Origin: Symbiodinium natans
Taxonomy: Eukaryota; Sar; Dinophyceae; Suessiales; Symbiodiniaceae
Assembly: GCA_905221605.1 (NCBI GenBank)
Contig: CAJNDS010001469.1
Location: 229,501 to 293,500, forward strand
Direction: 5' to 3'
DNA: 64,000 nt
How positions within the stretch are numbered: the stretch's first letter is position 1; each line of letters begins with the position of its first letter. This document shows, piece by piece, positions 1-64,000 of the stretch. The position numbers and the translations under genes are program-made. The notes beneath the pieces are model-generated. The model was not told where the DNA came from, did no database searches, and saw nothing but the letters and a program-made list of their open reading frames with translations.

Positions 1-10
1 CTGCCAATCG

Positions 11-41
11 TAAACCCTGAACCCTAAACCCTAAACCCAAA
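11..41 (-). repeat. Short interstitial telomeric tract (CCCTAAA)
   Basis: Three to four units of CCCTAAA with one CCCTGAA variant. It is too short to be a chromosome end, and the window continues with unique sequence on both sides. Confidence 0.8.
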
Positions 42-130
42 ATGCAGGACCTGTTCTTCGAGCTGCCTCTACTTTGTCAAGCCTCCTTGAAATGTGGGAG
101 TGTCAGTGTAGCGCCTCCTGGACTTCCAAT

Positions 131-236
131 TAGGGTTTAGGGTTCCCTAAACCCTAAACCCTAAACCCTAAACCCTAAACCCTAAACCCTAAACCCTAGA
201 CCCTAGACCCTAGACCCTAGACCCTAAACCCTTGGG
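131..236. repeat. Head-to-head interstitial telomeric tract
   Basis: Two TTTAGGG units run into about twelve CCCTAAA units with the turn at about 145-147. The right part drifts into CCCTAGA variants (about 193-222). The orientation, G-strand then C-strand on the same strand, is that of two telomere ends joined head to head. Confidence 0.8.
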
Positions 237-332
237 ATGGTCACCGGGCTTCAAATACAGAGGGCAGGGCGCCACACTTGTCAGGAGCCTTTGTTGAATC
301 CGAGTATTTACCCAGAGAGCTCAATGCCCCAC

Positions 333-413
333 GGTTTAGGGTTTAGGGTTTAGGGTTTAGGGTTTAGGGTTTAGGGTTTAGGGTTTGGGGTTTGGGGTTT
401 GGGGTTTAGGGTT
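333..413 (+). repeat. Interstitial telomeric tract (TTTAGGG)
   Basis: About eleven units; the last third changes to TTTGGGG before returning to TTTAGGG. Confidence 0.85.
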
Positions 414-531
414 GGCAATACATGATATAGGGACACTTGATATGATGTCCAGGTATACTCCTTAACGGGCATTGGGCTCTTTGGGTAGTTGGACCTCCCA
501 GATCCGAAGCGCGCTGAAACCTAAATTCTTC

Positions 532-599
532 ACCCTAAACCCTAAACCCTAAACCCTAAACCCTACACCCTAAACCCTAAACCCTGAACCCTAAACCCG
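532..599 (-). repeat. Interstitial telomeric tract (CCCTAAA)
   Basis: About nine CCCTAAA units with single CCCTACA and CCCTGAA variants. Confidence 0.85.
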
Positions 600-742
600 T
601 CTCTGGGAGACAGGTCGGCCTCCCTGGACGAGAAGAATCAGATCTCTGTGAGCTTGCACATGTCACAACTTTCAATCTCTGCTCCGAAGCACGACATTTC
701 AAGCAGTGAGCAGGCGCGAAGCGCGCCGGGAGCATGATCCTG

Positions 743-884
743 CGTGGAGGTTCATGTTACTCCTAACCCACGCATAACTGTACTTCTAATCCACCTACAG
801 GCCCAAATAATGCCCTAACATGGTTGCACAATTGGGTTACAAGTGCACCTGTACTTGGGTTATTAAGTACCACGAACCTCCAAG
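743..884. repeat. Foldback element FB-C
   Basis: An imperfect palindrome. The left arm begins GTGGAGGTTCATG and the right arm ends with its complement CACGAACCTCCA. Between them are AT-rich stretches of the type 'ACTGTACTTATAACCC' and their complement. Related copies lie at 2.9, 9.2, 17.5, 21.5 and 30.9 kb. There is no coding potential. Confidence 0.65.
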
Positions 885-984
885 AGTGCTGCACTTCGCA
901 GCGACTACTTTTAAAGGCCTCTCTTCTTGTACCCTGCCTTGTACCTTGCCCTAAAGCCGAACCCTTGGGGACCACATGAACCCG

Positions 985-1052
985 AACATTGGGGGTCATA
1001 TACCCTGTACTACTATAATCCCTATTAAGGTATATGAGCCATAAACCTTTTG
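985..1052. repeat. FB-I-like palindromic unit
   Basis: The motif GGGGGTCATATACCC, then TACTACTATAATCCC, then a TATGAGCCATAAACC arm. The same unit occurs at 29.35 kb, where its middle is tandemly repeated. Confidence 0.5.
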
Positions 1053-1540
1053 AGTGCTCATTTGGTCCCCGAGGAAGTACTAAGCCCAAGAGCGCTGAAG
1101 CTCCAGTGCTCGATGATTACATGAAATTAGATGCTTCGTGCTGTCTGTGCCAGACATTTGAAACCGCTGTTCAAGTGAGACGGTGGAAAGGGCTTCGGTT
1201 ATAGGGTCCTGGAGGGAGCGGGGCTCACAGGGGGTAGGTACCCAAGGAAGCTTCGGGAAGCTTTGGGAGCCTTCGGGAGTAGTTGGGAGAATCAGCAAAC
1301 CTTGGGTTACATACGCCCTTTGAACCCCCGTCCCTTAACAACCGACTATTCTGGGACTGAGGATTGCCCTGAACATAGGTGTGCTTACACCTAAATCACA
1401 TGAAGGAACCCTATATAAGTTCAGGTGCATTCCTTAATCAAGGGGTTTAGAGGGCTCTCTGGGTACTTGAAAAATTGTCTAATCTTTGCCAGTACCCCCC
1501 CCCCCCCCACCCCAAACAAAACACTAAATAAACAGATCGG
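1053..1540. other. No gene seen; unique sequence
   Basis: Short open frames in several phases but no conserved motif. A C homopolymer lies at about 1495-1508. I see nothing that supports a gene. Confidence 0.4.
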
Positions 1541-1594
1541 TATAAATATATGTATATATATATGTATATATATATATATATGTATATATATATG

Positions 1595-1627
<33 letters not shown>

Positions 1628-1660
1628 GTATATATATATGTATATATATATATGTATACA
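1541..1660. repeat. AT-rich microsatellite (TATATG/TATA)n
   Basis: About 120 bp of alternating TA broken by periodic TG. It yields Tyr/Ile/Met-rich open frames on both strands that are artefacts of the repeat. Confidence 0.9.
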
Positions 1661-2011
1661 TTAATACTCGAAATAAGAATAATAAATGCCCCGAAGCTTC
1701 CCGAGGATCTTAGGTCCCTTGCGACTTTATCATTGCCCAACCCCTGAAGCCCAAATCCTGGACGACGGACCTCAACCTGTAAGCCCTATAGTCCGTGAAC
1801 CCTAAGACTCTAAATCCTATAGACTACGCACTATAGAGGTCGGAATCATGACTACTAGTATTCCGTTATGGTACCTATATCCAAAAACCCTACCCTAATC
1901 GTCTTGGTAGCCCAGTGGTACCCGTTTCTCGTTTTTGGTACTTTGTTCCCTCATAAAGAAACGAACTCAAAAAGTGTACCCTTATTAGAAGATGGTTCCT
2001 GGGCCTATATG
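1661..2011. other. No gene seen; divergent dispersed repeats
   Basis: Holds a stretch (about 1905-1990) with the phrase GGTAGCCCAGTGGTACCC and 'CCCTCATAAA'. It recurs in diverged form at 28.72-28.84 kb and 37.45-37.56 kb, so it is probably another dispersed repeat family. Confidence 0.4.
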
Positions 2012-2088
2012 TTAGGGTTTAGGGTTTAGGGTTTAGGGTTTAGGGTTTAGGGTTTAGGGTTTAGGGTTTAGGGTTTGGGGTTTAGGGG
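2012..2088 (+). repeat. Interstitial telomeric tract (TTTAGGG)
   Basis: About ten near-perfect units ending in TTTGGGG, followed by a TATA dinucleotide run (2091-2111). Confidence 0.9.
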
Positions 2089-2202
2089 CCAATATATATA
2101 TATATATATAATTGGACCGCATCGCCTGAGGTCTCTGCCTTGCTGGCCGTGTCGACCTCGGCCTTAGAGTCCTCGAAGCTCTTCTTCTTGTTGGTTTTTA
2201 GG

Positions 2203-2260
2203 ATTTAGGGTTTAAGGTTTAGGGTTTAGGGTTTAGGGTTTAGGGTTTAGGGTTTAGGGT
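2203..2260 (+). repeat. Interstitial telomeric tract (TTTAGGG)
   Basis: About eight units, with one TTTAAGG variant near the start. Confidence 0.85.
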
Positions 2261-2373
2261 AGCCCAAAAAGACCTACAATTTTAAGAGGGTATATATATA
2301 TATGTATATATGGAGATCACAGCAACCGGAACCCCCTATGCATGTACATATGGTTGTGCGCTGTGCGTTCTCG

Positions 2374-2416
<43 letters not shown>

Positions 2417-2450
2417 CCCGCCAGGTATCCCCCCCACCCCCCCGCCGGGT
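2374..2450. repeat. C homopolymer and C-rich tract
   Basis: Forty consecutive C, then C-rich sequence to about 2450. Long G/C homopolymers recur at 10.18, 15.87 and 37.71 kb and may be length-uncertain in the assembly. Confidence 0.9.
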
Positions 2451-2463
2451 CTACGGTCTCCGC

Positions 2464-2585
2464 TAAACCAACCCTAAACCCCTGAACCCCCTAAACCCCT
2501 AAACTGCAAAAGCCCTAAACCTAAAAACCCTAAACATCCTAAAAACCCTAAAAACCCTAAACCTTAAACCCTATAAACCCTAAAA
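2464..2585 (-). repeat. Degenerate telomere-like tract
   Basis: Irregular units (CCCTAAA, CCCCTAAA, CCCTAAAAA, CCTATAAA) with variable spacing, so a decayed CCCTAAA array. Confidence 0.7.
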
Positions 2586-2900
2586 CCAAGGGCCGAGTTT
2601 TACGTACGTCAGTCTTTTACGCTAAAGCCATGAAGATGCAACTCAACGATTTCAAAGCTTCACATGCATTTACGACCCAATTGTATTGAGTGGGCTTATT
2701 TGTTTATGACAATGCTTAGTTTCAATCTCGCACACCTTATACAGCCTATACTTACCAGGCCCTTGTTCCAACCCTTCTAGGGCCCCTCATAAGTGTCCCT
2801 CCTTTCGTGCCTTTGAACCCAAGTTGTCGATAGCCCAAGGTATGACGTCCTACCAGCGCCCATCGCGCTGCCCACGGCCGGGGTCGCCTTTTGGTGGGTT
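2586..2900. other. No gene seen
   Basis: Unique sequence without a convincing reading frame or repeat. Confidence 0.4.
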
Positions 2901-3033
2901 TACTTGGAGGTTCTTGGTACTTATTAACCAGTTCTATCTGTACGTATAAACCACATATAAGACCCTTAAGTGCCCGAACATGGTCATAAGTACAGTTATA
3001 TAAGTACAGTTATAGTTGGCTAGTAAGTACCAT
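2901..3033. repeat. Foldback element FB-C
   Basis: The left arm reads ACTTGGAGGTTCTTGGTACTT. The right half carries 'GTTGGCTAGTAAGTACC' but lacks the last arm bases. An internal 16-bp duplication (AAGTACAGTTATA) is present. Confidence 0.6.
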
Positions 3034-3165
3034 AAAGGGCTGTTTTGGGGTTTGGGGTTCGGGGTTGACAGCTTTCAGGGTGGATATGCAGCCTCGGGCG
3101 CTGAACCTCTGAGCCCTCAACCCTGAACGATGCGCCGCACACGGCTCGTGTCCCTGGCCCTAAAG

Positions 3166-3190
3166 AGGGTTTAGGGTTTAGGGTTTAGGG
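3166..3190 (+). repeat. Short interstitial telomeric tract
   Basis: Three and a half TTTAGGG units directly left of an FB-D palindrome. Confidence 0.8.
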
Positions 3191-3200
3191 AGACCCTAAA

Positions 3201-3293
3201 CTTGAGATGCTCCCCCTTATACTAAGCGTTCTTAATTGGGATGATCATGAGAATCCCAATTAAGGACGGTTCGTATAAGGGGGAACATCCCAA
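3201..3293. repeat. Foldback element FB-D
   Basis: A clean palindrome. The left arm is CTTGAGATGCTCCCCCTTAT and the right arm reads back ATAAGGGGGAACATCCCAA. Near the centre AATTGGGAT pairs with ATCCCAATT. Related copies are at 12.66 and 34.48 kb. Confidence 0.7.
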
Positions 3294-3750
3294 CCCTAAG
3301 CCCTAAATCCAGACATTGGCATCCTGGAAGCTACTAAGCCCTGACACCCATTTCAATGATATCCTACATCACGGATTGGGTTGGCTCAAGGTTTCTACAG
3401 ATCTACAATTACAAGGTGGTGTCACGTCTGCAGATGACGCAGAAGAGACACCACGATGCTTGCGCTGCTCCTTGCAATTGTCGAGGGTGTGGGCTGTAAC
3501 CCTAAACCCTAAACCCCTGTCAAGGCAGGGCAAAAATATAGAGGAACATGGGGAATATACAGTCTCTAGGAATTTGTTTCGCTGAGCTACCCTTACGGCT
3601 GTGCCTTATTTTGGGTACCTGCATTTAGGGTTGGGGTTCCTAAACAAAAACAAAAACAAAGCTACCCCTAAACCCTAGATACCCGGATACCCTAGGCCCT
3701 AGACCCCGCTATACCTTGTACTAACTCTGCTTCTGCAAGCCTGCCCAAAG
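3294..3750. other. No gene seen
   Basis: Contains an 89-codon frame starting from a non-ATG codon and two short CCCTAAA stubs (3498-3515, 3665-3680). There is no recognisable domain. Confidence 0.35.
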
Positions 3751-3842
3751 GGCCCTTAATTAAGGAATATACCTTATACCATGCTAAGGATCCCTACATG
3801 TATGATCTATTCCTTATAATTAAGGGTACTGGTCTCTTTGAA
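3751..3842. repeat. Foldback element FB-B (diverged)
   Basis: CCCTTAATTAAGGAATATACC on the left is mirrored by TTCCTTATAATTAAGGGTA on the right. The outer arms (GCCCAAAGGGC / TCTCTTTGAAA) are only partly conserved. Confidence 0.5.
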
Positions 3843-3855
3843 AGCGTCCTGAAGA

Positions 3856-3970
3856 CCCCAAACCCCAAACCCCAAACCCCAAACCCCAAGCCCCAAGCCC
3901 CAAACCCCAAACCCCAAACCCCAAACCCCAAACCCCAAACCCTAAACCCTAAACCCTAAACCCTAAACCC
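3856..3970 (-). repeat. Mixed CCCCAAA / CCCTAAA array
   Basis: About twelve CCCCAAA (some CCCCAAG) units give way to four to five CCCTAAA units. The sharp change suggests block amplification of a variant unit. Confidence 0.85.
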
Positions 3971-4075
3971 TCACCAGGAGGCCCTGGAGGCACCCAGTCC
4001 ATTAGACAGCGATGCGGCCTTCGCATGTGCGGCGCTGAGAAGGAACCACGGAGAGCCCTTTACACCCCTTACTTG

Positions 4076-4156
4076 GGTTTAGGGTTTAGGGTTTAGGGTT
4101 TAGGGTTTAGGGTTTAGGGTTTAGGGTTTAGGGTTTAGGGTTTAGGGTTTAGGGTA
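4076..4156 (+). repeat. Interstitial telomeric tract (TTTAGGG)
   Basis: About eleven perfect units directly abutting the minisatellite to the right. Confidence 0.9.
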
Positions 4157-4445
4157 AATGAGGAATTATACCCCTTAATTGAGAATTATACCCCTTAATT
4201 GAGGAATTACACCCCTTAATTGAGAAATTACACCCCTTAATTGAGGAATCATACCCCTAGCCCTAAACCCTAAACCCTTCATTGTGGAGTTATACCCCTT
4301 AATTGAGGAATTGGTACCCCTCAATGGAGGAACTATACCCCTTGATGGAGGAATTATACCCCTTAATTGAGCAATTATGCCCCTTAATTGAGGAAGTATA
4401 CCCCCATTGAAGGAAGTACCCCTACATTAAGGAATTATACTATGA
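4157..4445. repeat. 21-22 bp minisatellite, split by telomeric units
   Basis: About a dozen units of the type GAGGAATTATACCCCTTAATT. Units diverge towards the right. Two to three CCCTAAA units at about 4256-4280 interrupt the array. The unit is the inner arm of FB-B, so this is a tandem expansion of part of a dispersed element. Confidence 0.75.
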
Positions 4446-5190
4446 TTTAAGGAATGTGCTCGAATTGAGGGGTATAATGGGCTCTTTGGGACTTGCTTGG
4501 AGCCTTGTTGGCTGCAGGCTTTCGGATTTCAGCTGGCAAGTCTATGTCGGTCTAGCGTGGAAGTGTCTGCATCAAAGTTGCTTGACTTGCAGGGGTGTTG
4601 TTGCCCACGGCATGCTGCAGTGGGGCTTTTATATTTATGTGCGTTCGTGGGGGTTTTTATCAGAATGAGTTGGCATTGCGTCGATGGTATATCGTAAATG
4701 GTTTGCCACTTGGGGTGACTGCTGACGACTGCAGAGGAAAAGAGGATGCTACCGACGCCGGATCAGAAGCACGCATGCAATTTGCAACGCGCGTGAAGAC
4801 AGCTTCGGCGCAGGCTGGTCAACGTGTCTTCTTGTGCAGGCGTCCTCTTTTATGTGCCCTCCGCCGACCCCCCCCCCCTCCCCTTCAAGACACTTGCATG
4901 CTTGCTTTTCGTTTATGAGCTGCATACGCATCAGGCCGCATCTCATGTTTTAACTTGTGCTTGTTCCAAAACCCTAAGCCCATTTGGCTTAGTTCAAAAC
5001 AGGCGCAGCATTGGAGCTTGGCTTCGGATTTCGATGAGAAATCAGACACAGCGACTCATGAAATTCGAGAAGGGAGTGCATAGTTGAACTGGTCTTGATT
5101 TGTTCCTCTCATAAGTGCTTAAAAAGACCTATGTGATGCCTGGGAGCCCTGCTGCGCGGCCCGTCCAGCTATGCGAGAGCTAGCAAAATC
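4446..5190. other. Unassigned unique sequence with open frames
   Basis: Overlapping open frames of 65-107 codons lie on the plus strand (4456-5087) with two potential splice-like tracts. No domain, no start context and no consistent frame could be defended. It may be a decayed gene fragment; nothing firmer can be said. Confidence 0.25.
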
Positions 5191-5193
5191 TTA

Positions 5194-5285
5194 ACCCTAG
5201 CCCTAAACCCTAAACACTAAACCCCTAGCCCTAAACCCCAAACCCTAGCCCTAAACCCTAAACCCTAGCCCTAAACCCTAAACCC
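5194..5285 (-). repeat. Interstitial telomeric tract with CCCTAGC variants
   Basis: An alternation of CCCTAAA and CCCTAGC, suggesting a two-unit higher-order repeat of 14 bp. Confidence 0.8.
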
Positions 5286-5397
5286 CACGAAGCCTGAGTC
5301 CACACGTTGGCCCAGGTGGTCCGGAGTCTTCTCGGGCAGCAGCCGGTAGCCTCGGAATCTCGAGAGTCGCTGACATGCGCTTGCCCATACATTTTGG

Positions 5398-5555
5398 GGT
5401 TTAGGGTTTAGGGTTTAGGGTTTAGGGTGCCTGTTTTAGGGTTGAGGATTGGGGTTTGCGGTTTGGGGTTTTGGGGTTTTGGGGTTTTGGGGTTTTGGGG
5501 TTTGGGGTTTCGGGTTTTGGGGTTTGGGGTTTCGGGGTTTGGGGGTTGAGGGTAC
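5398..5555 (+). repeat. TTTAGGG tract changing into TTTTGGGG-type array
   Basis: Five TTTAGGG units (5398-5429), then about ten units of TTTTGGGG/TTTGGGG (about 5455-5552). The second half resembles an 8-bp ciliate-type unit but is continuous with the local repeat, so it is a variant block. Confidence 0.8.
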
Positions 5556-5651
5556 CCAAGCATCAAGGTACCTATCCTTCTAGGGGGGAAGCCGGTTGCT
5601 CTAGGCATGGTTTGTTGAATTTGCAGGGAGATGAAGCTAGATACGGTGCAG

Positions 5652-5721
5652 CCCTAAACCCTAAACCCTAAACCCTAAACCCTAAACCCTAAACCCTAAA
5701 CCCTAAACCCTAAACCCTAAA
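5652..5721 (-). repeat. Interstitial telomeric tract (CCCTAAA)
   Basis: Ten perfect units. Confidence 0.9.
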
Positions 5722-5778
5722 CAAGTCTTTTGCGGTCCCAGAGGGCCCCAGACCATCGGGATCCTTGATATGACTAAA

Positions 5779-5874
5779 GGGTATGTTCTTTCTTAAAAGG
5801 GTTTAGGGTTTAGGGTTTAGGGTTTATAAAGGGTTTAGGGTTTAGGGTTTAGGGTATGTTCTTTCTTAAAAGGG
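5779..5874 (+). repeat. Telomeric tract bracketed by a 23-bp direct duplication
   Basis: Seven TTTAGGG units (one with a TATAAAGGG interruption). The flanking 23-bp sequences at 5779-5801 and 5852-5874 are identical (core GTATGTTCTTTCTTAAAA). This is the structure expected when telomeric units are added at a staggered break and the overhangs are filled in. Confidence 0.85.
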
Positions 5875-6006
5875 TATTGCAGCTTCAGGTCCCAGAGAGC
5901 CCCCAATACCCCCCTGAGTTTAAGGAATGCATTTCCAGAAATGACTGAAGAGATCCTTGAGATCATGTGAGGCATCTTCCTTAGTTAAGGGGTACAGAGC
6001 ACTCTC

Positions 6007-6056
6007 TAAACCCTAGCCCTAAACCCCAAACCCCAAACCCTAAACCCTAAACCCAA
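6007..6056 (-). repeat. Interstitial telomeric tract (mixed CCCTAGC, CCCCAAA, CCCTAAA)
   Basis: Seven units of mixed type. Confidence 0.8.
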
Positions 6057-7026
6057 AACAGGCTCTTGAGGGTTAGGAGACTATTGCGATGCCTCCAGGC
6101 TGCGGCCGCGATTTCAGCTGCTGCGTCCGCGGTCTGGGCGGCCCATGAGGTGACGGTGGTACCTGGGTGTAGGGTTTAGGGTTTAGGGTTTAGAGTACTC
6201 GTCGCCGGCTTCAACCTCAGGGACCAAAAGAACGCTAAGATTGGGGTTCTATTCCCTCTACTGCTACAATGCGTCCCATCACGGTTTTTCAGCCCTAAAC
6301 CTTTTGAGGGTTCATGTGCTCCCCAGGAAGGAGAGAGGGTAACCTAAACCCTAAACCCTACTAAATCCTAAACCCTAAAGAGTTTGCACCTCTCGCTTTC
6401 AGGCGGTGGAGCCTCTACTGCGGGAGGCCGGATTTTCGAAGGGTGATGTTGAGGGAAGGCCCTTTGTACACCCCTATAGTTGAAGCTTTTCTAAAGGGTA
6501 CCCTACAGAAACTGCCGTAAACAAGAGGCTCACACTGGAATTCCTGAAGTTGTTCACGGCCCCAAACCGACAAGCCTAGACCCTAAACCCACAACCCTCG
6601 ACCCCAAACCTCATCACTAAAGTAGAGGTTAACCCAAAGAGCCCCCCATTAGGTGTCTTTCCCAAGCTAGAGGGATCTCCGGAGAAACCCAAAAAGATCG
6701 GGTTTAGGGTTTTAGGGTTTTAGGGTTTAGGGTTTAGTGTTTAGGGGTTTAGTTTAGTGTCTGGGAAGCCGGGACAGAACCCTGAGCCTCAAGCCCCGCT
6801 CAAAGATGGCGCCGAAAAAAACACACTCCTCAAGTTGCCTTGCATTCTCTTCTATAAGCCCTTCACCCTAAGCAAAAAACAAAAAAACATAAAAAAGAAA
6901 ACAAAAATCAATAAAACCCACCTTAAAGCCTCACATCCTACCCAAAGAGCCCAACAGGGTTGAGGAGCTTTTAGGTTTCCCCCTGAAAGAATTAGGACCG
7001 AGCAGGCACGCTCCTACTCCCGTTCT
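6057..7026. other. No gene seen; small telomeric stubs
   Basis: Holds short stubs at 6172-6195 (TTTAGGG), 6340-6380 (CCCTAAA) and 6698-6756 (TTTAGGG/TTTTAGGG). A lysine-rich 68-codon frame at 6757-6963 arises from A-rich sequence and is not convincing. Confidence 0.4.
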
Positions 7027-8500
7027 CTAGGGATTAGGTTCCCTCATGACTCATAAGCCGCTTGAAATCAAAAAGCGCGCCCTTTTTATTCCTAGGTTAC
7101 TCTTGGGCTTAGACAAGGAACATACTTCAAATCATATTGAGGATCCCTATGTAGTTTAAGGTACTATTCCTTCATGAAGGGGTATACAGGGGCTCACTGG
7201 TCAGCCGAAAAAGAAGGGGTAATGCGACTTCATCCCCTGTTCAGGGTTGGGCTTGACTCATCATCGAAGAGCGCCACAAGCTGCCAAGCCCACTTAGCTC
7301 GAGTAGTTAAGGGTCTCGGTCTAGGGTCTAAAGGGGTTTATATTTTCTTCACCTAAACGGCATTGGGCTCTTTGGGAGCAGCAAAAACCCTATAACCCTG
7401 AACTCCAAACTCTAAACCCTTGGGCTCTTTCAAGGCAGCCAAAAACCCTAAACCCCTACAGGGGGGGCACCTGGTTCCAGGCAGAGCAGTCGCCCAAGGC
7501 TCTCCGGCAACGCAGCGAAAGTCCGCCTTGGAACGCAAGGTCGCAGACTCCGCGAGGTGCGCGGGCAGGGTTTACTTAGTCATAGTTGGGTACCATCTTA
7601 CATTTTTAAGGGTACTTAACCCCAATAAGGAATAAGATTTTAAATTTTTATTATTATCCCAACAATGAACTAGTTTAGGGTCTAGGGTATCGGGTTTAAT
7701 GTTGACTTCGCATTAATAAATCCCCCCCCCCCTTCATTGATCAATCTCTCCGGCCAGGGCCTCCTCAATAATATCCGCCTAAATCCTGGTAGGTCTAGCT
7801 GTCCCGGTGCCACCACAGTGGGCTAAGTGAGCCTCTACTGCGAGCTTCTGGGGGATCACTTTTAGAAGAATATTCCGGGCTGGATTTTATAATTGTGGCG
7901 GGCTACATTATTGTGTTCTGGCAGCTGGATTTTATAATTGCGGCGGGAATTCCTAATGTGAAGTCAACATTAGGGTTATTCGTGTGCATTGTGTTATCAT
8001 GCGAGTACATGATGGTAGTAGCATGATGTACTTGCTTGTGTGTTTTGATTTGGGGCTTGTGTTCTAAGCATCATAAACGCCGGGCATTTACATGAGAAGG
8101 GCAGGGTGACATGATAGTGAGAAAGAATTGCATGAAGAGATGCTTGAGGTGCAATGTCTAGCCTCTTCATGAACTTGTTGTGCAAAAAAGGCAGGGGCTT
8201 GAGAGTCAGGGCCTTGTGGAGCTTTGATGGAGTTTTGAGAGCTCGCGCTTTTGGAGGTTCGAAGAGTCCGGATGCAAAGAGGAGGTTCACCTGAAGGGTC
8301 CGTATGTCCCTGTGTAGTATATGACAGTATATACTCCCTCAAGCCACTATAAAGTACCCCCCCCCCACTCTTGAATTCAAGAGCTAAGTGCATACTATAT
8401 GATACACGAACACTTTGGGTTAGGGTTTTTCTGTTTCTTTGCGGGGCCTGGGCCTGGGGAGGTCTACAGCGCAGCTGCAGCTCGACAATCACTCGGACAG
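7027..8500. other. No gene seen; dispersed repeat fragment
   Basis: About 7027-7110 carries the phrase 'GGTTCCCTCATGA...AGCGCGCCC...CCTAGGTTACTCTTGGG', which recurs at 10.58, 18.13, 38.76 and 40.62 kb. A pair of approximate repeats (GGGCTGGATTTTATAATTG and GCAGCTGGATTTTATAATTG) lies at about 7879 and 7923. Frames at 7997-8492 on the minus strand have no recognisable domain. Confidence 0.35.
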
Positions 8501-8551
8501 CCCCGCGGCCGAGCAGTTGCGTTTGTCCACAGTGGTAGGATCAGGGGGAAC

Positions 8552-8597
8552 CCTAAACCCTAAACCCTAATCCCTAATCCCTGAACCCTAAACCCAA
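8552..8597 (-). repeat. Interstitial telomeric tract (CCCTAAA/CCCTAAT)
   Basis: Six to seven units including CCCTAAT variants. Confidence 0.8.
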
Positions 8598-8766
8598 CGG
8601 AACCCTTCTTCACCCTCTGCTGGCACTCTTTTAACAGGGACCTTATTCCGAGGGTCTATATCCCCAAGGGTCCCCCTTATCCTACCCCCTAACAGGCAGT
8701 TTAAGGGTTTACCAGCGACCTTCAGCCTTCTAATGCCTCAAACAAGAGTACATATACCTCATAGTT

Positions 8767-8816
8767 AAGGTTTAGGGTTTAGGGTTTAGGGTCTAGGGTT
8801 TAGGGTTTAGGGTTTA
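8767..8816 (+). repeat. Interstitial telomeric tract (TTTAGGG)
   Basis: About seven units, one TCTAGGG. Confidence 0.85.
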
Positions 8817-8929
8817 AGTACACGTCCCTTTTTCTATAACAAGGTTCTACCCAGTAAGAAAAAGGGCCATGGCATGAGAGTCTTTAGAGGGGAGCCGGCC
8901 CTTCCCTCAATCCTAAACCCAAAGGAGCC

Positions 8930-9077
8930 CTCCATACCCCTAAATGAGGGAATCTGCCTTAAATTATATTAAGGTGTTCTTAATATATGATTTAAGATAT
9001 ATTTTTTAAAAAAATATATATGTATGATTCAAGGTGTATTCCTTTGTTTGGGGGTATAGAGGGCCCTTTTGGGAAGC
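8930..9077. repeat. Foldback element FB-B (long-loop copy)
   Basis: Outer arms CCCAAAGGAGCCCTCCATACCCC and GGGGGTATAGAGGGCCCTTTTGGG; inner AT-rich palindrome around 8985-9030 (ATATATTTTTTAAAAAAATATATAT). A further CTTAAAT / ATTTAAG pair lies in between. Confidence 0.6.
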
Positions 9078-9161
9078 CACACCCTCCTACCGCAATTCGG
9101 GCCGACCCCCACATCTTGAGGCCGTTCAGTAAGGGTTCTGCCAAAAGAAGGGACCCCTAAT

Positions 9162-9299
9162 CAGTTCATGGTACATGTGACCCAGTTATAACCACACTTA
9201 TAACCCACTTATCAGCCCCCTTAAGTACCCTAACATGGTTGTGATTGGGTTATAAGTGCAGATATAATTGGGTTACGAAGTACCATGAACCTCCAAGTA
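9162..9299. repeat. Foldback element FB-C
   Basis: The left arm keeps GTTCATGGTAC and the right arm ends GTACCATGAACCTCCAAGTA. Internal CCCACTTAT / ATAAGTGC arms are present. Confidence 0.6.
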
Positions 9300-9348
9300 T
9301 GCTTGGGCCTTAAAGAGGTGTCTTCACAGCAGCACTAGGGCCCACATA

Positions 9349-9443
9349 TACCTGAAGGCTCTTATATAGTTCCTTTTGCTTTAGTTATAGGCGGGGACTC
9401 TAGTATGCTACCCCAAAAAGGTACTACATACGAGTCTTCAGGT
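9349..9443. repeat. Foldback element FB-E
   Basis: Left arm ACCTGAAGGCTCTTATATAGT; right arm ACTACATACGAGTCTTCAGGT. The centre has GGGGACTCTAGTATGCTACCCC. Related sequences are at 10.79, 24.02, 26.57, 26.98 and 38.99 kb. Confidence 0.65.
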
Positions 9444-9446
9444 ACC

Positions 9447-9617
9447 CCAAACCCTAAACCCTAAACCCTATAAACCCTGTAAACCCTATAAGCCCTATAA
9501 GCCCTATAAACCCTATAAGCCCTATAAGCCCTATAAACCCTATAAACCCTATAAACCCTATAAACCCTATAAACCCTATAAACCCTATAAACCCTATAAA
9601 CCCTATAAACCCTAAAC
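9447..9617 (-). repeat. 9-bp telomere-like array (CCCTATAAA)n
   Basis: Begins with two CCCTAAA units, then about sixteen CCCTATAAA/CCCTATAAG units, then returns to CCCTAAA at the right end. Both frames of the opposite strand read as Gly-Phe-Ile or Arg-Val-Tyr repeats; these are artefacts of a 9-bp unit. Confidence 0.9.
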
Positions 9618-10176
9618 CCACATGGAGCTTTCGGGTCGCTCTCTCGGCTGTCGTTGGCTGGATACATGGATCCTTGTAGCGAGCTTTGAGATGCCACCGT
9701 CTGTAACCCTTAAGCAAGGACTATCGGCCCTAAATCACATTCGGGGGTCCCTAGTCCCGAACTCTAAGGTCGGAACCATGTGTAAAGCGTTCGCTGTGGA
9801 CTTTTAGGAACTGGCGCGCTCTCTCAAGCCTTGGTGGGGGCAGAAGCCGCAATGGTCCGATTTCCCGATGGGCGGGGGGTGGATAGGAACTTACCTCCTA
9901 CCTGTGGCCCAAAACCTACCAGTACCATTTTTAGGGGTTCCTTCCTATGAAATCCTTAAATACTCCCTAGAAAAGGTAGGTTGTTTGGGTTACAGGTAAA
10001 TCTTAAGCCCACAGCCAGAGTTGAGACGGCGTCTTTGCCTGCGGCTTTGGGTTGTAGACGGTTTCGCTTGCAGGCTCCAAGGTAGTACCTCCCCAGAACC
10101 CTAAACCGAAAACCCTGACCCCAAATCTGAGAAAGCTTCAAGGTTGCGCGCAGCCCTTCAGCCCCAAGGCTCCAGA
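9618..10176. other. No gene seen
   Basis: Unique sequence with short frames and no motif. Confidence 0.35.
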
Positions 10177-10249
10177 GGGGGGGGGGGGGGGGGGGGGGGG
10201 AGGGGGGGAGGGGGGGGGGGGAGGGGGGGAGGGGGGGGGGGGGGGGGGG
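10177..10249. repeat. G homopolymer tract
   Basis: About 73 bp of G with five single A interruptions. Confidence 0.9.
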
Positions 10250-10374
10250 CGCAGGGTAGCGGGGGGAGGGGGCAGCACTAATATTCACTCATGGTCCCTT
10301 TGTAAGTACTAGAATAACCCCCAAAACCCTCTTCTATGGTTTGCAGGTGGGTATGTGTGTATACATACAGACGA

Positions 10375-10376
10375 AC

Positions 10377-10408
<32 letters not shown>

Positions 10409-10412
10409 TTAT
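10375..10412. repeat. AT microsatellite
   Basis: TATA/CATA alternation of about 35 bp. Confidence 0.8.
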
Positions 10413-10582
10413 GTAGACACGTATATGTGTGTTTGGGTGCCCGTTTGGAGGTACTAGTGACAAACAACGACTTCAACATAATTTTGCTTGCGCAGCCCTA
10501 CAGTGTTGCATTTTTTTCTCCTGCCGATATGTGTGGCCCACTAGGACCCAGTCATTCCCTTGCTCCCTCTGTGGTTTAGCGT

Positions 10583-10943
10583 GAGGTTCCCTTCTAAGCC
10601 CCTTTAAGCCAACATGGGCACACTTGTTATTCCGAGGTTACTCTCGGGTCGAGTATAGTCCAGACCCTAAACCCAATCCCTAAACCCTAGATCAATGGCG
10701 CGGCTGTTTTCGTTCTGCGGGGGCGCCATGGCTGCCACCCTCGTGGGAAGCCCAACTTACATGCGCTTAGACCTCTAGATGGTTTGTAGAACATACCTGA
10801 AGGCTCTAATGTAGTTCCTTATTGGTATTAGTATCCCTCTGAGGACTGTTAGCATCAGGGGGGAGCATCCCAAGCCTCATGTTCTAACCTTTGTTTCAGG
10901 TACAAGGTTGCTCTATGCGGGATTGAGGGATCAAGCCCCTCGT
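10583..10943. other. Dispersed repeat fragments; no gene
   Basis: 10583-10655 matches the 'GAGGTTCCC...TAAGCCCC...GGTTACTCT' family. 10793-10830 is a left half of FB-E. 10841-10873 is a right arm of FB-D (AGCATCAGGGGGGAGCATCCC). Confidence 0.5.
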
Positions 10944-11045
10944 AGTAGTAGAGTAGGTAACCTTTCACCTTTTTTGGGGTAAGAATAATCCCTTCATAAT
11001 TCCCAAAGGTGAACCTTTACTTCCCCCAGGTTACTGGACAACTAA
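10944..11045. repeat. Dispersed element FB-H, copy 1
   Basis: About 100 bp beginning TAGTAGAGTAGGTAACC and ending CCAGGTTAC-GGACAACTAA. It contains an inverted pair GGTAACCTTT / AAAGGTGAACC. Copy 2 at 22754-22853 is nearly the same throughout. Confidence 0.8.
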
Positions 11046-11935
11046 TAGTCCCTGTGCCGGACAGATCGCCGCCGCCCAACCCTGCGGCCGCAGTGGGGCG
11101 ACCCCTGGTGGCTGTGCCCGTGCTGGGCCCTTGCCGGAAACCCAGCGGGGAGCTGATGTCAAGCTTTGTGCCAGGGCTGATATTCACACTGCGCAAATGC
11201 ACTTAAGATTTAGATGAAGGATCAGACCTGAACTAAGGGGTTCTGACCCAAAAATACCCCTTAATTGAGGATCATACCTCAAATAAGGGGTTCTGAGGCT
11301 ATTGGTTGGTGCCCCTAGATATCCAGAACGGGTTTCAAGACCCCATCTTCGCTTGCGCACCTCCTTCTACCATTAGCTTAAGAACCCCCCCCCCCAAAAA
11401 AAAAAAGAAACAACAATAAGATTCTTCCTTACAAAGGCAACATAGGGATCGTCACGCTTTTTTGTCGGAGGGTAGTTGCATGGTCCCCTAGCATGGTCCC
11501 TTACCTTCGTTAAAGGGTGTAAGCCCTAAGATCTGAGGGCCGGGGGGGTTTAGGGCTTCGGGTTCTTCAGCGCCCTCAGTCAGTATTCCGGCAACGCCCT
11601 CAGTCCGGCTGCGACAAAGGGTTCTTAAGCCAAAAGTAGCTTGGTGTTGGTAGTCTGGAGTCGCCTCCATTGCTGGAACTTCTAGGCTACGCAGCACTTC
11701 CCAGCCGTTATTTATTTTCATTTTTGTTAAACCCTTTACTTAAGGCGTTTATACCTTAAAGCGTGGTAAGGATCTTAGTTAAGGAGCCGCATGAAGGATC
11801 CCGAATAGAAATTATCAAGGTCTGCTCCTTCATTGAGGGGTACAAAGGGCTGTACCCGAAACCCGAACAAAGGGGGTTCGAGCTTCTAGCATCGCACAGA
11901 AGGAGGACTTGAACATGCTTGAACCCTAGTGGGTT
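11046..11935. other. No gene seen
   Basis: Holds two tandem-like phrases 'AAGGGGTTCTGA' with GAGGATCATACC (about 11216-11295), related to the FB-B inner arm, and an A-rich run at about 11395-11410. Short frames on both strands lack motifs. Confidence 0.35.
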
Positions 11936-11963
11936 TTAGGGTTTAGGGTTTAGGGTTTAGGGG
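11936..11963 (+). repeat. Short interstitial telomeric tract
   Basis: Four TTTAGGG units. Confidence 0.8.
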
Positions 11964-12460
11964 TGCTTGTGCTACCGAAAGGCATGCGGAGGTTTTCCGA
12001 AATTTTGGGTACCATATTGGGGTCCTTGTTATAAGGCATTTTGGGGTTTATATTGAACCACGTTTAAGAGTATCGGTTTCTCTCTATAGGTAGCCTAAGC
12101 AAAGAAACCGCATCACCCCCGGGTCGTCATACTCAAACAGGAGATACCAAAACTACCCAGAATACTTGTTTCAATCGCATAGGCCCCTCTGCAAGGGGTC
12201 GCACTTACTACACTAGCTAAAGATAAGGGATCCTAAGTTGGGATCCTTATCACCCATTGGGGACCTTATCACTCTACTTGCGCAACTACTTGGACGCTCC
12301 TTTAACATAAATAAGTCTACTTAGAATCCCCTAGAAACCACTTAGAATCCCCATAATACACCTTGCCAACCCTACCAACCCTAGTTACCCCTAGACCCTA
12401 AACCCTACTGAGTCAAAAAGGGCTTCCAAGTAGGGGGGCGGGGGGGGCCCGTACTTGAAA

Positions 12461-12528
12461 CCCTAAACCCTAAACCCTAAACCCTAAACCCTAAACCCTA
12501 AACCCTAAACCCTAAACCCTAAACCCTA
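12461..12528 (-). repeat. Interstitial telomeric tract (CCCTAAA)
   Basis: Nearly ten perfect units. Confidence 0.9.
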
Positions 12529-12654
12529 GCAGGTATGTCCTCCGCAGCCGTGCCCTTGGTGCCCAGCTTTGGAGGTGGCGCGCCAGTTCCAGATACGCTG
12601 AACCTTAAACCCGAAGCCCCTAACTTGGGATAGTTCCCCCTTAGAAGCCCCCCA

Positions 12655-12801
12655 AGTTGGGATGTTCTCCCCCCTTATGCGAACAGTCCTTAATAGGAAG
12701 GATAAGGTTTAGGGTTTAGGGTTTAGGGTTTAGGGTTTAGGGTTTAGGGTTTAGGGTTATGATCCCTAGTAACTGTTAGTTTATGGGGGGAACATGCCAA
12801 C
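12655..12801. repeat. Foldback element FB-D carrying a telomeric tract in its loop
   Basis: Left arm GTTGGGATGTTCTCCCCCCTTAT, right arm ATGGGGGGAACATGCCAAC. The loop, which in other copies is a short palindrome, is replaced by seven to eight TTTAGGG units (12706-12757). Confidence 0.7.
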
Positions 12802-12882
12802 CTTGAACCCTTCCGGGTCGTAGGAGCTTCGGGACTTACGACTTATGAGTCCCTTTTCAGGCGAAGTAGGGGGCAGAAGAAA

Positions 12883-12919
12883 ACCCTAAACCCTACACCC
12901 TAACCCTAAACCCTAAAGA
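12883..12919 (-). repeat. Short interstitial telomeric tract
   Basis: Five CCCTAAA-type units. Confidence 0.8.
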
Positions 12920-13842
12920 GTTTCCTGATTCCCTCTGAAGAGCCAGTTTGGGTGTCGAGTTGGGCAGTTTAGAATCTCCTGTTTCAGGAGTTTCGGGCTT
13001 TCGGGTTGAGAGTTTGAGTCTGCGGGGGTCCAGAATGCCCAGGGCCAGATTTGTGTTTTATTGTTCGGTTCCCACCTTGGGTGTGGGGGTGTTAGGTTTT
13101 CGGCCAAAGAACCCAAACAGCCCAATACCCCTTAGTTTTGGAATAGACCTTACCTGTAGCCCACACCGCCCCGCCTTTTTCACTGGTTATAAAAGCACTG
13201 GATAGAAAAGGTAGTTATAGCAAGGAACCCCTCAGAAGGCCGGTTCTTTTGGGTCTACAGGTACAGTATATTCGGGATCTTGATTATGATTTATGGTACA
13301 TATTCCTGAATTAAGGAGTATGGCCGCAACAAGCCTGCGGCGAAGTATCCTTACGTAACTACCTGTCCCAAAGGTACAGACAGGATGGCTCCCACCTTGA
13401 GGGAGAAGTCCAAGTCCAACTGCTTTGCAGTGAGCACTAAAACCTCCAAAACCACTGCTTGCAGTAGTGAACTGTATAGGTTCGATGACATCCTTGCCTC
13501 CAGCACCTGTCATGGCGTACCCGCACCTTGGCTACTGAGTGCTTCTGGGAGATTGAACTACGTTTTGTCGGATCAGGCACTTTGGTTTTAGAGAACAGGC
13601 TCATGGTTCTCGAAAGAGTTGTCCGAAGTTGCGCCCTCAGCCCTAAACCCGAAGCCTAAACCCCGCAGCATCACAGGCTCCCTGTTGTTGGAAGAGAGTC
13701 ATGCTTTGGAACAACTAGAATGAGGTTGTTCTAGGGCGATACCGGGCTTCAGGTCCTGGTTGCCTGCTTTCCGGCAGGAACTGCAACCTCGCTTGGGTCA
13801 GATTGGGGCTTAAGGCAATGTTTGGGTCCCTGAACTCTTACA
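12920..13842. other. No gene seen
   Basis: Open frames up to 93 codons on both strands (12948-13591) without recognisable motifs. Confidence 0.3.
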
Positions 13843-13899
13843 AACCCCAAACCCCAAACCCAAACCCCAAACCCCAAACCCTAAACCCTAAACCCTAAG
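13843..13899 (-). repeat. Mixed CCCCAAA / CCCTAAA tract
   Basis: Five CCCCAAA-type units followed by three CCCTAAA units. The block order matches the array at 3.86 kb. Confidence 0.8.
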
Positions 13900-15101
13900 C
13901 CCTCTTCCGACCGGCGACATCTGAGGAGTGGTCTGTCTCGCTCACCGTCTCCGGGCTTGGGCCTCTGGCTGGCTAGGAAAGCGTGCAGACACGGGAAATA
14001 GGTTTAGGGCTTAGGCTTTAGGGTTTAGGGGGGGACCCCTGATAAAGACCCCCCAATAGTAGGACTCCCTTTTAATAAGGACCCAACAAGGTACCCGATT
14101 TTCGGAAGCCCCCATAGAGCGAACACGCCAACCCCTTTCACATGACCTGGCTCTTCCCGCTCTGTTTGTGTTGTTTCTATCTCTGTCTTCTGTCTCAGTC
14201 TCTCTCGCCTCTGTCGTGTGCTTGATGTTTATGTGTTTCTCTCTCCCGCTCTCCACTTTGTCTGCTTCTGATGAAATACACATATCTTGGGTTTCCTATC
14301 TGTTGCAAGGTGCCATGGGCATTGGAAAAAGCTCAGGTTGTTGACTGTTGAAGGGAGAGGGTATAGAGAGCAGCAGTATACATAAAACGCAGAAACACGC
14401 AAGGGCGTGAAGTACGAACGACGACTCTGTCATTGTTGTTCATGCAGTTCGGTGTCTTACCTGCTCTTCTTAGCAATCTCTTGGTCTGACGGAAATGAAG
14501 AGAGGCCTTTTGCTTTCGGCTATTCTAGGAAAGCCTTGATCATGTGGTGGCTAGTCTTGACTAGCCCGTCGGCACGTCGCCACACATTCGAATCAGACAT
14601 TCTCTGTGCAGGCGGTTTGGATGTTGCACAGTTTCCCGTATCATGTTGAAGGGGTTGTTTATTTTCTAGCATATGTCAAAGCCAATCCAGAGGAAGTATT
14701 CTGCAGCTTTGCTGCTAATGTCCGAATCTTCGAGCCACTGCAGAAGAACAGCACGAAACCTCGACTGGGTCCCCATGCGTTTCGTGCTAACACGACGAAG
14801 ACCCGAAGACCCGAAACCCTAAACCCTAAACCTCGCGGCTCGTTATATTTGAGTGCCCAGTCGAATCTCCTGGAGCCGTGCAGCTGAACATTTTTTTTAA
14901 CGTAACACAAGGGTTTTGGTTTTATAGTGTTTTTACTGTTGAAGGCTTTAGTTTACGTATATGATCCCGTGATAATCCTGTACAAGCAGACAAAATCTCC
15001 GAAAACTCTAGACCCATACTGACTTGACTAACCTTGAGTCCATTACCCGGCAATAAGGAGTTCACCATAGATCATACTAAGGATCCCATGATAGAAACTA
15101 A
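13900..15101. other. Unassigned unique sequence
   Basis: The least repeat-like part of the first 20 kb. Frames at 14407-14649 and 14606-14887 overlap but show no domain or convincing exon structure. It may be a gene fragment, but I cannot support one. Confidence 0.25.
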
Positions 15102-15199
15102 GGAGAATATTCCATAATTAAGGGGTATAAAGGGCACTTTGGGTGACTCAGGAGAATATTCCATAATTAAGGGGTATAAAGGGCACTTTGGGTGACTCA
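15102..15199. repeat. Exact 49-bp tandem duplication
   Basis: The unit starts GGAGAATATTCCATAATTA and ends GGGTGACTCA. Copies are at 15102-15150 and 15151-15199. The unit is one arm of an FB-B-type element. Confidence 0.9.
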
Positions 15200-15344
15200 A
15201 CCTCAACCTACGAAGCCTAAGGTGGGGCGCTCCCATCATTGGAGGCGTCGCAAGCTCAGCATTCCCAGACCCCCAGAGCGTCCCACCGTTTACATGAAGT
15301 CTCAAGTTCGGACCACATGACGTACACATACACATGTATACACG

Positions 15345-15425
15345 CATGTGTATATGTACATATGTACATGTATATATATATATATGTATATTTATTTTTA
15401 TTTGCTATTATATTTATACTTATAC
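15345..15425. repeat. AT/GT-rich microsatellite
   Basis: TATGTACATATG and TATA runs of about 80 bp. Confidence 0.75.
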
Positions 15426-15897
15426 ATATGCGCCACCACAATCCCAGTCAAGGTTCATGGACCACATGCAGGGGTTCATTTGCCAACCCCACCCCACCCC
15501 CCAAAGCTTGGTCATGGCCTCATGGCTGGTGGTTTTTGTTGGGTTGGCGTTAGGTTTCAGGTGACCCCTCCAACATTCGTCTCTTCCTAAACTGGTTCTT
15601 GTAAGACCCTTTGAGGCAGGTTGTCGGGAGAACTTATTCCTGAAAGACGTGCAGAAAAAACATGTCACGCCATGGTGATGGGTCGGTAAGCTCTAAGTTC
15701 GTGTGGCCTCGGATGACGGAGATATGTACAACCCAGCCTGTATACCGTATACCTGAAGTTGCAGCTCCTTCCTTTGTTGGGGAGGGGGGGGGGGAGGGGT
15801 ACTATTTCTCTATTCCTTTTATGGTTCGTACAATCTTCGTCAGAAGACTTGATGCCCAACAAAGGAAGTGGGGGGGGGGGGGGAGTCCGGGCAGCAC

Positions 15898-16006
15898 CCA
15901 GAGACTCCAAAACCCCTTAATTAAGGAATATCCCTTAAATCAGAATAGGAACCCTAATATGATTTAAGGTATATTCCTTAATTAAGGGTTTTTGGAGTCT
16001 CTGGGC
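15898..16006. repeat. Foldback element FB-B (near-perfect)
   Basis: CCCAGAGACTCCAAAAACCC-type outer arms pair with GGGTTTTTGGAGTCTCTGGG. Inner CTTAATTAAGGAATAT pairs with ATATTCCTTAATTAAG. Confidence 0.75.
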
Positions 16007-16098
16007 ACATGATGATGTTGCCCAAGTGGCTGCAGAGTGCCCCAGGATGCGCCAGATGAGCCCGCGAGAGCCGACCATGCCATTGTGCGCTTGGCCTT

Positions 16099-16199
16099 TT
16101 TAGGGTTTAGGGTTTAGGGTTCAGGGTTTAGGGTTTAGGGTTTAGGGTTTAGGGTTCAGGGTTTAGGGTTCAGGGTTTAGGGTTTAGGGTTTAGGGTTC
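16099..16199 (+). repeat. Interstitial telomeric tract with TTCAGGG variants
   Basis: About fourteen units, three of them TTCAGGG at irregular spacing. Confidence 0.9.
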
Positions 16200-17012
16200 T
16201 TCGGGTCTTTCGGGGAGTGTGAGGGGGGGATTTGGGTCTTGGGTTTTGGGTTTTGGGTAGGGTTAGGGTCTTCGGGCTTCGGATGAGAGGTTTACACAGG
16301 GTTTCTAGTGTGGCTTAGGATAGAAATGTGTGTCGATTGCAGCTCGAAAAGATAGATGTAGACCTATCCCACACTCAGCTGCGCAGAGCACCAGCACGGA
16401 TCCCCGCAATAAGGCCTGGAGTGGTAGTGCATTGAGTATGTCCTAGGCATATGCAAGGCCTGCAAAGACCAATTTCTGTAGATTTGGGACTTGCGTGGGG
16501 CGGCAAGGGTGCTAAACAAGTGAAAGGGCGGGTGCACCATTGTCTCTCCTGCAACCCTACGCCCGAACACTAAACCGCCATGTATCGACAACATCCCTTT
16601 CAATTGAAGGTATATAGATATATTTATATATATATATATATTAGACTAGGATGCCGCTGGATGCTTTCTAAAAGCAACTGTACGACTAGTCGATTGCGAC
16701 GGAGTCTTTGGTGCGGACAACCGCATGGTGCGCCATCTATTGCCAAATCAGCTTGGGATGTGCAAAGAATCATTGTCGGTAATTCTCAAAAGGTGGTGTG
16801 TGCGCATGTGCCCGCGCGATGGCTTGGTAGGGGTGACGACTCTTTACCGTTGCAATGTGCCTGTCGCATAGACAACCCAGTACGCCTGGCTAACCAGGAG
16901 TCCCGACGCCCGCAAAGCCTCAAAACCCGGAGCATGTTCCTGTATAGTAGAAACTTGGGCCTTAAAGGGCTTCCTAGAAAGTAGCTTTAGGGCCCAAGTA
17001 TACCCTCGACAG
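16200..17012. other. No gene seen
   Basis: Contains a TATA run (16611-16642) and, at about 16960-17005, a half of FB-A (GGGCCTTAAAGGGCTTCCT...GGGCCCAAGTATA). Other frames are not convincing. Confidence 0.35.
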
Positions 17013-17123
17013 GCCCAGAGAGCCCAATACCCCTGAATTAAGGAATATACATCAAATTCTACAGGCCAGGTATCCTCAATACGATTCAAGGAATAATCCC
17101 CCTAGGTACTGGGCTCTTTGGGG
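17013..17123. repeat. Foldback element FB-B
   Basis: Left GCCCAGAGAGCCCAATACCCC, right GTACTGGGCTCTTTGGGG, with inner AATTAAGGAATATAC and partial complement. Confidence 0.65.
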
Positions 17124-17169
17124 GTACATGGATCTTTAAGGCAAGTGCTTCACTCAGTTCCCCCTCTCT

Positions 17170-17224
17170 AGGGTTTAGGGTTTGGGGTTTGGGGTTTGGG
17201 GTTTAGGGTTTAGGGTTTAGGGCT
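17170..17224 (+). repeat. Interstitial telomeric tract with TTTGGGG variants
   Basis: Seven to eight units; the second to fourth are TTTGGGG. Confidence 0.85.
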
Positions 17225-17333
17225 GGCAGGTACGTCGCCTCCCCGCAGCATGTGATCGTGTCCGGCCCTTGCTACGATGCGTTGCGAGACCTGTTTCGGG
17301 TGTTGGGGGATGGCCCGGCTCCATGCAAAACCT

Positions 17334-17383
17334 TTAGGGTTTAGGGTTTAGGGTTTAGGGTTTAGGGTTTAGGGTTTAGGGTT
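17334..17383 (+). repeat. Interstitial telomeric tract (TTTAGGG)
   Basis: Seven perfect units followed by a C-rich tract. Confidence 0.9.
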
Positions 17384-17499
17384 CCCCCCCCGCCGCCCCC
17401 CCGCTCCCCCGAAATGCCAAACTTCGAGCCAGGCTTGTCATCTTGGCACACGTTCCGTCGTCGACCTTATAGCCCCCGAAGACCCCAAAACAGGTCCTG

Positions 17500-17622
17500 C
17501 TTGGAGGTTTGCAACTGTACTTCTACCCCACTTATAAGCCCCCTAAGTGACCTAATATGGTTATAAGTAGAGTTAGAAGTACGCTTCTAATTGGTTAGTA
17601 AGTACCATGAACCTCCAAGTAC
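17500..17622. repeat. Foldback element FB-C
   Basis: Left GCTTGGAGGTTTGCAACTGTA; right TTGGTTAGTAAGTACC then ATGAACCTCCAAGTAC. Confidence 0.65.
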
Positions 17623-17939
17623 AACCCGAAACGCAGACATGCCTCAACCCCCCCTGCGGTGTGCAGCATCTTCCTCTCCTTGAACGCAGAAACTCGCAAA
17701 CATCGCTTCCTGAATGGGTCATGGGGATCTTCCTTACCCGATACTGCCAGTTACTCAAACCTCGGGCCCGGTATCCTGTATTGTAAGCCCATGAAGGTTA
17801 GGGCTTGTGAACCCCTGTAAGCCCCAAGCCCTAAGCCCAAAGCCGCAAGCCGCAAGCCTTGCCTGCTTCTGCACGAGTGCGGGAGGTGAAGCCCTCAACC
17901 CTGTATTTTAAGGGTAGTTTTAATAGCTTCTGCGGGTTT

Positions 17940-18240
17940 AGGGTTTATGATTTAGGGGTGTAGGGTTTAGGATTTAGGGTTATATGTTCCTTAATAAATA
18001 TGGTCCCTTACCTTCCCAAAAAGGATTCTGAAGTATGGGCCCTTGGGTTTTACAGCGCATAGAAGGGGTATGTAAGGGGCCCCCTTTGACTAGGATGCCC
18101 AGTAGTGCCCTGATTCCCTTTTTGGGGGCTCTAGGTTCCCCTATAAACCCCTTTAAGAAGAAAGGGCACCCTTTTTCATCCTAGGTTACTGGGCAACCTT
18201 GTAACTACCCTTGGATGTAAAACCCTGCTTGGGGTCTAGG
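17940..18240. other. Short telomeric stubs and dispersed repeats; no gene
   Basis: 17940-17978 has degenerate TTTAGGG. 18000-18100 carries 'GGTCCCTTACCTTCCC...TTCTGAAGTATGGGCCCTTG', recurring at 25.03-25.13 kb and partly at 38.47-38.58 kb. 18125-18205 is the GGTTCCC/TAAACCCC family. Confidence 0.45.
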
Positions 18241-18304
18241 GTTTAGGTTTAGGGTTTAGGGTTTAGGGTTTAGGGTTTAGGGTTTAGGGTTTAGGGTTTA
18301 GGGT
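18241..18304 (+). repeat. Interstitial telomeric tract (TTTAGGG)
   Basis: Nine units. Confidence 0.9.
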
Positions 18305-18401
18305 CTCCTTGAAGCAGGAGGAGAGCTACTTCGCCTTTGTCGGCTCACGGCTCCCTTTGCTTAAGCTGGGACTCCTGGAATGTCCCTCCTACCTCGAACC
18401 A

Positions 18402-18450
18402 TTTAGGGTTTAGGGTTTAGGGTTTAGGGTTTATGGTTTAGGGTTTAGGG
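18402..18450 (+). repeat. Interstitial telomeric tract (TTTAGGG)
   Basis: Seven units, one TTTATGG. Confidence 0.85.
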
Positions 18451-18891
18451 CAGACTTTACCCCCTTGGAAGAGGGAGATGTACCTTTGTTTTGGGGTATA
18501 TTCATCCTTTTTCCTGTCGGGCCTAGGGGTGGGGCTTAGCGTTTAGATGCTTCGGTGCTTTATGGGGCTCCGGGCTTCCAGGGATTTCCTCAAGTTGTCA
18601 AGATTGTGTGGCTTAGGCTTTTGCAAGGTTTCAGGCCCCCAGGAGTACCCATGCCGATTTCACTAGGGCAGACCCTTCTCACCCAAAGATTGCAGGCGGC
18701 GCCCACATGACGTAGTCTAGCGGACTAGGCTTCTTTCCTTGTGTTTGGGGTTCGGCGGCCTCACAAGCCCCCTTAAACCAAGAAGGGCAGCCTCTCTGGT
18801 CTTCTAGTTCCATCGAGTTTCGCAACTCGGCGAGTTCTGATGCCGTGGGCGACGTGGGGTGCACATTTTTTTTCGGGAGAGCACGTCTCAA

Positions 18892-18962
18892 CCCTAAACC
18901 CGAAACCCTAAACCCTAAACCCTAAACCCTGAACCCTGAACCCTGAACCCTGAACCCTAAGA
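18892..18962 (-). repeat. Interstitial telomeric tract with CCCTGAA block
   Basis: CCCTAAA units followed by four consecutive CCCTGAA units, a local amplification of one variant. Confidence 0.85.
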
Positions 18963-19091
18963 GGCCTCGGGAGTTTCTGTCATGGCATGGCCTTCACTTG
19001 TGCCACCCTTCATCTCAATGTCCTGCAAAACCCCCTCCCTCACCTTGAGGACAAACAGAACCCTTTTAGGGTGTAGGGAGGGTTAAGGGTT

Positions 19092-19306
19092 CTGGGTGCA
19101 GGGTTTAGGGTTTAGGGTTATATAAGGGTTTAGGGTTGTAGAAGGGTTTAGGGTTCAGGGTGTTTAGTGCTTAGGGTTCCCGCGGCCCCAGCCAGGCCCA
19201 CCCGTCGCACCAGCCCCATGCAGCATGGCACGAGTCCTGGAAGGGTGAAGCTTAGGGTTTGGGTTTAGGGTTTAGGGTTTAGGGTTTAGGGTTTAGTGTT
19301 TAGGGC
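19092..19306 (+). repeat. Cluster of degenerate and regular telomeric tracts
   Basis: 19092-19175 is degenerate (with TATAAGGG and GTAGAAGGG spacers). 19251-19306 has seven regular units, one TTTAGTG. Confidence 0.75.
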
Positions 19307-19452
19307 ATTAATATTTATCTTGTTGGGGTACTGTAAGCCCTATAAGAAACAGCAAAAAACACCGAGTGTAATTCCGAAGAAGCAGCTAAAATTCTAATGT
19401 AGTTCCTAGAAGAAACGGCTAACATTTCTAAAGTTTTGCTCGGGTTCCGAGC

Positions 19453-19775
19453 TCAAAAACCCTAAACCCTAAACCCTAAACTTTGAGGGTGCCTTAAATC
19501 ATCATGGGACGCTGCCTTGGACCCCTGAAGTTGCACTTTCAGGGTTTAGGGTTCAGGGTTTAGGGTTTGGGGACCCGTTTTGAAGATCTTCTAAGAGAAT
19601 CTGAGGGCCATATTAGGAGAGGACGAAGGGAACCTCTTGGGCGTTACATCCTTAGGGATCCCAGTTTGGCTCCCTGTGAGCACCTTAAGGGTTGAGGGTT
19701 TAGGGTTTTTAGGGTTTTGGGCTTTGGGTTTTGGGTTTTTAGGGTTTAGGATTTTGGGCTTGAGGCTTTAGGGTA
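19453..19775. repeat. Three short telomeric stubs in both orientations
   Basis: CCCTAAA at 19453-19482; TTTAGGG at 19539-19572; irregular TTTTTAGGG/TTTTGGG at 19689-19770. Confidence 0.7.
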
Positions 19776-20428
19776 ACTATACACATAGTTTGCTCTTGTT
19801 CTTGCATCACTTGGCTAGTCGTATGTGGCAGCAGTTTCAGCGCATTCTACTATTCGATATCCTCACGTCCTTGCAGATTTCTTTCCTTAATTCCCATGTG
19901 CTTCCTCATGGTGACATGGGTGCATAGAACAGTTTAAGTGATGTTTTGCGTGATGTGACTTCTAAGAAGTTGCATGTTTGCCGGCAGCCTCCAAAGTTCG
20001 TTGCTCAAAAGGGTAATTATGCCCGAAGAACTGGGGTATTGTTCCTTTCAAACTGGGGAAGAAAGCCTGATCTAGGCTGTTGCTCAATACAGAGCCCGTA
20101 CATCTAGGGTTTAGGGTTTAGTTGACTGCAAGTTCCTGGTGAAGCAGACGCCGGACTAGTCAGAAACCAGAGTCGTATAGTCGAGTTGTCAGGCTGACCG
20201 TACTGCATGAGGGTGTTTAAGGTTTAGGTTTTCGGGTTTAGGGTTTATGGTTGGGCCCTTCGAAGGGCAGACCGGTCATGTTCCAGGCGAAAGAACAAGG
20301 CTTCCCCAACCTGCAGCACTAGCCCAGTTGAAACTCATCAAGTCCCCATGACTGGAAAACCCCTGCAGCCCCTACAAACCCTCAAGCCCAACCTCGAACC
20401 CACCCTGAACCTTACACTCCCCCCTTCC
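19776..20428. other. No gene seen
   Basis: Unique sequence with no useful open frame or motif. Confidence 0.35.
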
Positions 20429-20492
20429 CCTTGCCCTAAACCCGAAGCCCTAAAACCCTAAAACCCTAAACCCTAAACCCTTAACCCTAAAC
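20429..20492 (-). repeat. Degenerate interstitial telomeric tract
   Basis: CCCTAAA, CCCTAAAA and CCCTTAA units. Confidence 0.75.
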
Positions 20493-20759
20493 CCAGCCCC
20501 AAAAAAGCGGTGAGGCAGCCGCTGCCTGGGCAGCGGCGGCAAGCCCGCAGGCGCTGCTGACGTGGTTTTTGGCCCATAAGGAGCCAATTAGGCCTTAAGT
20601 TATCTAGGGCTCCTTCCTAATTTGAGAAGGCATATTCCTTAATGGAGAGGTATTGGGCTCTATGGGTTCTACACTTCAGAGCCCACATGCCACCTGAGAT
20701 TTTCAAGAAAACCTCTCAGGCTTGGACCTAGATCTCAGGGTCCAGTCTGAAGCTCACAC

Positions 20760-20824
20760 GGGTTTAGGGTTTGGGGTTTAGGGTTTGGGGTTTAGAGTTT
20801 AGGGTTTGGGGTTTAGGGTTTCGG
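20760..20824 (+). repeat. Alternating TTTAGGG / TTTGGGG tract
   Basis: Units alternate nearly one to one, giving a 14-bp higher-order repeat and a spurious Gly/Trp/Phe-rich frame. Confidence 0.8.
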
Positions 20825-21509
20825 ACTTTGGGAAACGGGCGGCGGAGGCGAGGGGAAGATTGGAACCCTAACAGGGGACCAAACAGGGAGGGGGGAAACT
20901 TTGGCCATCGGCACAGGGAGAGGGAGAAAGGAGGTGGTTCAGGGTTTAGGGTCTCTGAACTTCTTGGTTCGGGCTATGAGCTTCGTTCAGCTTTTACAGT
21001 AGCCCCCTGGAGCAGTCACTCTAAACAGGTGGCAAAAGCAAACCTTCCAAAGAGCCCATTACCCCTTAAGTACGGAATGCGCCTCAATTTATACTCATCC
21101 TGAATATTTGTTGAAGGTATATTTCTTAATTAAGGAGCACACCTTCATGTATAGAGATCCTTAATACGATTTCAAGTGTGTTTCTGAATTGAGCGGCCTT
21201 AGTTAAAGGGCCACTTGGAGTTCATTACCAAACTTATTCGACTGTTTGGGGTTCTAAATTCAATTAAGGATTGCCGACATTCTGAGGACTGTTGCCGGGT
21301 TCCTGGGCCCTTTGGCTCCCTTTGTCTCCCTTTGTCCCCGGTTTTCTCCTTTTGTCTCCCTTCGCGTGGGTGGCTTTGCTTTCACGTGGGTGGCTTTGCC
21401 GGGTTGCTGTGCTCCTCGCCACCCTTTGTCTCCCTTTGTCTCTCGTCATCTCCATTGCTTCTTTGACATGCCTTTGACTGTTTGGGGTCTTCGCTGGTGT
21501 AAAAACTGT
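20825..21509. other. No gene seen; FB-B fragments
   Basis: About 21045-21210 holds diverged FB-B arms (AGAGCCCATTACCCCTTAA, TATTTCTTAATTAAGGAGC). Around 21300-21450 is a pyrimidine-rich block with repeated CTCCCTTTGTC; its frames are repeat artefacts. Confidence 0.4.
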
Positions 21510-21722
21510 TCGTTTTACCCATTTATAACCATGCCAGGGCACTTAAGGGACTTATAAGTGGGTTATCTGTACAGTTATAACTGCTTAATCAGTACCATGA
21601 ACCTCCAAGTAGCCCTAAACCCTAAACCCTAAACCCTAAACCCTAAACCCTAAACCCTAAACCCTAAACCCTAAACCTTATAAGTGGGTATAATCAGCAC
21701 CCTTAGCCTCCAAGTAGAGCCC
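21510..21722. repeat. FB-C copy split by a telomeric tract with duplicated flanks
   Basis: The right half of FB-C (21510-21612, ending ATGAACCTCCAAGTAG) is followed by nine CCCTAAA units (21613-21676). Then a shortened second copy of the same right half follows (21677-21722: CTTATAAGTGGGT ... AATCAG ... CCTCCAAGTAG). The second copy lacks about 25 bp and has point changes, so the duplication is older than the one at 5.8 kb. Confidence 0.7.
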
Positions 21723-21812
21723 AGGGGCTGCTGACGCGGAGCTCTTCAGGAGCTTTAGCGGTCAGAGCCCCAGCTTGACTCAGGAGGTCGGCACACGGTC
21801 ATACAGGGTGTG

Positions 21813-21877
21813 GGGTTTAGGGTTTAGGGTTTAGGGTTTAGGGTTTGGGGTTTTGGGGTTTTGGGGTTTAGGGTTTG
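21813..21877 (+). repeat. Interstitial telomeric tract with TTTTGGGG variants
   Basis: Five TTTAGGG units, then three TTTTGGGG-type units, then TTTAGGG. Confidence 0.85.
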
Positions 21878-22018
21878 GTCATGTTCATGTGCACTGGTGC
21901 TGTCGTGGAGCGATGGTGCAGTCGCATTCCCGTCTCAGGCAGTAGCATAGCACGGGTTCATTAGGGTTTAGGGTTTAGGGTTTAGGGCTGTAGGGAGCCC
22001 TTGTAAGGACTGAGGGTT

Positions 22019-22109
22019 AAGGTTTAGGGTTTAGGGTTTGGGGTTTTAAGGGTTTTAAAGGGTTTAAAGGGTTTAAAGGGTTTAAAGGGTTTAAAGGGTT
22101 TAGGGTTTA
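22019..22109 (+). repeat. TTTAGGG tract changing into TTTAAAGGG array
   Basis: Three canonical units followed by seven units of 9 bp (TTTAAAGGG), then back to TTTAGGG. Confidence 0.85.
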
Positions 22110-22753
22110 AGTATCATGGCCTGCGAACCCCCAAAGCCCGCAGAGCTCCCACACCAAATCTCCGAAAGCCCCTGTCAACCTTGAATGGCAGATCGGGGTT
22201 TACAGGGCTCTCTTGGGTTTAGTGGAAAAGATGCCCTCAGCCCTACTAAACCCTCAACCCTACACGTAGTTCCTTGCGCCCGAAGCTCAAAGGCAGGGGT
22301 CTTGCGGTTAGGGGTTTAGGGCTCTCTGCCGCAGTCTGGTGCTGAAGAGAAGGGGTTTCTTCTTGACATGTGCGGGTCTGCTGTTCCACAGCCGTATGAA
22401 GCAGGTTCCAGGTTGACAGGGGCGATGAAATCCGGCCGGTAGCCCTGATTCTCTTCAGGGTAGTTGCACATACGCACTTCCCTGTTGAACGATGCTCAAG
22501 GAGCCCCCCAAGACTTGTCCCTCATGCCGAAATCATGAGACCTTCGGCTCTTCGGCCATTTTCAGTCGTTCACACCAAGCTTACAGTAGTTTAGGGTTTT
22601 TGGGCTAAACCCCAAACCCGGCCCTAAACCGTTCAGGGTCCTGAAGTCTTTACGTACCCTGCGTTCGCCAGACTCGGACCGTTTCTGCAGCTGCAAGGCG
22701 CGGGACCTCGCTGTAAGGGCTGGAGAGGGGGTGGGGGAATCAGGGTTTTAGCC
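22110..22753. other. No gene seen
   Basis: Unique sequence. A weak inverted pair TTTAGGGTTTTTGGG / CTAAACCCCAAACCC lies at about 22589-22620. Confidence 0.35.
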
Positions 22754-22853
22754 TAGTGGTAGGGTAGGTAACCTTTAACCTTTTTTGGGTAATATAATCC
22801 CCTCATAATCCCAAAGGTTAACCTTTACTTCCCCCAGGTTACCGGACAACTAA
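22754..22853. repeat. Dispersed element FB-H, copy 2
   Basis: Aligns with 10944-11045 along its whole length with only scattered differences, both ending at GGACAACTAA. Ends are sharp, consistent with a discrete short mobile or amplified unit. Confidence 0.8.
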
Positions 22854-23188
22854 GTTAGGGTTGTTTCAAGTTTCAAGGTGGCCTACCACCTTGACCTTTG
22901 GGCCTTGGGGACTAGCTGAACCCAAATTGAAGGGGTGTTCGGGTCCATACACCATACACCTTAATCAATAGTGAAGAAGGAGAGGAACAATTCACAAATT
23001 TTAGGGCTCATTTGATTCCGATGGTATGTTGTTTATTAATCCTAGTTGCAACAGTAGGAACCCCTATTTTCGGAAACCACCAAAGGAGTTCCGGGTAAAG
23101 ACCAGCCCGGGGCCCCTCCCAAAACAGGCTTAAATCGAGAAGCAGCATGAGCACAACCTCAAAGAAGCCGGCAACATCCTACCACTCG

Positions 23189-23330
23189 GTGCCCCTAAAC
23201 CCTTAAACCCTTAAACCCTTAAAACCTTAAACCCGTCAACCCTTAAACCCTTAAACCCTTAAACCCTCAAACCCTTAATCCCTTAAACCCTTAAACCCTT
23301 AAACCCCTAAACCCCTAAACCCTAAACCAG
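23189..23330 (-). repeat. 8-bp telomere-like array (CCCTTAAA)n
   Basis: About fourteen CCCTTAAA units with scattered variants, ending in CCCCTAAA and CCCTAAA. Confidence 0.85.
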
Positions 23331-25165
23331 ACAAACCCTTGACACCCTCGAACCTACTCAAGCTGCCCGACATGAGGCCGGAGCCAGTGAGTGCGCACCC
23401 AAGCAGGTTGAGCTAGATCCTTAGGGACGAAGCGGACCCTAAACAGGGTTTAGGCCCATGGACCTAGAGCAGACAACCTCATGCAAACCCTACGCCCTAA
23501 GCACATGATCCACATTTTCGGGTTCCAGTGGTCTCCGACAGTTGTGTGAGGAGTGGGTCGAGTCGCGTCTCGAAGGGTGTTAAGTTAGTGGGGTTGCAGT
23601 TTTTAGGGGTTTTGGGGTTTAGGGTTTAAGGGGAGGTCTTGGCTAACGTGGTTCTTTGTAGGGAATTAGGTGCCTTTGCTTTGTGTCAGATATTTCTGAC
23701 GAGAAGTGGTGTCAGTCGTATACAGAGGCACCCTCCTGTGGACCCGGTCAAGGGAGGACCTTGAGAACCAAAGCAACCCTTCACCAATGGTACCCAGAAA
23801 CCGTAGACTCTTATGTTCTTTATTACCCTGTACTTCCAGGGGTCTGATAATTGTGTCCTTAAGCCTTAAGGGTTCTGGTAACCTAATTCTTAGGCCCCTG
23901 GAAGTGTAACGGATCTCATGGCGTATGGACCCAAAATCCTACAAAAAGGATCTTTCAGTCCCCATGATATAGGGCAGGGGAAGATGCGGGTCGGCCCCCG
24001 GGTGCGTTTTGTGCGTTGTAATACACTTGAAGGCTCTATAGCGTAGTTCCTTGTTGGTTTATGACCCAACAAAGGTACTACATGCCTTGAAGAAAGAAGG
24101 GTTGCCGTAGAAGAAGCTTAGTTGCAGGCGGTTGTTGCTTTTTGGCGCGGATGGCTGGCTGGTTTCGGATGGCCCTCTGAACCCCAAAACATTAAGGGTC
24201 TTGGTCAAAGCCGGTACTGAATCGAAGCAATGGCAGCATGCGAGCTTTGACCCTGCTCAAGAAATACCGTGGGTTGTGTGGGTAGAGTATGCCTAAAGGC
24301 TCCTATGTCAGGTGGCATGGCATCTAGATCGGTACGGCTCATGGCTGCTCACAAGCCCGATGACCTAGCACTGAGGGGTGAGAGCTGGGAGCTTCCACTC
24401 AACACGCAGACCCTAGGTAGACGTTAAGTACTTACAGGCTGGTAGGGGTGAGGCGGCCGTCTTCCCATGTGTTGCGCTGGCGTCGGCCGCGCCAGCACCC
24501 TGCGCTGACATGCCGCTGCCGCCAGAAAAGTCTTCCAGGAGATCGGGTTTGCAGTGGTTTGCAGCCACGGGTTCAATTCAGGACAGAGGTTTTGGTTGGA
24601 ATCGTGCTGAAGCAACTTCCAACTCAGGAAATTCAGAGAACCCGACAAAGATATCCAACTCCTCGTTCGATCATTCTGACAGACGGGTTTTTGTCCGTGC
24701 GTGAGTGTCGAAGAGGAGAAATCTAATGGAGAAGATCTCCCTAAGCATCTTCACTAGTTTGAAGTCGCCCGTTTCTGTCTGACAACTCCTCGGCAGTGTT
24801 CGCAAAGTCACACTCTGCATGCGCAGGGGGCTGTTCTGCACACCTTGCAGGCGGAAACACCATGCAGCGGATGTTCCGAATGGTACCGGTGGCGGCAGCG
24901 GCTTTGGTCGTGGCTTCCTCTCCGTGCGCACGGTCTTTTGTGGCGTGCGCCGGTGGCAGTACCAGGTTAATTTCCCAGGGATGCTTCCCCCGCATGCAGT
25001 CTGGCCAGTTTCATGCGCCCTTCATCATGTGGCCCCTTCCCTTGTCTAAAGGGTTCTGAAGTATGGGCCCTTGTGTTTTTCTAGGGTATATAAGGAGCAT
25101 ATAAGGGGTCCCCCCGCCCATATTAGGGGACCATGTATCTACCCTTAGAGACAGGATGCAGGGGT
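23331..25165. other. Unassigned, low repeat content
   Basis: Contains an FB-E-like palindrome at 24017-24091. Open frames at 24448-24726 and 24796-25059 on the plus strand, and 24671-24995 on the minus strand, overlap and show no domain. I do not call a gene. 25030-25130 repeats the 'TCTAAAGGGTTCTGAAGTATGGGCCC' family of 18.0 kb. Confidence 0.3.
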
Positions 25166-25227
25166 ACATTCAGGATAAGGGAGAACCAGACCGTCAACAT
25201 TCAGGATAAGGGAGAACCAGACCGTCA
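25166..25227. repeat. Exact 31-bp tandem duplication
   Basis: Unit ACATTCAGGATAAGGGAGAA plus 11 bp, copies at 25166-25196 and 25197-25227. Confidence 0.9.
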
Positions 25228-25282
25228 TCTTATCCTACAGACGTTGATGTTCGGCGACGAAGCGGGCGCAAGTGACCACACC

Positions 25283-25430
25283 GTAAGGATCCATGTACCT
25301 ACAGTTACATAGTATATACTTGGGGCTTTTAAGGGTTTTCCTAAATATTAGGTGCCATATTATCTATAATCGGGATCCAAAAAGGGACTAGAATTTTGAC
25401 AACCACCTATAGAGGTACATGGATCCTTAC
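25283..25430. repeat. Foldback element FB-A (long copy)
   Basis: Ends GTAAGGATCCATGTACCT and its complement AGGTACATGGATCCTTAC. The interior is longer and more diverged than in other copies. Confidence 0.7.
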
Positions 25431-25557
25431 GGGCAGGTCCCTGAGCACAGGCCCGATCCCGTGTGTTGCTTTGATGTTTTGCAACCCAAGCCTTAACAAA
25501 AATGTCCCGCGTGTGGCCCCCAAATTAAGATGCAACCCCCGCCCCGCCTGGCCGCCT

Positions 25558-25577
25558 AGGGTTTAGGGTTTAGGGGT
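25558..25577 (+). repeat. Telomeric stub
   Basis: Two to three TTTAGGG units before a 10-bp C run. Confidence 0.7.
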
Positions 25578-26067
25578 TAGGCCCCCCCCCCCCAAAGGTC
25601 GGCACCCGGCAATGGGAGCATTAACAAAGATTGTAGCAACCCTGAAGACCACTTAACAGCCACAGAGGAGTAATGAGTAGGACGAACATTCGACCTGTCA
25701 AAGTAGACGTCGGCCAGTCTCCGGTGAGGCGCTCTGTGTGGCGGCCTAAAGCAAGGAATTCTTGGGTCAGGTTTCGACGAGGCCCTTCAGGGCCGGAAAT
25801 ACTGGGTTTAGGGCTTGCAGGTGGAAAATAGGTTTGAACATACTTTTAAAATTTGTTACCCTTAATTCCCTACATAATCTTTGTAGAGCCATAAAAATTC
25901 AAGCTTTCATAGGGCCCCCAAACCTACCCCAGTTTAGGGTTACAGGGTTGCGGGCCCAGAGTTGCAACATCGACCATGCAGCGACTCGGTGTCGCACGAG
26001 TGCTCGAGGCAACGGCCCGCGCTGCCGCCCGGGTCATAACATGACCGGCCCAAACCCCAGGGTTTAG
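25578..26067. other. No gene seen
   Basis: A 101-codon frame (25762-26067) begins at an alternative start and shows no domain; it is not called. Confidence 0.3.
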
Positions 26068-26290
26068 GCCCTAAACCCTAAAGCCTAAACCCTCAACCCT
26101 AAACCCCAAGTATAGACTGTAGGTACATGGAGTCTTAGGGACTTCGGAAAGTCTCCTCCTAGGTGGCCGTTGTCTTCATCATCTGCATCCTGGCCTGCAT
26201 GGAGATGCAGGGATTTGCTTCGCTGTTCCATGGTATTAGGGTTTAGGGGTTTAGGGGTTTAGGGCTTAGGGCTTAGGGTTTAGGGTTGCC
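26068..26290. repeat. Two degenerate telomeric stubs in opposite orientation
   Basis: CCCTAAA-like at 26068-26110 and TTTAGGG-like at 26238-26287. Confidence 0.65.
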
Positions 26291-26360
26291 AGGATCCAGA
26301 GTAAGCCCTTATTCCCCTTTTGCAGGCTTCATTTACCTGCAGTGGTTATACCTTTCTTTC

Positions 26361-26463
26361 AGGGTCCATGTACCTATACAATATATGCTTGGGCCTTAAA
26401 GGGGTTCCTGCATAGTACGTAGCAAACGGCCCAAGTATATGTTATATAGGTACATGGACCCTT
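26361..26463. repeat. Foldback element FB-A
   Basis: AGGGTCCATGTACCTATA...TATAGGTACATGGACCCTTT. The inner GGGCCTTAAAGGGGTTCCT is shared with the copy at 31.4 kb. Confidence 0.75.
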
Positions 26464-26568
26464 TGTCTAATGCTCTAGGGTGTATCGGGCTAGAGTGTAC
26501 CCCAGACCCCTGATTCTACTTCCTTGCTTTTGGGTTCGAGGAAGGGGGAGGGGGGTGTTTTATGACGA

Positions 26569-26671
26569 ACAAATCCTACCCAAAGGCTCATATGTAGGAC
26601 CTTTTTGGGGTTGTATACTAGAATCCCCTATAACTAACCCACAAAGGAACTACATTGGAGCCTCTTTAGGA
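26569..26671. repeat. Foldback element FB-E
   Basis: CCCAAAGGCTCATATGTAGGA at the left. The centre GTATACTAGAATCCCCTATAA is nearly the same as in the copy at 26979. The right arm is CTACATTGGAGCCT. Confidence 0.65.
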
Positions 26672-26978
26672 ACACAACAAGGAACAGGAACTCAAGGTGG
26701 GGTTGGATATGGGTCCAGGACCCAAGCCCCCCAGCAAAGGTAGTTTTCAGCTGGTCCTTCTCTTCAGCCACACGGACCCTGCCTATGATCCTCGGCTCAC
26801 GAGTCGGTTAGTTTCGGGTTTTTGTGTCTGGAGTGACAGGATCCTAGTAAGAACAACGGCGGCGGGAGGGGCGCGATCTGACCACACGCAGGGTTTCGTA
26901 TCTAATGTAGTGCAACCAGCTTAAGGACCTACCAGCGTTGCTTGTGTTCAAGCACCTACACGATTTTTGTTGCCGCTA

Positions 26979-27071
26979 CCTAAAGGCTCCTGTTTAGTAC
27001 CTTTTGGGGTAGTATGCTAGAATCCCCTATAACTAAACCAACAAGGAGCTGCATTAGAGCCTTCAGGTACT
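26979..27071. repeat. Foldback element FB-E
   Basis: TACCTAAAGGCTCCTGTTTAG...GAGCTGCATTAGAGCCTTCAGGTA. Confidence 0.7.
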
Positions 27072-27251
27072 GCCTTAAGATTGGCTCCCTCTTGCCCTCT
27101 CATCTTCCTTGTCATGTCAAGTGCATCTGTTTTAGGGTTTACAGTTTAGGGTTGTCTCAGCAGAACATGACCTGGCGGGGTAGGCATGCACCCGCAAGTC
27201 TTTCAAGGAACATGCATGCAAACATAAGAATGTGATGTGGTTCTCATAAAC

Positions 27252-27350
27252 CCGAAGGATCCATGTACCTCTACGGTATATACTTAGCCCTTGACGCTAC
27301 TTTATAGGACCCCCTTGAAAGCCCAAGTATATACATGGTTCGGGGGTCTT
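27252..27350. repeat. Foldback element FB-A (right arm decayed)
   Basis: The left arm CGAAGGATCCATGTACCT is intact. The right arm is reduced to AAGTATATACATGG. Confidence 0.65.
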
Positions 27351-28458
27351 ACGGTTGAGTGGGTTCGAGTGTGTATATATATATATTATACCGAGCACGG
27401 ACGAACATGGTTGCACAATCTAGATCCCTTGAGCCCCTACGCGTCTGTGCGCAAAAAACACATGAAGAGCCGCCCAGGAGTCGCAAAGCCAGAATGCTCG
27501 GCTGTGGCACTACCTGCAGGCGACCCTCAACCCTAAACCCTAAACCCCACAGTTGTTGTGCTCCAGGTTCATTGTATCCAAGGGCCCGACGTCCTTGAGC
27601 CTCCGGTCGCTGGAACAAGGTTTAGGATCAGGGTTGAGGGCGGGGCGGAGGCGGGGGGGCGGGGGAGCTGGGTATCTCGACATATGAGCACAGCAAGTAA
27701 CAGTCGAAAGACTTATAGAGAGACACCGACAGAGAGAGAGAGAGCGAGTGTGAGACAGAGCGAGGGAGGGAGAGAGAGAGAGCCAGAGTGCAGGTCCATG
27801 AGGCCAATTTGACGGCTTTGGCGCTCCAACAGCGAGAGCCACTCGTGATGCAACCGAAATCCGAAACACAATGAATCCTAAGCCAAAGTCCTGTAAACCT
27901 GCCCTAAGCCTTGCCATAAAGCAGTGTTTCCAAGAATTGTTTGCGGGAGTCTGCGAAACTGTTCAGCACAGTACTTAGCAAGTTCTTTTGCACGGTTCTG
28001 CTCGTCGCTGGGAGTTGGTGCACGCTCTCGGTTCTTTGCATTGCCATTCTGCGTGGACCTTAAATCTTCAAGGCCCCCAAGCCATTTTTCTGCAGGGTTG
28101 AGAACAGGCTGCAGATGTAAGGTAAATCCTAAAAGCACCTAGAATCTAGAAACCCTAAGCCCGAAACCCTGCACGATCTCGGTATGGCAAGTCTTGGGCC
28201 CTTGTTTCTTGCCTGATTGGGTTTTTTCGAGGCCCTGACCCCTTGGAAACCAGCTGGGATGTAGAGTTAGGGTACGTCATTTACCTGGACAGCACTGTGG
28301 CTAAAGAGCTGCTCCCACCGTTTACCCCGTAAAAGAGCATGCCGCAGCTCCCCAACCACAAGTCCCAAGTCCTACAGCACAAACGACCCTGACTTTAGCT
28401 GGGCCCTTGAGACTTCGGCTTTTAAAGGGAGTAAGGGCCTACTCTGGGTCCTAGTACA
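27351..28458. other. No gene seen
   Basis: Holds a TATA run (27372-27392) and a GA-rich stretch (27718-27785). Frames on both strands (27540-28142) are partly GA-repeat artefacts and have no domain. Confidence 0.3.
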
Positions 28459-28484
28459 CCCTAAACCCTAAACCCTAAACCCTT
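28459..28484 (-). repeat. Telomeric stub
   Basis: Three CCCTAAA units. Confidence 0.8.
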
Positions 28485-28581
28485 GGTGAATGAGCGTGGT
28501 TCAACTTCCTCGTGCCTGAGGTTGACTCGACTGCTTGGGCAGCTGAACAATTTGCTGGTTGGGCAGCAGTCGCTACATCGC

Positions 28582-28675
28582 AGGGTTTAGGGTTTAGGGT
28601 TTAGGGTTTACGGTTCAGGGTTTAGGGTTTAGGGTTTAGGGTTTCACCCTAAACCCTAAACCCTAAACCCTAAAG
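28582..28675. repeat. Head-to-head telomeric junction
   Basis: About nine TTTAGGG units meet four CCCTAAA units at 28644-28646 (TTTCA|CCCTAAA). Apart from a two-base spacer this is the arrangement of a telomere-telomere fusion point. Confidence 0.9.
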
Positions 28676-28722
28676 GACTTGGCAAAGGGTGCCGCTGGCA
28701 CCCAACTAGCCCAATAGGTTTA

Positions 28723-28850
28723 CTTGGTAGCCGAGAGGTACCCTTTTCCTTTTTTTGTTCCTTCAAGGTTCCCTCATAAATTAACCAACCCCAATAAAAG
28801 GGCTGCCTTATTATACTATGGTTCCTGGGCCACTAAGTTTAGGGTTTAGG
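28723..28850. repeat. Dispersed repeat related to 1.9 kb and 37.45 kb
   Basis: TTGGTAGCCGAGAGGTACCC ... CCTCATAAA ... GGTTCCTGGGCC is shared with 1905-2008. Confidence 0.55.
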
Positions 28851-28879
28851 GTCTAGGGATTTTGGGGCTGTAACTCTGT

Positions 28880-28972
28880 GGATCCATGTAACAGTCCATG
28901 TACCTTTAAAGGTTCAAGCTACTGTATTGGAACCTTCTGTAAAGTCCAAGTATGTACCATATAGGTACATGG
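28880..28972. repeat. Foldback element FB-A (diverged)
   Basis: GGATCCATGTA with a duplicated GTCCATGTACCT; right arm ACCATATAGGTACATGG. Confidence 0.65.
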
Positions 28973-29354
28973 TAATGTGCATGATATAAATAAATCAGCA
29001 AACATCAACATATATATAGACATATGTATATGCACTCATATATCACTCCCTTCATGGCTGTGCGGGCTTTCCTCCAATTTCAGCTCCATCCTCTTGCTAC
29101 TCTTGCAAGACTGGTTTTCTGGAGGCCAACTTGACAACACAGCTTGTGCACATCAGCCAGAGAGTCTCAAGGGGCTCCACCTTCTCGAAATCCATCTGCC
29201 CTGTAAGGGTTTAGGGTTCAGGGAACTCCCACCGGCCTTCATCGTCCCAGCCTAAACCCTAAACCCTAAGCCCTGATGTTTACTTGACCTATCGCACGCC
29301 AAGGAAAGAGCTCCGCCAAGTGGAGGCCACGCCAATATTTGCGAAACAGAAATT

Positions 29355-29518
29355 GGGGGTCATATACCCTATACTACTGCAATCCCTATTAGGGTATGGA
29401 TGGTATATGGACATACTACTGTAATCCCTATTAGGGTGTATGGGCATACTACTGTAATCCCTATGAGGGTATATGGGCATACTACTGTAATCCCTATCAG
29501 GGTATATGAACCATAAAC
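29355..29518. repeat. FB-I element with four-fold tandem core
   Basis: The unit 'TATGGGCATACTACTGTAAT' plus CCCTATTAGGG occurs four times between a CATATACCC left arm and a GGGTATATGAACCATAAACC right arm. The single-unit form is at 985-1052. Confidence 0.75.
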
Positions 29519-29744
29519 CCTGCAGGGTTTATTTGGTCCACAAGGTATGATGTTTCCGGACCTGCGCAGGACCCAGCAGTCCTCCTACCATACATAAGGA
29601 CCTCGCGGCCCTGTTGTAAAGTGAACTAGAAGGGCCCAGTTGGGCAGATGGGGGTGTGTACTTCCTTTATGCGACAAGCTTACTTGAAGGCTCCTCAATG
29701 TAGTTCCTTTGTCGGCTTAGTTCTAGGGCTTCAGCGGGTTCTGA

Positions 29745-29858
29745 GTACCCAAAGAGCCCCATACCCCTTACGTAAGGAACATACCTTACATGAAATAGGA
29801 GTCCTTAGTCTGTTTTAAAGGTACCTTATTTGAAGGGGTATCGGGCTCTTTGGGTACA
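29745..29858. repeat. Foldback element FB-B (best-preserved arms)
   Basis: GTACCCAAAGAGCCCCATACCCC pairs with GGGGTATCGGGCTCTTTGGGTAC over 23 bp with one difference. Confidence 0.8.
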
Positions 29859-29957
29859 TACAAAGTCTTTGGACAGCTCAACCTCCTCCGCAGCCGTCTG
29901 TGAAGTCACCGATGTGCGCCGTCAAAGGGCGACTTGTCTTACTGTCTGTTCCAAGTA

Positions 29958-29981
29958 TTTAGGGTTTAGGGTTTAGGGTTA
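29958..29981 (+). repeat. Telomeric stub
   Basis: Three TTTAGGG units. Confidence 0.75.
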
Positions 29982-30073
29982 TCGCATGGGGGTTTCTGAA
30001 GATACTCCTAAACTAGGATGCAGAGTATTTTGAGACTCCCGGAGGGTTCCTAAGAATGACCCACTAGTAGCAT

Positions 30074-30182
30074 GGGGTTTAGGGTTTAGGGTTTAGGGTT
30101 TAGGGTTTAGGGTTTAGGGTTTAGGGTTTAGGGTTTAGGGTTTAGGGTTTAGGGTTTAGGGTTTAGGGTTTAGGGTTTAGGG
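30074..30182 (+). repeat. Long interstitial telomeric tract
   Basis: About fifteen perfect TTTAGGG units, the second longest perfect run in the window. Confidence 0.95.
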
Positions 30183-30344
30183 CCAGGGTTGTTTAGGCTG
30201 CTCTTTTGGGGGGGTAGGGGTGCTACTTTTTGGATCCTCCCCGGGCTCTGGGCAGGACCAGCTGTCAAACCCGCCCACACCGCCATCGGCGACCATGCCT
30301 GCGGGCGGAGCCGACTCTGCCTTTTGATTTGAGTGAGGGGTTAG

Positions 30345-30397
30345 GGTTTAGGGTTTAGGGTTTAGGGTTTAGGGTTTAGGGTTTAGGGTTTAGGGTT
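30345..30397 (+). repeat. Interstitial telomeric tract (TTTAGGG)
   Basis: Seven perfect units. Confidence 0.9.
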
Positions 30398-30629
30398 TTC
30401 CGGCTTCCGGGCTTTTGGGGTAGCGGGGAAACACCTCAACCTCCTCTTCTTCTGTGGGGAGCTATGCTGGAAGGCTGAGATCAGCTGTTGTTTGGCGATC
30501 TCCCCGAACCGAAGCTGAAGAACCCTAAACCCCAAACCCTAAACCCCGCGGAGCTGCAAGGCAGTGATGCGGAAGATGAGGGAGCTGAAGGTGCAGCACC
30601 AGGAAGAGCTGGACAGGCGCTGTGCCTGG

Positions 30630-30775
30630 GTTTCGGGTTCAGGGTTTAGGGTTTAGGGTTTGGGGCTAGGGCTTAGTGCTTAGTGCTTAGGGCTTAGGGC
30701 TTGGGGTTTAGGGCTACTTAGGGCTTGGTGCTTAGGGCTTGGGGTTTGGGGTTCAGGGTTTAGGGTTCAACGCTT
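30630..30775 (+). repeat. Degenerate telomere-like cluster
   Basis: Units such as GCTTAGG, GCTTAGT and TTTGGGG; an old array decayed by point changes. Confidence 0.7.
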
Positions 30776-30868
30776 CAGGGTGTCGGAGCCTTGATCGGAC
30801 CCAAAAAAACTGCAGCGCCTTGATTCGACAGGCAATTCCGCGAGATCGCGCAGCTGCAGGCAGGGGCC

Positions 30869-31026
30869 CTACTTGAAGGTTCATGGTACTTACTAACCAA
30901 TTGTAACTGTACTTATAACCCTACTTATAATTGGGATAACCCCTAAAAGGCCCTTTAGGGGTATTATAAGTAGGGTTTTAAGTACAGTTATAATTCGTTA
31001 GTAAGTACCAGGAACCTTCAAGTAGG
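30869..31026. repeat. Foldback element FB-C (best-preserved copy)
   Basis: CTACTTGAAGGTTCATGGTAC pairs with GTACCAGGAACCTTCAAGTAG. Next inwards TTACTAACC pairs with GTTAGTAA, and CTGTACTTATAACCCTACTTAT pairs with the complementary stretch around CCCCTAAAAGGCCCTTTAGGGG. Confidence 0.85.
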
Positions 31027-31062
31027 TTAACCCCAAGGCCCGAAGGGCTTTTATTTTGTGAA

Positions 31063-31165
31063 GCCCAGGGAGCCCCATACCCCTTCATTAAAAAAAAAGG
31101 CCTGGGAGCCTGAATAGAATTTGAGGTATTTTCCTTAATTAAGGAGTATTGGTCTCTTTGGGGGC
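31063..31165. repeat. Foldback element FB-B
   Basis: GCCCAGGGAGCCCCATACCCC ... TTAATTAAGGAGTATTGGTCTC; an A run in the left inner arm. Confidence 0.65.
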
Positions 31166-31373
31166 TTGGGCCCAACAACCATGCTATATGGGGCTTCAGG
31201 CAGTTTTGATCCTACACGGTTACAGGCGGGGAGCGAAAAAACCTGTATACCCCGCCCCCCTCCCCCCCAAAAAACAAAAATCCACAAAAAGTAGTAGACC
31301 CCAAGCCCTAAGCCCCAAACCCTAAACCCTGAACCCTTAAAAACCACACAAGCTGCAAGGAAACCCAAAGGAT

Positions 31374-31471
31374 CCATGTACCTCTATAGTATATACTTGG
31401 GCCTTAAAGGGGTTCCTATATAGTAGCTTTAGGGCCCAAGTATATACCATACAGGTACATGGATCCTTTGG
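31374..31471. repeat. Foldback element FB-A
   Basis: CCCAAAGGATCCATGTACCT pairs with AGGTACATGGATCCTTTGG; inner ATATACTTGGGCC pairs with GGCCCAAGTATAT. Confidence 0.85.
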
Positions 31472-31557
31472 TAAACCCTAAACCCTAAACCCTAAACCCT
31501 AAACCCTAAACCCTAAACCCTAAACCCTAAACCCTAAACCCTACATGGATCCTTTGG
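31456..31557 (-). repeat. Telomeric tract bracketed by a 16-bp duplication of an FB-A end
   Basis: About ten CCCTAAA units (31473-31541) lie between two exact copies of TACATGGATCCTTTGG (31456-31471 and 31542-31557). The duplicated bases are the end of the adjacent FB-A palindrome. Confidence 0.85.
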
Positions 31558-32009
31558 GCAAGGGATCGGGTGAGACAGGCCGCAGTGAAAAGCCTGAGCG
31601 GCGACACGGCAACAGCACCGCCTGCAACGCCCGCATCAGTGGCCTGGCTCAAGTGTAGGAGGTTTAGGGTTTAGGGTGTTCCAAAGTGCCGCGGTCCCGA
31701 CCCGCGCCAGTGGTGGCGGGTCGGGCCGCCTCGGTGCAGCGGATCCCACCCCAGCCACCCAAACTGCCGCCTTTTTCGGGTTTAGAGCGGTCTACCCTCC
31801 ACAGCCCCCCTATCAAGGGGGCTGACCTCGAGTCTCCCCGCTGGCCGGGGTGGGACGTGTTGACTGCTGCTGTTGCTTGAGCCTACACTTTCCTGGATCA
31901 ACAGGGAGCGGGACAATCTGTTTCACCCATACTGTGTTTAAGACACCCTCAAGCCCCATTCCGGACCCAAGCTCATTCATATGGCAGAATGGCGAGGGCC
32001 AAGCGCGGC
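31558..32009. other. No gene seen
   Basis: GC-rich unique sequence with open frames on both strands (31686-32025) and no domain; a telomeric stub at 31660-31678. Confidence 0.3.
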
Positions 32010-32110
32010 AGGCCCGGCCACCCACTGGCGCAAGGGCCCTGGCGGGAGCAACTGCCGGGGCGACCCTGGCGGGGGCAACCCTGGCACGGGCAACCCTGGA
32101 AGGGGCAAGG
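32010..32110. repeat. GC-rich 15-bp minisatellite, block 1
   Basis: Units of GGCGGGGGCAACCCT type; the first block of a set extending to 33.76 kb. Confidence 0.8.
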
Positions 32111-32145
32111 CGAGGTTTTTTTGTATTAAAAATACGTCTTATTTC

Positions 32146-32246
32146 CTTACTGGCCCAAAACCCAACTTTTCAACTTTTGGGCTTCCTATAAGGTAGTTTA
32201 TTCTGAAAGTTCCAACTTTTATTTCCTTGGGTTTTGGGCCAGTAAG
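32146..32246. repeat. 19-bp inverted repeat in AT-rich sequence
   Basis: CTTACTGGCCCAAAACCCA (32146-32164) and its exact complement (32228-32246) enclose 63 bp. The surrounding sequence is AT-rich and unlike the minisatellite on either side. Inverted repeats of this kind are common in dinoflagellate mitochondrial DNA, but the origin here is a guess. Confidence 0.7.
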
Positions 32247-32279
32247 TTTCTCTCTCTACATATATATATATATATATGT

Positions 32280-32755
32280 CAACCTTGGCGGGGGCAACCC
32301 TGGCGGGGCCCTGGCGGGGGTGACTACTAATGGGAAACCCTGGCAATTAATTAATAGAGAACTTTGACAGGGCCCTTCGCACTTGAAGCCCTGCTCGGCA
32401 ACTAAGCAAAACTTCATAGAGAAGGACGACGAAGCCTCGCCAGCGCGCGAAGAGGACGAGGTGCGTAGGGCCGTCGCAGAGAAGGTGCGCAATTCCTGAG
32501 TAGGCGACGTGAGGAGGCGCGGAACCCTGACAGGGCAACCCCTGGCGGGGGCAAGCCTGGCGGGGCAACCCTGCCAAGGGCAACCCTAACTCGGCGGCAA
32601 CCCTGGCGGGGGCAACCCTGGTGGGGGCAACCCTGGCAGGGGTAAAACTGGGCAACCCGGCGGGGTTGCGATAAAAACCATTAAATCTACTGGACGTCTT
32701 AATTTTAAAATAGAATGACATTGAAAGACTTCTCATAAAGTAAAATAGGATGAAA
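32280..32755. repeat. Minisatellite blocks 2 and 3 with a non-repetitive spacer
   Basis: GGCGGGGGCAACCCT units at 32280-32340 and 32520-32665. The spacer 32344-32510 contains 'GAGAACTTTGACAGGGCCC' and 'GCGCAATTCCTGAGTAGGCG', both recurring in 33208-33300, so the spacer is itself repeated. Confidence 0.7.
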
Positions 32756-33052
32756 GATAATGAATCCTGCATTTTTATTTGGTACAGCTTTTAGCATAGC
32801 ATATTGGCATAAGAAATACCATTCAGGTACGATATGTAAGGGAGTAAGTAATCCACATGCTTCTACTGCATTCACTGGATGTGAGAAAGAAGAGAAGCCG
32901 AAATGAATTTGAAGAAGATATAGATCGAGAATTAATATCTTTCCATAGAAATCTTCACTAATAATGAAAGGGAAAAATGCCATTTTATTTTTAGTGGAAT
33001 TCCTTAAAGGAATATTAGAAGATAGAACATGTAGTTTGAAAATATGAAAAAT
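32756..33052 (-). pseudogene. cob: Mitochondrial cytochrome b (cob) fragment in nuclear-type DNA
   Basis: On the minus strand about 99 codons read as the C-terminal third of cytochrome b. In order they show a helix ending LHVLSSN, a loop, FPFIISEDFYG, a membrane segment LYLLQIHFGF, then HPVNA and TPLHIVPEWYFL with the PEWY motif of the quinol-oxidation (Qo) site (32813-32827), and AMLKAVPNKNAG. Family similarity stops at about 32756, short of the last helices, and begins abruptly at 33052. The fragment is strongly AT-rich while both sides are a GC-rich minisatellite. There is no start codon, the 5' two thirds and the end are missing, and the flanks read into repeat frames. I take it as a nuclear copy of mitochondrial DNA. 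A mitochondrial contig joined in by assembly is the main alternative. Confidence 0.85.
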
Positions 33053-33207
33053 GGCGGGGACAACCCTGGGCATCCTGGCGGGCAACCCTGGCGGGGCAAC
33101 CTGACAGGGCAACCCTGGCGGGGGCAACCTGGCGGGGGCAACCCTGGCAGAGGCAACCCGTGAGGTATACGCATATATTGATTTCTATATGTCTGGACCC
33201 TGGCGGG
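33053..33207. repeat. GC-rich minisatellite, block 4
   Basis: GGCGGGGGCAACCTG units adjoining the cob fragment; ends in an AT-rich stub CATATATTGATTTCTATATG. Confidence 0.75.
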
Positions 33208-33764
33208 GGCCACTAATGGAGAACTTTGGCAGGGCCCAAGGACGACGAAGCATACAGGTGCACAATTCCTGAATAGGCGGCGAGGCCAATTTCGGGAAGG
33301 CAACCGCCCTGCTGGGCAACTGGTGGGGGCAACCCTCTGGCAGGGGCAACTCTGGTGGCAACCCTGGCGGGGGCAACCCTGGCGGGGAACCCTGGCAAGG
33401 GCAACCCTGGCGGGGGCAACCTGGCGGGGCAACCCTGGCGGGGGCAACCCTGGCGGGGGCAACCCTGGCGGGGGCAACCCTGGCGGGGGCAACCCTGGCA
33501 GGGGCAACCCTGGCGGGGGCAACCCTGGCGGGGGCTGGCGGGTAGGGGCAACCCTGGTGGGGGCAACCCTGGTGGGGGCAACCCTGGCGGGGAACCCTGG
33601 CGGGGGCAACCCTGGCAACTCTGGCGGGGGCAACCCTGGCGGGGCAACCCTGGCGGCGGCAACCCTGGCGGGGGCAACCCTGGCGGGGGGCAACCTGGCT
33701 GGCGGGGGCAACCCTGTGGGGGAACCCTGGCGGGGGCAACCTGGCGGGGGCGCAACAGCTTCTT
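33208..33764. repeat. GC-rich 15-bp minisatellite, main block
   Basis: About 28 units GGCGGGGGCAACCCT (33310-33764) with length variants, preceded by a repeat-family spacer (33208-33300). Open frames of 140-235 codons on both strands here are Gly/Asn/Pro or Pro/Gly/Leu repeats with no phase-independent meaning. Confidence 0.9.
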
Positions 33765-33947
33765 AGGCCCGACCTCCCCCGCCGGGGTCGCGCGTCGGGG
33801 GTTTAGGGTTAATCCATTATTACATTGTGCCCTATGGCTAGCAGGGATGCATCAGGTGTGGCAAGCTCGATCTGCTTGGCAAAGCAAGCAGATCTCGAAG
33901 CGGTAGCGTTCAGTTGTACCGGCCGCCGCCTGGCGTGGGCGGCCTAT

Positions 33948-34004
33948 GGTTTAGGGTTTAGGGTTTAGGGTTTAGGGTTTAGGGTTTAGGGTTTAGGGTT
34001 TAGT
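33948..34004 (+). repeat. Interstitial telomeric tract (TTTAGGG)
   Basis: Eight perfect units ending 4 bp before an FB-A element. Confidence 0.9.
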
Positions 34005-34007
34005 TAC

Positions 34008-34115
34008 CCAAAGGATCCATGTACCTGTATGGTATATACTTGGGCCCTAAAGCTACTATATAGGACCCCCTTTAAGGCCCAAGTATATACTATATAGGTA
34101 CATGGATCCTTTGGG
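34008..34115. repeat. Foldback element FB-A
   Basis: CCCAAAGGATCCATGTACCT ... AGGTACATGGATCCTTTGGG, 108 bp. Differs from the copy at 35447-35554 at only a few positions. Confidence 0.9.
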
Positions 34116-34149
34116 CTATAGGGTTTTTACGGTTTGCAGGATTTATAGG

Positions 34150-34184
34150 GTCTATAGGGTTTGTAGGGATTAGGGTTTAGGGTT
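34150..34184 (+). repeat. Degenerate telomeric stub
   Basis: TTTATAGGG, CTATAGGG and TTTAGGG units. Confidence 0.6.
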
Positions 34185-34187
34185 ACT

Positions 34188-34290
34188 GAGCCCAACACAC
34201 CATCAATGAGGAACATACCCTCAATCCTATTCAGGATCCCAATATTGCTGATGTAAGAGTACATTCCTTAATTGAGGGGGTATTGGGCTC
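34188..34290. repeat. Foldback element FB-B
   Basis: GAGCCCAACACACC ... CCTTAATTGAGGGGGTATTGGGCTC. Confidence 0.65.
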
Positions 34291-34400
34291 CCTGCAAATG
34301 TCCGTATTTCGGCTAACCTATATACCATCAAAAAAGGGGGAAACAAGGTAGTTTAGTTGTAGCTGGTGCCATTCCCTTTTTTGTAAGAGTGTATAGCTCC

Positions 34401-34480
34401 CGAAGGATCCATGTACCTCTGTAGCATATACTTGGGCCTTGAAGGTGTTCCTATAGCCTAGCGAGCCCAAGTAGATACTA
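34401..34480. repeat. Foldback element FB-A, interrupted
   Basis: CGAAGGATCCATGTACCT and inner GGGCCTTGAAGG/GAGCCCAAGTAGATACTA are present. The outer right arm is replaced by an FB-D element starting at 34484. Confidence 0.7.
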
Positions 34481-34483
34481 CAT

Positions 34484-34583
34484 CTTGGGATGCTCCCCTT
34501 ATGCCAACAGTCCTTAATAGGGATTATAGTACCCCGATTATAATCCCTATCAAGGGCTGTTAGTATCAGGGGGAACATCCCAG
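34484..34583. repeat. Foldback element FB-D inserted next to or into FB-A
   Basis: CTTGGGATGCTCCCCTTAT...AACAGTCCTTAATAGGGATTATA mirrored by TATAATCCCTATCAAGGGCTGTT...CAGGGGGAACATCCCAG. Confidence 0.8.
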
Positions 34584-34730
34584 TCTGTATAGGTTGTTCT
34601 AGCACTGCAGATTGATGCGTTGGACCGGGCTGTAGGGGGCCTGGCGATGCACAGCCCCGGTGCACAAGTACGTGTCATGCAAGATGCCCAAACATCCCAA
34701 TACCCCTTGATGAGGAATTGGGCTTTAGGG

Positions 34731-34771
34731 TTAGGGTGTAGGGTTTAGGGTTTAGGGTTTAGGGTTTAGGG
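34731..34771 (+). repeat. Interstitial telomeric tract
   Basis: Five to six TTTAGGG units. Confidence 0.8.
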
Positions 34772-35446
34772 GAATCCAGATAAAATCTGCGGGTGTGTTG
34801 CTTAAATGTCTTTACGGACATCGGTTTGTTCGTAAACTGCCCAGCTAGCGGATTCGAGGCCGCGATGCAGAAAAGAGAATCCCAGCTGCAAAAACGGGGT
34901 TGAGGGTTTAGAGTTTTGCATGTTTAGGTTTAGGGTTTCGGGTTTAGAAGGTTTAGGTTTAAGTGTTGGGGCAAATGCACGACCTGTTGGCCACGTCGCT
35001 CTGCTCTCCGGACCACCCAAGAGTCTAGGTGCCCGATAGGCCAAAGATCAGACATGTACCTGAGGCCCTAAACCTACCAATAGATTCCTTCAAGGCCTCA
35101 GTATGTCCTGCATAGGCTCATGGGCCCTTTGGGAATGAAGCTGCAACTAAGGTGGAAAGCACGCCGCCCGAGATGTCAGCAAAGCCGGCGCCAGCGTTAA
35201 TAGAACCAGGCCGGGTCGACGTAGGCCGGCCTGTCTTTGCTCTAAACCCTAAACCGTAAATCCTAAACCCTAAGCCCTAAACCCTACTTGGGGGTTACAC
35301 AACACAAGGGGGTACCTTATTGGGGGTCCTTATGGCTTTTGAGTGGCGAAAAACCAGAATATTCGGGGGAATCGACCTGAGCCCGGTAGGATCAACCCTA
35401 GACTGCCCTCCCCCAAAATTCAACGCCCTAAGCCCTAAACCCTAAA
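34772..35446. other. No gene seen; telomeric stubs
   Basis: Diverged foldback at about 35052-35134 (CATGTACCTGAGGCCC / AGGCTCATGGGCCC) and a CCCTAAA stub at 35245-35287. Confidence 0.45.
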
Positions 35447-35554
35447 CCAAAGGATCCACGTACCTGTATGGTATATACTTGGGCCCTAAAGCTACTATAT
35501 AGGACACCCTTTAAGGCCCAAGTATATACTATATAGGTACATGGATCCTTTGGG
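35447..35554. repeat. Foldback element FB-A
   Basis: Second copy of the 108-bp form at 34008; differences are confined to single bases (for example GGATCCACG for GGATCCATG). Confidence 0.9.
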
Positions 35555-35649
35555 TATAAACCCTCAACCTAAAACCTCAACCCTAAAGACCGAGTGGCCA
35601 ACAACAGACCTAAGCTCCGACGGGCGCGGGCCCGGGAGTGGGAGGCACC

Positions 35650-35702
35650 CCCAAGGTTGTACCCCTAAAGGTTCCCCTTAATAGACTGCTAATCTGGCCC
35701 TT
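35650..35702. repeat. 52-bp dispersed element, copy 1
   Basis: AAGGTTGTACCCCTAAAGGT through CTGCTAATCTGGCCCTT; copy 2 is at 52246-52300 with one or two differences. Confidence 0.85.
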
Positions 35703-36548
35703 CTGCTGCCTTACTGATAATAATCGCAACCCTACGTCTGCACCCTTTAAGCAGGGGAAAGGAACCTGAGTTATTGGGTATGTAACGTACCTGTTTTGTG
35801 AGTTAGCGAGGTTGCTCTTAGGCAAAACCATGTCGTATACCTCATGCTAAGTTCAACGCGTTCTTTAGTATGATGTAAGGCATACTCCTCAATAAAGATG
35901 CAAAAACGGCTTGTTGGCCGGAAGTATAGTTTTGCCACCGGTGGCACAGGACCTGAGCTCACCCGCAGCCCCTCCGACAACGGCGAGACCCAGCTGCATG
36001 GTGATCGTTCTTATTCCATCTTCTGTGTCTGGGCTTTAGAGGCTGGCGCAAGAAGTGCTAGACGTGGGATGTCGGGTCTGTCCTTAAGCCTAGCGGTGTC
36101 ATTGCCATCCGTCCGCCACTGTCTTGCCAAGCTTGAGAGCGAGGCCCTAAACCCTGCCTATGGTATCCTGTCTGTTCTTAAATCAGGATCAGTACCAGTC
36201 TACTTGAGGTCAAGGTCGAAAACTGTGAGGCTAAGTGCCCTTGTCAATACGGCGCCTTGATTTCGTTGGGCTCTGTGCTTTGCAAGCACGATTGACTGGC
36301 AGACGTGGGAATTGCACCCAGATATGGACATCTTTCCCCGGAAGTAACAGCCCAGCTATGTGAGGCTATGTGGGTGACTCGCGATACTGCCTCATTTGTT
36401 CATATAACCCATTGTGGTAACTCATTTCAAGTTCCCGACATACGAAAACCCCAAAGACTGACAGACACTGCTGCAGGAGTGGCCAGAACAGTGGCTGCGA
36501 CGCTTTACCGCCTCGGATCTGGAGGCATGAGCCAAGAGTGCTCACGGG
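35703..36548. other. Unassigned; two open frames of gene-like composition
   Basis: Plus-strand frames 35898-36260 (120 codons) and 36305-36559 (84 codons) have balanced amino-acid composition and are free of repeats, unlike the surroundings. No domain, start context or splice pattern was recognised. They might be remnants of one gene. Confidence 0.25.
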
Positions 36549-36598
36549 TCAGGGTTTAGGGTTTAGGGTTTAGGGTTTAGGGTTAGGGTTTAGGGTTA
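36549..36598 (+). repeat. Interstitial telomeric tract (TTTAGGG)
   Basis: Seven units; one is TTAGGG, a six-base form. Confidence 0.85.
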
Positions 36599-37170
36599 TA
36601 TTGGTTGGTAGTCCGGCAGGGTTTCTGTTTTGTAGGGGGGTTCTTATTGGGGTATCTAGGGGCTATATTGAGGTATAAGGGTAACAGATACAGAGGCCAC
36701 CGGCCTTTGAAAGGTCAGGGTGTTTAGGGTAGGGCTTTTCCTAGCTCAGCCTTTACTGTATTGTACTTTTATTGGGTTAGCGTACCTTTTTTATGGGTGT
36801 CCAAGGGATGGGCTACTATACCCCATCCCTTAGGCATGCCCTTGCTGGGCCGTAGCTCGACAGTATCTAGAACCCAATTACTTGTACAGTAGTTCTTGTT
36901 TGGAGGGGCGCGTGGAGGAGGGGTACAAGTTTGCCCTAAACCCTAAACTCTAAACCCGCTTAAACCCTGGTAAGTGATCCCAGAGGAGGTCTGCTAGGCG
37001 GCCAAAAAAAGCCAACAGGTCAAACACAAATCAGGTAAAGTAGAAATTATTTTTCAGGTAAAGCATTTTCAGGTAAAACAGATTTCACCTGGTAAGCACA
37101 CGGAAGTGCTTTGGTGGTCTGGGTAGGTCCGGAATCCCTGAATCTTCCACCGCTCAACACGATCAACTCA
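36599..37170. other. No gene seen
   Basis: Includes a local repeat of 'CAGGTAAA' (about 37031-37078, three copies). Confidence 0.35.
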
Positions 37171-37225
37171 AGGGTTAGGGTTTGGGTTTTGGGTTTTGGG
37201 TTTAGGGTTTAGGGTTTAGGGTTTT
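37171..37225 (+). repeat. Degenerate telomeric tract
   Basis: TTTGGG, TTTTGGG and TTTAGGG units of 6-7 bp. Confidence 0.75.
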
Positions 37226-38383
37226 GGGGGGTCACGCGCAGGCTGAAGCGCCTTGGCGCGTGTCAAGCAGCAGCCGCTATTTCCAAGACTAGCCCCTCAT
37301 AGTCCCTCTGTTATGTAGGTATGGCAAACACCCACTTGGACAGCTAGTCTCATTAAATAGGGGGCCCCACCCTACACTTATTAATGTTGCTTCCACGTCA
37401 AGTTTGCAGCATGAAGTTGCGCACATGGAACACGTAGCCCATATAGACCAATTAGTAGCCCAGTGCCACCCTTTACCCTTTTTCTTTGGTTATGAGTTCC
37501 CTTATAAAGTGACCAACCAAAAATAGGGTGCCCTTATGATAATATGGTTACTTGGCTACCAAGTCTCACAGTTATTGGTTCCACCAATGTACCAGGGTCA
37601 TGGCGCTCAGAGTCCATACACCTGAACTCGTACCACCCCCCGCCCCAAACTCCGAAGCGTATTCTGCTTCGTGCAATGCCGGACAATCTTTCGTGTGTTT
37701 GGTCGCCCCCCCCCCCCCCCCCCCCAGGTATCCCAAGAAACCTCAAGTATCCCGAAGTGGTGCTATTCTGGTTCAGGTTTTTTTTCTGTAGGGTTTGTCG
37801 TGAAGAGGGGATCTTCCTACAAGAGAGGGTCCCTTACCCCAAGTGCAAGGCCTCAGCCAAAGAAGCTGAGCAGTGGCGAGTCATGGCCAGGCCCGGGGCG
37901 GGGGGGGGGGGGGTGAGGGGTCGCTCTTAACCTTGTGGTACTTTGCCGTAACTTTAGATCCTTACCCTTTTTGGGTTCATTGGGTTTCTTAATAAGGCAG
38001 CTAAAAGTTTAATGTATAGCTACCATCCTGAGTGCAGCCAAGTTAATATAGGTATTCTAGAGCCCAGAGTTGCAGGAGCGTGGTTCTGGAATCCCTTAAA
38101 GCCTTAAAGTCCTAAAACCTGAAAGCCTTGATGGCCTAAACCCAACACCCTGTAAACCCGTCAAAGCCTTGAAATCCTAAGCCTCACAGCAGCCTAAGAA
38201 CGCATCAAGTGCAAGCTCAACAGAGTAGCGGGATATAGGCGATAAAAAAGGGGCAAGACTGTCACGAAGAATCTGCCAGCGACCCGCCTGAATAGCGCGA
38301 CATGACGGGGCTCTGCTCTCAGGTTGCAGAGTACCACGGAGAGCAGTCTCCAGTTTTGTTGTAGGATGTAAAGCAGAATAGTC
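37226..38383. other. No gene seen; homopolymers and dispersed repeat
   Basis: 37452-37560 repeats the 1.9/28.7 kb family. C run at 37707-37725 and G run at 37898-37912. Frames crossing the C run are not credible. Confidence 0.4.
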
Positions 38384-38466
38384 ATAATCATAATCAAAAT
38401 AATTGTAGAATTAATAATAGTAATAATAATAATAGCAATAATAATAATAATAATAATAATCATAAT
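38384..38466. repeat. (AAT)n microsatellite
   Basis: AATAAT/AATAGT repeats over about 80 bp; the opposite strand reads as an Ile run. Confidence 0.9.
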
Positions 38467-40884
38467 TACATGGCCCCTCAGTGTGGTCCCTTGCCTTCTC
38501 GAAAGGTTTTCTCGGGTGTATCAGGGGTATAGAAGGGTTGCCCCACTTCCGGGCCCATGTTACCATGTAACCACCCTACGACAACAAGTATATAGCCACG
38601 GCGACTTGCCAGCTCGGTACCCCAAACCCTAAACCCGAAACCCTAAACCCTAAACCCTCCAGAGGGTGTCTAGGGCTCGGCTGGCCCTTCTTATTCCCGT
38701 TTTTTCGAGTTCAAGGTTTAGGGCTAAGGGTTAGTAGGAGCCAGAGTAGGCCCTGATTCCGCTGTTTTTTCGGGCGTAGGCTCCCTGAGATGAGACGCCC
38801 TCTTTAAACCAACAGGGGCACCTTGTGTGTTCCTAGGTGAACTCTTGGGTCTAGGTTTAGGGCTGGGGGTTGAAGGGTTTCGGTTCACCCATCAGCCAAC
38901 TATGCCAGTAGATAGAGCGCATATTGACAATTCAAAATGTGAGCTTCTCGGCATTTCTCATACACGTGATGTTAGATACCCTCCACTAGATCTTATATGA
39001 AGGTTCCAGTAGTGTAGTTCCTTCTGGAGTTAGTTTTTTCTGAGATTCTAGAAGACTACCACCTAAACCCTGCACCCTAACCCTAAACTCTCAAAAGCCA
39101 CTACATACGAGCCTTTGGGGAATCCAGCCGCTGCAGACAGGAACGCGGCAATCCATGCCTGGAAGGGGTACCGTGACCGAGCGTGGGGCAAAGATGAGCT
39201 GAAGCCCGTCTCAGGCCTGCTACCCAGGATTTATAGGATTTAGAGTCGAGAGTTGAGATTTTAGGGTTTAGGGTTTCGGGTTTAGGGTTTAGGGCAAACC
39301 CTCAGCCCTCAACCCTCAACCCTACCCAGAATGACCTTTCTACCCTATGTTTGTTAGAGATTGCCCTGTCAAGGGAGAAATACCTGAATCGTTGGGTAAA
39401 AGTCATATTGGCCCTTTTGTAAGGTATACAGGTTACTTTATTAGGTAGGGTTAGGGTGTCGGGTTTCAGGTGTAGGGTTTGGGTTTTAGGGCCCAGTCCT
39501 TGGTGGATTTCATGTTCGCGTCTTTACACCCAGCCTGCGCTCGCGTGCAGCAACGCCTGGGTTCAGGGTTTAGGATTTTGGGCCTGGGTCCTGTCCCAGA
39601 TTAGGTGTGCTTAGGGACCAACTGGCTGACTTTGAACCTTCTGGGGTACATACAACCCTACCATAATTGAAAGGTTAGCCTTGTTTGGGCCAGGGTACTT
39701 GGCAACTAGGGGGACCCCATACCCTCAACCCTCGACCTCCTACGGGCTCTGCACCCTAAATCCTAAAACCTAAACCCTGCAAACCGCTTTAGCCTATAAA
39801 CCCCAAAACTATACACACCCCTTAAACCCTATGAACCTGAGACCTAGGTTCATGGGCACTTGTAAGTGCGTAGGGTACTCATAATCCTAGTTCAAAGTAC
39901 CCATGAACCTGCAAGAAAGGCCTTCTCTACCCTAAAGCCGCTCGATTGAAACAGGCCAGACCACTGAAAGCCGCGTGCGGGTTCACGGTTTAGGGTTGAG
40001 GGTGTAGGGTTTAGGGTTTAGGGCTAGGGCTTTAGGGTTTCGGGATAGGGGTTTAGGGTTTAGAGTTGCAAGTTCAGAGGTAAATCGCATGGTTGGCACA
40101 ACTTCTGACTATGAAGCCTCCCCCTGGCATGTCCGAGCGGATTGAGCCCCCAAACCATGTAATTGAGGAGTCGGAATGATTACTATTAGTTTTCCCCTAT
40201 GGCCCCTATAGAAGTAGGCAAGTATGCCATGGTGACCCCGAAACCCTATTCTACTTGCAAACCCCAAAAGCGCCCTACTTCTTACTCCCATATGAAGGCA
40301 TAAACCCCTTGAATCATAGTAAGGATCCCGAGTACATGGTCAGTGCGCAAAATCTCCTTTTTTGGGTAACCGAAATATTCGGGGCCGCCTGGCCACCTTA
40401 TCACAGTAACCCCAAAAACGGCCAAAATTTGGAGCAGTGACCATAAATGTTTCCGGTTTATTCCTTCCCTAAACCCTAAGCTGTTTCCAAAAGAGCCCTT
40501 CATGCCCCGAACTGAAGGTCCATACCTCCAGAGGGTTTAGGGTGTAGAGTTTAGGGCTTAGGGTTTAGGGTATACATCTCAGGTGGAAGGACCCAGAGGA
40601 GGCCCTTATCCCTGGGGGGGCGTGAGGTTCCCTCATAAGCCCCTGTGAACCGAAAAGGTTACCCTAATTCTTCCCAGGTTACTCTTGGGTCACCTTAGAC
40701 CCTAAACCAAAAACCCCCTAAACCCAAAGCCCTAAACCCTAAACCCCTTTTATTCATCGGGAAATTCCTTATTAATAGGGTTTAGGGTTTAGGGTTTAGG
40801 GTTGTTAAAGCCCCGAAGATATGCAAGGTGCGGCTGGGCGGATATGGGGCAACACGGGGCTCCAGAGATTTGGCGCAATTCGCG
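38467..40884. other. No gene seen; foldback and telomeric debris
   Basis: Includes a telomeric stub (38640-38660), the GGTTCCC/CCAGGTTACTCT family at 38763-38850 and 40622-40697, and an FB-E copy with telomeric units in its loop (38992-39117). A small palindrome lies at 39848-39913, with stubs at 39259-39295, 39985-40070, 40540-40570 and 40781-40803. Frames at 40255-40503 have no motif. Confidence 0.45.
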
Positions 40885-41075
40885 GTTTAGGGTTCAGGGC
40901 TTAGGGTTAGGGTTTAGGGTTTAGGGTTTAGGGTTTAGGGTTTAGGGTTTAGGGTTTAGGGTTTAGGGTTTAGGGTTTAGGGTTTAGGGTTTAGGGTTTA
41001 GGGTTCAGGTTCAGGGTTTAGGGTTTAGGGTTTAGGGTTTAGGGTTTAGGGTAGTTTAGGGTTTAGGGTTGAGGG
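40885..41075 (+). repeat. Longest interstitial telomeric tract, abutting the copia element
   Basis: About 26 TTTAGGG units with a few TTCAGGG/GTAGTTTAGG irregularities; ends at GAGGG immediately before the putative TG of the retrotransposon. Confidence 0.9.
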
Positions 41076-41231
41076 TGTTGAAATTGAGCATTGTAAGCAA
41101 GGGTCTTGATTCAAGATGCGCGGACATGTACGAGGAGCATCGCCACCGATGGTGGCTCAAGGGCGAGCAGTGAGAAAATGTAGGGAGCCCGTGCGTGCGA
41201 GAGAGGGTCTTTCGGGACTGTCTGCTCTTCA
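41076..41231 (+). repeat. Possible 5' LTR of the copia element
   Basis: Bounded by TGTTGAA at 41076 and CTTCA at 41231, so it has TG...CA ends, and it sits directly between the telomeric tract and a possible primer site. At 156 bp it would be short, and there is no second copy to prove it. Confidence 0.3.
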
Positions 41232-41233
41232 GT

Positions 41234-41249
41234 TGGTAGCGTTGAGCCG
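41234..41249 (+). promoter_or_regulatory. Possible primer-binding site
   Basis: TGGTAGCGTTGAGCCG, 2 bp after the possible LTR end. It starts with TGG, as sites complementary to a tRNA 3'-CCA do, and resembles the TGGTATCAGAGC of many copia elements only in its first bases. Confidence 0.3.
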
Positions 41250-41251
41250 GG

Positions 41252-44200
41252 TTGACGATGGCCACCCTGGACTCATTAGATGAAGGCGAAGAAGCAAGGC
41301 AGCGACATGAAGAACCTTCTCTTCACGACATCCCCCCTCATGACTCAGTCGCCCCACTTGCAGATGAACCATCGTGGCACGACACCGACTGGAATGGCTC
41401 GAGCCGACCGTGGAGTGCTCGGAGCTGGAACAGCGGCTGGTGGTACGGCGGCTGGGGCAACTGGTATGGCACTTCGTCTTCCTGGGCGAGGAACGCTGAG
41501 GGCCCCTCAGATGGAGAAGCGACTGCGACTGCGGGTCAGACCGCGAGTCCCGAGCTCTCAGCAGCAGGAGGGCCTGCTGGCCAAGGAGCTCAGCAGCAAG
41601 CATCTTCGTCTGGCTCGTCTCGAGATCCCTGGGCGGCGGCGGCAGCGGCGATTATGGCGGCGGCAGCGGCGGCCCGGGAAGCGGCACCAGGAGATCCTTC
41701 TCGTGTCCATCAAGGCCACGATTCTCGCGGTCCTCTCGAAGTTTCGCATGGACCTCGCGACGAAGCAGCGGGCGTAGTCCAAGGATCCCAGGCCGATCCG
41801 TGGAGTTCTTGGAGGTCAGCGCAAGGATGGAGGACTTCTGGGGACTGGGAGCCTTGGTCATGGAACCGAGGACACGGAGCTGGGCCAAAGCCAGACCTTT
41901 CTGATCCCCCCGCGTGGCCTGGTTGGCCATACCGGCGTTTCTGGGTGCAGGCTGTGAAGCGTTGGGACAAGGCCACTGATGTGGCGATTCATCGTCGAGC
42001 TGAGAAGATACTACGGTCCTTGGGATGGGAGATGGCCGCGGACTTCGAACATCTTCTAGAAAGTGAATTGGTCGCGGCCGACTACTTGGACAAGATTTTA
42101 AAGATCATCGAGGCGAAAGCAGGAGTCCGAGAAGATGACGACCGACGTCGAGCCTACCGCGCCATCTTCGTCGACTCCCACCGGAAGAAGGACGAAACGT
42201 TGAGCCAGTATGTGTTGCGTCGCCAGCGAGATTTTCACAATGGTCAGGCGTATGGGCTGGTCTTTCCCGACAACCTGAAGGCGACTTTGCTGAAGGAGGG
42301 TGCTGGTCTTTCCGAGCAAAATCTTCAGAACTTGGCGGCCCTTCTTGGTGGAGAAGACGGAGATCCTGACCGAGTGGGCCGAGCACTGGCGAAGCTGGAC
42401 GTCCGGTCAGACCGGCTGACCGCCTATGAAGTGGCCGGCGAGAACTCTGGGGAGACCTCCAACTACGCGTCTCTGCGAGGTGATGCGGACGAGGGCGAAT
42501 CCTCGGAGATGGATGAGGAAGAGGTCCTCGCCGACTTGGAGGCCCTCGACCTTTCTGAAGACCAAGTGTGCGAGGTGTACGCTGTCCTGTCCGGAGCGGA
42601 TCGAAGAAAGCGGACTTGGAAGGAGAACAAACTCTTCAAGGCTGAGCTCCGGAAAGATAGGACATCCTTCACGAAGGGGGCACCGCCTTCTGGAGATCAT
42701 CCTCGTGGTCGGCAAGACGGTGGAAGTGGAGGTCATCCTCGTGGTCGGCAAGATGGCGGAAGTGGAGGTCGCGATCGACGCATGAGCAGAGAACAGCTGA
42801 AAAAGATCTCCCGATGCCGGATATGCAACAAGAAGGGCCACTGGGCGGCTGAGTGCCCAGAGAAGGGAGCATCTAAGGCTCCTGTCAGCGCTTTCAGTTT
42901 TGCTGCACAGCCTCCGTCTGATGCTGTGGCTTTTTCCTTCATCTCTAGGACCGAGTGGACGAGGTTGCTGTGGAGCATCGGGCCGTCTGAGAATGCGAAT
43001 GGCACTGCTTCATGGAATTTCCTGGCCACGCCTGAAGGACATGCGATCCTCGACATCGGTGCAACGCAGGACTTGATCGGGATGAGCGCGTTTCGGTCTC
43101 TCAAGGAGTGCCTGGCGAACGCAGGTCTGAAGCCCATCAAGGTGGATGCTCCCTATGCGATCCCAGCTGGGATCGGAGGAAAGGCGACTGTGGACCATGT
43201 TGCGTTGGTGCCGATAAGCCCTGGAGGACGACCTGGTGTTCTTCAGATGCTGGTGCTCAAGGAGGACATTCCTCCCCTCCTGAGCGTTGGCTTCTTGGAC
43301 TTCCTCGATGCCCAAATCTTCCTGAGCCAGGACCGAGTGCGCCTCGGTCGTTTTGGAGTCGACCTTCCCCTCAAAAGGCTTCCCTCGGGACACCGGACCA
43401 TGTCGCTCATCGGCTGGTCGAGTGGCATTTTCCCGATTCCGGACGACATCAAGTCCAAATTCGGTTTGGGCGACGGAGCCTTCCAACTCAATGTGCTCCC
43501 CTCCGCGTATATGAAAGAGTCCTTTGTCGAGCCCAGCTGCACATTGAGTGATGTCGAAACTTGTGTGCTCACCACATGTGATGTTGAAGAGTCCCTCGCA
43601 AGCTCGGATGTAGGAAGCACTGGGGCCCTTTCTGGAGCGCATGAGGTCTGTGGGTGCAGTACACGACACGATTGGGATGAAGGTAGCAAAGCATGCCCTG
43701 CGACCATGAAGCCCAAAGTCTCACAGGAGAGCTGCGTGGTTGAGTTTGTGGAGCAAACCATGAGGTCCCCGTCGTGTGCTTCGCGTGTCGGCTCTGATGA
43801 GACGCCTGAGCAGAGGCCCAGCCCTGCTGAACCAAATTCGATTGGCCTCCTTGTCGGGCATGGACTCGGGGGCGCTGCTGCAGACCTCGACGCGGCGATG
43901 GCGGGCGCTCGTCACTCGTGTGATGTTGGCCATGGAGTCCACTCGACTGATGTTCTTCAAGATGGCGATGACCGAGCGCTCAAAGAAGGACCCAAAGGGG
44001 AGAATGAAGTACGTCCTGGCGCCTGGAAGTGCTCCCGGAGGGTGTCTTCATCCGACCAACAAGGTGATCAGCCGTGGGAACCAGTGGGCGTCATGGCAGG
44101 TATGCACGCAATGCGACACCAGGATCGCCTATGGCCCGAGGTCCCGTCCGAAAGGGAAGGCAAAAGCCAAAGCTCGTGGTCAGGCGGCAGCAGAAGAGGT

Positions 44201-45427
44201 GGAGGCGACAGGCGTCGGGTATCCTTCAGCCTGGAGCACATCGACGACGTCCTCCCCATCTCCGGCGAATCCGACGTCTCCTCCAAGGACATCCAGGACT
44301 TCAACCTCAATGGCGTCATCAGACATCCACGAGATGAACTCCATGATGATGCAGTTCGTAAGCGGGATGCAGCGCCAGAGCGAAGCAATGACTGCATCAA
44401 TGGGCCAAATTGGAATGTCTCTGCAGGAGCTGGCTCGGGGACAGACCCAACTCTTGACGCTGATGCAGGGCCAAGGGAATCGGGCAGCAGTCGAGGAGCC
44501 TTGGAGCCGAGAGCAGATGCGCCGTCAGGCCCACGCATTGGCGGCGCAGGCGATGGAGGTCGAGGAATCGGACGACGAGTGGGGACAAGTAAATCCCAAC
44601 CTGGAAGATCAGCCTCCGCGGGCATGATGTGGCCTCTGTGGGTTACCTCTTCGATGATGTCCTTGACGTCAGCTTTGGCTTATCACCAGTGTTCTCCCGA
44701 GGCAAGGAAGCTGATCGAAGGACTGGGAGGAAACGAGCAGACATGGATCGTCGGCGACCACCTCATGATGGGGAACCCGGACAAGGATCGCTCTTCTATG
44801 GCCTTGCCCGCACTACTGGAAGGTTTTCGGCACGAGTTGGTGGAAGCCTCAGACCTGAGAGATGAGACGAGTGCGTGGATCCCAGTTTGGCATTCTCAGC
44901 AGGCAGCGGATGGCTCCCTTATGCGCCAGGGTCCCGGAGCACCAAGAGAAGAGTCCGAAGAGTCCTGCAGAACGTGGTATGTCCCGAAGAAACTATGGCA
45001 GCTGTGCAGTTTCCTGGAAGGCGACGTCGAGATCAGAAGGTTTCCGGCCTTTGACGAGGATTTCCCCTCTGCGCGAGCCTGGACAGTCACTCCTAAGCAT
45101 CGTGACCGATATCCCTCATGGATCTCCGAGGAGCTTTTCTCAAGTCCATCGTGCTCTACTCCTTCAGAAGTTGCTGAGATGTGTCAGAAGGTTTTCGTCT
45201 CTTACCATGGAAACTCGGATCCTGTGGGCCGGGACTCGGTGTCTTACATGGAGGTCTTCGTTCGGACGTCAGTGCCACAAGCTCTACAACGTCAAGGGTG
45301 GAAAATTCCCGAGCAGGAGGATCTTTCACCGCCCAGGATGGATGGCACTTCACGAAGGCGGAGCATCGTCAACGATGTAGAGATTTTCTACGAGATCACA
45401 GACCGGAGGTGCTCTTCTGTGAGGTGA
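41252..45427 (+). CDS. Copia Gag-protease reading frame
   Basis: 1391 codons. The first codon here is TTG/GTG-like in context; an ATG at 41259 (ACG-ATG-GCC-ACC) is the likely start. Residues about 229-400 form a helical, charged Gag core (begins FWVQAVKRWDK). A CCHC zinc knuckle lies at C522, C525, H530, C535, preceded by a duplicated DHPRGRQDGGSGG segment. The protease active-site region is at residues 599-610 (LDIGATQDLIG), with Asp601; the usual Ser/Thr after the Asp is Ile. The rest (about 760-1391) is less certain. Between 43.8 and 44.6 kb another frame looks more protein-like (separate entry), and after 45.18 kb the downstream frame takes over. The product would package element RNA and process the polyprotein. 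The Ile in the active site and the frame conflicts suggest a decayed copy. Confidence 0.8.
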   Translation: MTMATLDSLDEGEEARQRHEEPSLHDIPPHDSVAPLADEPSWHDTDWNGSSRPWSARSWNSGWWYGGWGNWYGTSSSWARNAEGPSDGEATATAGQTASPELSAAGGPAGQGAQQQASSSGSSRDPWAAAAAAIMAAAAAAREAAPGDPSRVHQGHDSRGPLEVSHGPRDEAAGVVQGSQADPWSSWRSAQGWRTSGDWEPWSWNRGHGAGPKPDLSDPPAWPGWPYRRFWVQAVKRWDKATDVAIHRRAEKILRSLGWEMAADFEHLLESELVAADYLDKILKIIEAKAGVREDDDRRRAYRAIFVDSHRKKDETLSQYVLRRQRDFHNGQAYGLVFPDNLKATLLKEGAGLSEQNLQNLAALLGGEDGDPDRVGRALAKLDVRSDRLTAYEVAGENSGETSNYASLRGDADEGESSEMDEEEVLADLEALDLSEDQVCEVYAVLSGADRRKRTWKENKLFKAELRKDRTSFTKGAPPSGDHPRGRQDGGSGGHPRGRQDGGSGGRDRRMSREQLKKISRCRICNKKGHWAAECPEKGASKAPVSAFSFAAQPPSDAVAFSFISRTEWTRLLWSIGPSENANGTASWNFLATPEGHAILDIGATQDLIGMSAFRSLKECLANAGLKPIKVDAPYAIPAGIGGKATVDHVALVPISPGGRPGVLQMLVLKEDIPPLLSVGFLDFLDAQIFLSQDRVRLGRFGVDLPLKRLPSGHRTMSLIGWSSGIFPIPDDIKSKFGLGDGAFQLNVLPSAYMKESFVEPSCTLSDVETCVLTTCDVEESLASSDVGSTGALSGAHEVCGCSTRHDWDEGSKACPATMKPKVSQESCVVEFVEQTMRSPSCASRVGSDETPEQRPSPAEPNSIGLLVGHGLGGAAADLDAAMAGARHSCDVGHGVHSTDVLQDGDDRALKEGPKGENEVRPGAWKCSRRVSSSDQQGDQPWEPVGVMAGMHAMRHQDRLWPEVPSEREGKSQSSWSGGSRRGGGDRRRVSFSLEHIDDVLPISGESDVSSKDIQDFNLNGVIRHPRDELHDDAVRKRDAAPERSNDCINGPNWNVSAGAGSGTDPTLDADAGPRESGSSRGALEPRADAPSGPRIGGAGDGGRGIGRRVGTSKSQPGRSASAGMMWPLWVTSSMMSLTSALAYHQCSPEARKLIEGLGGNEQTWIVGDHLMMGNPDKDRSSMALPALLEGFRHELVEASDLRDETSAWIPVWHSQQAADGSLMRQGPGAPREESEESCRTWYVPKKLWQLCSFLEGDVEIRRFPAFDEDFPSARAWTVTPKHRDRYPSWISEELFSSPSCSTPSEVAEMCQKVFVSYHGNSDPVGRDSVSYMEVFVRTSVPQALQRQGWKIPEQEDLSPPRMDGTSRRRSIVNDVEIFYEITDRRCSSVR
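43776..44627 (+). CDS. Copia spacer segment in an alternative frame (zinc-type motif and coiled coil)
   Basis: 283 codons in a frame different from Gag-protease. It contains WQVCTQCDTRIAYGP with a C-x2-C pair, a lysine/alanine-rich stretch (KGKAKAKARGQ), then a long helix with Met/Gln heptads (EMNSMMMQFVSGMQ) and a charged end (AMEVEESDDEW). Dinoflagellate copia polyproteins, as I remember them, carry a comparable zinc-type segment between protease and integrase. I therefore think this frame is the original one here, and that small insertions or deletions on either side moved it out of register. The overlapping frame of the Gag entry is also open, so I cannot exclude that one instead. Confidence 0.5.
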   Translation: MLRVSALMRRLSRGPALLNQIRLASLSGMDSGALLQTSTRRWRALVTRVMLAMESTRLMFFKMAMTERSKKDPKGRMKYVLAPGSAPGGCLHPTNKVISRGNQWASWQVCTQCDTRIAYGPRSRPKGKAKAKARGQAAAEEVEATGVGYPSAWSTSTTSSPSPANPTSPPRTSRTSTSMASSDIHEMNSMMMQFVSGMQRQSEAMTASMGQIGMSLQELARGQTQLLTLMQGQGNRAAVEEPWSREQMRRQAHALAAQAMEVEESDDEWGQVNPNLEDQPPRA

Positions 45428-48400
45428 GCCCGATTCTCTCAGCGAGCGAAGGGACCTCCCGTCTCCACTCTAGACTCAAGGAGCTCTTTGTCATGGAACT
45501 TGTTCGGGATCAGGAACAGCATGGGCGCATGTTCGGCCTCGAAGTTGATGAGAGCATGTGGTCGGATCCGATTGGCCCATGGAAGTCGTGGCACGAGCGC
45601 AGGGATCTATGGGTGGAGACGAGCCATGGAAGGGATGGCGGTCGAGTTTACATCACCAACTTCGCAACTCTGTCCTTGAGAGAGAAGTCGGCAAGGCAAA
45701 ATGGGCAGAGCGCTGAGGGCTACATGCAAAGGTTGGAGTCTGAGCTCTCTGACATGGAGAGGTGGAGCTGTGGGAGTCGACTGGCAGCCGAGGAAAAGCT
45801 CGCTAAGTTTGTGCTCGACCAGAAGGACTTCTCAGTGATGACCTGCGAGAGAGTGATTCGAGCCACCCAACTTTCTGAGAGACATGCCCCCCGGGCAGGC
45901 ATCGAGCAGGGCAACCACTACTCTCCGATGTACGTGTTCGGCCTCTTCTGCCATGGCGGTGTTTGGGGAGTCACAAACCGAACTCGGCGACGTCCATACC
46001 TGTGTCGCTATCTCAATGCCTTCCTCGATCATCATGGTGGTGACCCGCAGAGGACGAGCCTTGTTATCAACGCCGGGGCGACGATGAAAGCTCACCGTGA
46101 CGTGGCGAACCTCCAAGGGACTCGAAACAGTCTCATCACCTTTGGCGACCACGTTGGAGGTCGTCTTTGGGCGGCTGATGAAGCTCTGGTTGCTGGAGGT
46201 CAAGTTGGAAGATCCTGCACATGGGAGATCAGACCCGGAGAAACAAAGACGGGGGTGATGGTCAATCCTTTTCATCAGATGGTCACTTTTGATGCCAAGA
46301 AGTGGCATTCGGTGGAGCCCTGGAAAGGAACCCGAATAAGTCTCGCCGGCTATACTCTCCAGGCCCTCGAGCGGATTGACAAGGTTACCAGACGTCAGCT
46401 TCGGAGCTTGGGGTTCAAGCCCACTTTGTCTCGAGGGCGTCAGGCACCTCTTGTTCCTCGTGGCGGAGAATGGTGGAGCGACAACGTGAGCTACGCCCTC
46501 CGACGGGAGGGGGATCTTCGAGACTTTCCTGTGCTGGATCGCGAAGCTGGAGAACTACCAGAGGATGACGAGGAGATGGAAACGCCGGGCGAGGCTGCCG
46601 AACTCAAGGAGGAAAGCCAATCCTTGCGACTGACCGACAGTCAGAGACGCCTGATCCACAAGATCCACGTGAATGTCGGCCACCCTCCAGCAGAGCGTTT
46701 CTTGCGAATGCTCCAGGCAGCTGGAGCGCTCCCCCAGGTGATGAAGTACGTCAAAGAGGAATATCAGTGCGATCAGTGCTCCATCAAGCGAAGAGCAGAC
46801 CATCGTTTTCGTGCCCGGTGTCCTCGATCGTTTGAGTTCAACCGGGCTCTCGCTGTGGATACGATGTACGTCAACTTCGGCGGATACAAGGTCCCGGTGC
46901 TGAACATGACTGACACTGGCACTGGATATCAGGTCACTCAGCGGCTTCCGATTGCGACCGGAAGCCAGGGAGGTACCCCGACATCTGAGTCCACGTGGAG
47001 GGCTTTCCTGCATACGTGGATCAAGTATCTGGGAGCTCCTGAAGTTCTCATCTGTGATGGGGGTGCTGAATTCAAGGCGGCCTTCGAACGCGGCTGCGAA
47101 TCCCACGGGATCTTGCAGACAGTAACTCCCGCTGAGAGCCCATGGAAAAATGGGATCGCTGAGAGACATGGAGGCTTCATCAAAGACAAACTGGAGCAGG
47201 AGCTGGCGAGTGGAAAGTGCGTGATCCAAACCTGGGAGGATATCGACGACTACCTGACCGAGCTCACGAGCGTAAAGAACAGATGGCTGTATCGTGGAGG
47301 ATTCACGCCGGTTCAGCTGGTTTTCGGGCAGATGCCAAGAGTGGCTGGGGAGCTTCTCACAGATGATACTACGGCCTTGATGGGGCTGCAGGATGTTCTG
47401 GAGGACCCCAGTGGAGTGGATCAAGCTACCGGCGAGTTCCGCCGAAGGATGCAGATCCGCGAGAGCGCCAGGCAGCGAGCAATGGAGCAGGCATCTCGCG
47501 ATGCCGTCCAACGATCCCTCAGAACTACCACTCACCAAGGCAGAGACTGGAAGGCGGGCCAGTGGGTCTATGTCTTTCGCCGGGGCCAGGCCAACAATCC
47601 GCTCCATCCACGTAGTAGATGGGTGGGCCCGGGGCTGATAGTGCTGGCCAACAACTCCACCATCTATGTGGGCATGAGGACTCGACTCTGGCGCTGCTCC
47701 CCTGAGCAATTGCGAGCAGCTCATCCAATGGAGGAGCTTGGTCACCATTTGGCCCAGGATTCCTCTGCTGCAGAGGTCCTACGGCGAGTTCTCTCTGGAG
47801 CTCCGGCAGGAGCAGTGGATGTGCGACGAGAAGGACCTCCTCCTGAGGGAGCTCCCATGCTTCCAGTGGAAAGACACGGAGAAGGCCCGAGGATGTCAGG
47901 GTCCATGGAGGCGCCACAACACGCCCCTCTTCAAGTTCCACCAGTCCCTCCCGGACTTCTACTTCCTGCAGAACTACCCGATCCGACACTTCAGGAGCCC
48001 GGAGGTGCAGGAGCTCCATCACGAAGGTCCTCTACGGTGGCTGAGCCAGCGAGCGAACCAATATCTCGACAGGCCTCTCCTAGCGATGGTCTCGGAGAGA
48101 CAACCGGGTCAAGGATGACGCCCGGTCCAATGGAAAGCATTGCCGAGGAAAGGCCTGAAGAGGAGCTTGGAGGAGATTCTCGACCAATCACTCGACCAGA
48201 GCCGGAGGAGCATGCAGAGTCACCGCCGGCCAAGATGGCTCGAATGCGTGAGCCAGAGGAAGGAGCAAGCTCTAGCTCCACCCGAGCTCCGGGTACTCCG
48301 ATGCAGCCGTTGCTAAACATCATTCGGACATCCTCGATCCAAAGCGGTTCTGAAGTAGCTCCTTCCTTGACCCCAGGAGAAAGTCTTCCTCTGCATGGTC

Positions 48401-49632
48401 GAGTCGAACAACAGGTGCAGGAGTGGGAGCGCCTTCGACGAGATGATTCCCACTTTCCGGGTGAGACCGAGGAGGAACGGCAAAATGAGCATTCCTTCTG
48501 GACATCCGATGGAATGAGCTGGGAGAACTTCGCGAACGTGCATGCCAAGGAGGAGAAGGCAGCGAATCCCGTTGGAGATGGATCCTCCGTAGTGGCAAAG
48601 TTCGAGTCCGAGGACTGGTCCGGCACCTTCTTCAACTACCAGAACGGATCCGTTGACTTGATGCTGGATGAGGAGAATGAGTGGAACTTCGCTGCAAAGA
48701 GAGGCGACGAGGTGCAGCTTAGAGATCTGGCAGTCGAAGAGCGAAAGATGTTTGCTGGATCCGACTTGGCCGAGTGGGAGAGCATCCTGGGAACAAACGC
48801 CGTGAAGGTCCTTCGTGGTCGTGAAGCGCAAAAGGCCAGAGAACAGTATCCTTCCAGAATCCTGAGCAGCCGGATGGTGAGAAGAAAGAAACCGGTGGAA
48901 GGTTTGGGCCAGTGGAAGGCGAAGAGCCGGTGGTGTATACACGGCCATAAGGATCCGGATACGGGTTCCCTGTCAACGTACGCGCCAACTCCCAGTGGCG
49001 AAAGCTTAATGCTCTTTCTTCAATCTTCTCTCAATCTCTCCCACGTCTTTGCATTCGCCGACGTCAAGTCCGCTTTCTGCCAAAGCAACCCGATCAGGAG
49101 GCCAGCCGGCCCGATCTTCGCTCAACCGTGCGAGGGTTTGAACCTGCCCAAGGACGCGCTCATCCAGATCCTAGTTCCGGTTTACGGACTGGACGATGCG
49201 CCTGTCGCATGGCGGGAGACAGTGGTCAGCTACCTGATCCAGGAGGGATACGAGAGAAACGTGATCGAGCCGTGCTGGTTCTCGAAGTTCGACGAGGCTC
49301 GGGAGAATTGCTCCCAAGTGATGGTCGAGGTCGACGATTTCATCATCACGTCTTTGCCGGGCGACGCCGAGCGTCTCAAGAAGAAGTTCATGAGTCGGTG
49401 GAAGTTCGGCAAGTGGGTCGAAGGATCCGCAGACTACGCCGGGAGAATGGTGACGGTGAAGGCCGACAGACTGGAGATCTCCCAAGAGAAGTACATCCTG
49501 GAACAAGTGCATCCAATATTGTTGGCCCGAGACCGCAAGCGAGCCAAGGAGTCCCGCCTGAGCGAAGAGGAGTTCCACGCCTTCAGGTCCATCGTCTACA
49601 AGAAAACCCGTGTTGTTGCAACCGGATGTTAA
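45181..49632 (+). CDS. Copia Pol reading frame: dioxygenase-like domain, integrase, reverse transcriptase (truncated)
   Basis: 1483 codons, overlapping the Gag-protease frame by 247 bp in another phase. The first in-frame ATG is unlikely to be the real start. Residues about 55-100 hold a DGWHFTKAEHRQ segment that I associate with the spacer of dinoflagellate copia elements. Residues about 265-400 are a 2OG/Fe(II) dioxygenase-like fold (separate entry). Integrase: zinc-binding H496, H501, C530, C533; catalytic D560, D626, E661 (34 residues between the last two, the DD35E spacing), with SPWKNGIAERHG around the Glu. Then a Pro/Glu/Ser-rich linker (about 880-1100). Reverse transcriptase from about residue 1190: FAFADVKSAF (D1294) and VEVDDFI with D1385-D1386, where copia usually has YVDD. 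The frame diverges after FRSIVYK and stops at 49632, so RNase H is lost. Confidence 0.9.
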   Translation: MSEGFRLLPWKLGSCGPGLGVLHGGLRSDVSATSSTTSRVENSRAGGSFTAQDGWHFTKAEHRQRCRDFLRDHRPEVLFCEVSPILSASEGTSRLHSRLKELFVMELVRDQEQHGRMFGLEVDESMWSDPIGPWKSWHERRDLWVETSHGRDGGRVYITNFATLSLREKSARQNGQSAEGYMQRLESELSDMERWSCGSRLAAEEKLAKFVLDQKDFSVMTCERVIRATQLSERHAPRAGIEQGNHYSPMYVFGLFCHGGVWGVTNRTRRRPYLCRYLNAFLDHHGGDPQRTSLVINAGATMKAHRDVANLQGTRNSLITFGDHVGGRLWAADEALVAGGQVGRSCTWEIRPGETKTGVMVNPFHQMVTFDAKKWHSVEPWKGTRISLAGYTLQALERIDKVTRRQLRSLGFKPTLSRGRQAPLVPRGGEWWSDNVSYALRREGDLRDFPVLDREAGELPEDDEEMETPGEAAELKEESQSLRLTDSQRRLIHKIHVNVGHPPAERFLRMLQAAGALPQVMKYVKEEYQCDQCSIKRRADHRFRARCPRSFEFNRALAVDTMYVNFGGYKVPVLNMTDTGTGYQVTQRLPIATGSQGGTPTSESTWRAFLHTWIKYLGAPEVLICDGGAEFKAAFERGCESHGILQTVTPAESPWKNGIAERHGGFIKDKLEQELASGKCVIQTWEDIDDYLTELTSVKNRWLYRGGFTPVQLVFGQMPRVAGELLTDDTTALMGLQDVLEDPSGVDQATGEFRRRMQIRESARQRAMEQASRDAVQRSLRTTTHQGRDWKAGQWVYVFRRGQANNPLHPRSRWVGPGLIVLANNSTIYVGMRTRLWRCSPEQLRAAHPMEELGHHLAQDSSAAEVLRRVLSGAPAGAVDVRREGPPPEGAPMLPVERHGEGPRMSGSMEAPQHAPLQVPPVPPGLLLPAELPDPTLQEPGGAGAPSRRSSTVAEPASEPISRQASPSDGLGETTGSRMTPGPMESIAEERPEEELGGDSRPITRPEPEEHAESPPAKMARMREPEEGASSSSTRAPGTPMQPLLNIIRTSSIQSGSEVAPSLTPGESLPLHGRVEQQVQEWERLRRDDSHFPGETEEERQNEHSFWTSDGMSWENFANVHAKEEKAANPVGDGSSVVAKFESEDWSGTFFNYQNGSVDLMLDEENEWNFAAKRGDEVQLRDLAVEERKMFAGSDLAEWESILGTNAVKVLRGREAQKAREQYPSRILSSRMVRRKKPVEGLGQWKAKSRWCIHGHKDPDTGSLSTYAPTPSGESLMLFLQSSLNLSHVFAFADVKSAFCQSNPIRRPAGPIFAQPCEGLNLPKDALIQILVPVYGLDDAPVAWRETVVSYLIQEGYERNVIEPCWFSKFDEARENCSQVMVEVDDFIITSLPGDAERLKKKFMSRWKFGKWVEGSADYAGRMVTVKADRLEISQEKYILEQVHPILLARDRKRAKESRLSEEEFHAFRSIVYKKTRVVATGC
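45970..46380 (+). other. 2-oxoglutarate/Fe(II) dioxygenase-like domain inside the copia Pol (TET/JBP-like by motif)
   Basis: Within Pol residues about 265-400. Visible motif set: H305-R-D307 followed by N310 (AHRDVANLQG), then SLITFGDHVGGRLW, and after 68 residues a second His (FDAKKWHSV, H376) followed nine residues later by Arg385 (WKGTRISL). HxD...H...R is the iron- and 2-oxoglutarate-binding arrangement of the double-stranded beta-helix dioxygenases. HxDxxN, GG-L-W and FD...H are what I remember for the TET/JBP branch, which oxidises 5-methylcytosine or thymine in DNA. Other branches (AlkB, prolyl hydroxylase) are not excluded. All four residues are intact in this copy. The position, between spacer and integrase, makes it part of the element's polyprotein. 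Confidence 0.65.
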
Positions 49633-50139
49633 CCAAAATCAAATCAGATGTTTCAATAAGCGGGGTCAGAGAAAGCATTCAGAGGGACATCTTCAACATT
49701 GCACGCCTTTGATGACAGCGCATGTTCGCACAAGTTTCGGGACGAATTAGGCACAAAAGCCTTTGGGAGTCTGTACAACGCATATCCAAGTGAACTGCAA
49801 GGTGTTTGATGCTTGAGGATGCATGTTGTCGCTCTGTCTTGTGCTTCTATTGTGTGCTGCGCGTGGCTGTCTTGTGTTTGTTGTGCTGCTTGTCTGTGCT
49901 AGCAGGCCAGCTTCAGACCATCACATCGTCAATCTGTACCTGGCAGTTGCAAGGAACATGATGCAGCAAGAGAAGCAAACAATTTTGCAACAAGGCAGCA
50001 TGCACAGAACAGCACAGCACAGCACAGCACACAGTGAAGCACACAGTAAAAGCACATTTTTCTCACACCCCTCCCCAAGTTTCAACTTTTCAGCTGGAAG
50101 GCCAGCTGACTAGCAAGTGACACTCGATCTAAGTGTTAA
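49633..50139. other. No gene seen; probable downstream flank of the minus-strand gene
   Basis: Unique sequence with a (CACAG)n stretch at 50008-50036. It may include the 3' untranslated part of the minus-strand gene, but no signal was identified. Confidence 0.3.
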
Positions 50140-50292
50140 CTAGCGCTTGTCCTCAGGCAAAACATACTCAGCGGCACAGGGCACACCCTCGGCGATGAGC
50201 TTCTTCAGGCATTCTCGCCGCTTCTTTTGACCAGCAAGCTGCCGCTTCTTGCTGTCCTTCTCAACCACACTCTTGTGGCCCACTGAGTATGC
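50140..50292 (-). CDS. Terminal exon of an uncharacterised basic protein gene
   Basis: 51 codons including a TAG stop (complement of 50140-50142). It follows an AG acceptor at 50293-50294. The exon is Lys/Arg-rich (VEKDSKKRQLAGQKKRR) and ends CAAEYVLPEDKR. Reading phase matches the upstream exon (50344 and up) when a 51-bp GT-AG intron is removed. Without the splice the upstream frame runs into a TAG after five more codons. The join is my inference from phase and splice dinucleotides. No domain is recognised. Confidence 0.55.
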   Translation of the reverse strand, partial: AYSVGHKSVVEKDSKKRQLAGQKKRRECLKKLIAEGVPCAAEYVLPEDKR

Positions 50293-50343
50293 CTCAGATC
50301 AAAATTCAAAGCATCCTGCCAAGAAGACATGCTAAAGCTGTAC

Positions 50344-50922
50344 GTTGCAGTCAGATTGACTATTAGGCCAAGAGGCTGAGTTGAGCCTCTTCTTCAAAAG
50401 ATCCAGGTCGGACTCGTTCTTGGCCTTGTCTTTTGTAGCAGCCTTGTTGCCCTTCTTCTGCGTTGGCTTGGAGTTCTTCGTGCTCTCGATCTCCTGGCGC
50501 TTTTTGCGCTTGATCTCGTCCTTGATCTTGAGTTCGCCTTCAATCTCCTGATGCAGGTCGTCAAGGAATGCGTCCATGCGAGCCTCGTGGATGCTGTCCT
50601 CCTCGGCCCCACCAATTGGCTCAGACTCAACAGCTGCAGGCTTGGCACTGTCCTCTGCCTCGCCGATCTCCCCGAAAATGTGGAGCTCGGTCTCCAAGTC
50701 ACTGTGCGACTCGTAGAAATCAGCAACGACTTGGTTGCGATCTAGAATGTTCTGGAGCTCGTCCGTCCCCTCGAAGAGGTCGTCCACTTCGTCGAGCGGC
50801 AACTGGTCTGCGGCTTCAACATCCTTGGACTCGTCCGCCCCCAGAATAAGAGTTTCAGCTTGAGAATCGAAGCAGATCTCATCGGAGTTCTCGAAAGCCC
50901 GGAGCCGCTGCAACGTGTTCTC
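50344..50922 (-). CDS. Internal exon of an uncharacterised acidic/basic protein gene
   Basis: 193 codons, open throughout on the minus strand, with an AG acceptor at 50923-50924 (CGCCAG|GAG) and donor AAC|GTACAG at 50343. There is no ATG near the 5' end, so at least one upstream exon must lie beyond 50.95 kb; I could not find it. The N-terminal part is acidic (DEVDDLFEGTDELQN). A short helix follows (EARMDAFLDDLHQEIEGELK), then a strongly basic low-complexity stretch (KKRQEIESTKNSKPTQKKGNK) and a final ESDLDLLKKRLNSA. The charge layout suggests a coiled or disordered nuclear or ribosome-associated protein, but I recognise no family. It is transcribed opposite to the following gene. Confidence 0.6.
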
Positions 50923-52245
50923 CTGGCGAATCAAAGTCTTACACGGGAATCAGTGTGGAGTTCCGCAATTCAGGGGGGGGTCGGTGATTAAGCCTTGGAG
51001 CTGGCGCCATCGTTCCAAAGTGTGCTTTCGGGCCCCCAGCCTGGCGCAGCACCAAAGCGCCTGGAAGCCCATGTTTGTTTAACAAAACAAGTCTCAGCGA
51101 GGAGCAAATGCATGGGGTGTGTCCCGGGTGATGGGCAGTGATGGACGTTTTATTGCCACAGGTTGGTTCCGGCCACGCAAGCCTGCGCCTGCACAACTAG
51201 CATGTGACCGACAAAATGGTCGTTTTGCCTTGGGGCAGGACGTCAGTGACGGCAGAACCATGTTATCCAAATCAGTCTGGGGGCCTGAGGTGCAAACACC
51301 ACTAGACACAGAGACAATTCTGCGGCGTAGGCAGCACAGGCAGCATAGGTTTAGCACAACATGAGATTGAAGCCTGCAACAGCTGGCAAGTGGCCAACAC
51401 CGGTTAAACAGCGAACCGCATTCAAGCCACGTTTTTTTGCAGATTTCAGCGGCCTTGCGGCCTGGTAGCCAGGCCCCATGATGAGGTTGTGTAGCTTGCA
51501 ACTGTGTGGATGGGATGGGAGCGCTGGCAGCGCTGGAGAACTCGTGCGCGCTATGCATATTTTTTCAATGACCAGAGGACCAGAGTCCAGCGTGACCAGA
51601 TCCTGGCGATTTGGTTCGGGGGAGGGGGGGGGGGGGGGCGGGGCCGGGGCGAGCAAAAAATCGACTTTCGAGTGAGATACTACGGTACAGTGTCCACTCG
51701 GTACAGTCGGTTCAGTGCCGTACGGTCCGGTGTGGTAAGAATTTTGGGCCAAAGTCTGGAGTCTCTACTGTCTCTACTCTAGTCTACGGACCTACGGACC
51801 CTTGACTCATGACTCTTCATAGACACAGACCGCGGTGACCGCAGGCCGCAGACCCACGTGCCAAGCCCATTTCATTGAATCATTTGCCCCATTGCCATTG
51901 CCAATTGCCATTATTGCCTATTGACCGCTTTTTCACCTGAATCACGCTTGAATCCTGAACCCGACTTGAGCCTGACCTGGCCGAAACCTCACACACACAG
52001 GCCCCAACCCCAGGCCCCAAGCCCAAACCCAAGCCGAAACCCTGTTAGCGGTTGTCGCGCGCTCCGCCCAGGCAATGGCAGGGTTTGGGTTTGCATGTAT
52101 GCTTGTCGGGAATTGCAAGGCAGTCCAAGGCCAAGGCCAAGGTCCATGATCCATGGCCCTATCTTAGCCTGCAGGTTCTGTCTTGGTCTTAGAGTCTTAG
52201 GTCCTCAAGACTCAAGCCCTTTAGCTCAAAGGATGAAGACTCGTA
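50923..52245. other. Intergenic or intronic stretch between two divergent genes
   Basis: Contains low-complexity G-run frames (51615-51660), GTCTCTACT repeats (51760-51790) and Pro-rich frames (51921-52355) that I do not accept as coding. If the flanking genes are divergent, their promoters should lie here; no motif was recognised. Confidence 0.35.
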
Positions 52246-52300
52246 CCCCTAAGGTTGTACCCCTAAAGGTTCCCCTTAATATACTGCTAATCTGGCCCTT
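52246..52300. repeat. 52-bp dispersed element, copy 2
   Basis: Matches 35650-35702 nearly base for base (CCCCTAAAGGTTCCCCTTAA and beyond); the one clear change is ATAT for ATAG. Confidence 0.85.
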
Positions 52301-52397
52301 ATATTCGTTTAGGAATCCTGAAAAGGGGCCCCAAAACCCAAGGGTCCAAGGTTGAACCCCTAGATAAGCCTTTAGCCTTCAGCCTTTAGGCCTTTAG

Positions 52398-52590
52398 GCA
52401 TCAACGAAGCTTGCCATGGCACTGCCGACATCTCTTGCGGAGTCTGTGCAGAAGATTTGTTCATGGCTGAAGGTCGCCGGAAATGCCATACATCGAGTTG
52501 GCAATCATGTCACTGCAGAGGAGAAGGCAGCATTTGGCTTAGCGTTCCAGGCGGCAGAGGCTTTGTTGAGGCCCGTTGCCTGCCTGCAGT
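52398..52590 (+). CDS. First recognised exon of the long plus-strand gene (uncertain borders)
   Basis: An open frame following TTTAG|GCA at 52395-52397. The ATG at 52416 gives MALPTSLAESVQKICSWLK..., amphipathic and alanine-rich, running to about 52570-52590 where it hits TGA. Whether the ATG is the start or the exon is internal is undecided. The exon end may be a GT at 52575 or a GC at 52571. No family is recognised from this part alone. Confidence 0.4.
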
Positions 52591-53025
52591 GATCTAATAT
52601 GAATGATTTTGCGTTGTGTCAACTTGTGTTAGCCGCTTGGCCATTGGGGTCAATCGGCCATTGCTGTGCTCAGTCATGCTCAAACACCGAGCTTGTCCAA
52701 GGCACACGAGCAGCTGCAGCCATCTTTGCAGTGTGGTCCTGGTCGAAGGGCTTACACACTTCGTCAAATCTTTCATTTCATGCAAGTGAGACTTGCCTCG
52801 AACTCGTCAGGAACGGATTCTTACATTGGAAATGAAAGTGGTAGCGTTAGAGTCTGAGTTGCGTGAGAGGCCAGAAGTAGGAGAAGGCGGCTGGGCGGGG
52901 TGGGCCCGGGTAGTCGGGTAGGCGTAGGAGTGTCCGAGTCTGACGAAATTAGCGCCTAAGGGCCTACTGGCCTCACGGGGCATAAAGCGCAACAAGAACA
53001 TGTCTGTCATGTCATGTCATGTCAG

Positions 53026-53198
53026 CATGTCATGTCATGCCAAGTTTGCGTGAAAAGTCGAGGGCGATCCATCTTCGTGACGGTGGGAAGATGCAGAAGG
53101 TGATGGGCGCTGCGTTTCGACTGGCGTTTGGGGAGGGCTCCGAAGAACTGCAGTTAGAAAAGGATTGCAAGATTGGCAAGGCTGGGCCAGCCCGGGCC
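53026..53198 (+). CDS. Exon, long plus-strand gene
   Basis: Open frame after an AG at 53024-53025. Protein-like stretch REKSRAIHLRDGGKMQKVMG and AAFRLAFGEGSEELQ. The donor GCC|GTACCT at 53199 joins in phase 0 to the exon at 53258. Confidence 0.45.
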
Positions 53199-53257
53199 GT
53201 ACCTTGTGATCGGGCAAGTTTCAGTTTCAGTGTGACATTGTGACATGTGCCCTGCAG

Positions 53258-53525
53258 GCCACCATCAGCAGATCAAAGCTGAAGCTAGATGTCGCCAACA
53301 TGATCCTTCGGCGTGGCTTCTGGGAAGATCAGTTTAAAGACCTCTCCAAGCTTGTTGGTCGCACTGAGGACCAGGCTGGTGAAGCTATTGCTGCCCAAGA
53401 GGCCCAGGAGAGATTCAATAAGATCACGTGCGCCGGGGAGCTGCCGTTCGTGCAATTAGGATATGACGCGTCGCCGGTCAAAAAAGAGCTGTTCCTCGTA
53501 CAAGAGACATCGCTACAGTCGCTTG
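53258..53525 (+). CDS. Exon, long plus-strand gene
   Basis: CTGCAG|GCC acceptor; about 89 codons reading SKLKLDVANMILRRGFW, then QFKDLSKLVGRTEDQAGEAI and ELPFVQLGYDASPVKKE. Balanced composition and no stop until 53602. The exact donor is unclear (candidates near 53525-53530). Confidence 0.55.
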
Positions 53526-53835
53526 GTGGAGTCTTTTCAGCCTGCCTGGGCCTGCCTGGGGCCTGGGGCATGAGACCGTGGGACTGGCCTTATAGGTACT
53601 AAGGACCTGAGCCTGAGCCGAAGCCAAAGCCGAAGCCCCTCAAGTCCTCAACGGTCCTCAACCCTGAGCCCTCAGCCTCAGACTCAGACCTAAGCCTAAG
53701 CCTTTACTGCTTAAGTAGCTGGCCTCTATTGAGTCTAGTCTAAACAGTTCAGATTTTGCCTAAGTTTGAAACGCCCGCCTCCTGCCGCTTAAACCATCAT
53801 GATGCCATCATGTCATCGTGGCCAGGTTTTCTCAG

Positions 53836-54165
53836 GCTCGCAAGCAACTTGAATTGGTGCAGAAATCCGGGGATATCTTTCGAGGAGTTCTTTTGGACGA
53901 GAGCGATTTGGCAGCTCAAGCAAGGGCCGATGCGGACGTGACGGCGGACATTGTGCAGTCGACGTCCGTGAGACTTCTTCCAGTTACTGGCCTGGGTTTG
54001 GCCCACACCGACTTGAGCCACAAATTCAGCTGTTTGCTGCACACAGTCGGTCTGGAAACAGGCCACAGCAGGAGACTTTATCTGAAGTCGGTGGTAGCGT
54101 GTCTGTCCGACCAGGGCATCTCAGCACGCACAGTAACGAGCAGATTGTTTTTTCGGGATGACCGG
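53836..54165 (+). CDS. Exon, long plus-strand gene
   Basis: CTCAG|GCT acceptor; reads ARKQLELVQKSGDIFRGVLL, VTGLGLAHTDLSHKFSCLLH and LYLKSVVACLSDQG. The SDQG at the end resembles the S/T-D-x-G element that precedes the His/Asn segment in related dinoflagellate proteins. Exon end uncertain. Confidence 0.5.
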
Positions 54166-54304
54166 CGGGACCGGCGCTGAATATCACATGTAGTATGTAG
54201 CCTCAGATTTCGTGACCTTTTTGTTTGTTTACGACGACGTTTCAGTTCCAAGCCAAGCTCCATAACCTGAGTTCTGATGTAAGGCACTGAGCTTGGGATT
54301 GCAG

Positions 54305-54428
54305 GCAGCCCTGCGGTGGAGCTCGATACCTTGTTACAAGAGGAGGCTCGCGCCATGGGCAGTGTAGCTGCAGAAGCAGAGGGTTCTTCCGGTGGCGCTG
54401 ATGGTGTTGCTGCGCCTGTCACACCTTT
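54305..54428 (+). CDS. Exon, long plus-strand gene (or terminal exon of a shorter gene)
   Basis: TTGCAG acceptor; reads SPAVELDTLLQEEARAMGSV, then a Gly/Ala/Ser-rich tail and VAAPVTPL before TAG at 54430. It could end a first gene here, or splice on to 54714 through a GT/GC within the tail. Confidence 0.4.
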
Positions 54429-54713
54429 GTAGCTCGACATTCAAGGGCAGGCGCATGTGTGGGAGGGTGGGAGCCCCAGCCCAGTTCCTGTAGTGCCTTT
54501 ACATGGGCAAGGGATGGCGCAGAAGGCTGCGTAGGCTGTAGCAAGATGTGAGATCTGATGCTGCACTGACACTCATTACTCATTACTGATGTTCAATGTT
54601 CAGTCTCAGTTGAAGTTGAGTTGTGTATGAATGACTCCGCTGCCCTCGCCCCCACCGCCCCCGCCCCGCCCCCCTCCGCCTCCCGCCCCCTCCCACTGCC
54701 TCCCACTGCTTAG

Positions 54714-54834
54714 GATGCCAAATTCTCTGAAGATCATTGGCGTGAAGCATGTGTGCGACAATCTGCTCCATGCGTTCCTTGAGCGGACCTCTTTGCCCCC
54801 TGGCTGCAGAACTGGCGACACTGACAGTCGGACA
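54714..54834 (+). CDS. Exon, long plus-strand gene
   Basis: A C-rich pyrimidine tract then TGCTTAG|G-ATG. Reads MPNSLKIIGVKHVCDNLLHA, the 'HxxDN' segment of the family. A GT at 54835 gives phase 0 to the next exon. The ATG at 54715 could alternatively be a translation start. Confidence 0.5.
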
Positions 54835-54943
54835 GTCCTTGACAGTTCCGGGCCGGGTCTCTTGGAGTCATGTAGTGAATCGGAAGCCAGGAAGCTTTCT
54901 TATGCCCGTGTTGAACCGGTGTTGAATGTTATGTTGGTTGTTG

Positions 54944-54948
<5 letters not shown>

Positions 54949-55014
<66 letters not shown>
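54949..55014 (+). repeat. (CTG)22 trinucleotide repeat in an intron
   Basis: Exactly 66 bp of pure CTG, about 60 bp upstream of the next exon; the complementary strand reads as polyalanine. Confidence 0.95.
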
Positions 55015-55072
55015 ATGGACTGATGGATTTAATCAGGCATAATGCATGGGCCTGGCGATTTGGTCTGCCTAG

Positions 55073-55180
55073 CCAAGTTGGAGCGGCTTCTACGAGGACC
55101 TGACTGAATTGGAGCGCCTGATGAATAAGGTGGTCAGCCGGGAAGCCTTCAGGGCCGGGTGCCTTCCTCCTGACCGCAAG
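55073..55180 (+). CDS. Exon a of the phase-verified part
   Basis: CCTAG|CCA acceptor, 36 codons, KPSWSGFYEDL-type start (W-S-G-F), then TELERLMNKVVSREAFRAGC. The donor is AAG|GCCGGA, a GC donor; reading on gives TAA after two codons. Phase 0 at both ends. Confidence 0.6.
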
Positions 55181-55464
55181 GCCGGATAAGCAGGAGCGTT
55201 GACAGCGTTGAGTCAGCGTTGATCGCGGGACAGTGGGCAGTGGGGGCTGTGTGGGCCGGTCCTTGTGGGTAGTGTCAGTGGCACATCTGACATATGACTC
55301 ATATGACTTCCGGATTCCCCACAAGCCTACAAGGCAAGCTTGGTGTTGCCAACGCTGACTGTAGACATGTAGTGTGGGGCCTAAGTCCTACTCTAGATTT
55401 GTTTAAAGTCCAGACAGAAAGTCAAGCCAAGCCAGTCCAGACTTACATATTTTCGTCCGCCCAG

Positions 55465-55566
55465 GATCTTCACGCATTGTTCCTCAACTGGAACATCTCA
55501 CTGAAATCGCTCCGATGGGAGCGGCTTGTCGACTTTTGCGAGGCAGAGTCTTGTCTGCATCTGCTT
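55465..55566 (+). CDS. Exon b
   Basis: CCCAG|GAT acceptor and CTT|GTCGCT donor, 34 codons: DLHALFLNWNISLKSLRWER. Joins phase 0 on both sides; reading through the donor meets TGA two codons later. Confidence 0.65.
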
Positions 55567-55706
55567 GTCGCTTGAAGCACTTAAAGTTCAGTAGCTCAGC
55601 ATGGCAGTGCGGCAGTCAATCATGTGATGTGAATGCGAATGAGTGACCTGGCCTGACAGAGTTTCCAGTCCCAGTCCCAGTCCCAGTCCCATGCTTTCCA
55701 GCCAAG

Positions 55707-55871
55707 ATGCGCCCTTTGGAAGCCGATCTGCGTCGCTATTGGAATATGAACACCTATGCCAATGCGTCTGCGTCTGCCGCTTCCTCTGGCCAGAGCGGTC
55801 GAAACAAAGCTAGCGGCAGCGGCGGCGGTGGTGACAGCAACCCGTTGCCCAGGCTCGACAAGTTGGACAAG
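55707..55871 (+). CDS. Exon c
   Basis: CCAAG|ATG acceptor, 55 codons: MRPLEADLRRYWNMNTYANA, a Ser/Gly-rich linker (GRNKASGSGGGGDSN), then PLPRLDKLDK. The donor AAG|GCAAGC is a textbook GC-AG donor. Phase 0. Confidence 0.65.
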
Positions 55872-56028
55872 GCAAGCGTGCGAATGTCACAGCGCAGGAC
55901 ACAGGAGGGTTGCACACGGGACAGGTAAAGCAAGGCGTAAGGCCTAGGGACGGATAATCCCCAGCTAATCCAAGCACCAATTGAACCCTTTGTCCCGGAT
56001 GACCCACTCTGTCACTGTCCCTACCCAG

Positions 56029-56469
56029 GCAATCCGGAATGCTGACTTCTGGCTGTATTTGAAAGCGGTGGCGGACCTCGGCTTTGTTGCCGAGTTTCTG
56101 TCGCGCTGGTCTGAAGCTTGCCCTTGTCATGAACAACATTTGCTACTTTACCTGTCGCTCTCCTCCAAAGAGAAACGCTCGATCCCGCCTCCGTGTGAGT
56201 GTGCTATGCGCGGGTGTCGGGCACCAGAGCTGGCAAGCGGCGAGGCGATGGACAAGCTGGGAATGCTGGCCCGAAGCACCCAGCCACTCCTTTCAACTTA
56301 CCTGCATGAGGCGACAAGCAAGGAAGTCGCAGCCCGGCTGTGCACAGATTGGGAAAGATCGATATCATTCATCATGTCGGTCATGATCGCCAAGTGCCAC
56401 CATTGGAGCGAACTTCCCTACTTGCTCTGCGCGCTGGGGCATCGATCACCAGAGGTGGCTGCTCGGGAT
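56029..56469 (+). CDS. Exon d, core of the family (Cys/His motif)
   Basis: 147 codons, ACCCAG|GCA to GAT|GTCAGT, phase 0. Reads AIRNADFWLYLKAVADLGFV, then SEACPCHEQHLL (C-x-C-H) and, 26 residues on, CECAMRGCRAPELASG (C-x-C-x4-C). A helical stretch follows with LLSTYLHEATSKEVAAR, W-SELPYLLCALGH and AARD. C-x-C-H plus C...GCRAPELA is the most recognisable signature of this protein family, which I know only as numerous uncharacterised dinoflagellate predictions. A metal site is plausible. Confidence 0.75.
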
Positions 56470-56579
56470 GTCAGTCAGCAGGCCTGACAGGCCTCAGGCT
56501 TCGATCTTCCAGTCGTTCTGTTCTAGTGCCTAGTCACACGAGCGACTAGTCCTGATGGCTAGTCTCCAGTGTAGCACAT

Positions 56580-56662
56580 GTCCGCTATAGGGTATAGGCT
56601 ATATATAGGGTATAGGGTATAGGCTATAGGCTATAGGCGATAGGCTATAGGCTATAGGCCAC
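56580..56662. repeat. 7-bp repeat (TATAGGC/TATAGGG) in an intron
   Basis: About ten units of CTATAGG(C/G). Confidence 0.85.
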
Positions 56663-56727
56663 AGTCACAGTTTCTTGTCCAGCTTTTAACTGTCGGTCAT
56701 CGTCATCGGGGTCGTCGGTCGACCCAG

Positions 56728-56970
56728 GTTCAGCGCAGCGCTGCAAAGGCGATCGCACTCTTTGAGGACCCTGCTCAGTGCCGCCGGCCAGGGTGGCACC
56801 ATCAGCAAACACAACGGTTTCTGAATCCTGAGTGGAAAGGCTCTAGTACGGATTTGGCTGTTGGCCTGGAAGAACCTTCCCTGCGGCCCATCGAAGCTCG
56901 TTCACCATCATCCGCTAGTTTGCTTGGGTGTTTTAACGTTGAGTTTGAAAGAATCTGTGCAGTCTGTACT
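56728..56970 (+). CDS. Exon e
   Basis: 81 codons, ACCCAG|GTT to ACT|GTGAGG (strong donor), phase 0. Reads AKAIALFEDPAQC, HHQQTQRFLNPEWKG, SLRPIEARSPSSASLL and FNVEFERICAVCT. Confidence 0.7.
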
Positions 56971-57032
56971 GTGAGGCTACTGTTAAGTTAGGCCACTGCA
57001 AAGCTACTTGGCTCGCCGCGGCTCGCCCAGCT

Positions 57033-57208
57033 AGTCACTATCACTACCACTACTACCGCTGCCACTACCACTGCCGCTGCCACCACCGCCACTGCCGCCA
57101 CCACTGCCACCGCCGCCACCACCACGACCACCACGACCACCACGACCACCACGACGACCAGGACCACTACCGGACTGCCACTACCGCTACCACTACCACT
57201 ACCACCGC
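57033..57208. repeat. ACC/GCC trinucleotide-rich tract in an intron
   Basis: About 175 bp of CACTACCACC/GCCACC; the complement reads as a valine run. Confidence 0.9.
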
Positions 57209-57258
57209 GCACTACCTACCCAAAATAATGCTACCGAACATGCTCGGTCACGGTCACT

Positions 57259-57260
<2 letters not shown>

Positions 57261-57323
<63 letters not shown>

Positions 57324-57334
57324 GCTTCTCGCTG

Positions 57335-57367
<33 letters not shown>

Positions 57368-57368
57368 A

Positions 57369-57407
<39 letters not shown>

Positions 57408-57476
57408 CGCTCGCTCGCTCGCTCGCTCCCGCTCTGAGCTCTCGCTCTCGCTCTCGCTCTCGCTCTCGCTCTCGCT

Positions 57477-57572
<96 letters not shown>

Positions 57573-57578
57573 CGCCAC
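57261..57578 (+). repeat. Long (CT)n / (CTCG)n tract directly before a 3' splice site
   Basis: About 318 bp, almost only CT dinucleotides with CTCGCT blocks (57405-57490), ending 11-12 bp before the acceptor at 57588-57589. The opposite strand gives Arg/Glu repeat frames of 86-236 codons; these are artefacts. Confidence 0.9.
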
Positions 57579-57589
57579 ACACATCCGAG

Positions 57590-57850
57590 GTCGAGAGCCT
57601 CGCCAATGGAACGGTGACAATGGCAAACTTGGAACTCCATGAGGAGGATGGATTCAGCGCAGTTGGAATTAGCTCTTTCCGCAACTGGGTGGCTGCGTTG
57701 AGCATGGTTAAGATTGCAGAGAGGCCAATAGAAGCTTGGCATTCACGAGTGACCAGTCTGGTCAAGTCCGCGCCCAGCGGTACGTTGCCGCATTTCTCTT
57801 GCATGCTCCGGTTCGAACAGCTGGTCAAAACCGTGGCGGCTATGCCCAAG
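57590..57850 (+). CDS. Exon f
   Basis: 87 codons, CCGAG|GTC to AAG|GCCGGG (GC donor), phase 0. Reads FSAVGISSFRNWVAALSMVK, then IAERPIEAWHSRVTSLVKSA and LPHFSCMLRFEQLVKTVAAM. The ERPIEAxHS element is a second landmark of the family. Confidence 0.7.
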
Positions 57851-58295
57851 GCCGGGAAGGGTTGCCGGCAGTTGCCGGGCACATATAGCCGCTGCCCTAG
57901 AGAGGCCACCTAAGGCCGCCTAGCCCTAGGCCTAGGCCGCCCTGCGCAGCGAGACGGAGCTGGGCACAGCAGAGCAGGCCGAGCAGGCTCAAGCGAGTTC
58001 GTGTTTTCAAGCTCGCACTTTCAGGCACTTTCACACTTTGACAATTGCACAGTAGCAATAACTTTGGATTCCTCATATCGAAAATAAGTTTTTAGAAGTT
58101 GGTCTCCGTCCATGGCGAATGCCCCAAGCTGGTCCAGTCATGTTGGTCGGTTAGCATTCATCTTCGAGATTCGGTGCCGGCACGGGTGAGGATGCGAGCT
58201 GCATGCCGTGGGAACGCCGCAAAAAATCACGCAAACCAGCGACCTGTGTTTGTTTGGAAGCTTCCCTGGCGGGCTGGTCATGGTAGTGAACTGGT

Positions 58296-58345
58296 GGAGG
58301 AGTGGGAAGGCCAGCGTTATGGAGGTAGTCTCCAAGTTCAACACA
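58296..58345. repeat. Half or diverged copy of the intronic hairpin
   Basis: GAGGAGTGGGAAGGCCAGCG...GTAGTCTCCAAGTTCAACACAGAACTC, related to the two full copies to the right. Confidence 0.6.
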
Positions 58346-58420
58346 GAACTCACAGAACCTGGTTGAGCCTGGTGACCGACGACCGAGAGGAGATGTCAAG
58401 AGTGAGTGTACTGGTGGAAG

Positions 58421-58508
58421 GAGTGGGAACGCCAGAGGGAACGGACGTAGTCGCCAAGTTCAGCACTGAACTTGGCGACCACGTCGATTGCCTCTGGCGC
58501 TCCCACTC
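58421..58508. repeat. Intronic hairpin, copy 1
   Basis: 88 bp, arms of 43-44 bp. GAGTGGGAACGCCAGAGG pairs with CCTCTGGCGCTCCCACTC, and TCGCCAAGTTCAG with CTGAACTTGGCGA; the few mismatches are concentrated mid-arm. The loop is essentially absent. Confidence 0.9.
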
Positions 58509-58668
58509 CGGCCCCCCAGCTTTTCAGCCCTGCTCTGAATCAGCTCCCTTGGCCCAAGAAGCCGTTGATGAGTACTCAATGACGACGGAACATTGTGCGT
58601 GTGTGGGGATTCGATGTTCAACACTGAGCTGGCGACCGAGAGGAGATGTCAAGAATGTATTGTGGAAG

Positions 58669-58756
58669 GAGTGGGAACGCCAGAGGTAATGGACGTAGTC
58701 GCCAAGTTCAGCACTGAACCTGGCGACCACGTCGATTGCCTCTGGCGCTCCCACTC
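58669..58756. repeat. Intronic hairpin, copy 2
   Basis: Same length and layout as copy 1, 248 bp downstream, with a handful of base differences (for example GAACCTGGCGA for GAACTTGGCGA). Confidence 0.9.
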
Positions 58757-59207
58757 CCCGCCCAGCTTTACAGCCATGTTCTGATGCTCTGCATCAGTGA
58801 ATCAGCTCCCTCGAGCAAGGCGGCTTTTGCAGACAGTGACGTGAGCGACAGAGCCACTAAAAACGTTGTAAGTGTGTGGGGATTCAGGACTCATGGGCTC
58901 GGTCACTTTCAGGGAGTTCAAGTACAGTTCTGGGATGTTTCGGGGAATTTAGGGGCTTAGGCTTAGGCCGCCTTAGGGCAGACCGATGTCAAAGACACAT
59001 GTCACATCAAGTCACATCTGTCACATGTCATGAATGAAGGATAAGGTTTATAGGCTGCCAGTCCTAGTCCCAATGCTCCAAGTGACAAGGCCAAGGGCCA
59101 AGGCTCAAGTAAGTTTTCAGGTGCGGAGTGCCCGGAGTGCCGGGACCAATCAATCTGTGACTATAGCTATAGCCTGTTGATCATGACTGTTGGCTGCCCC
59201 TTCCCAG

Positions 59208-59282
59208 GCGCTGTGCAACATTTCGGGAACCTTTGGATACCTGGAGAAGGAGGCCGACTTTCGTCGCACGGTTGCGCGCAGG
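59208..59282 (+). CDS. Exon g
   Basis: CTTCCCAG|GCG acceptor after a pyrimidine tract; 25 codons ALCNISGTFGYLEKEADFRR... with a GC donor AGG|GCTCAG proposed because it keeps phase 0. A GT at 59317 is the alternative but gives the wrong phase. Confidence 0.5.
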
Positions 59283-59330
59283 GCTCAGAACACTGGGGGC
59301 GGGGGGGCGCGGCAAGGTGCAATTCTGTGA

Positions 59331-59713
59331 GTGTGCGAGTGTGAGTGCAAGTGCAAGTGCAAGTACAGGTGTACGTGTGTGTACGAGTGTGTACATGTGC
59401 GTACGCGTGTGTACGTGTGCGTACGCGTGTGTACGCGTGTGTACGTGTGCGTACGTGTGTGCGTGTGTGTACGTACGCGCACGTGTGCGTACGTGTGCGT
59501 GCGTGTGCGTACACGTGTGCGTACGTGTGTGTGTACGTGTGTGTGTGTGTGTGTCAGAGTCAACGTGTGTCAGTGTGTGTCAGTGTGTATCAGTGTGCAG
59601 TGTGTGTCAGTGTGTGTCTGTGTGTGTGTGTGTCTCTGTGTGTGTCTGTGTCTGTGTGTGTGTGTGTGTGTCTGTCTCTGTGTGTGTCTGTGTGTGTGTG
59701 TGTGTGTGTCTGT

Positions 59714-59748
<35 letters not shown>

Positions 59749-59850
59749 TGTGTGTCTGCGTCTGCGTGTGTCACAGTCACAGTGTGTGTGTGTGTGTGTG
59801 TGTGTGTCTGTCCGTGTCCGTGTCTGTGTCTGTGTCTGTGTGAGTGTGTG
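59331..59850. repeat. Long (GT)n-rich tract in an intron
   Basis: About 520 bp of GTGT broken by GTAC, GTCT and GTCA. All three plus frames and one minus frame are open as Cys/Val repeats, which is the repeat and not a protein. Confidence 0.95.
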
Positions 59851-60404
59851 TGAGTGTGAAAGTGAGACGAGAGAGAGTGAGATTGAGAGTGAGTGTCGAG
59901 TGTCGAGTGTGTACCGCAGCAGGACGCGAGCTGCGAGCCTGCCAGCCTTAACAAACTTCAGCAGATCTCACGTAACTCACGACATCGCTGTCACGGCCAC
60001 GGCTGTCACGGTTTTGGCTTCCACGATAAGGGCCGTCCGCCCGACGGTCAACGTCCCACGTCCCACGACTCATGCAGTCATTCTCTTCATCATCCACTGC
60101 AGCCTGCAGCGCCATGGCTGCCATGGCGACAAGAAATCCAGTACTAAACCAGACTAAACCGAGTGCAACATTAACCTTAGCCTTAGCCGGGCTTAGCAGC
60201 CGTAACTCCGTAACCAGAGCCTTAGCCTCAGCCGCCTCCGCCCCAGCCTCAGTTTCAGCCTCAGCCGCCGCCCCACTGGTCACGGACTCACTGACCCAAA
60301 CAAATCTGGGACCAGTCTAGACCTGGGCCTGTGACTCTTTCTGGGCTTCCATAAATCGTGTAGGAGTGGAGTGGAGTGTCTGGTGACTTAGCAATTGCAG
60401 GCAG

Positions 60405-60642
60405 ATTCTTGGCATATCGGAGACTCCCGAGATCAAATCTCGATCTACGCCACAATTGGCTACCTTGATTTATCGCGACGACGTGCTCTTGAAGCACATG
60501 GACAAGTCGCGATTGAGGGCGGAGTTGACTGAGATGTCCTCGCAGCTGCCTGGACGGACGGCCCTGGAAGCCGGTTCTCGGGCTGTGGACTACCGGATAG
60601 AGCTGCTGATGAAGCACCTCATTCAGGACCGTGTCGCCAGCG
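60405..60642 (+). CDS. Exon h
   Basis: GCAG|ATT acceptor, donor GCG|GTAGGA, 79 codons plus one base. Reads ATLIYRDDVLLKHMDKSRLR, then LTEMSSQLPGRTALEAGSRA and DYRIELLMKHLIQDRVASG. Phase 1 at the donor. Confidence 0.65.
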
Positions 60643-60764
60643 GTAGGAATCAAGTCAGTAGTCAGTAGTCAAGTGAGTAGCGAGGTGTCTGTGTGTATGT
60701 GTACGTGGACAGTGTGGACTCAGTGTGGACTCTGTGACTCTGGGACCATCCGGTCCGTATCCAG

Positions 60765-60965
60765 TAATTGAAACGTCGCCCGCCAAATACCGACCCGGGA
60801 CCCCGACTGACTGCATGGGCTACTCCTTCATGATGCGTGCAGTGCAGGTGGCTCTGCGTGGTGATGATGTGGTTTTCTCGATGGAGAAAGCAGCTCCGAA
60901 AGATTCATGGATGCCGGAACCGCTTGAAACACTGGCCGTGCCGCAGAAATTGCGGGCAACAACAG
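60765..60965 (+). CDS. Exon i
   Basis: ATCCAG|TA acceptor takes the phase-1 base; donor ACAG|GTGCAG, again phase 1. Reads VIETSPAKYRPGTPTDCMGY, SFMMRAVQVALRGDDVVFSM and EPLETLAVPQKLRATT. Confidence 0.65.
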
Positions 60966-61166
60966 GTGCAGGATTCATGGCCGGATGATCCGGATGACAA
61001 TTACAGTCTGACAAATGTGATTGTGGCGATTGTGGCAAGTTGACAGCTGCAGAAGTTTTCGCATGTTCGCAGCAGCCGCAGCAGGTAGTCAGTAGTCAGT
61101 AGGCGGAGGCGGAGGCGTCACTGCATGTCATGTGATCATGTGTCTCGGTGATCCAAGGAATCCAAG

Positions 61167-61543
61167 GCCCGAAGCCGGCAGCTCCGGCCATGCGAACGAG
61201 ATCCGATCCCGCGTATGCTCAGTTGGGTGAGACCAAGGCCAAGACAGCAAACACCGAAGGCAAAGGCTTGTCCCAGCAGGCTCAGCAGGAACAAATGTAT
61301 GCCACCGGCAAAGCTGCTGATGCAGCAGCAGCCAGTGCTGATCTGACAAACAACGGATTTTTCTTCAAGCTGGTATCGGGGAACATGGCGAAGCATACGC
61401 TACTAGGCGACATGTCCGAGGCGTTGAACTCGGTGGACATCATAGTGAAACGCCAACTTGTTTCGGGCGTCGCGCTGCACTCAGATGAGGACTTGGCTGG
61501 CAGAGGCACAGCTCAGACGAATTTGACTCACCTGATGTCCTGA
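61167..61543 (+). CDS. Exon j, probable last exon
   Basis: CCAAG|GC acceptor completes the phase-1 codon; 125 codons to TGA at 61541-61543. Gln/Ala-rich middle (LSQQAQQEQMYATGKAADAA), then NNGFFFKLVSGNMAKHTLL and VDIIVKRQLVSG. It could instead leave through an internal GT (61470) to further exons. Confidence 0.6.
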
Positions 61544-61763
61544 TGTCTTGTGTGCTGTGACAGTGCTGTGTGAGTGCTGTGCACATTGACGCAGCGGTCA
61601 GCGATGTGCAGTGTGCACGTTGGTCACATATATACACGTTACATGAGTTACGTGTTACATGTCCAGTCCAGTCAGAGTCAGAGCCTGTCGCCTGTCGCTG
61701 TCGCTGAAATTCAGCTTGTGGAGTACACTTAGTCACTAAGCACTAAGCCGGTTGCTCTTGCAG

Positions 61764-62170
61764 ACTAAAGACGAAAGCTGCCACAAAACAAATGGGGGGC
61801 GGGGGCGGGGGCAGGGGCCGGGGGTAGGTGGGTGGGGGCGGCAGTGGGGGCGCACAGGGAAGGGCCCGGGGGCCCATGGCGGCCCGACCCGAGGGGCCGA
61901 GGACGTGTGGTGGGGGGGTTGGCGCGTTGGGCCAAACGGTTGGTTTGGGATACCGTCATACCGTCTCCCTGCTCCTGCTCATGCTCCACTGCTCCTGCTC
62001 CAGCCCCAGCCTCAGCACCCTTGCGCGCTTCATGCGCTTCAGGTGAGAGCCACCGTCGACGCCAACGCCATGCCGTTAAGGACGTCTACCTGAAATGCTT
62101 TCCCGACATGGATTCGGACTCAGCCGGCGCCGGATTATTTTGCATTTCCTGGCGGCTTGCTTTAAGTTGG
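61764..62170 (+). CDS. Doubtful further exons
   Basis: CTTGCAG|ACT at 61764 opens ten codons (TKDESCHKTN) before a G-rich run. CTTCAG|GTG at 62043 to TGG|GTGCTG at 62171 reads AVKDVYLKCFPDMDSDSAGA. Either could extend the gene beyond 61.5 kb or be part of the next. Evidence is weak. Confidence 0.25.
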
Positions 62171-62527
62171 GTGCTGTCTTGTGAGTAGGCCAGCGAGTGG
62201 CTAGTGACTAGTGGCTGTATTGCAGCAGGCCAAGGCCAAGGCCCAGCCGGTTCAGGTCTGTTCACAGGCTCACAAGATTCACAGGCTCTTGTGTTTGTGT
62301 CTGGTGTTGCTCGCTGCTGGCCCGTGTAGTTTAGGGGGTTTGGTTTGGTCTGGTCTAGTCACGTCCGGGTATGCCGTGTAAAGGGTTTGAAGAGTTTGCA
62401 GCTGCAGCTGTTTTTGAAGCCAAGCCGCGCAGCACGCAGCACGTGTGTAGCGCTAACCTCCTGCCTCCGGCCCGTGTGCAATCCGGTTTGCGTTGCAATC
62501 TACAACCTGCGTGCTGCGTGAGTGGCT

Positions 62528-62794
62528 ATGACAGAGACGGCGCAGGACCAACGCTTGGCGAAGCGGCAACTTGTTTTGGAGATCACGAAACGTCGGAGCC
62601 CAGTCTACGCAAAGGTTAAAGAGATGTTGCTGCAAAGCAGCAAGCTGGCTTCCGAGGAGAGTCCGCCCAACACACCAACTCTCAACTGCTCCAAAAGGAC
62701 GTGGGAAAGACAGTGCTTTGAGTTCAGAAGCAAGCTTCGATTGTGGGCAGCCTTGCTGGACAACACATGCACTCACACGGACGAAAAGAAATGA
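62528..62794 (+). CDS. SLBP-like RNA-binding motif, first exon (or short ORF) of the next gene
   Basis: 88 codons from ATG 62528 to TGA 62794. Residues about 12-70 follow the histone stem-loop-binding protein pattern. KRQLVLEITKRRSPVYAKVKE matches the R-Q...K...Y helix; PPNTPT matches the TP element; and SKRTWERQ plus eleven residues to W matches the S-R-R-S-W-D-x-Q...W signature of the last helix. Known SLBPs bind the 3' stem-loop of replication histone mRNAs. The match is by eye, the TP-to-SKRTW spacing is two residues shorter than in animals, and nothing else of SLBP is present. Many dinoflagellate predictions with a similar N-terminal motif exist as far as I remember, so it may be the start of another large gene. 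Confidence 0.5.
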   Translation: MTETAQDQRLAKRQLVLEITKRRSPVYAKVKEMLLQSSKLASEESPPNTPTLNCSKRTWERQCFEFRSKLRLWAALLDNTCTHTDEKK

Positions 62795-63672
62795 TGTAAA
62801 GGCGCTGGCCGGATGGCCGGATGGACAGACCGTTTCGGATCTAGCTTGTAAGTAGTGTTACAGCAGTGCAGCCAGCGCCAAAGCTGGTACCTCTTCACCC
62901 TGGCGGATCCATGTCTGAGCTTGGGCTTGAACTTACAAGTCGAGTCAAAGCTCTAAGTGCCCGAAGCCCAAAGCGCAAGCTAAAGCCCTGGGGCCCTGAG
63001 TCATATTCAGTAATTGTTCACTGTTCACCATCACTGACCATCAATGTCACCGTCTACTACGTCACTACGCACTACGTCCTCATTCCTCAGTCTGTTTCAA
63101 CTAAGCTCAGCTCAGCTCAGCTGCTATCACCAACTTGTGCTGGTTGCTTGACCTCCGAGCCTCCCAGCTGCAAGCGGCGCCAGTGTAATTCAAGGCTCAC
63201 CGGCTCACCGGGTCACCGGGTCGGATGCAATGCGCAGGAAAATTGAAGACAGTTTAAGATTGACTGACTGTTTGTGCTAAGTGCTAAACACCAAGTCACC
63301 AAGCACCATGTCGCGAGTCGCGATCTTTTCATTCCGCGCTCGGCGCATGACCGTGCTCCCTGCAGTCCCGTCAGTAGAAGCAGGAATCATCAGCAGTGTT
63401 GCGTTGCCACACATTGAAATACACGAATCAAGAATGAGACTGACTGAGGCCACAGTGACCATGGTACATGGTATCGGTATTCATCACATGTTGTTGTCTG
63501 TTTATGTGTGTGGAAACTGGTGGCATGGGGGGTTTGTCATGCCCTGTGTAAGGTTGGAGAAAATGCGTTCTGCACGTGGTGGCCAACCTCGAGCTCCAGA
63601 TGACACAGCTGCTATGGTCGATTTGCTGTCGCAAATTCAGGTCTGGACTGCTCACGCGGGCGAGGACGGTGA
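62795..63672 (+). other. Probable introns and undecided exons of the last gene
   Basis: Open frames at 62866-63246 and 63281-63600 have AG before and GT/GC after them in places, but no phase chain could be built. GCTCAGCTCAGCT repeats lie at 63103-63123. Confidence 0.3.
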
Positions 63673-64000
63673 TGGTATTGGCGGCGGCCGTGTTTCATAT
63701 CAGTTGAGTTCAGAAGGTCGGCAACAACTCCTGCACGATTGCCGTCATGTGCTGCAACCCGCCAAGCATCAATTATCAATTCAGTATGGTTCTCACCACC
63801 ATCAAATCTTAGAGTCGTTGGACATTTTTACCGCCGTGAGACATGTGCATTGCTCAGGCAACGGAACCCTCACCTTGCTGAGCCACTGGAAGATGTGTTG
63901 CTGAACTTGGCGCAGCTGGGAAGCTTCGATATACACAAGGCTGCATTTTATCTATCTTGTGATGAAACGGATGTCCTTGCAGAGCAGGCCTGGTTGGAAC
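63673..64000 (+). CDS. Incomplete exon running off the window
   Basis: Two frames compete. One (to 63904) reads GGGRVSYQLSSEGRQQLLHD and LESLDIFTAVRHVHC and then stops. The other is open to the window end and reads SIINSVWFSPPSNLRVVGHF, YRRETCALLRQRNPHLAEPL, EDVLLNLAQLGSFDIHKAAF and YLSCDETDVLAEQAW. The second is the better exon from about 63760 on. The overlap suggests a one-base indel or a splice border between them. Confidence 0.5.

Follow-up and report, generated by a model that had tools for sequence, protein, structure and literature searches.

In fungi, mobile elements of the Kyakuja type carry a TET/JBP gene that the author of a 2025 study takes to serve the element. In the parts of that study available to us, the carriers of TET/JBP genes, Kyakuja and others, are DNA transposons, and no retrotransposon with TET/JBP was found among the fungal elements (PMC12730594). 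Orchid Gypsy elements combine an LTR retrotransposon with a 2OG oxygenase, an AlkB-type 2-ODD that is encoded in an additional ORF and acts as an RNA m6A demethylase; the excerpts of that work that we could consult report no domain gain in Copia across 121 plant genome assemblies (PMC9289625). In dinoflagellates, retrotransposons that encode an enzyme for DNA base modification are known from Symbiodinium, where a methyltransferase (DNMT) is carried by LINE and DIRS elements, inside Pol in the latter, and where Copia is stated, in the accessible text, to be without any DNMT domain (PMC5890265). The DNA of dinoflagellates is itself unusual, with 5-hydroxymethyluracil in place of 12–70% of thymine; the accessible parts of the same source suggest TET-family enzymes as the likely makers of this base in general and identify no dinoflagellate one (PMC6723414). 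In Breviolum, 5-hydroxymethyluracil is enriched over repeats, according to the available sections of another study (PMC11071213).

We analysed a 64,000-nucleotide stretch of Symbiodinium natans DNA (the window), for which an initial annotation, made from the sequence alone, had proposed a copia retrotransposon with a TET/JBP-like DNA dioxygenase domain. Our results indicate that many LTR retrotransposons of this genome carry a predicted TET/JBP-related domain in the Pol polyprotein. These elements share with Kyakuja the pairing of a mobile element with a TET/JBP-type enzyme, but are not DNA transposons; they share with the orchid elements an LTR retrotransposon and a 2OG oxygenase, but are copia-type, not Gypsy, and hold the domain within Pol; and they share with the Symbiodinium DNMT elements the dinoflagellate host and a putative base-modifying enzyme, which is here a dioxygenase and not a methyltransferase. 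The accessible portions of two reviews (PMC11453091 and PMC11065753) contain nothing on a retrotransposon with TET/JBP, and our survey of titles and abstracts, which covered neither subscription papers nor preprints, returned no report of the combination among the papers listed; it may be in print elsewhere.

The window element and its host

The host is a dinoflagellate, as the initial annotation had supposed: the 21-mer of the dinoflagellate spliced leader occurs in 205 exact copies in the 759-Mb source genome, compared with 0 for the reversed control. The element (Table 1) has a Ty1/copia-type arrangement, with RVT_2 and, upstream of this reverse transcriptase (RT), integrase motifs in one frame, which bears out the earlier assignment to copia. 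By motif reading, the integrase comprises an HHCC part from 46657 and acidic motifs at 46846–46869, 47050–47073 and 47140–47175; PDB hits of this region were weak and fell on TnsB and on integrases of retroviruses (best E 0.027–0.03), and Integrase_H2C2 matched the window Pol at E 0.041, below the cut-off. The gag frame holds a CCHC zinc knuckle at 42815–42856 (zf-CCHC, E 0.00021) and, by motif reading, a DIGATQD protease-like motif at 43049–43081. Codon scores switch from the gag to the Pol frame near 45250.

Table 1 Features of the element within the window (positions of the 64,000-nucleotide stretch)
Feature	Positions	Strand	Basis
Gag and protease frame	41246..45427	+	CCHC zinc knuckle, protease-like motif
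Pol frame (spacer, dioxygenase domain, integrase, reverse transcriptase)	45178..49632	+	Stop-free open frame
Predicted TET/JBP-like 2OG/Fe(II) dioxygenase domain, about Pol residues 245–415	45913..46425	+	Family alignments, genomic matches
HRDVAN, with H305 and D307 as presumed ligands of Fe(II) and with N310 at the TET base-recognition position	46093..46110	+	Family conservation, CcTet register, PMC11040006
HVGGRLW, conserved strand	46150..46170	+	G before R-L-W and W kept in 70/70 loci
FDAKKWHSVEPWKGTR, with H376 presumed to be the third Fe(II) ligand and R385 to bind 2-oxoglutarate	46288..46335	+	Family conservation
Integrase, HHCC zinc-binding part and DDE-type core	46657..47175	+	Motif reading, weak PDB and Pfam matches
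Copia-type reverse transcriptase (RVT_2)	48871..49506	+	Pfam E 1.9e-10; DD within 49324–49353

The window copy is decayed. In two stretches within 43850–44600, codon scores prefer another frame although the gag frame has no stop there, which points to changes of frame. No RNase H was recognizable by reading or Pfam in the window Pol, which ends shortly after the RT. The copy looks truncated at this point, and no direct repeats of at least 40 nt that could represent LTRs were seen in 36000–56000 besides TTTAGGG-type ones. Many interstitial repeats of the TTTAGGG type lie just before the element, at 36529–41088. The spacer at 45334–45620 resembles, by eye, the matching stretch of an RT relative (L175) and possibly represents a methyltransferase-like segment that has degenerated; it gave no Pfam match and no significant BLAST match.

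The residues singled out by the initial annotation (H305, D307, H376 and R385) are exactly as described and share an open frame with integrase and RT; their codons begin at 46093, 46099, 46306 and 46333, and those of N310 and W330 at 46108 and 46168. The domain itself lies where it had been placed (45970–46380) and extends more widely on both sides. Scanned singly, the window copy had no relevant Pfam match, and NCBIfam, PHROGs and PDB gave only noise; because it matches no profile, its assignment as TET/JBP-like rests on its relatives.

Searches outside the source genome returned no such relatives. Phage records gave only noise for the window domain and for two representatives of its family, and viral contigs contained no relative of the domain by protein search or by a first motif pattern; four viral-contig loci retrieved with a relaxed pattern were judged to be chance. 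Integrase and RT patterns picked out 3 and 15 viral-contig loci, respectively, none with a tblastn match to Pol at E ≤ 0.05, and a gag-region stretch matched these loci only twice (E 0.02). From a collection of genome contigs, neither the 10 stretches found by protein nor the 70 found by pattern (best phmmer E 0.47) included a relative.

A conserved domain family across the source genome

A query with window positions 45781–46530 yielded 1,555 candidates in the source genome, of which the best 150 were scored: all had E ≤ 4.1e-30 and all 150 lay in stop-free frames, with 32–38% identity to the query once the window copy itself was excluded. The 150 matches listed for a second query, L123, likewise all lay in stop-free frames (E ≤ 6.2e-21), and 57 of their places were absent from the first list when the two were compared by reading, so that at least 207 places hold the domain; these are the best-scoring copies only, a choice that favours intact ones. 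Across 23 representatives, the 22 others being 23–37% identical to the window copy, 13 alignment columns were invariant, including H61, D63, N66, G83, W86, H132 and R141 of the aligned domain. In a domain tree the window copy grouped with L159 and L110 (support below 80) and 13 L123-like representatives grouped together (support 87).

The arrangement expected of TET/JBP enzymes, an HxD...H Fe(II) triad with a downstream Arg, recurred throughout. Among 70 loci, which were picked by similarity, and thus with bias, and correspond to 67 distinct places because three were fetched twice, the H, D, N, G, W and H were kept in 70/70 and the R in 69/70. In the exception, L097, a His replaces the presumed co-substrate Arg and all Fe ligands are kept. 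Absence of the domain from other copies of the element, or loss of the H/D/H/R residues across copies, had been named in advance as grounds for abandoning the proposal; neither was seen.

Selection was assessed in 69 copies, 55 of them distinct (L109 failed the motif filter and was left out). In all 22 printed pairs with dS of 0.1–0.8, dN/dS was 0.04–0.11, pairs within a family not being independent of one another. Young pairs with few changes gave ratios of up to 0.9 (L156/L160 and L106/L107, four changes each), those of L127 with L129–L132 being 0.50–0.63; L140 compared with L142 and L143 gave 0.25–0.27 at dS 1.4–1.5, and where a member of the L094 family was paired with one of the L112 family, saturation precluded any ratio. 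This comparison, which the initial annotation had suggested, shows that the domain is under purifying selection.

In most of the loci that we examined, the domain forms part of Pol. The integrase lay downstream of it in 19 of 27 loci and upstream in three (L110, L117 and L126), in which the domain sits between integrase and RT; it was not found nearby in the other five (L106, L107, L127, L129 and L159), and we claim a retrotransposon setting for the 22 loci with an integrase. In the L094 element the order is protease motif, domain, integrase motifs and RT (RVT_2 E 1.1e-6, in L164), and in that of L123 it is domain, integrase and RT (RVT_2 E 3.7e-6, in L163), whereas L110 has integrase, domain and RT (rve E 0.001, RVT_2 E 1e-10); the domain thus occupies at least two places in Pol and its position is not fixed.

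The association also held when elements were chosen by their RT. The window RT alone had 139 scored matches in the source genome, a few of them with stops. Its nearest relative, C2117 (59% identity), was not among the domain matches listed, and was examined blind with a profile built without it: the 1,301 bases at the predicted site contained the domain in one open frame (E 2.2e-43), with intact motifs (HRDLHN, GGKIW and H...PWKGER), in this one element, the only one tried. A further RT relative, C1824 (55%), has a 2,996-aa frame and shares contig and strand with a domain match that also lies in a 2,996-aa frame.

Other segments of these elements were seen in passing. The gag-like part of L094 (343–411) contains CCCH zinc fingers (zf-CCCH, E 2.7e-10). 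By motif reading only, a stretch behind the dioxygenase domain in L129 (376–1149, minus strand) and another, C-terminal in the L094 element (L164, 3385–4008, plus strand), each read like a remnant of a C5-methyltransferase fold, on account of motifs of the ELFAG.., LPC.. and ENP.. kinds, which we presume to be of C5-methyltransferase type. Neither stretch had a Pfam match, nor L129 a PDB match, and the DNMT-like reading was set aside.

Relationship to TET/JBP and other 2OG oxygenases

Tet_JBP matched the family more often than did the other 2OG profiles. At E ≤ 1, Tet_JBP (PF12851) matched 15 of the 23 representatives, seven of them at E < 0.001 (4.8e-7, 2.4e-6, 3.9e-5, 5.3e-5, 1.6e-4, 6.6e-4 and 8.2e-4 in single-member scans), in a sample that is partly selected, as L123, L125, L126 and L127 had originally been found with this profile; a protein query had supplied L137, L152 and L157, and the places of L137 and L152 are also among the genome matches of Tet_JBP. 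No representative reached the curated cut-off of 34.9 bits, the best scoring 29.6 bits (E 4.8e-7), and because of this we call the domain TET/JBP-like and do not file it as a member. The profile comparison with TET_JBP, 2OG-FeII_Oxy and AlkB that the initial annotation had called for came out in favour of the first by number of matches, all of them below the cut-off; 2OG-FeII_Oxy matched one representative (E 0.0087).

Genome-wide, Tet_JBP had 27 matches at E ≤ 1 (17.5–26.7 bits, best E 0.00117), none with an internal stop and none above the cut-off, in a search that could miss an intron-rich host gene. They lay in frames of 110–3,429 aa, 23 of which exceeded 1,000 aa, and 18 of the 27 weak matches are members of the present family, 10 as fetched loci and 8 because their places coincide. 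The same search of 296 bacterial genomes from the phylum of Mycolicibacterium gave 33 matches, 12 of them with stops, with a best score of 17.6 bits, which 23 of the 27 source-genome matches exceed; at E ≤ 0.001 there was no match in these 296 and 20 other bacterial genomes, nor in the source genome.

The two best PDB sequences for the family profile were CcTet (E 0.71 and 0.75, not significant), followed by caspases (1.1); a profile of the L123-like clade again placed CcTet on top (E 0.92), and one of the window clade found no oxygenase. We used the CcTet alignment, which is non-significant alone (E 0.71), for residue register. It sets the family HxD on CcTet H326 and D328, which are metal ligands (PMC12730594, accessible text), and, in a second and weaker stretch (−2.1 bits), sets the family on a CcTet H followed nine residues on by an R. 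In this alignment the invariant family Asn is paired with Gly331 of CcTet; the corresponding residue of human TET2, Asn1387, bonds the 5mC base, according to the part of the source available (PMC11040006). The base-recognition residue lies five after the first His and is Asn in TET2, Asp in NgTet1 and CMD1, and Gly in CcTet (PMC12730594 and PMC11040006, in part); on this register, which comes from the non-significant alignment and these papers, the family has Asn in 70/70 loci. The family thus resembles CcTet, NgTet1, TET2, CMD1 and JBP in its HxD...H...R order and has Asn at the position of TET2 Asn1387, and differs from them in falling below the Pfam cut-off, in occupying some 180 aa within the Pol of copia-type elements, and in its own conserved signatures, G-x-L-W and W-x-G-x-R.

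An element-borne 2OG dioxygenase could act on RNA rather than DNA, for example in the repair or demethylation of packaged genomic RNA, since the genome of the element is RNA during the particle phase. The 2OG domain of the orchid Gypsy LTR retrotransposons, an m6A RNA demethylase in vitro, offers a precedent (PMC9289625, available sections). We consider an RNA substrate unlikely: the AlkB profile (PF13532) matched none of the 23 representatives, against the 15 matched by Tet_JBP, and its eight matches in the genome (six over the cut-off) lie elsewhere, in frames of 187–526 aa, none among the places listed for the domain in a by-eye comparison; moreover, on the CcTet register the invariant Asn falls at the pyrimidine-contact position of TET. 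These results disfavour an AlkB assignment.

A second alternative, that the domain is a protein hydroxylase of the prolyl-4-hydroxylase kind with Gag, integrase or a chromatin protein of the host as its substrate, seems to us quite improbable. Two of the 23 representatives match 2OG-FeII_Oxy_3 (PF13640; best E 7.4e-6). One of the two is L112 (E 7.3e-5; 24.1 of 27 bits, below the cut-off), which has no Tet_JBP match and is a 61% identical sister of the L094 family, the top-scoring family after the window copy. Most representatives match Tet_JBP instead, and of the 28 places that 2OG-FeII_Oxy_3 matches genome-wide, 26 are in frames under 500 aa and none was, by eye, among the domain matches listed by either query.

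Possible function of the domain and dinoflagellate DNA chemistry

The position of the domain, with integrase downstream in 19 of 27 loci, upstream in three and not found in five, would also suit a descendant that has lost catalysis or only binds, and that steers integration by reading modified bases. We regard this as very unlikely, because binding alone would hardly need the conservation of all Fe ligands and, in all but one locus, of the Arg, or the low dN/dS. That the residue pattern of the window frame arose by chance, a reading to which the lack of any profile match for the window copy alone might lend itself, is refuted by at least 149 further genomic matches (E ≤ 4.1e-30 among those scored), the same residues across the 70 loci and the blind domain match near the RT relative.

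We favour, as the probable explanation, a decayed dinoflagellate Ty1/copia-type element whose Pol carries, ahead of integrase, a TET/JBP-like 2OG/Fe(II) dioxygenase domain, of a family under purifying selection that serves the elements, presumably through packaging and base-methyl oxidation. That the domain serves the elements follows from its occurrence as a large family in many elements together with purifying selection. As part of a copia-type polyprotein, the enzyme would travel with RT and integrase; being made together with them, it would presumably be released or packaged in the particle in their company. There it would be expected to bind Fe(II) and 2-oxoglutarate and may oxidize the 5-methyl group of a pyrimidine, 5-methylcytosine or thymine, on new cDNA or on host DNA around the insertion site. 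If the substrate were 5-methylcytosine, silencing methylation would be undone; if it were thymine, the cDNA would be given the hydroxymethylated look of host DNA.

A bolder extension, which we hold to be speculative and on present evidence rather improbable, is that TET/JBP-like enzymes of retrotransposons supply some, and perhaps most, of dinoflagellate 5-hydroxymethyluracil, with selfish elements having first marked their own cDNA as self. A defined set of candidates with invariant catalytic residues makes the question of which enzyme produces 5-hydroxymethyluracil in dinoflagellates directly testable. Mobile elements may help to write the DNA chemistry of dinoflagellates and, if the extension were true, selfish elements would be the authors of the peculiar base chemistry found in these genomes.
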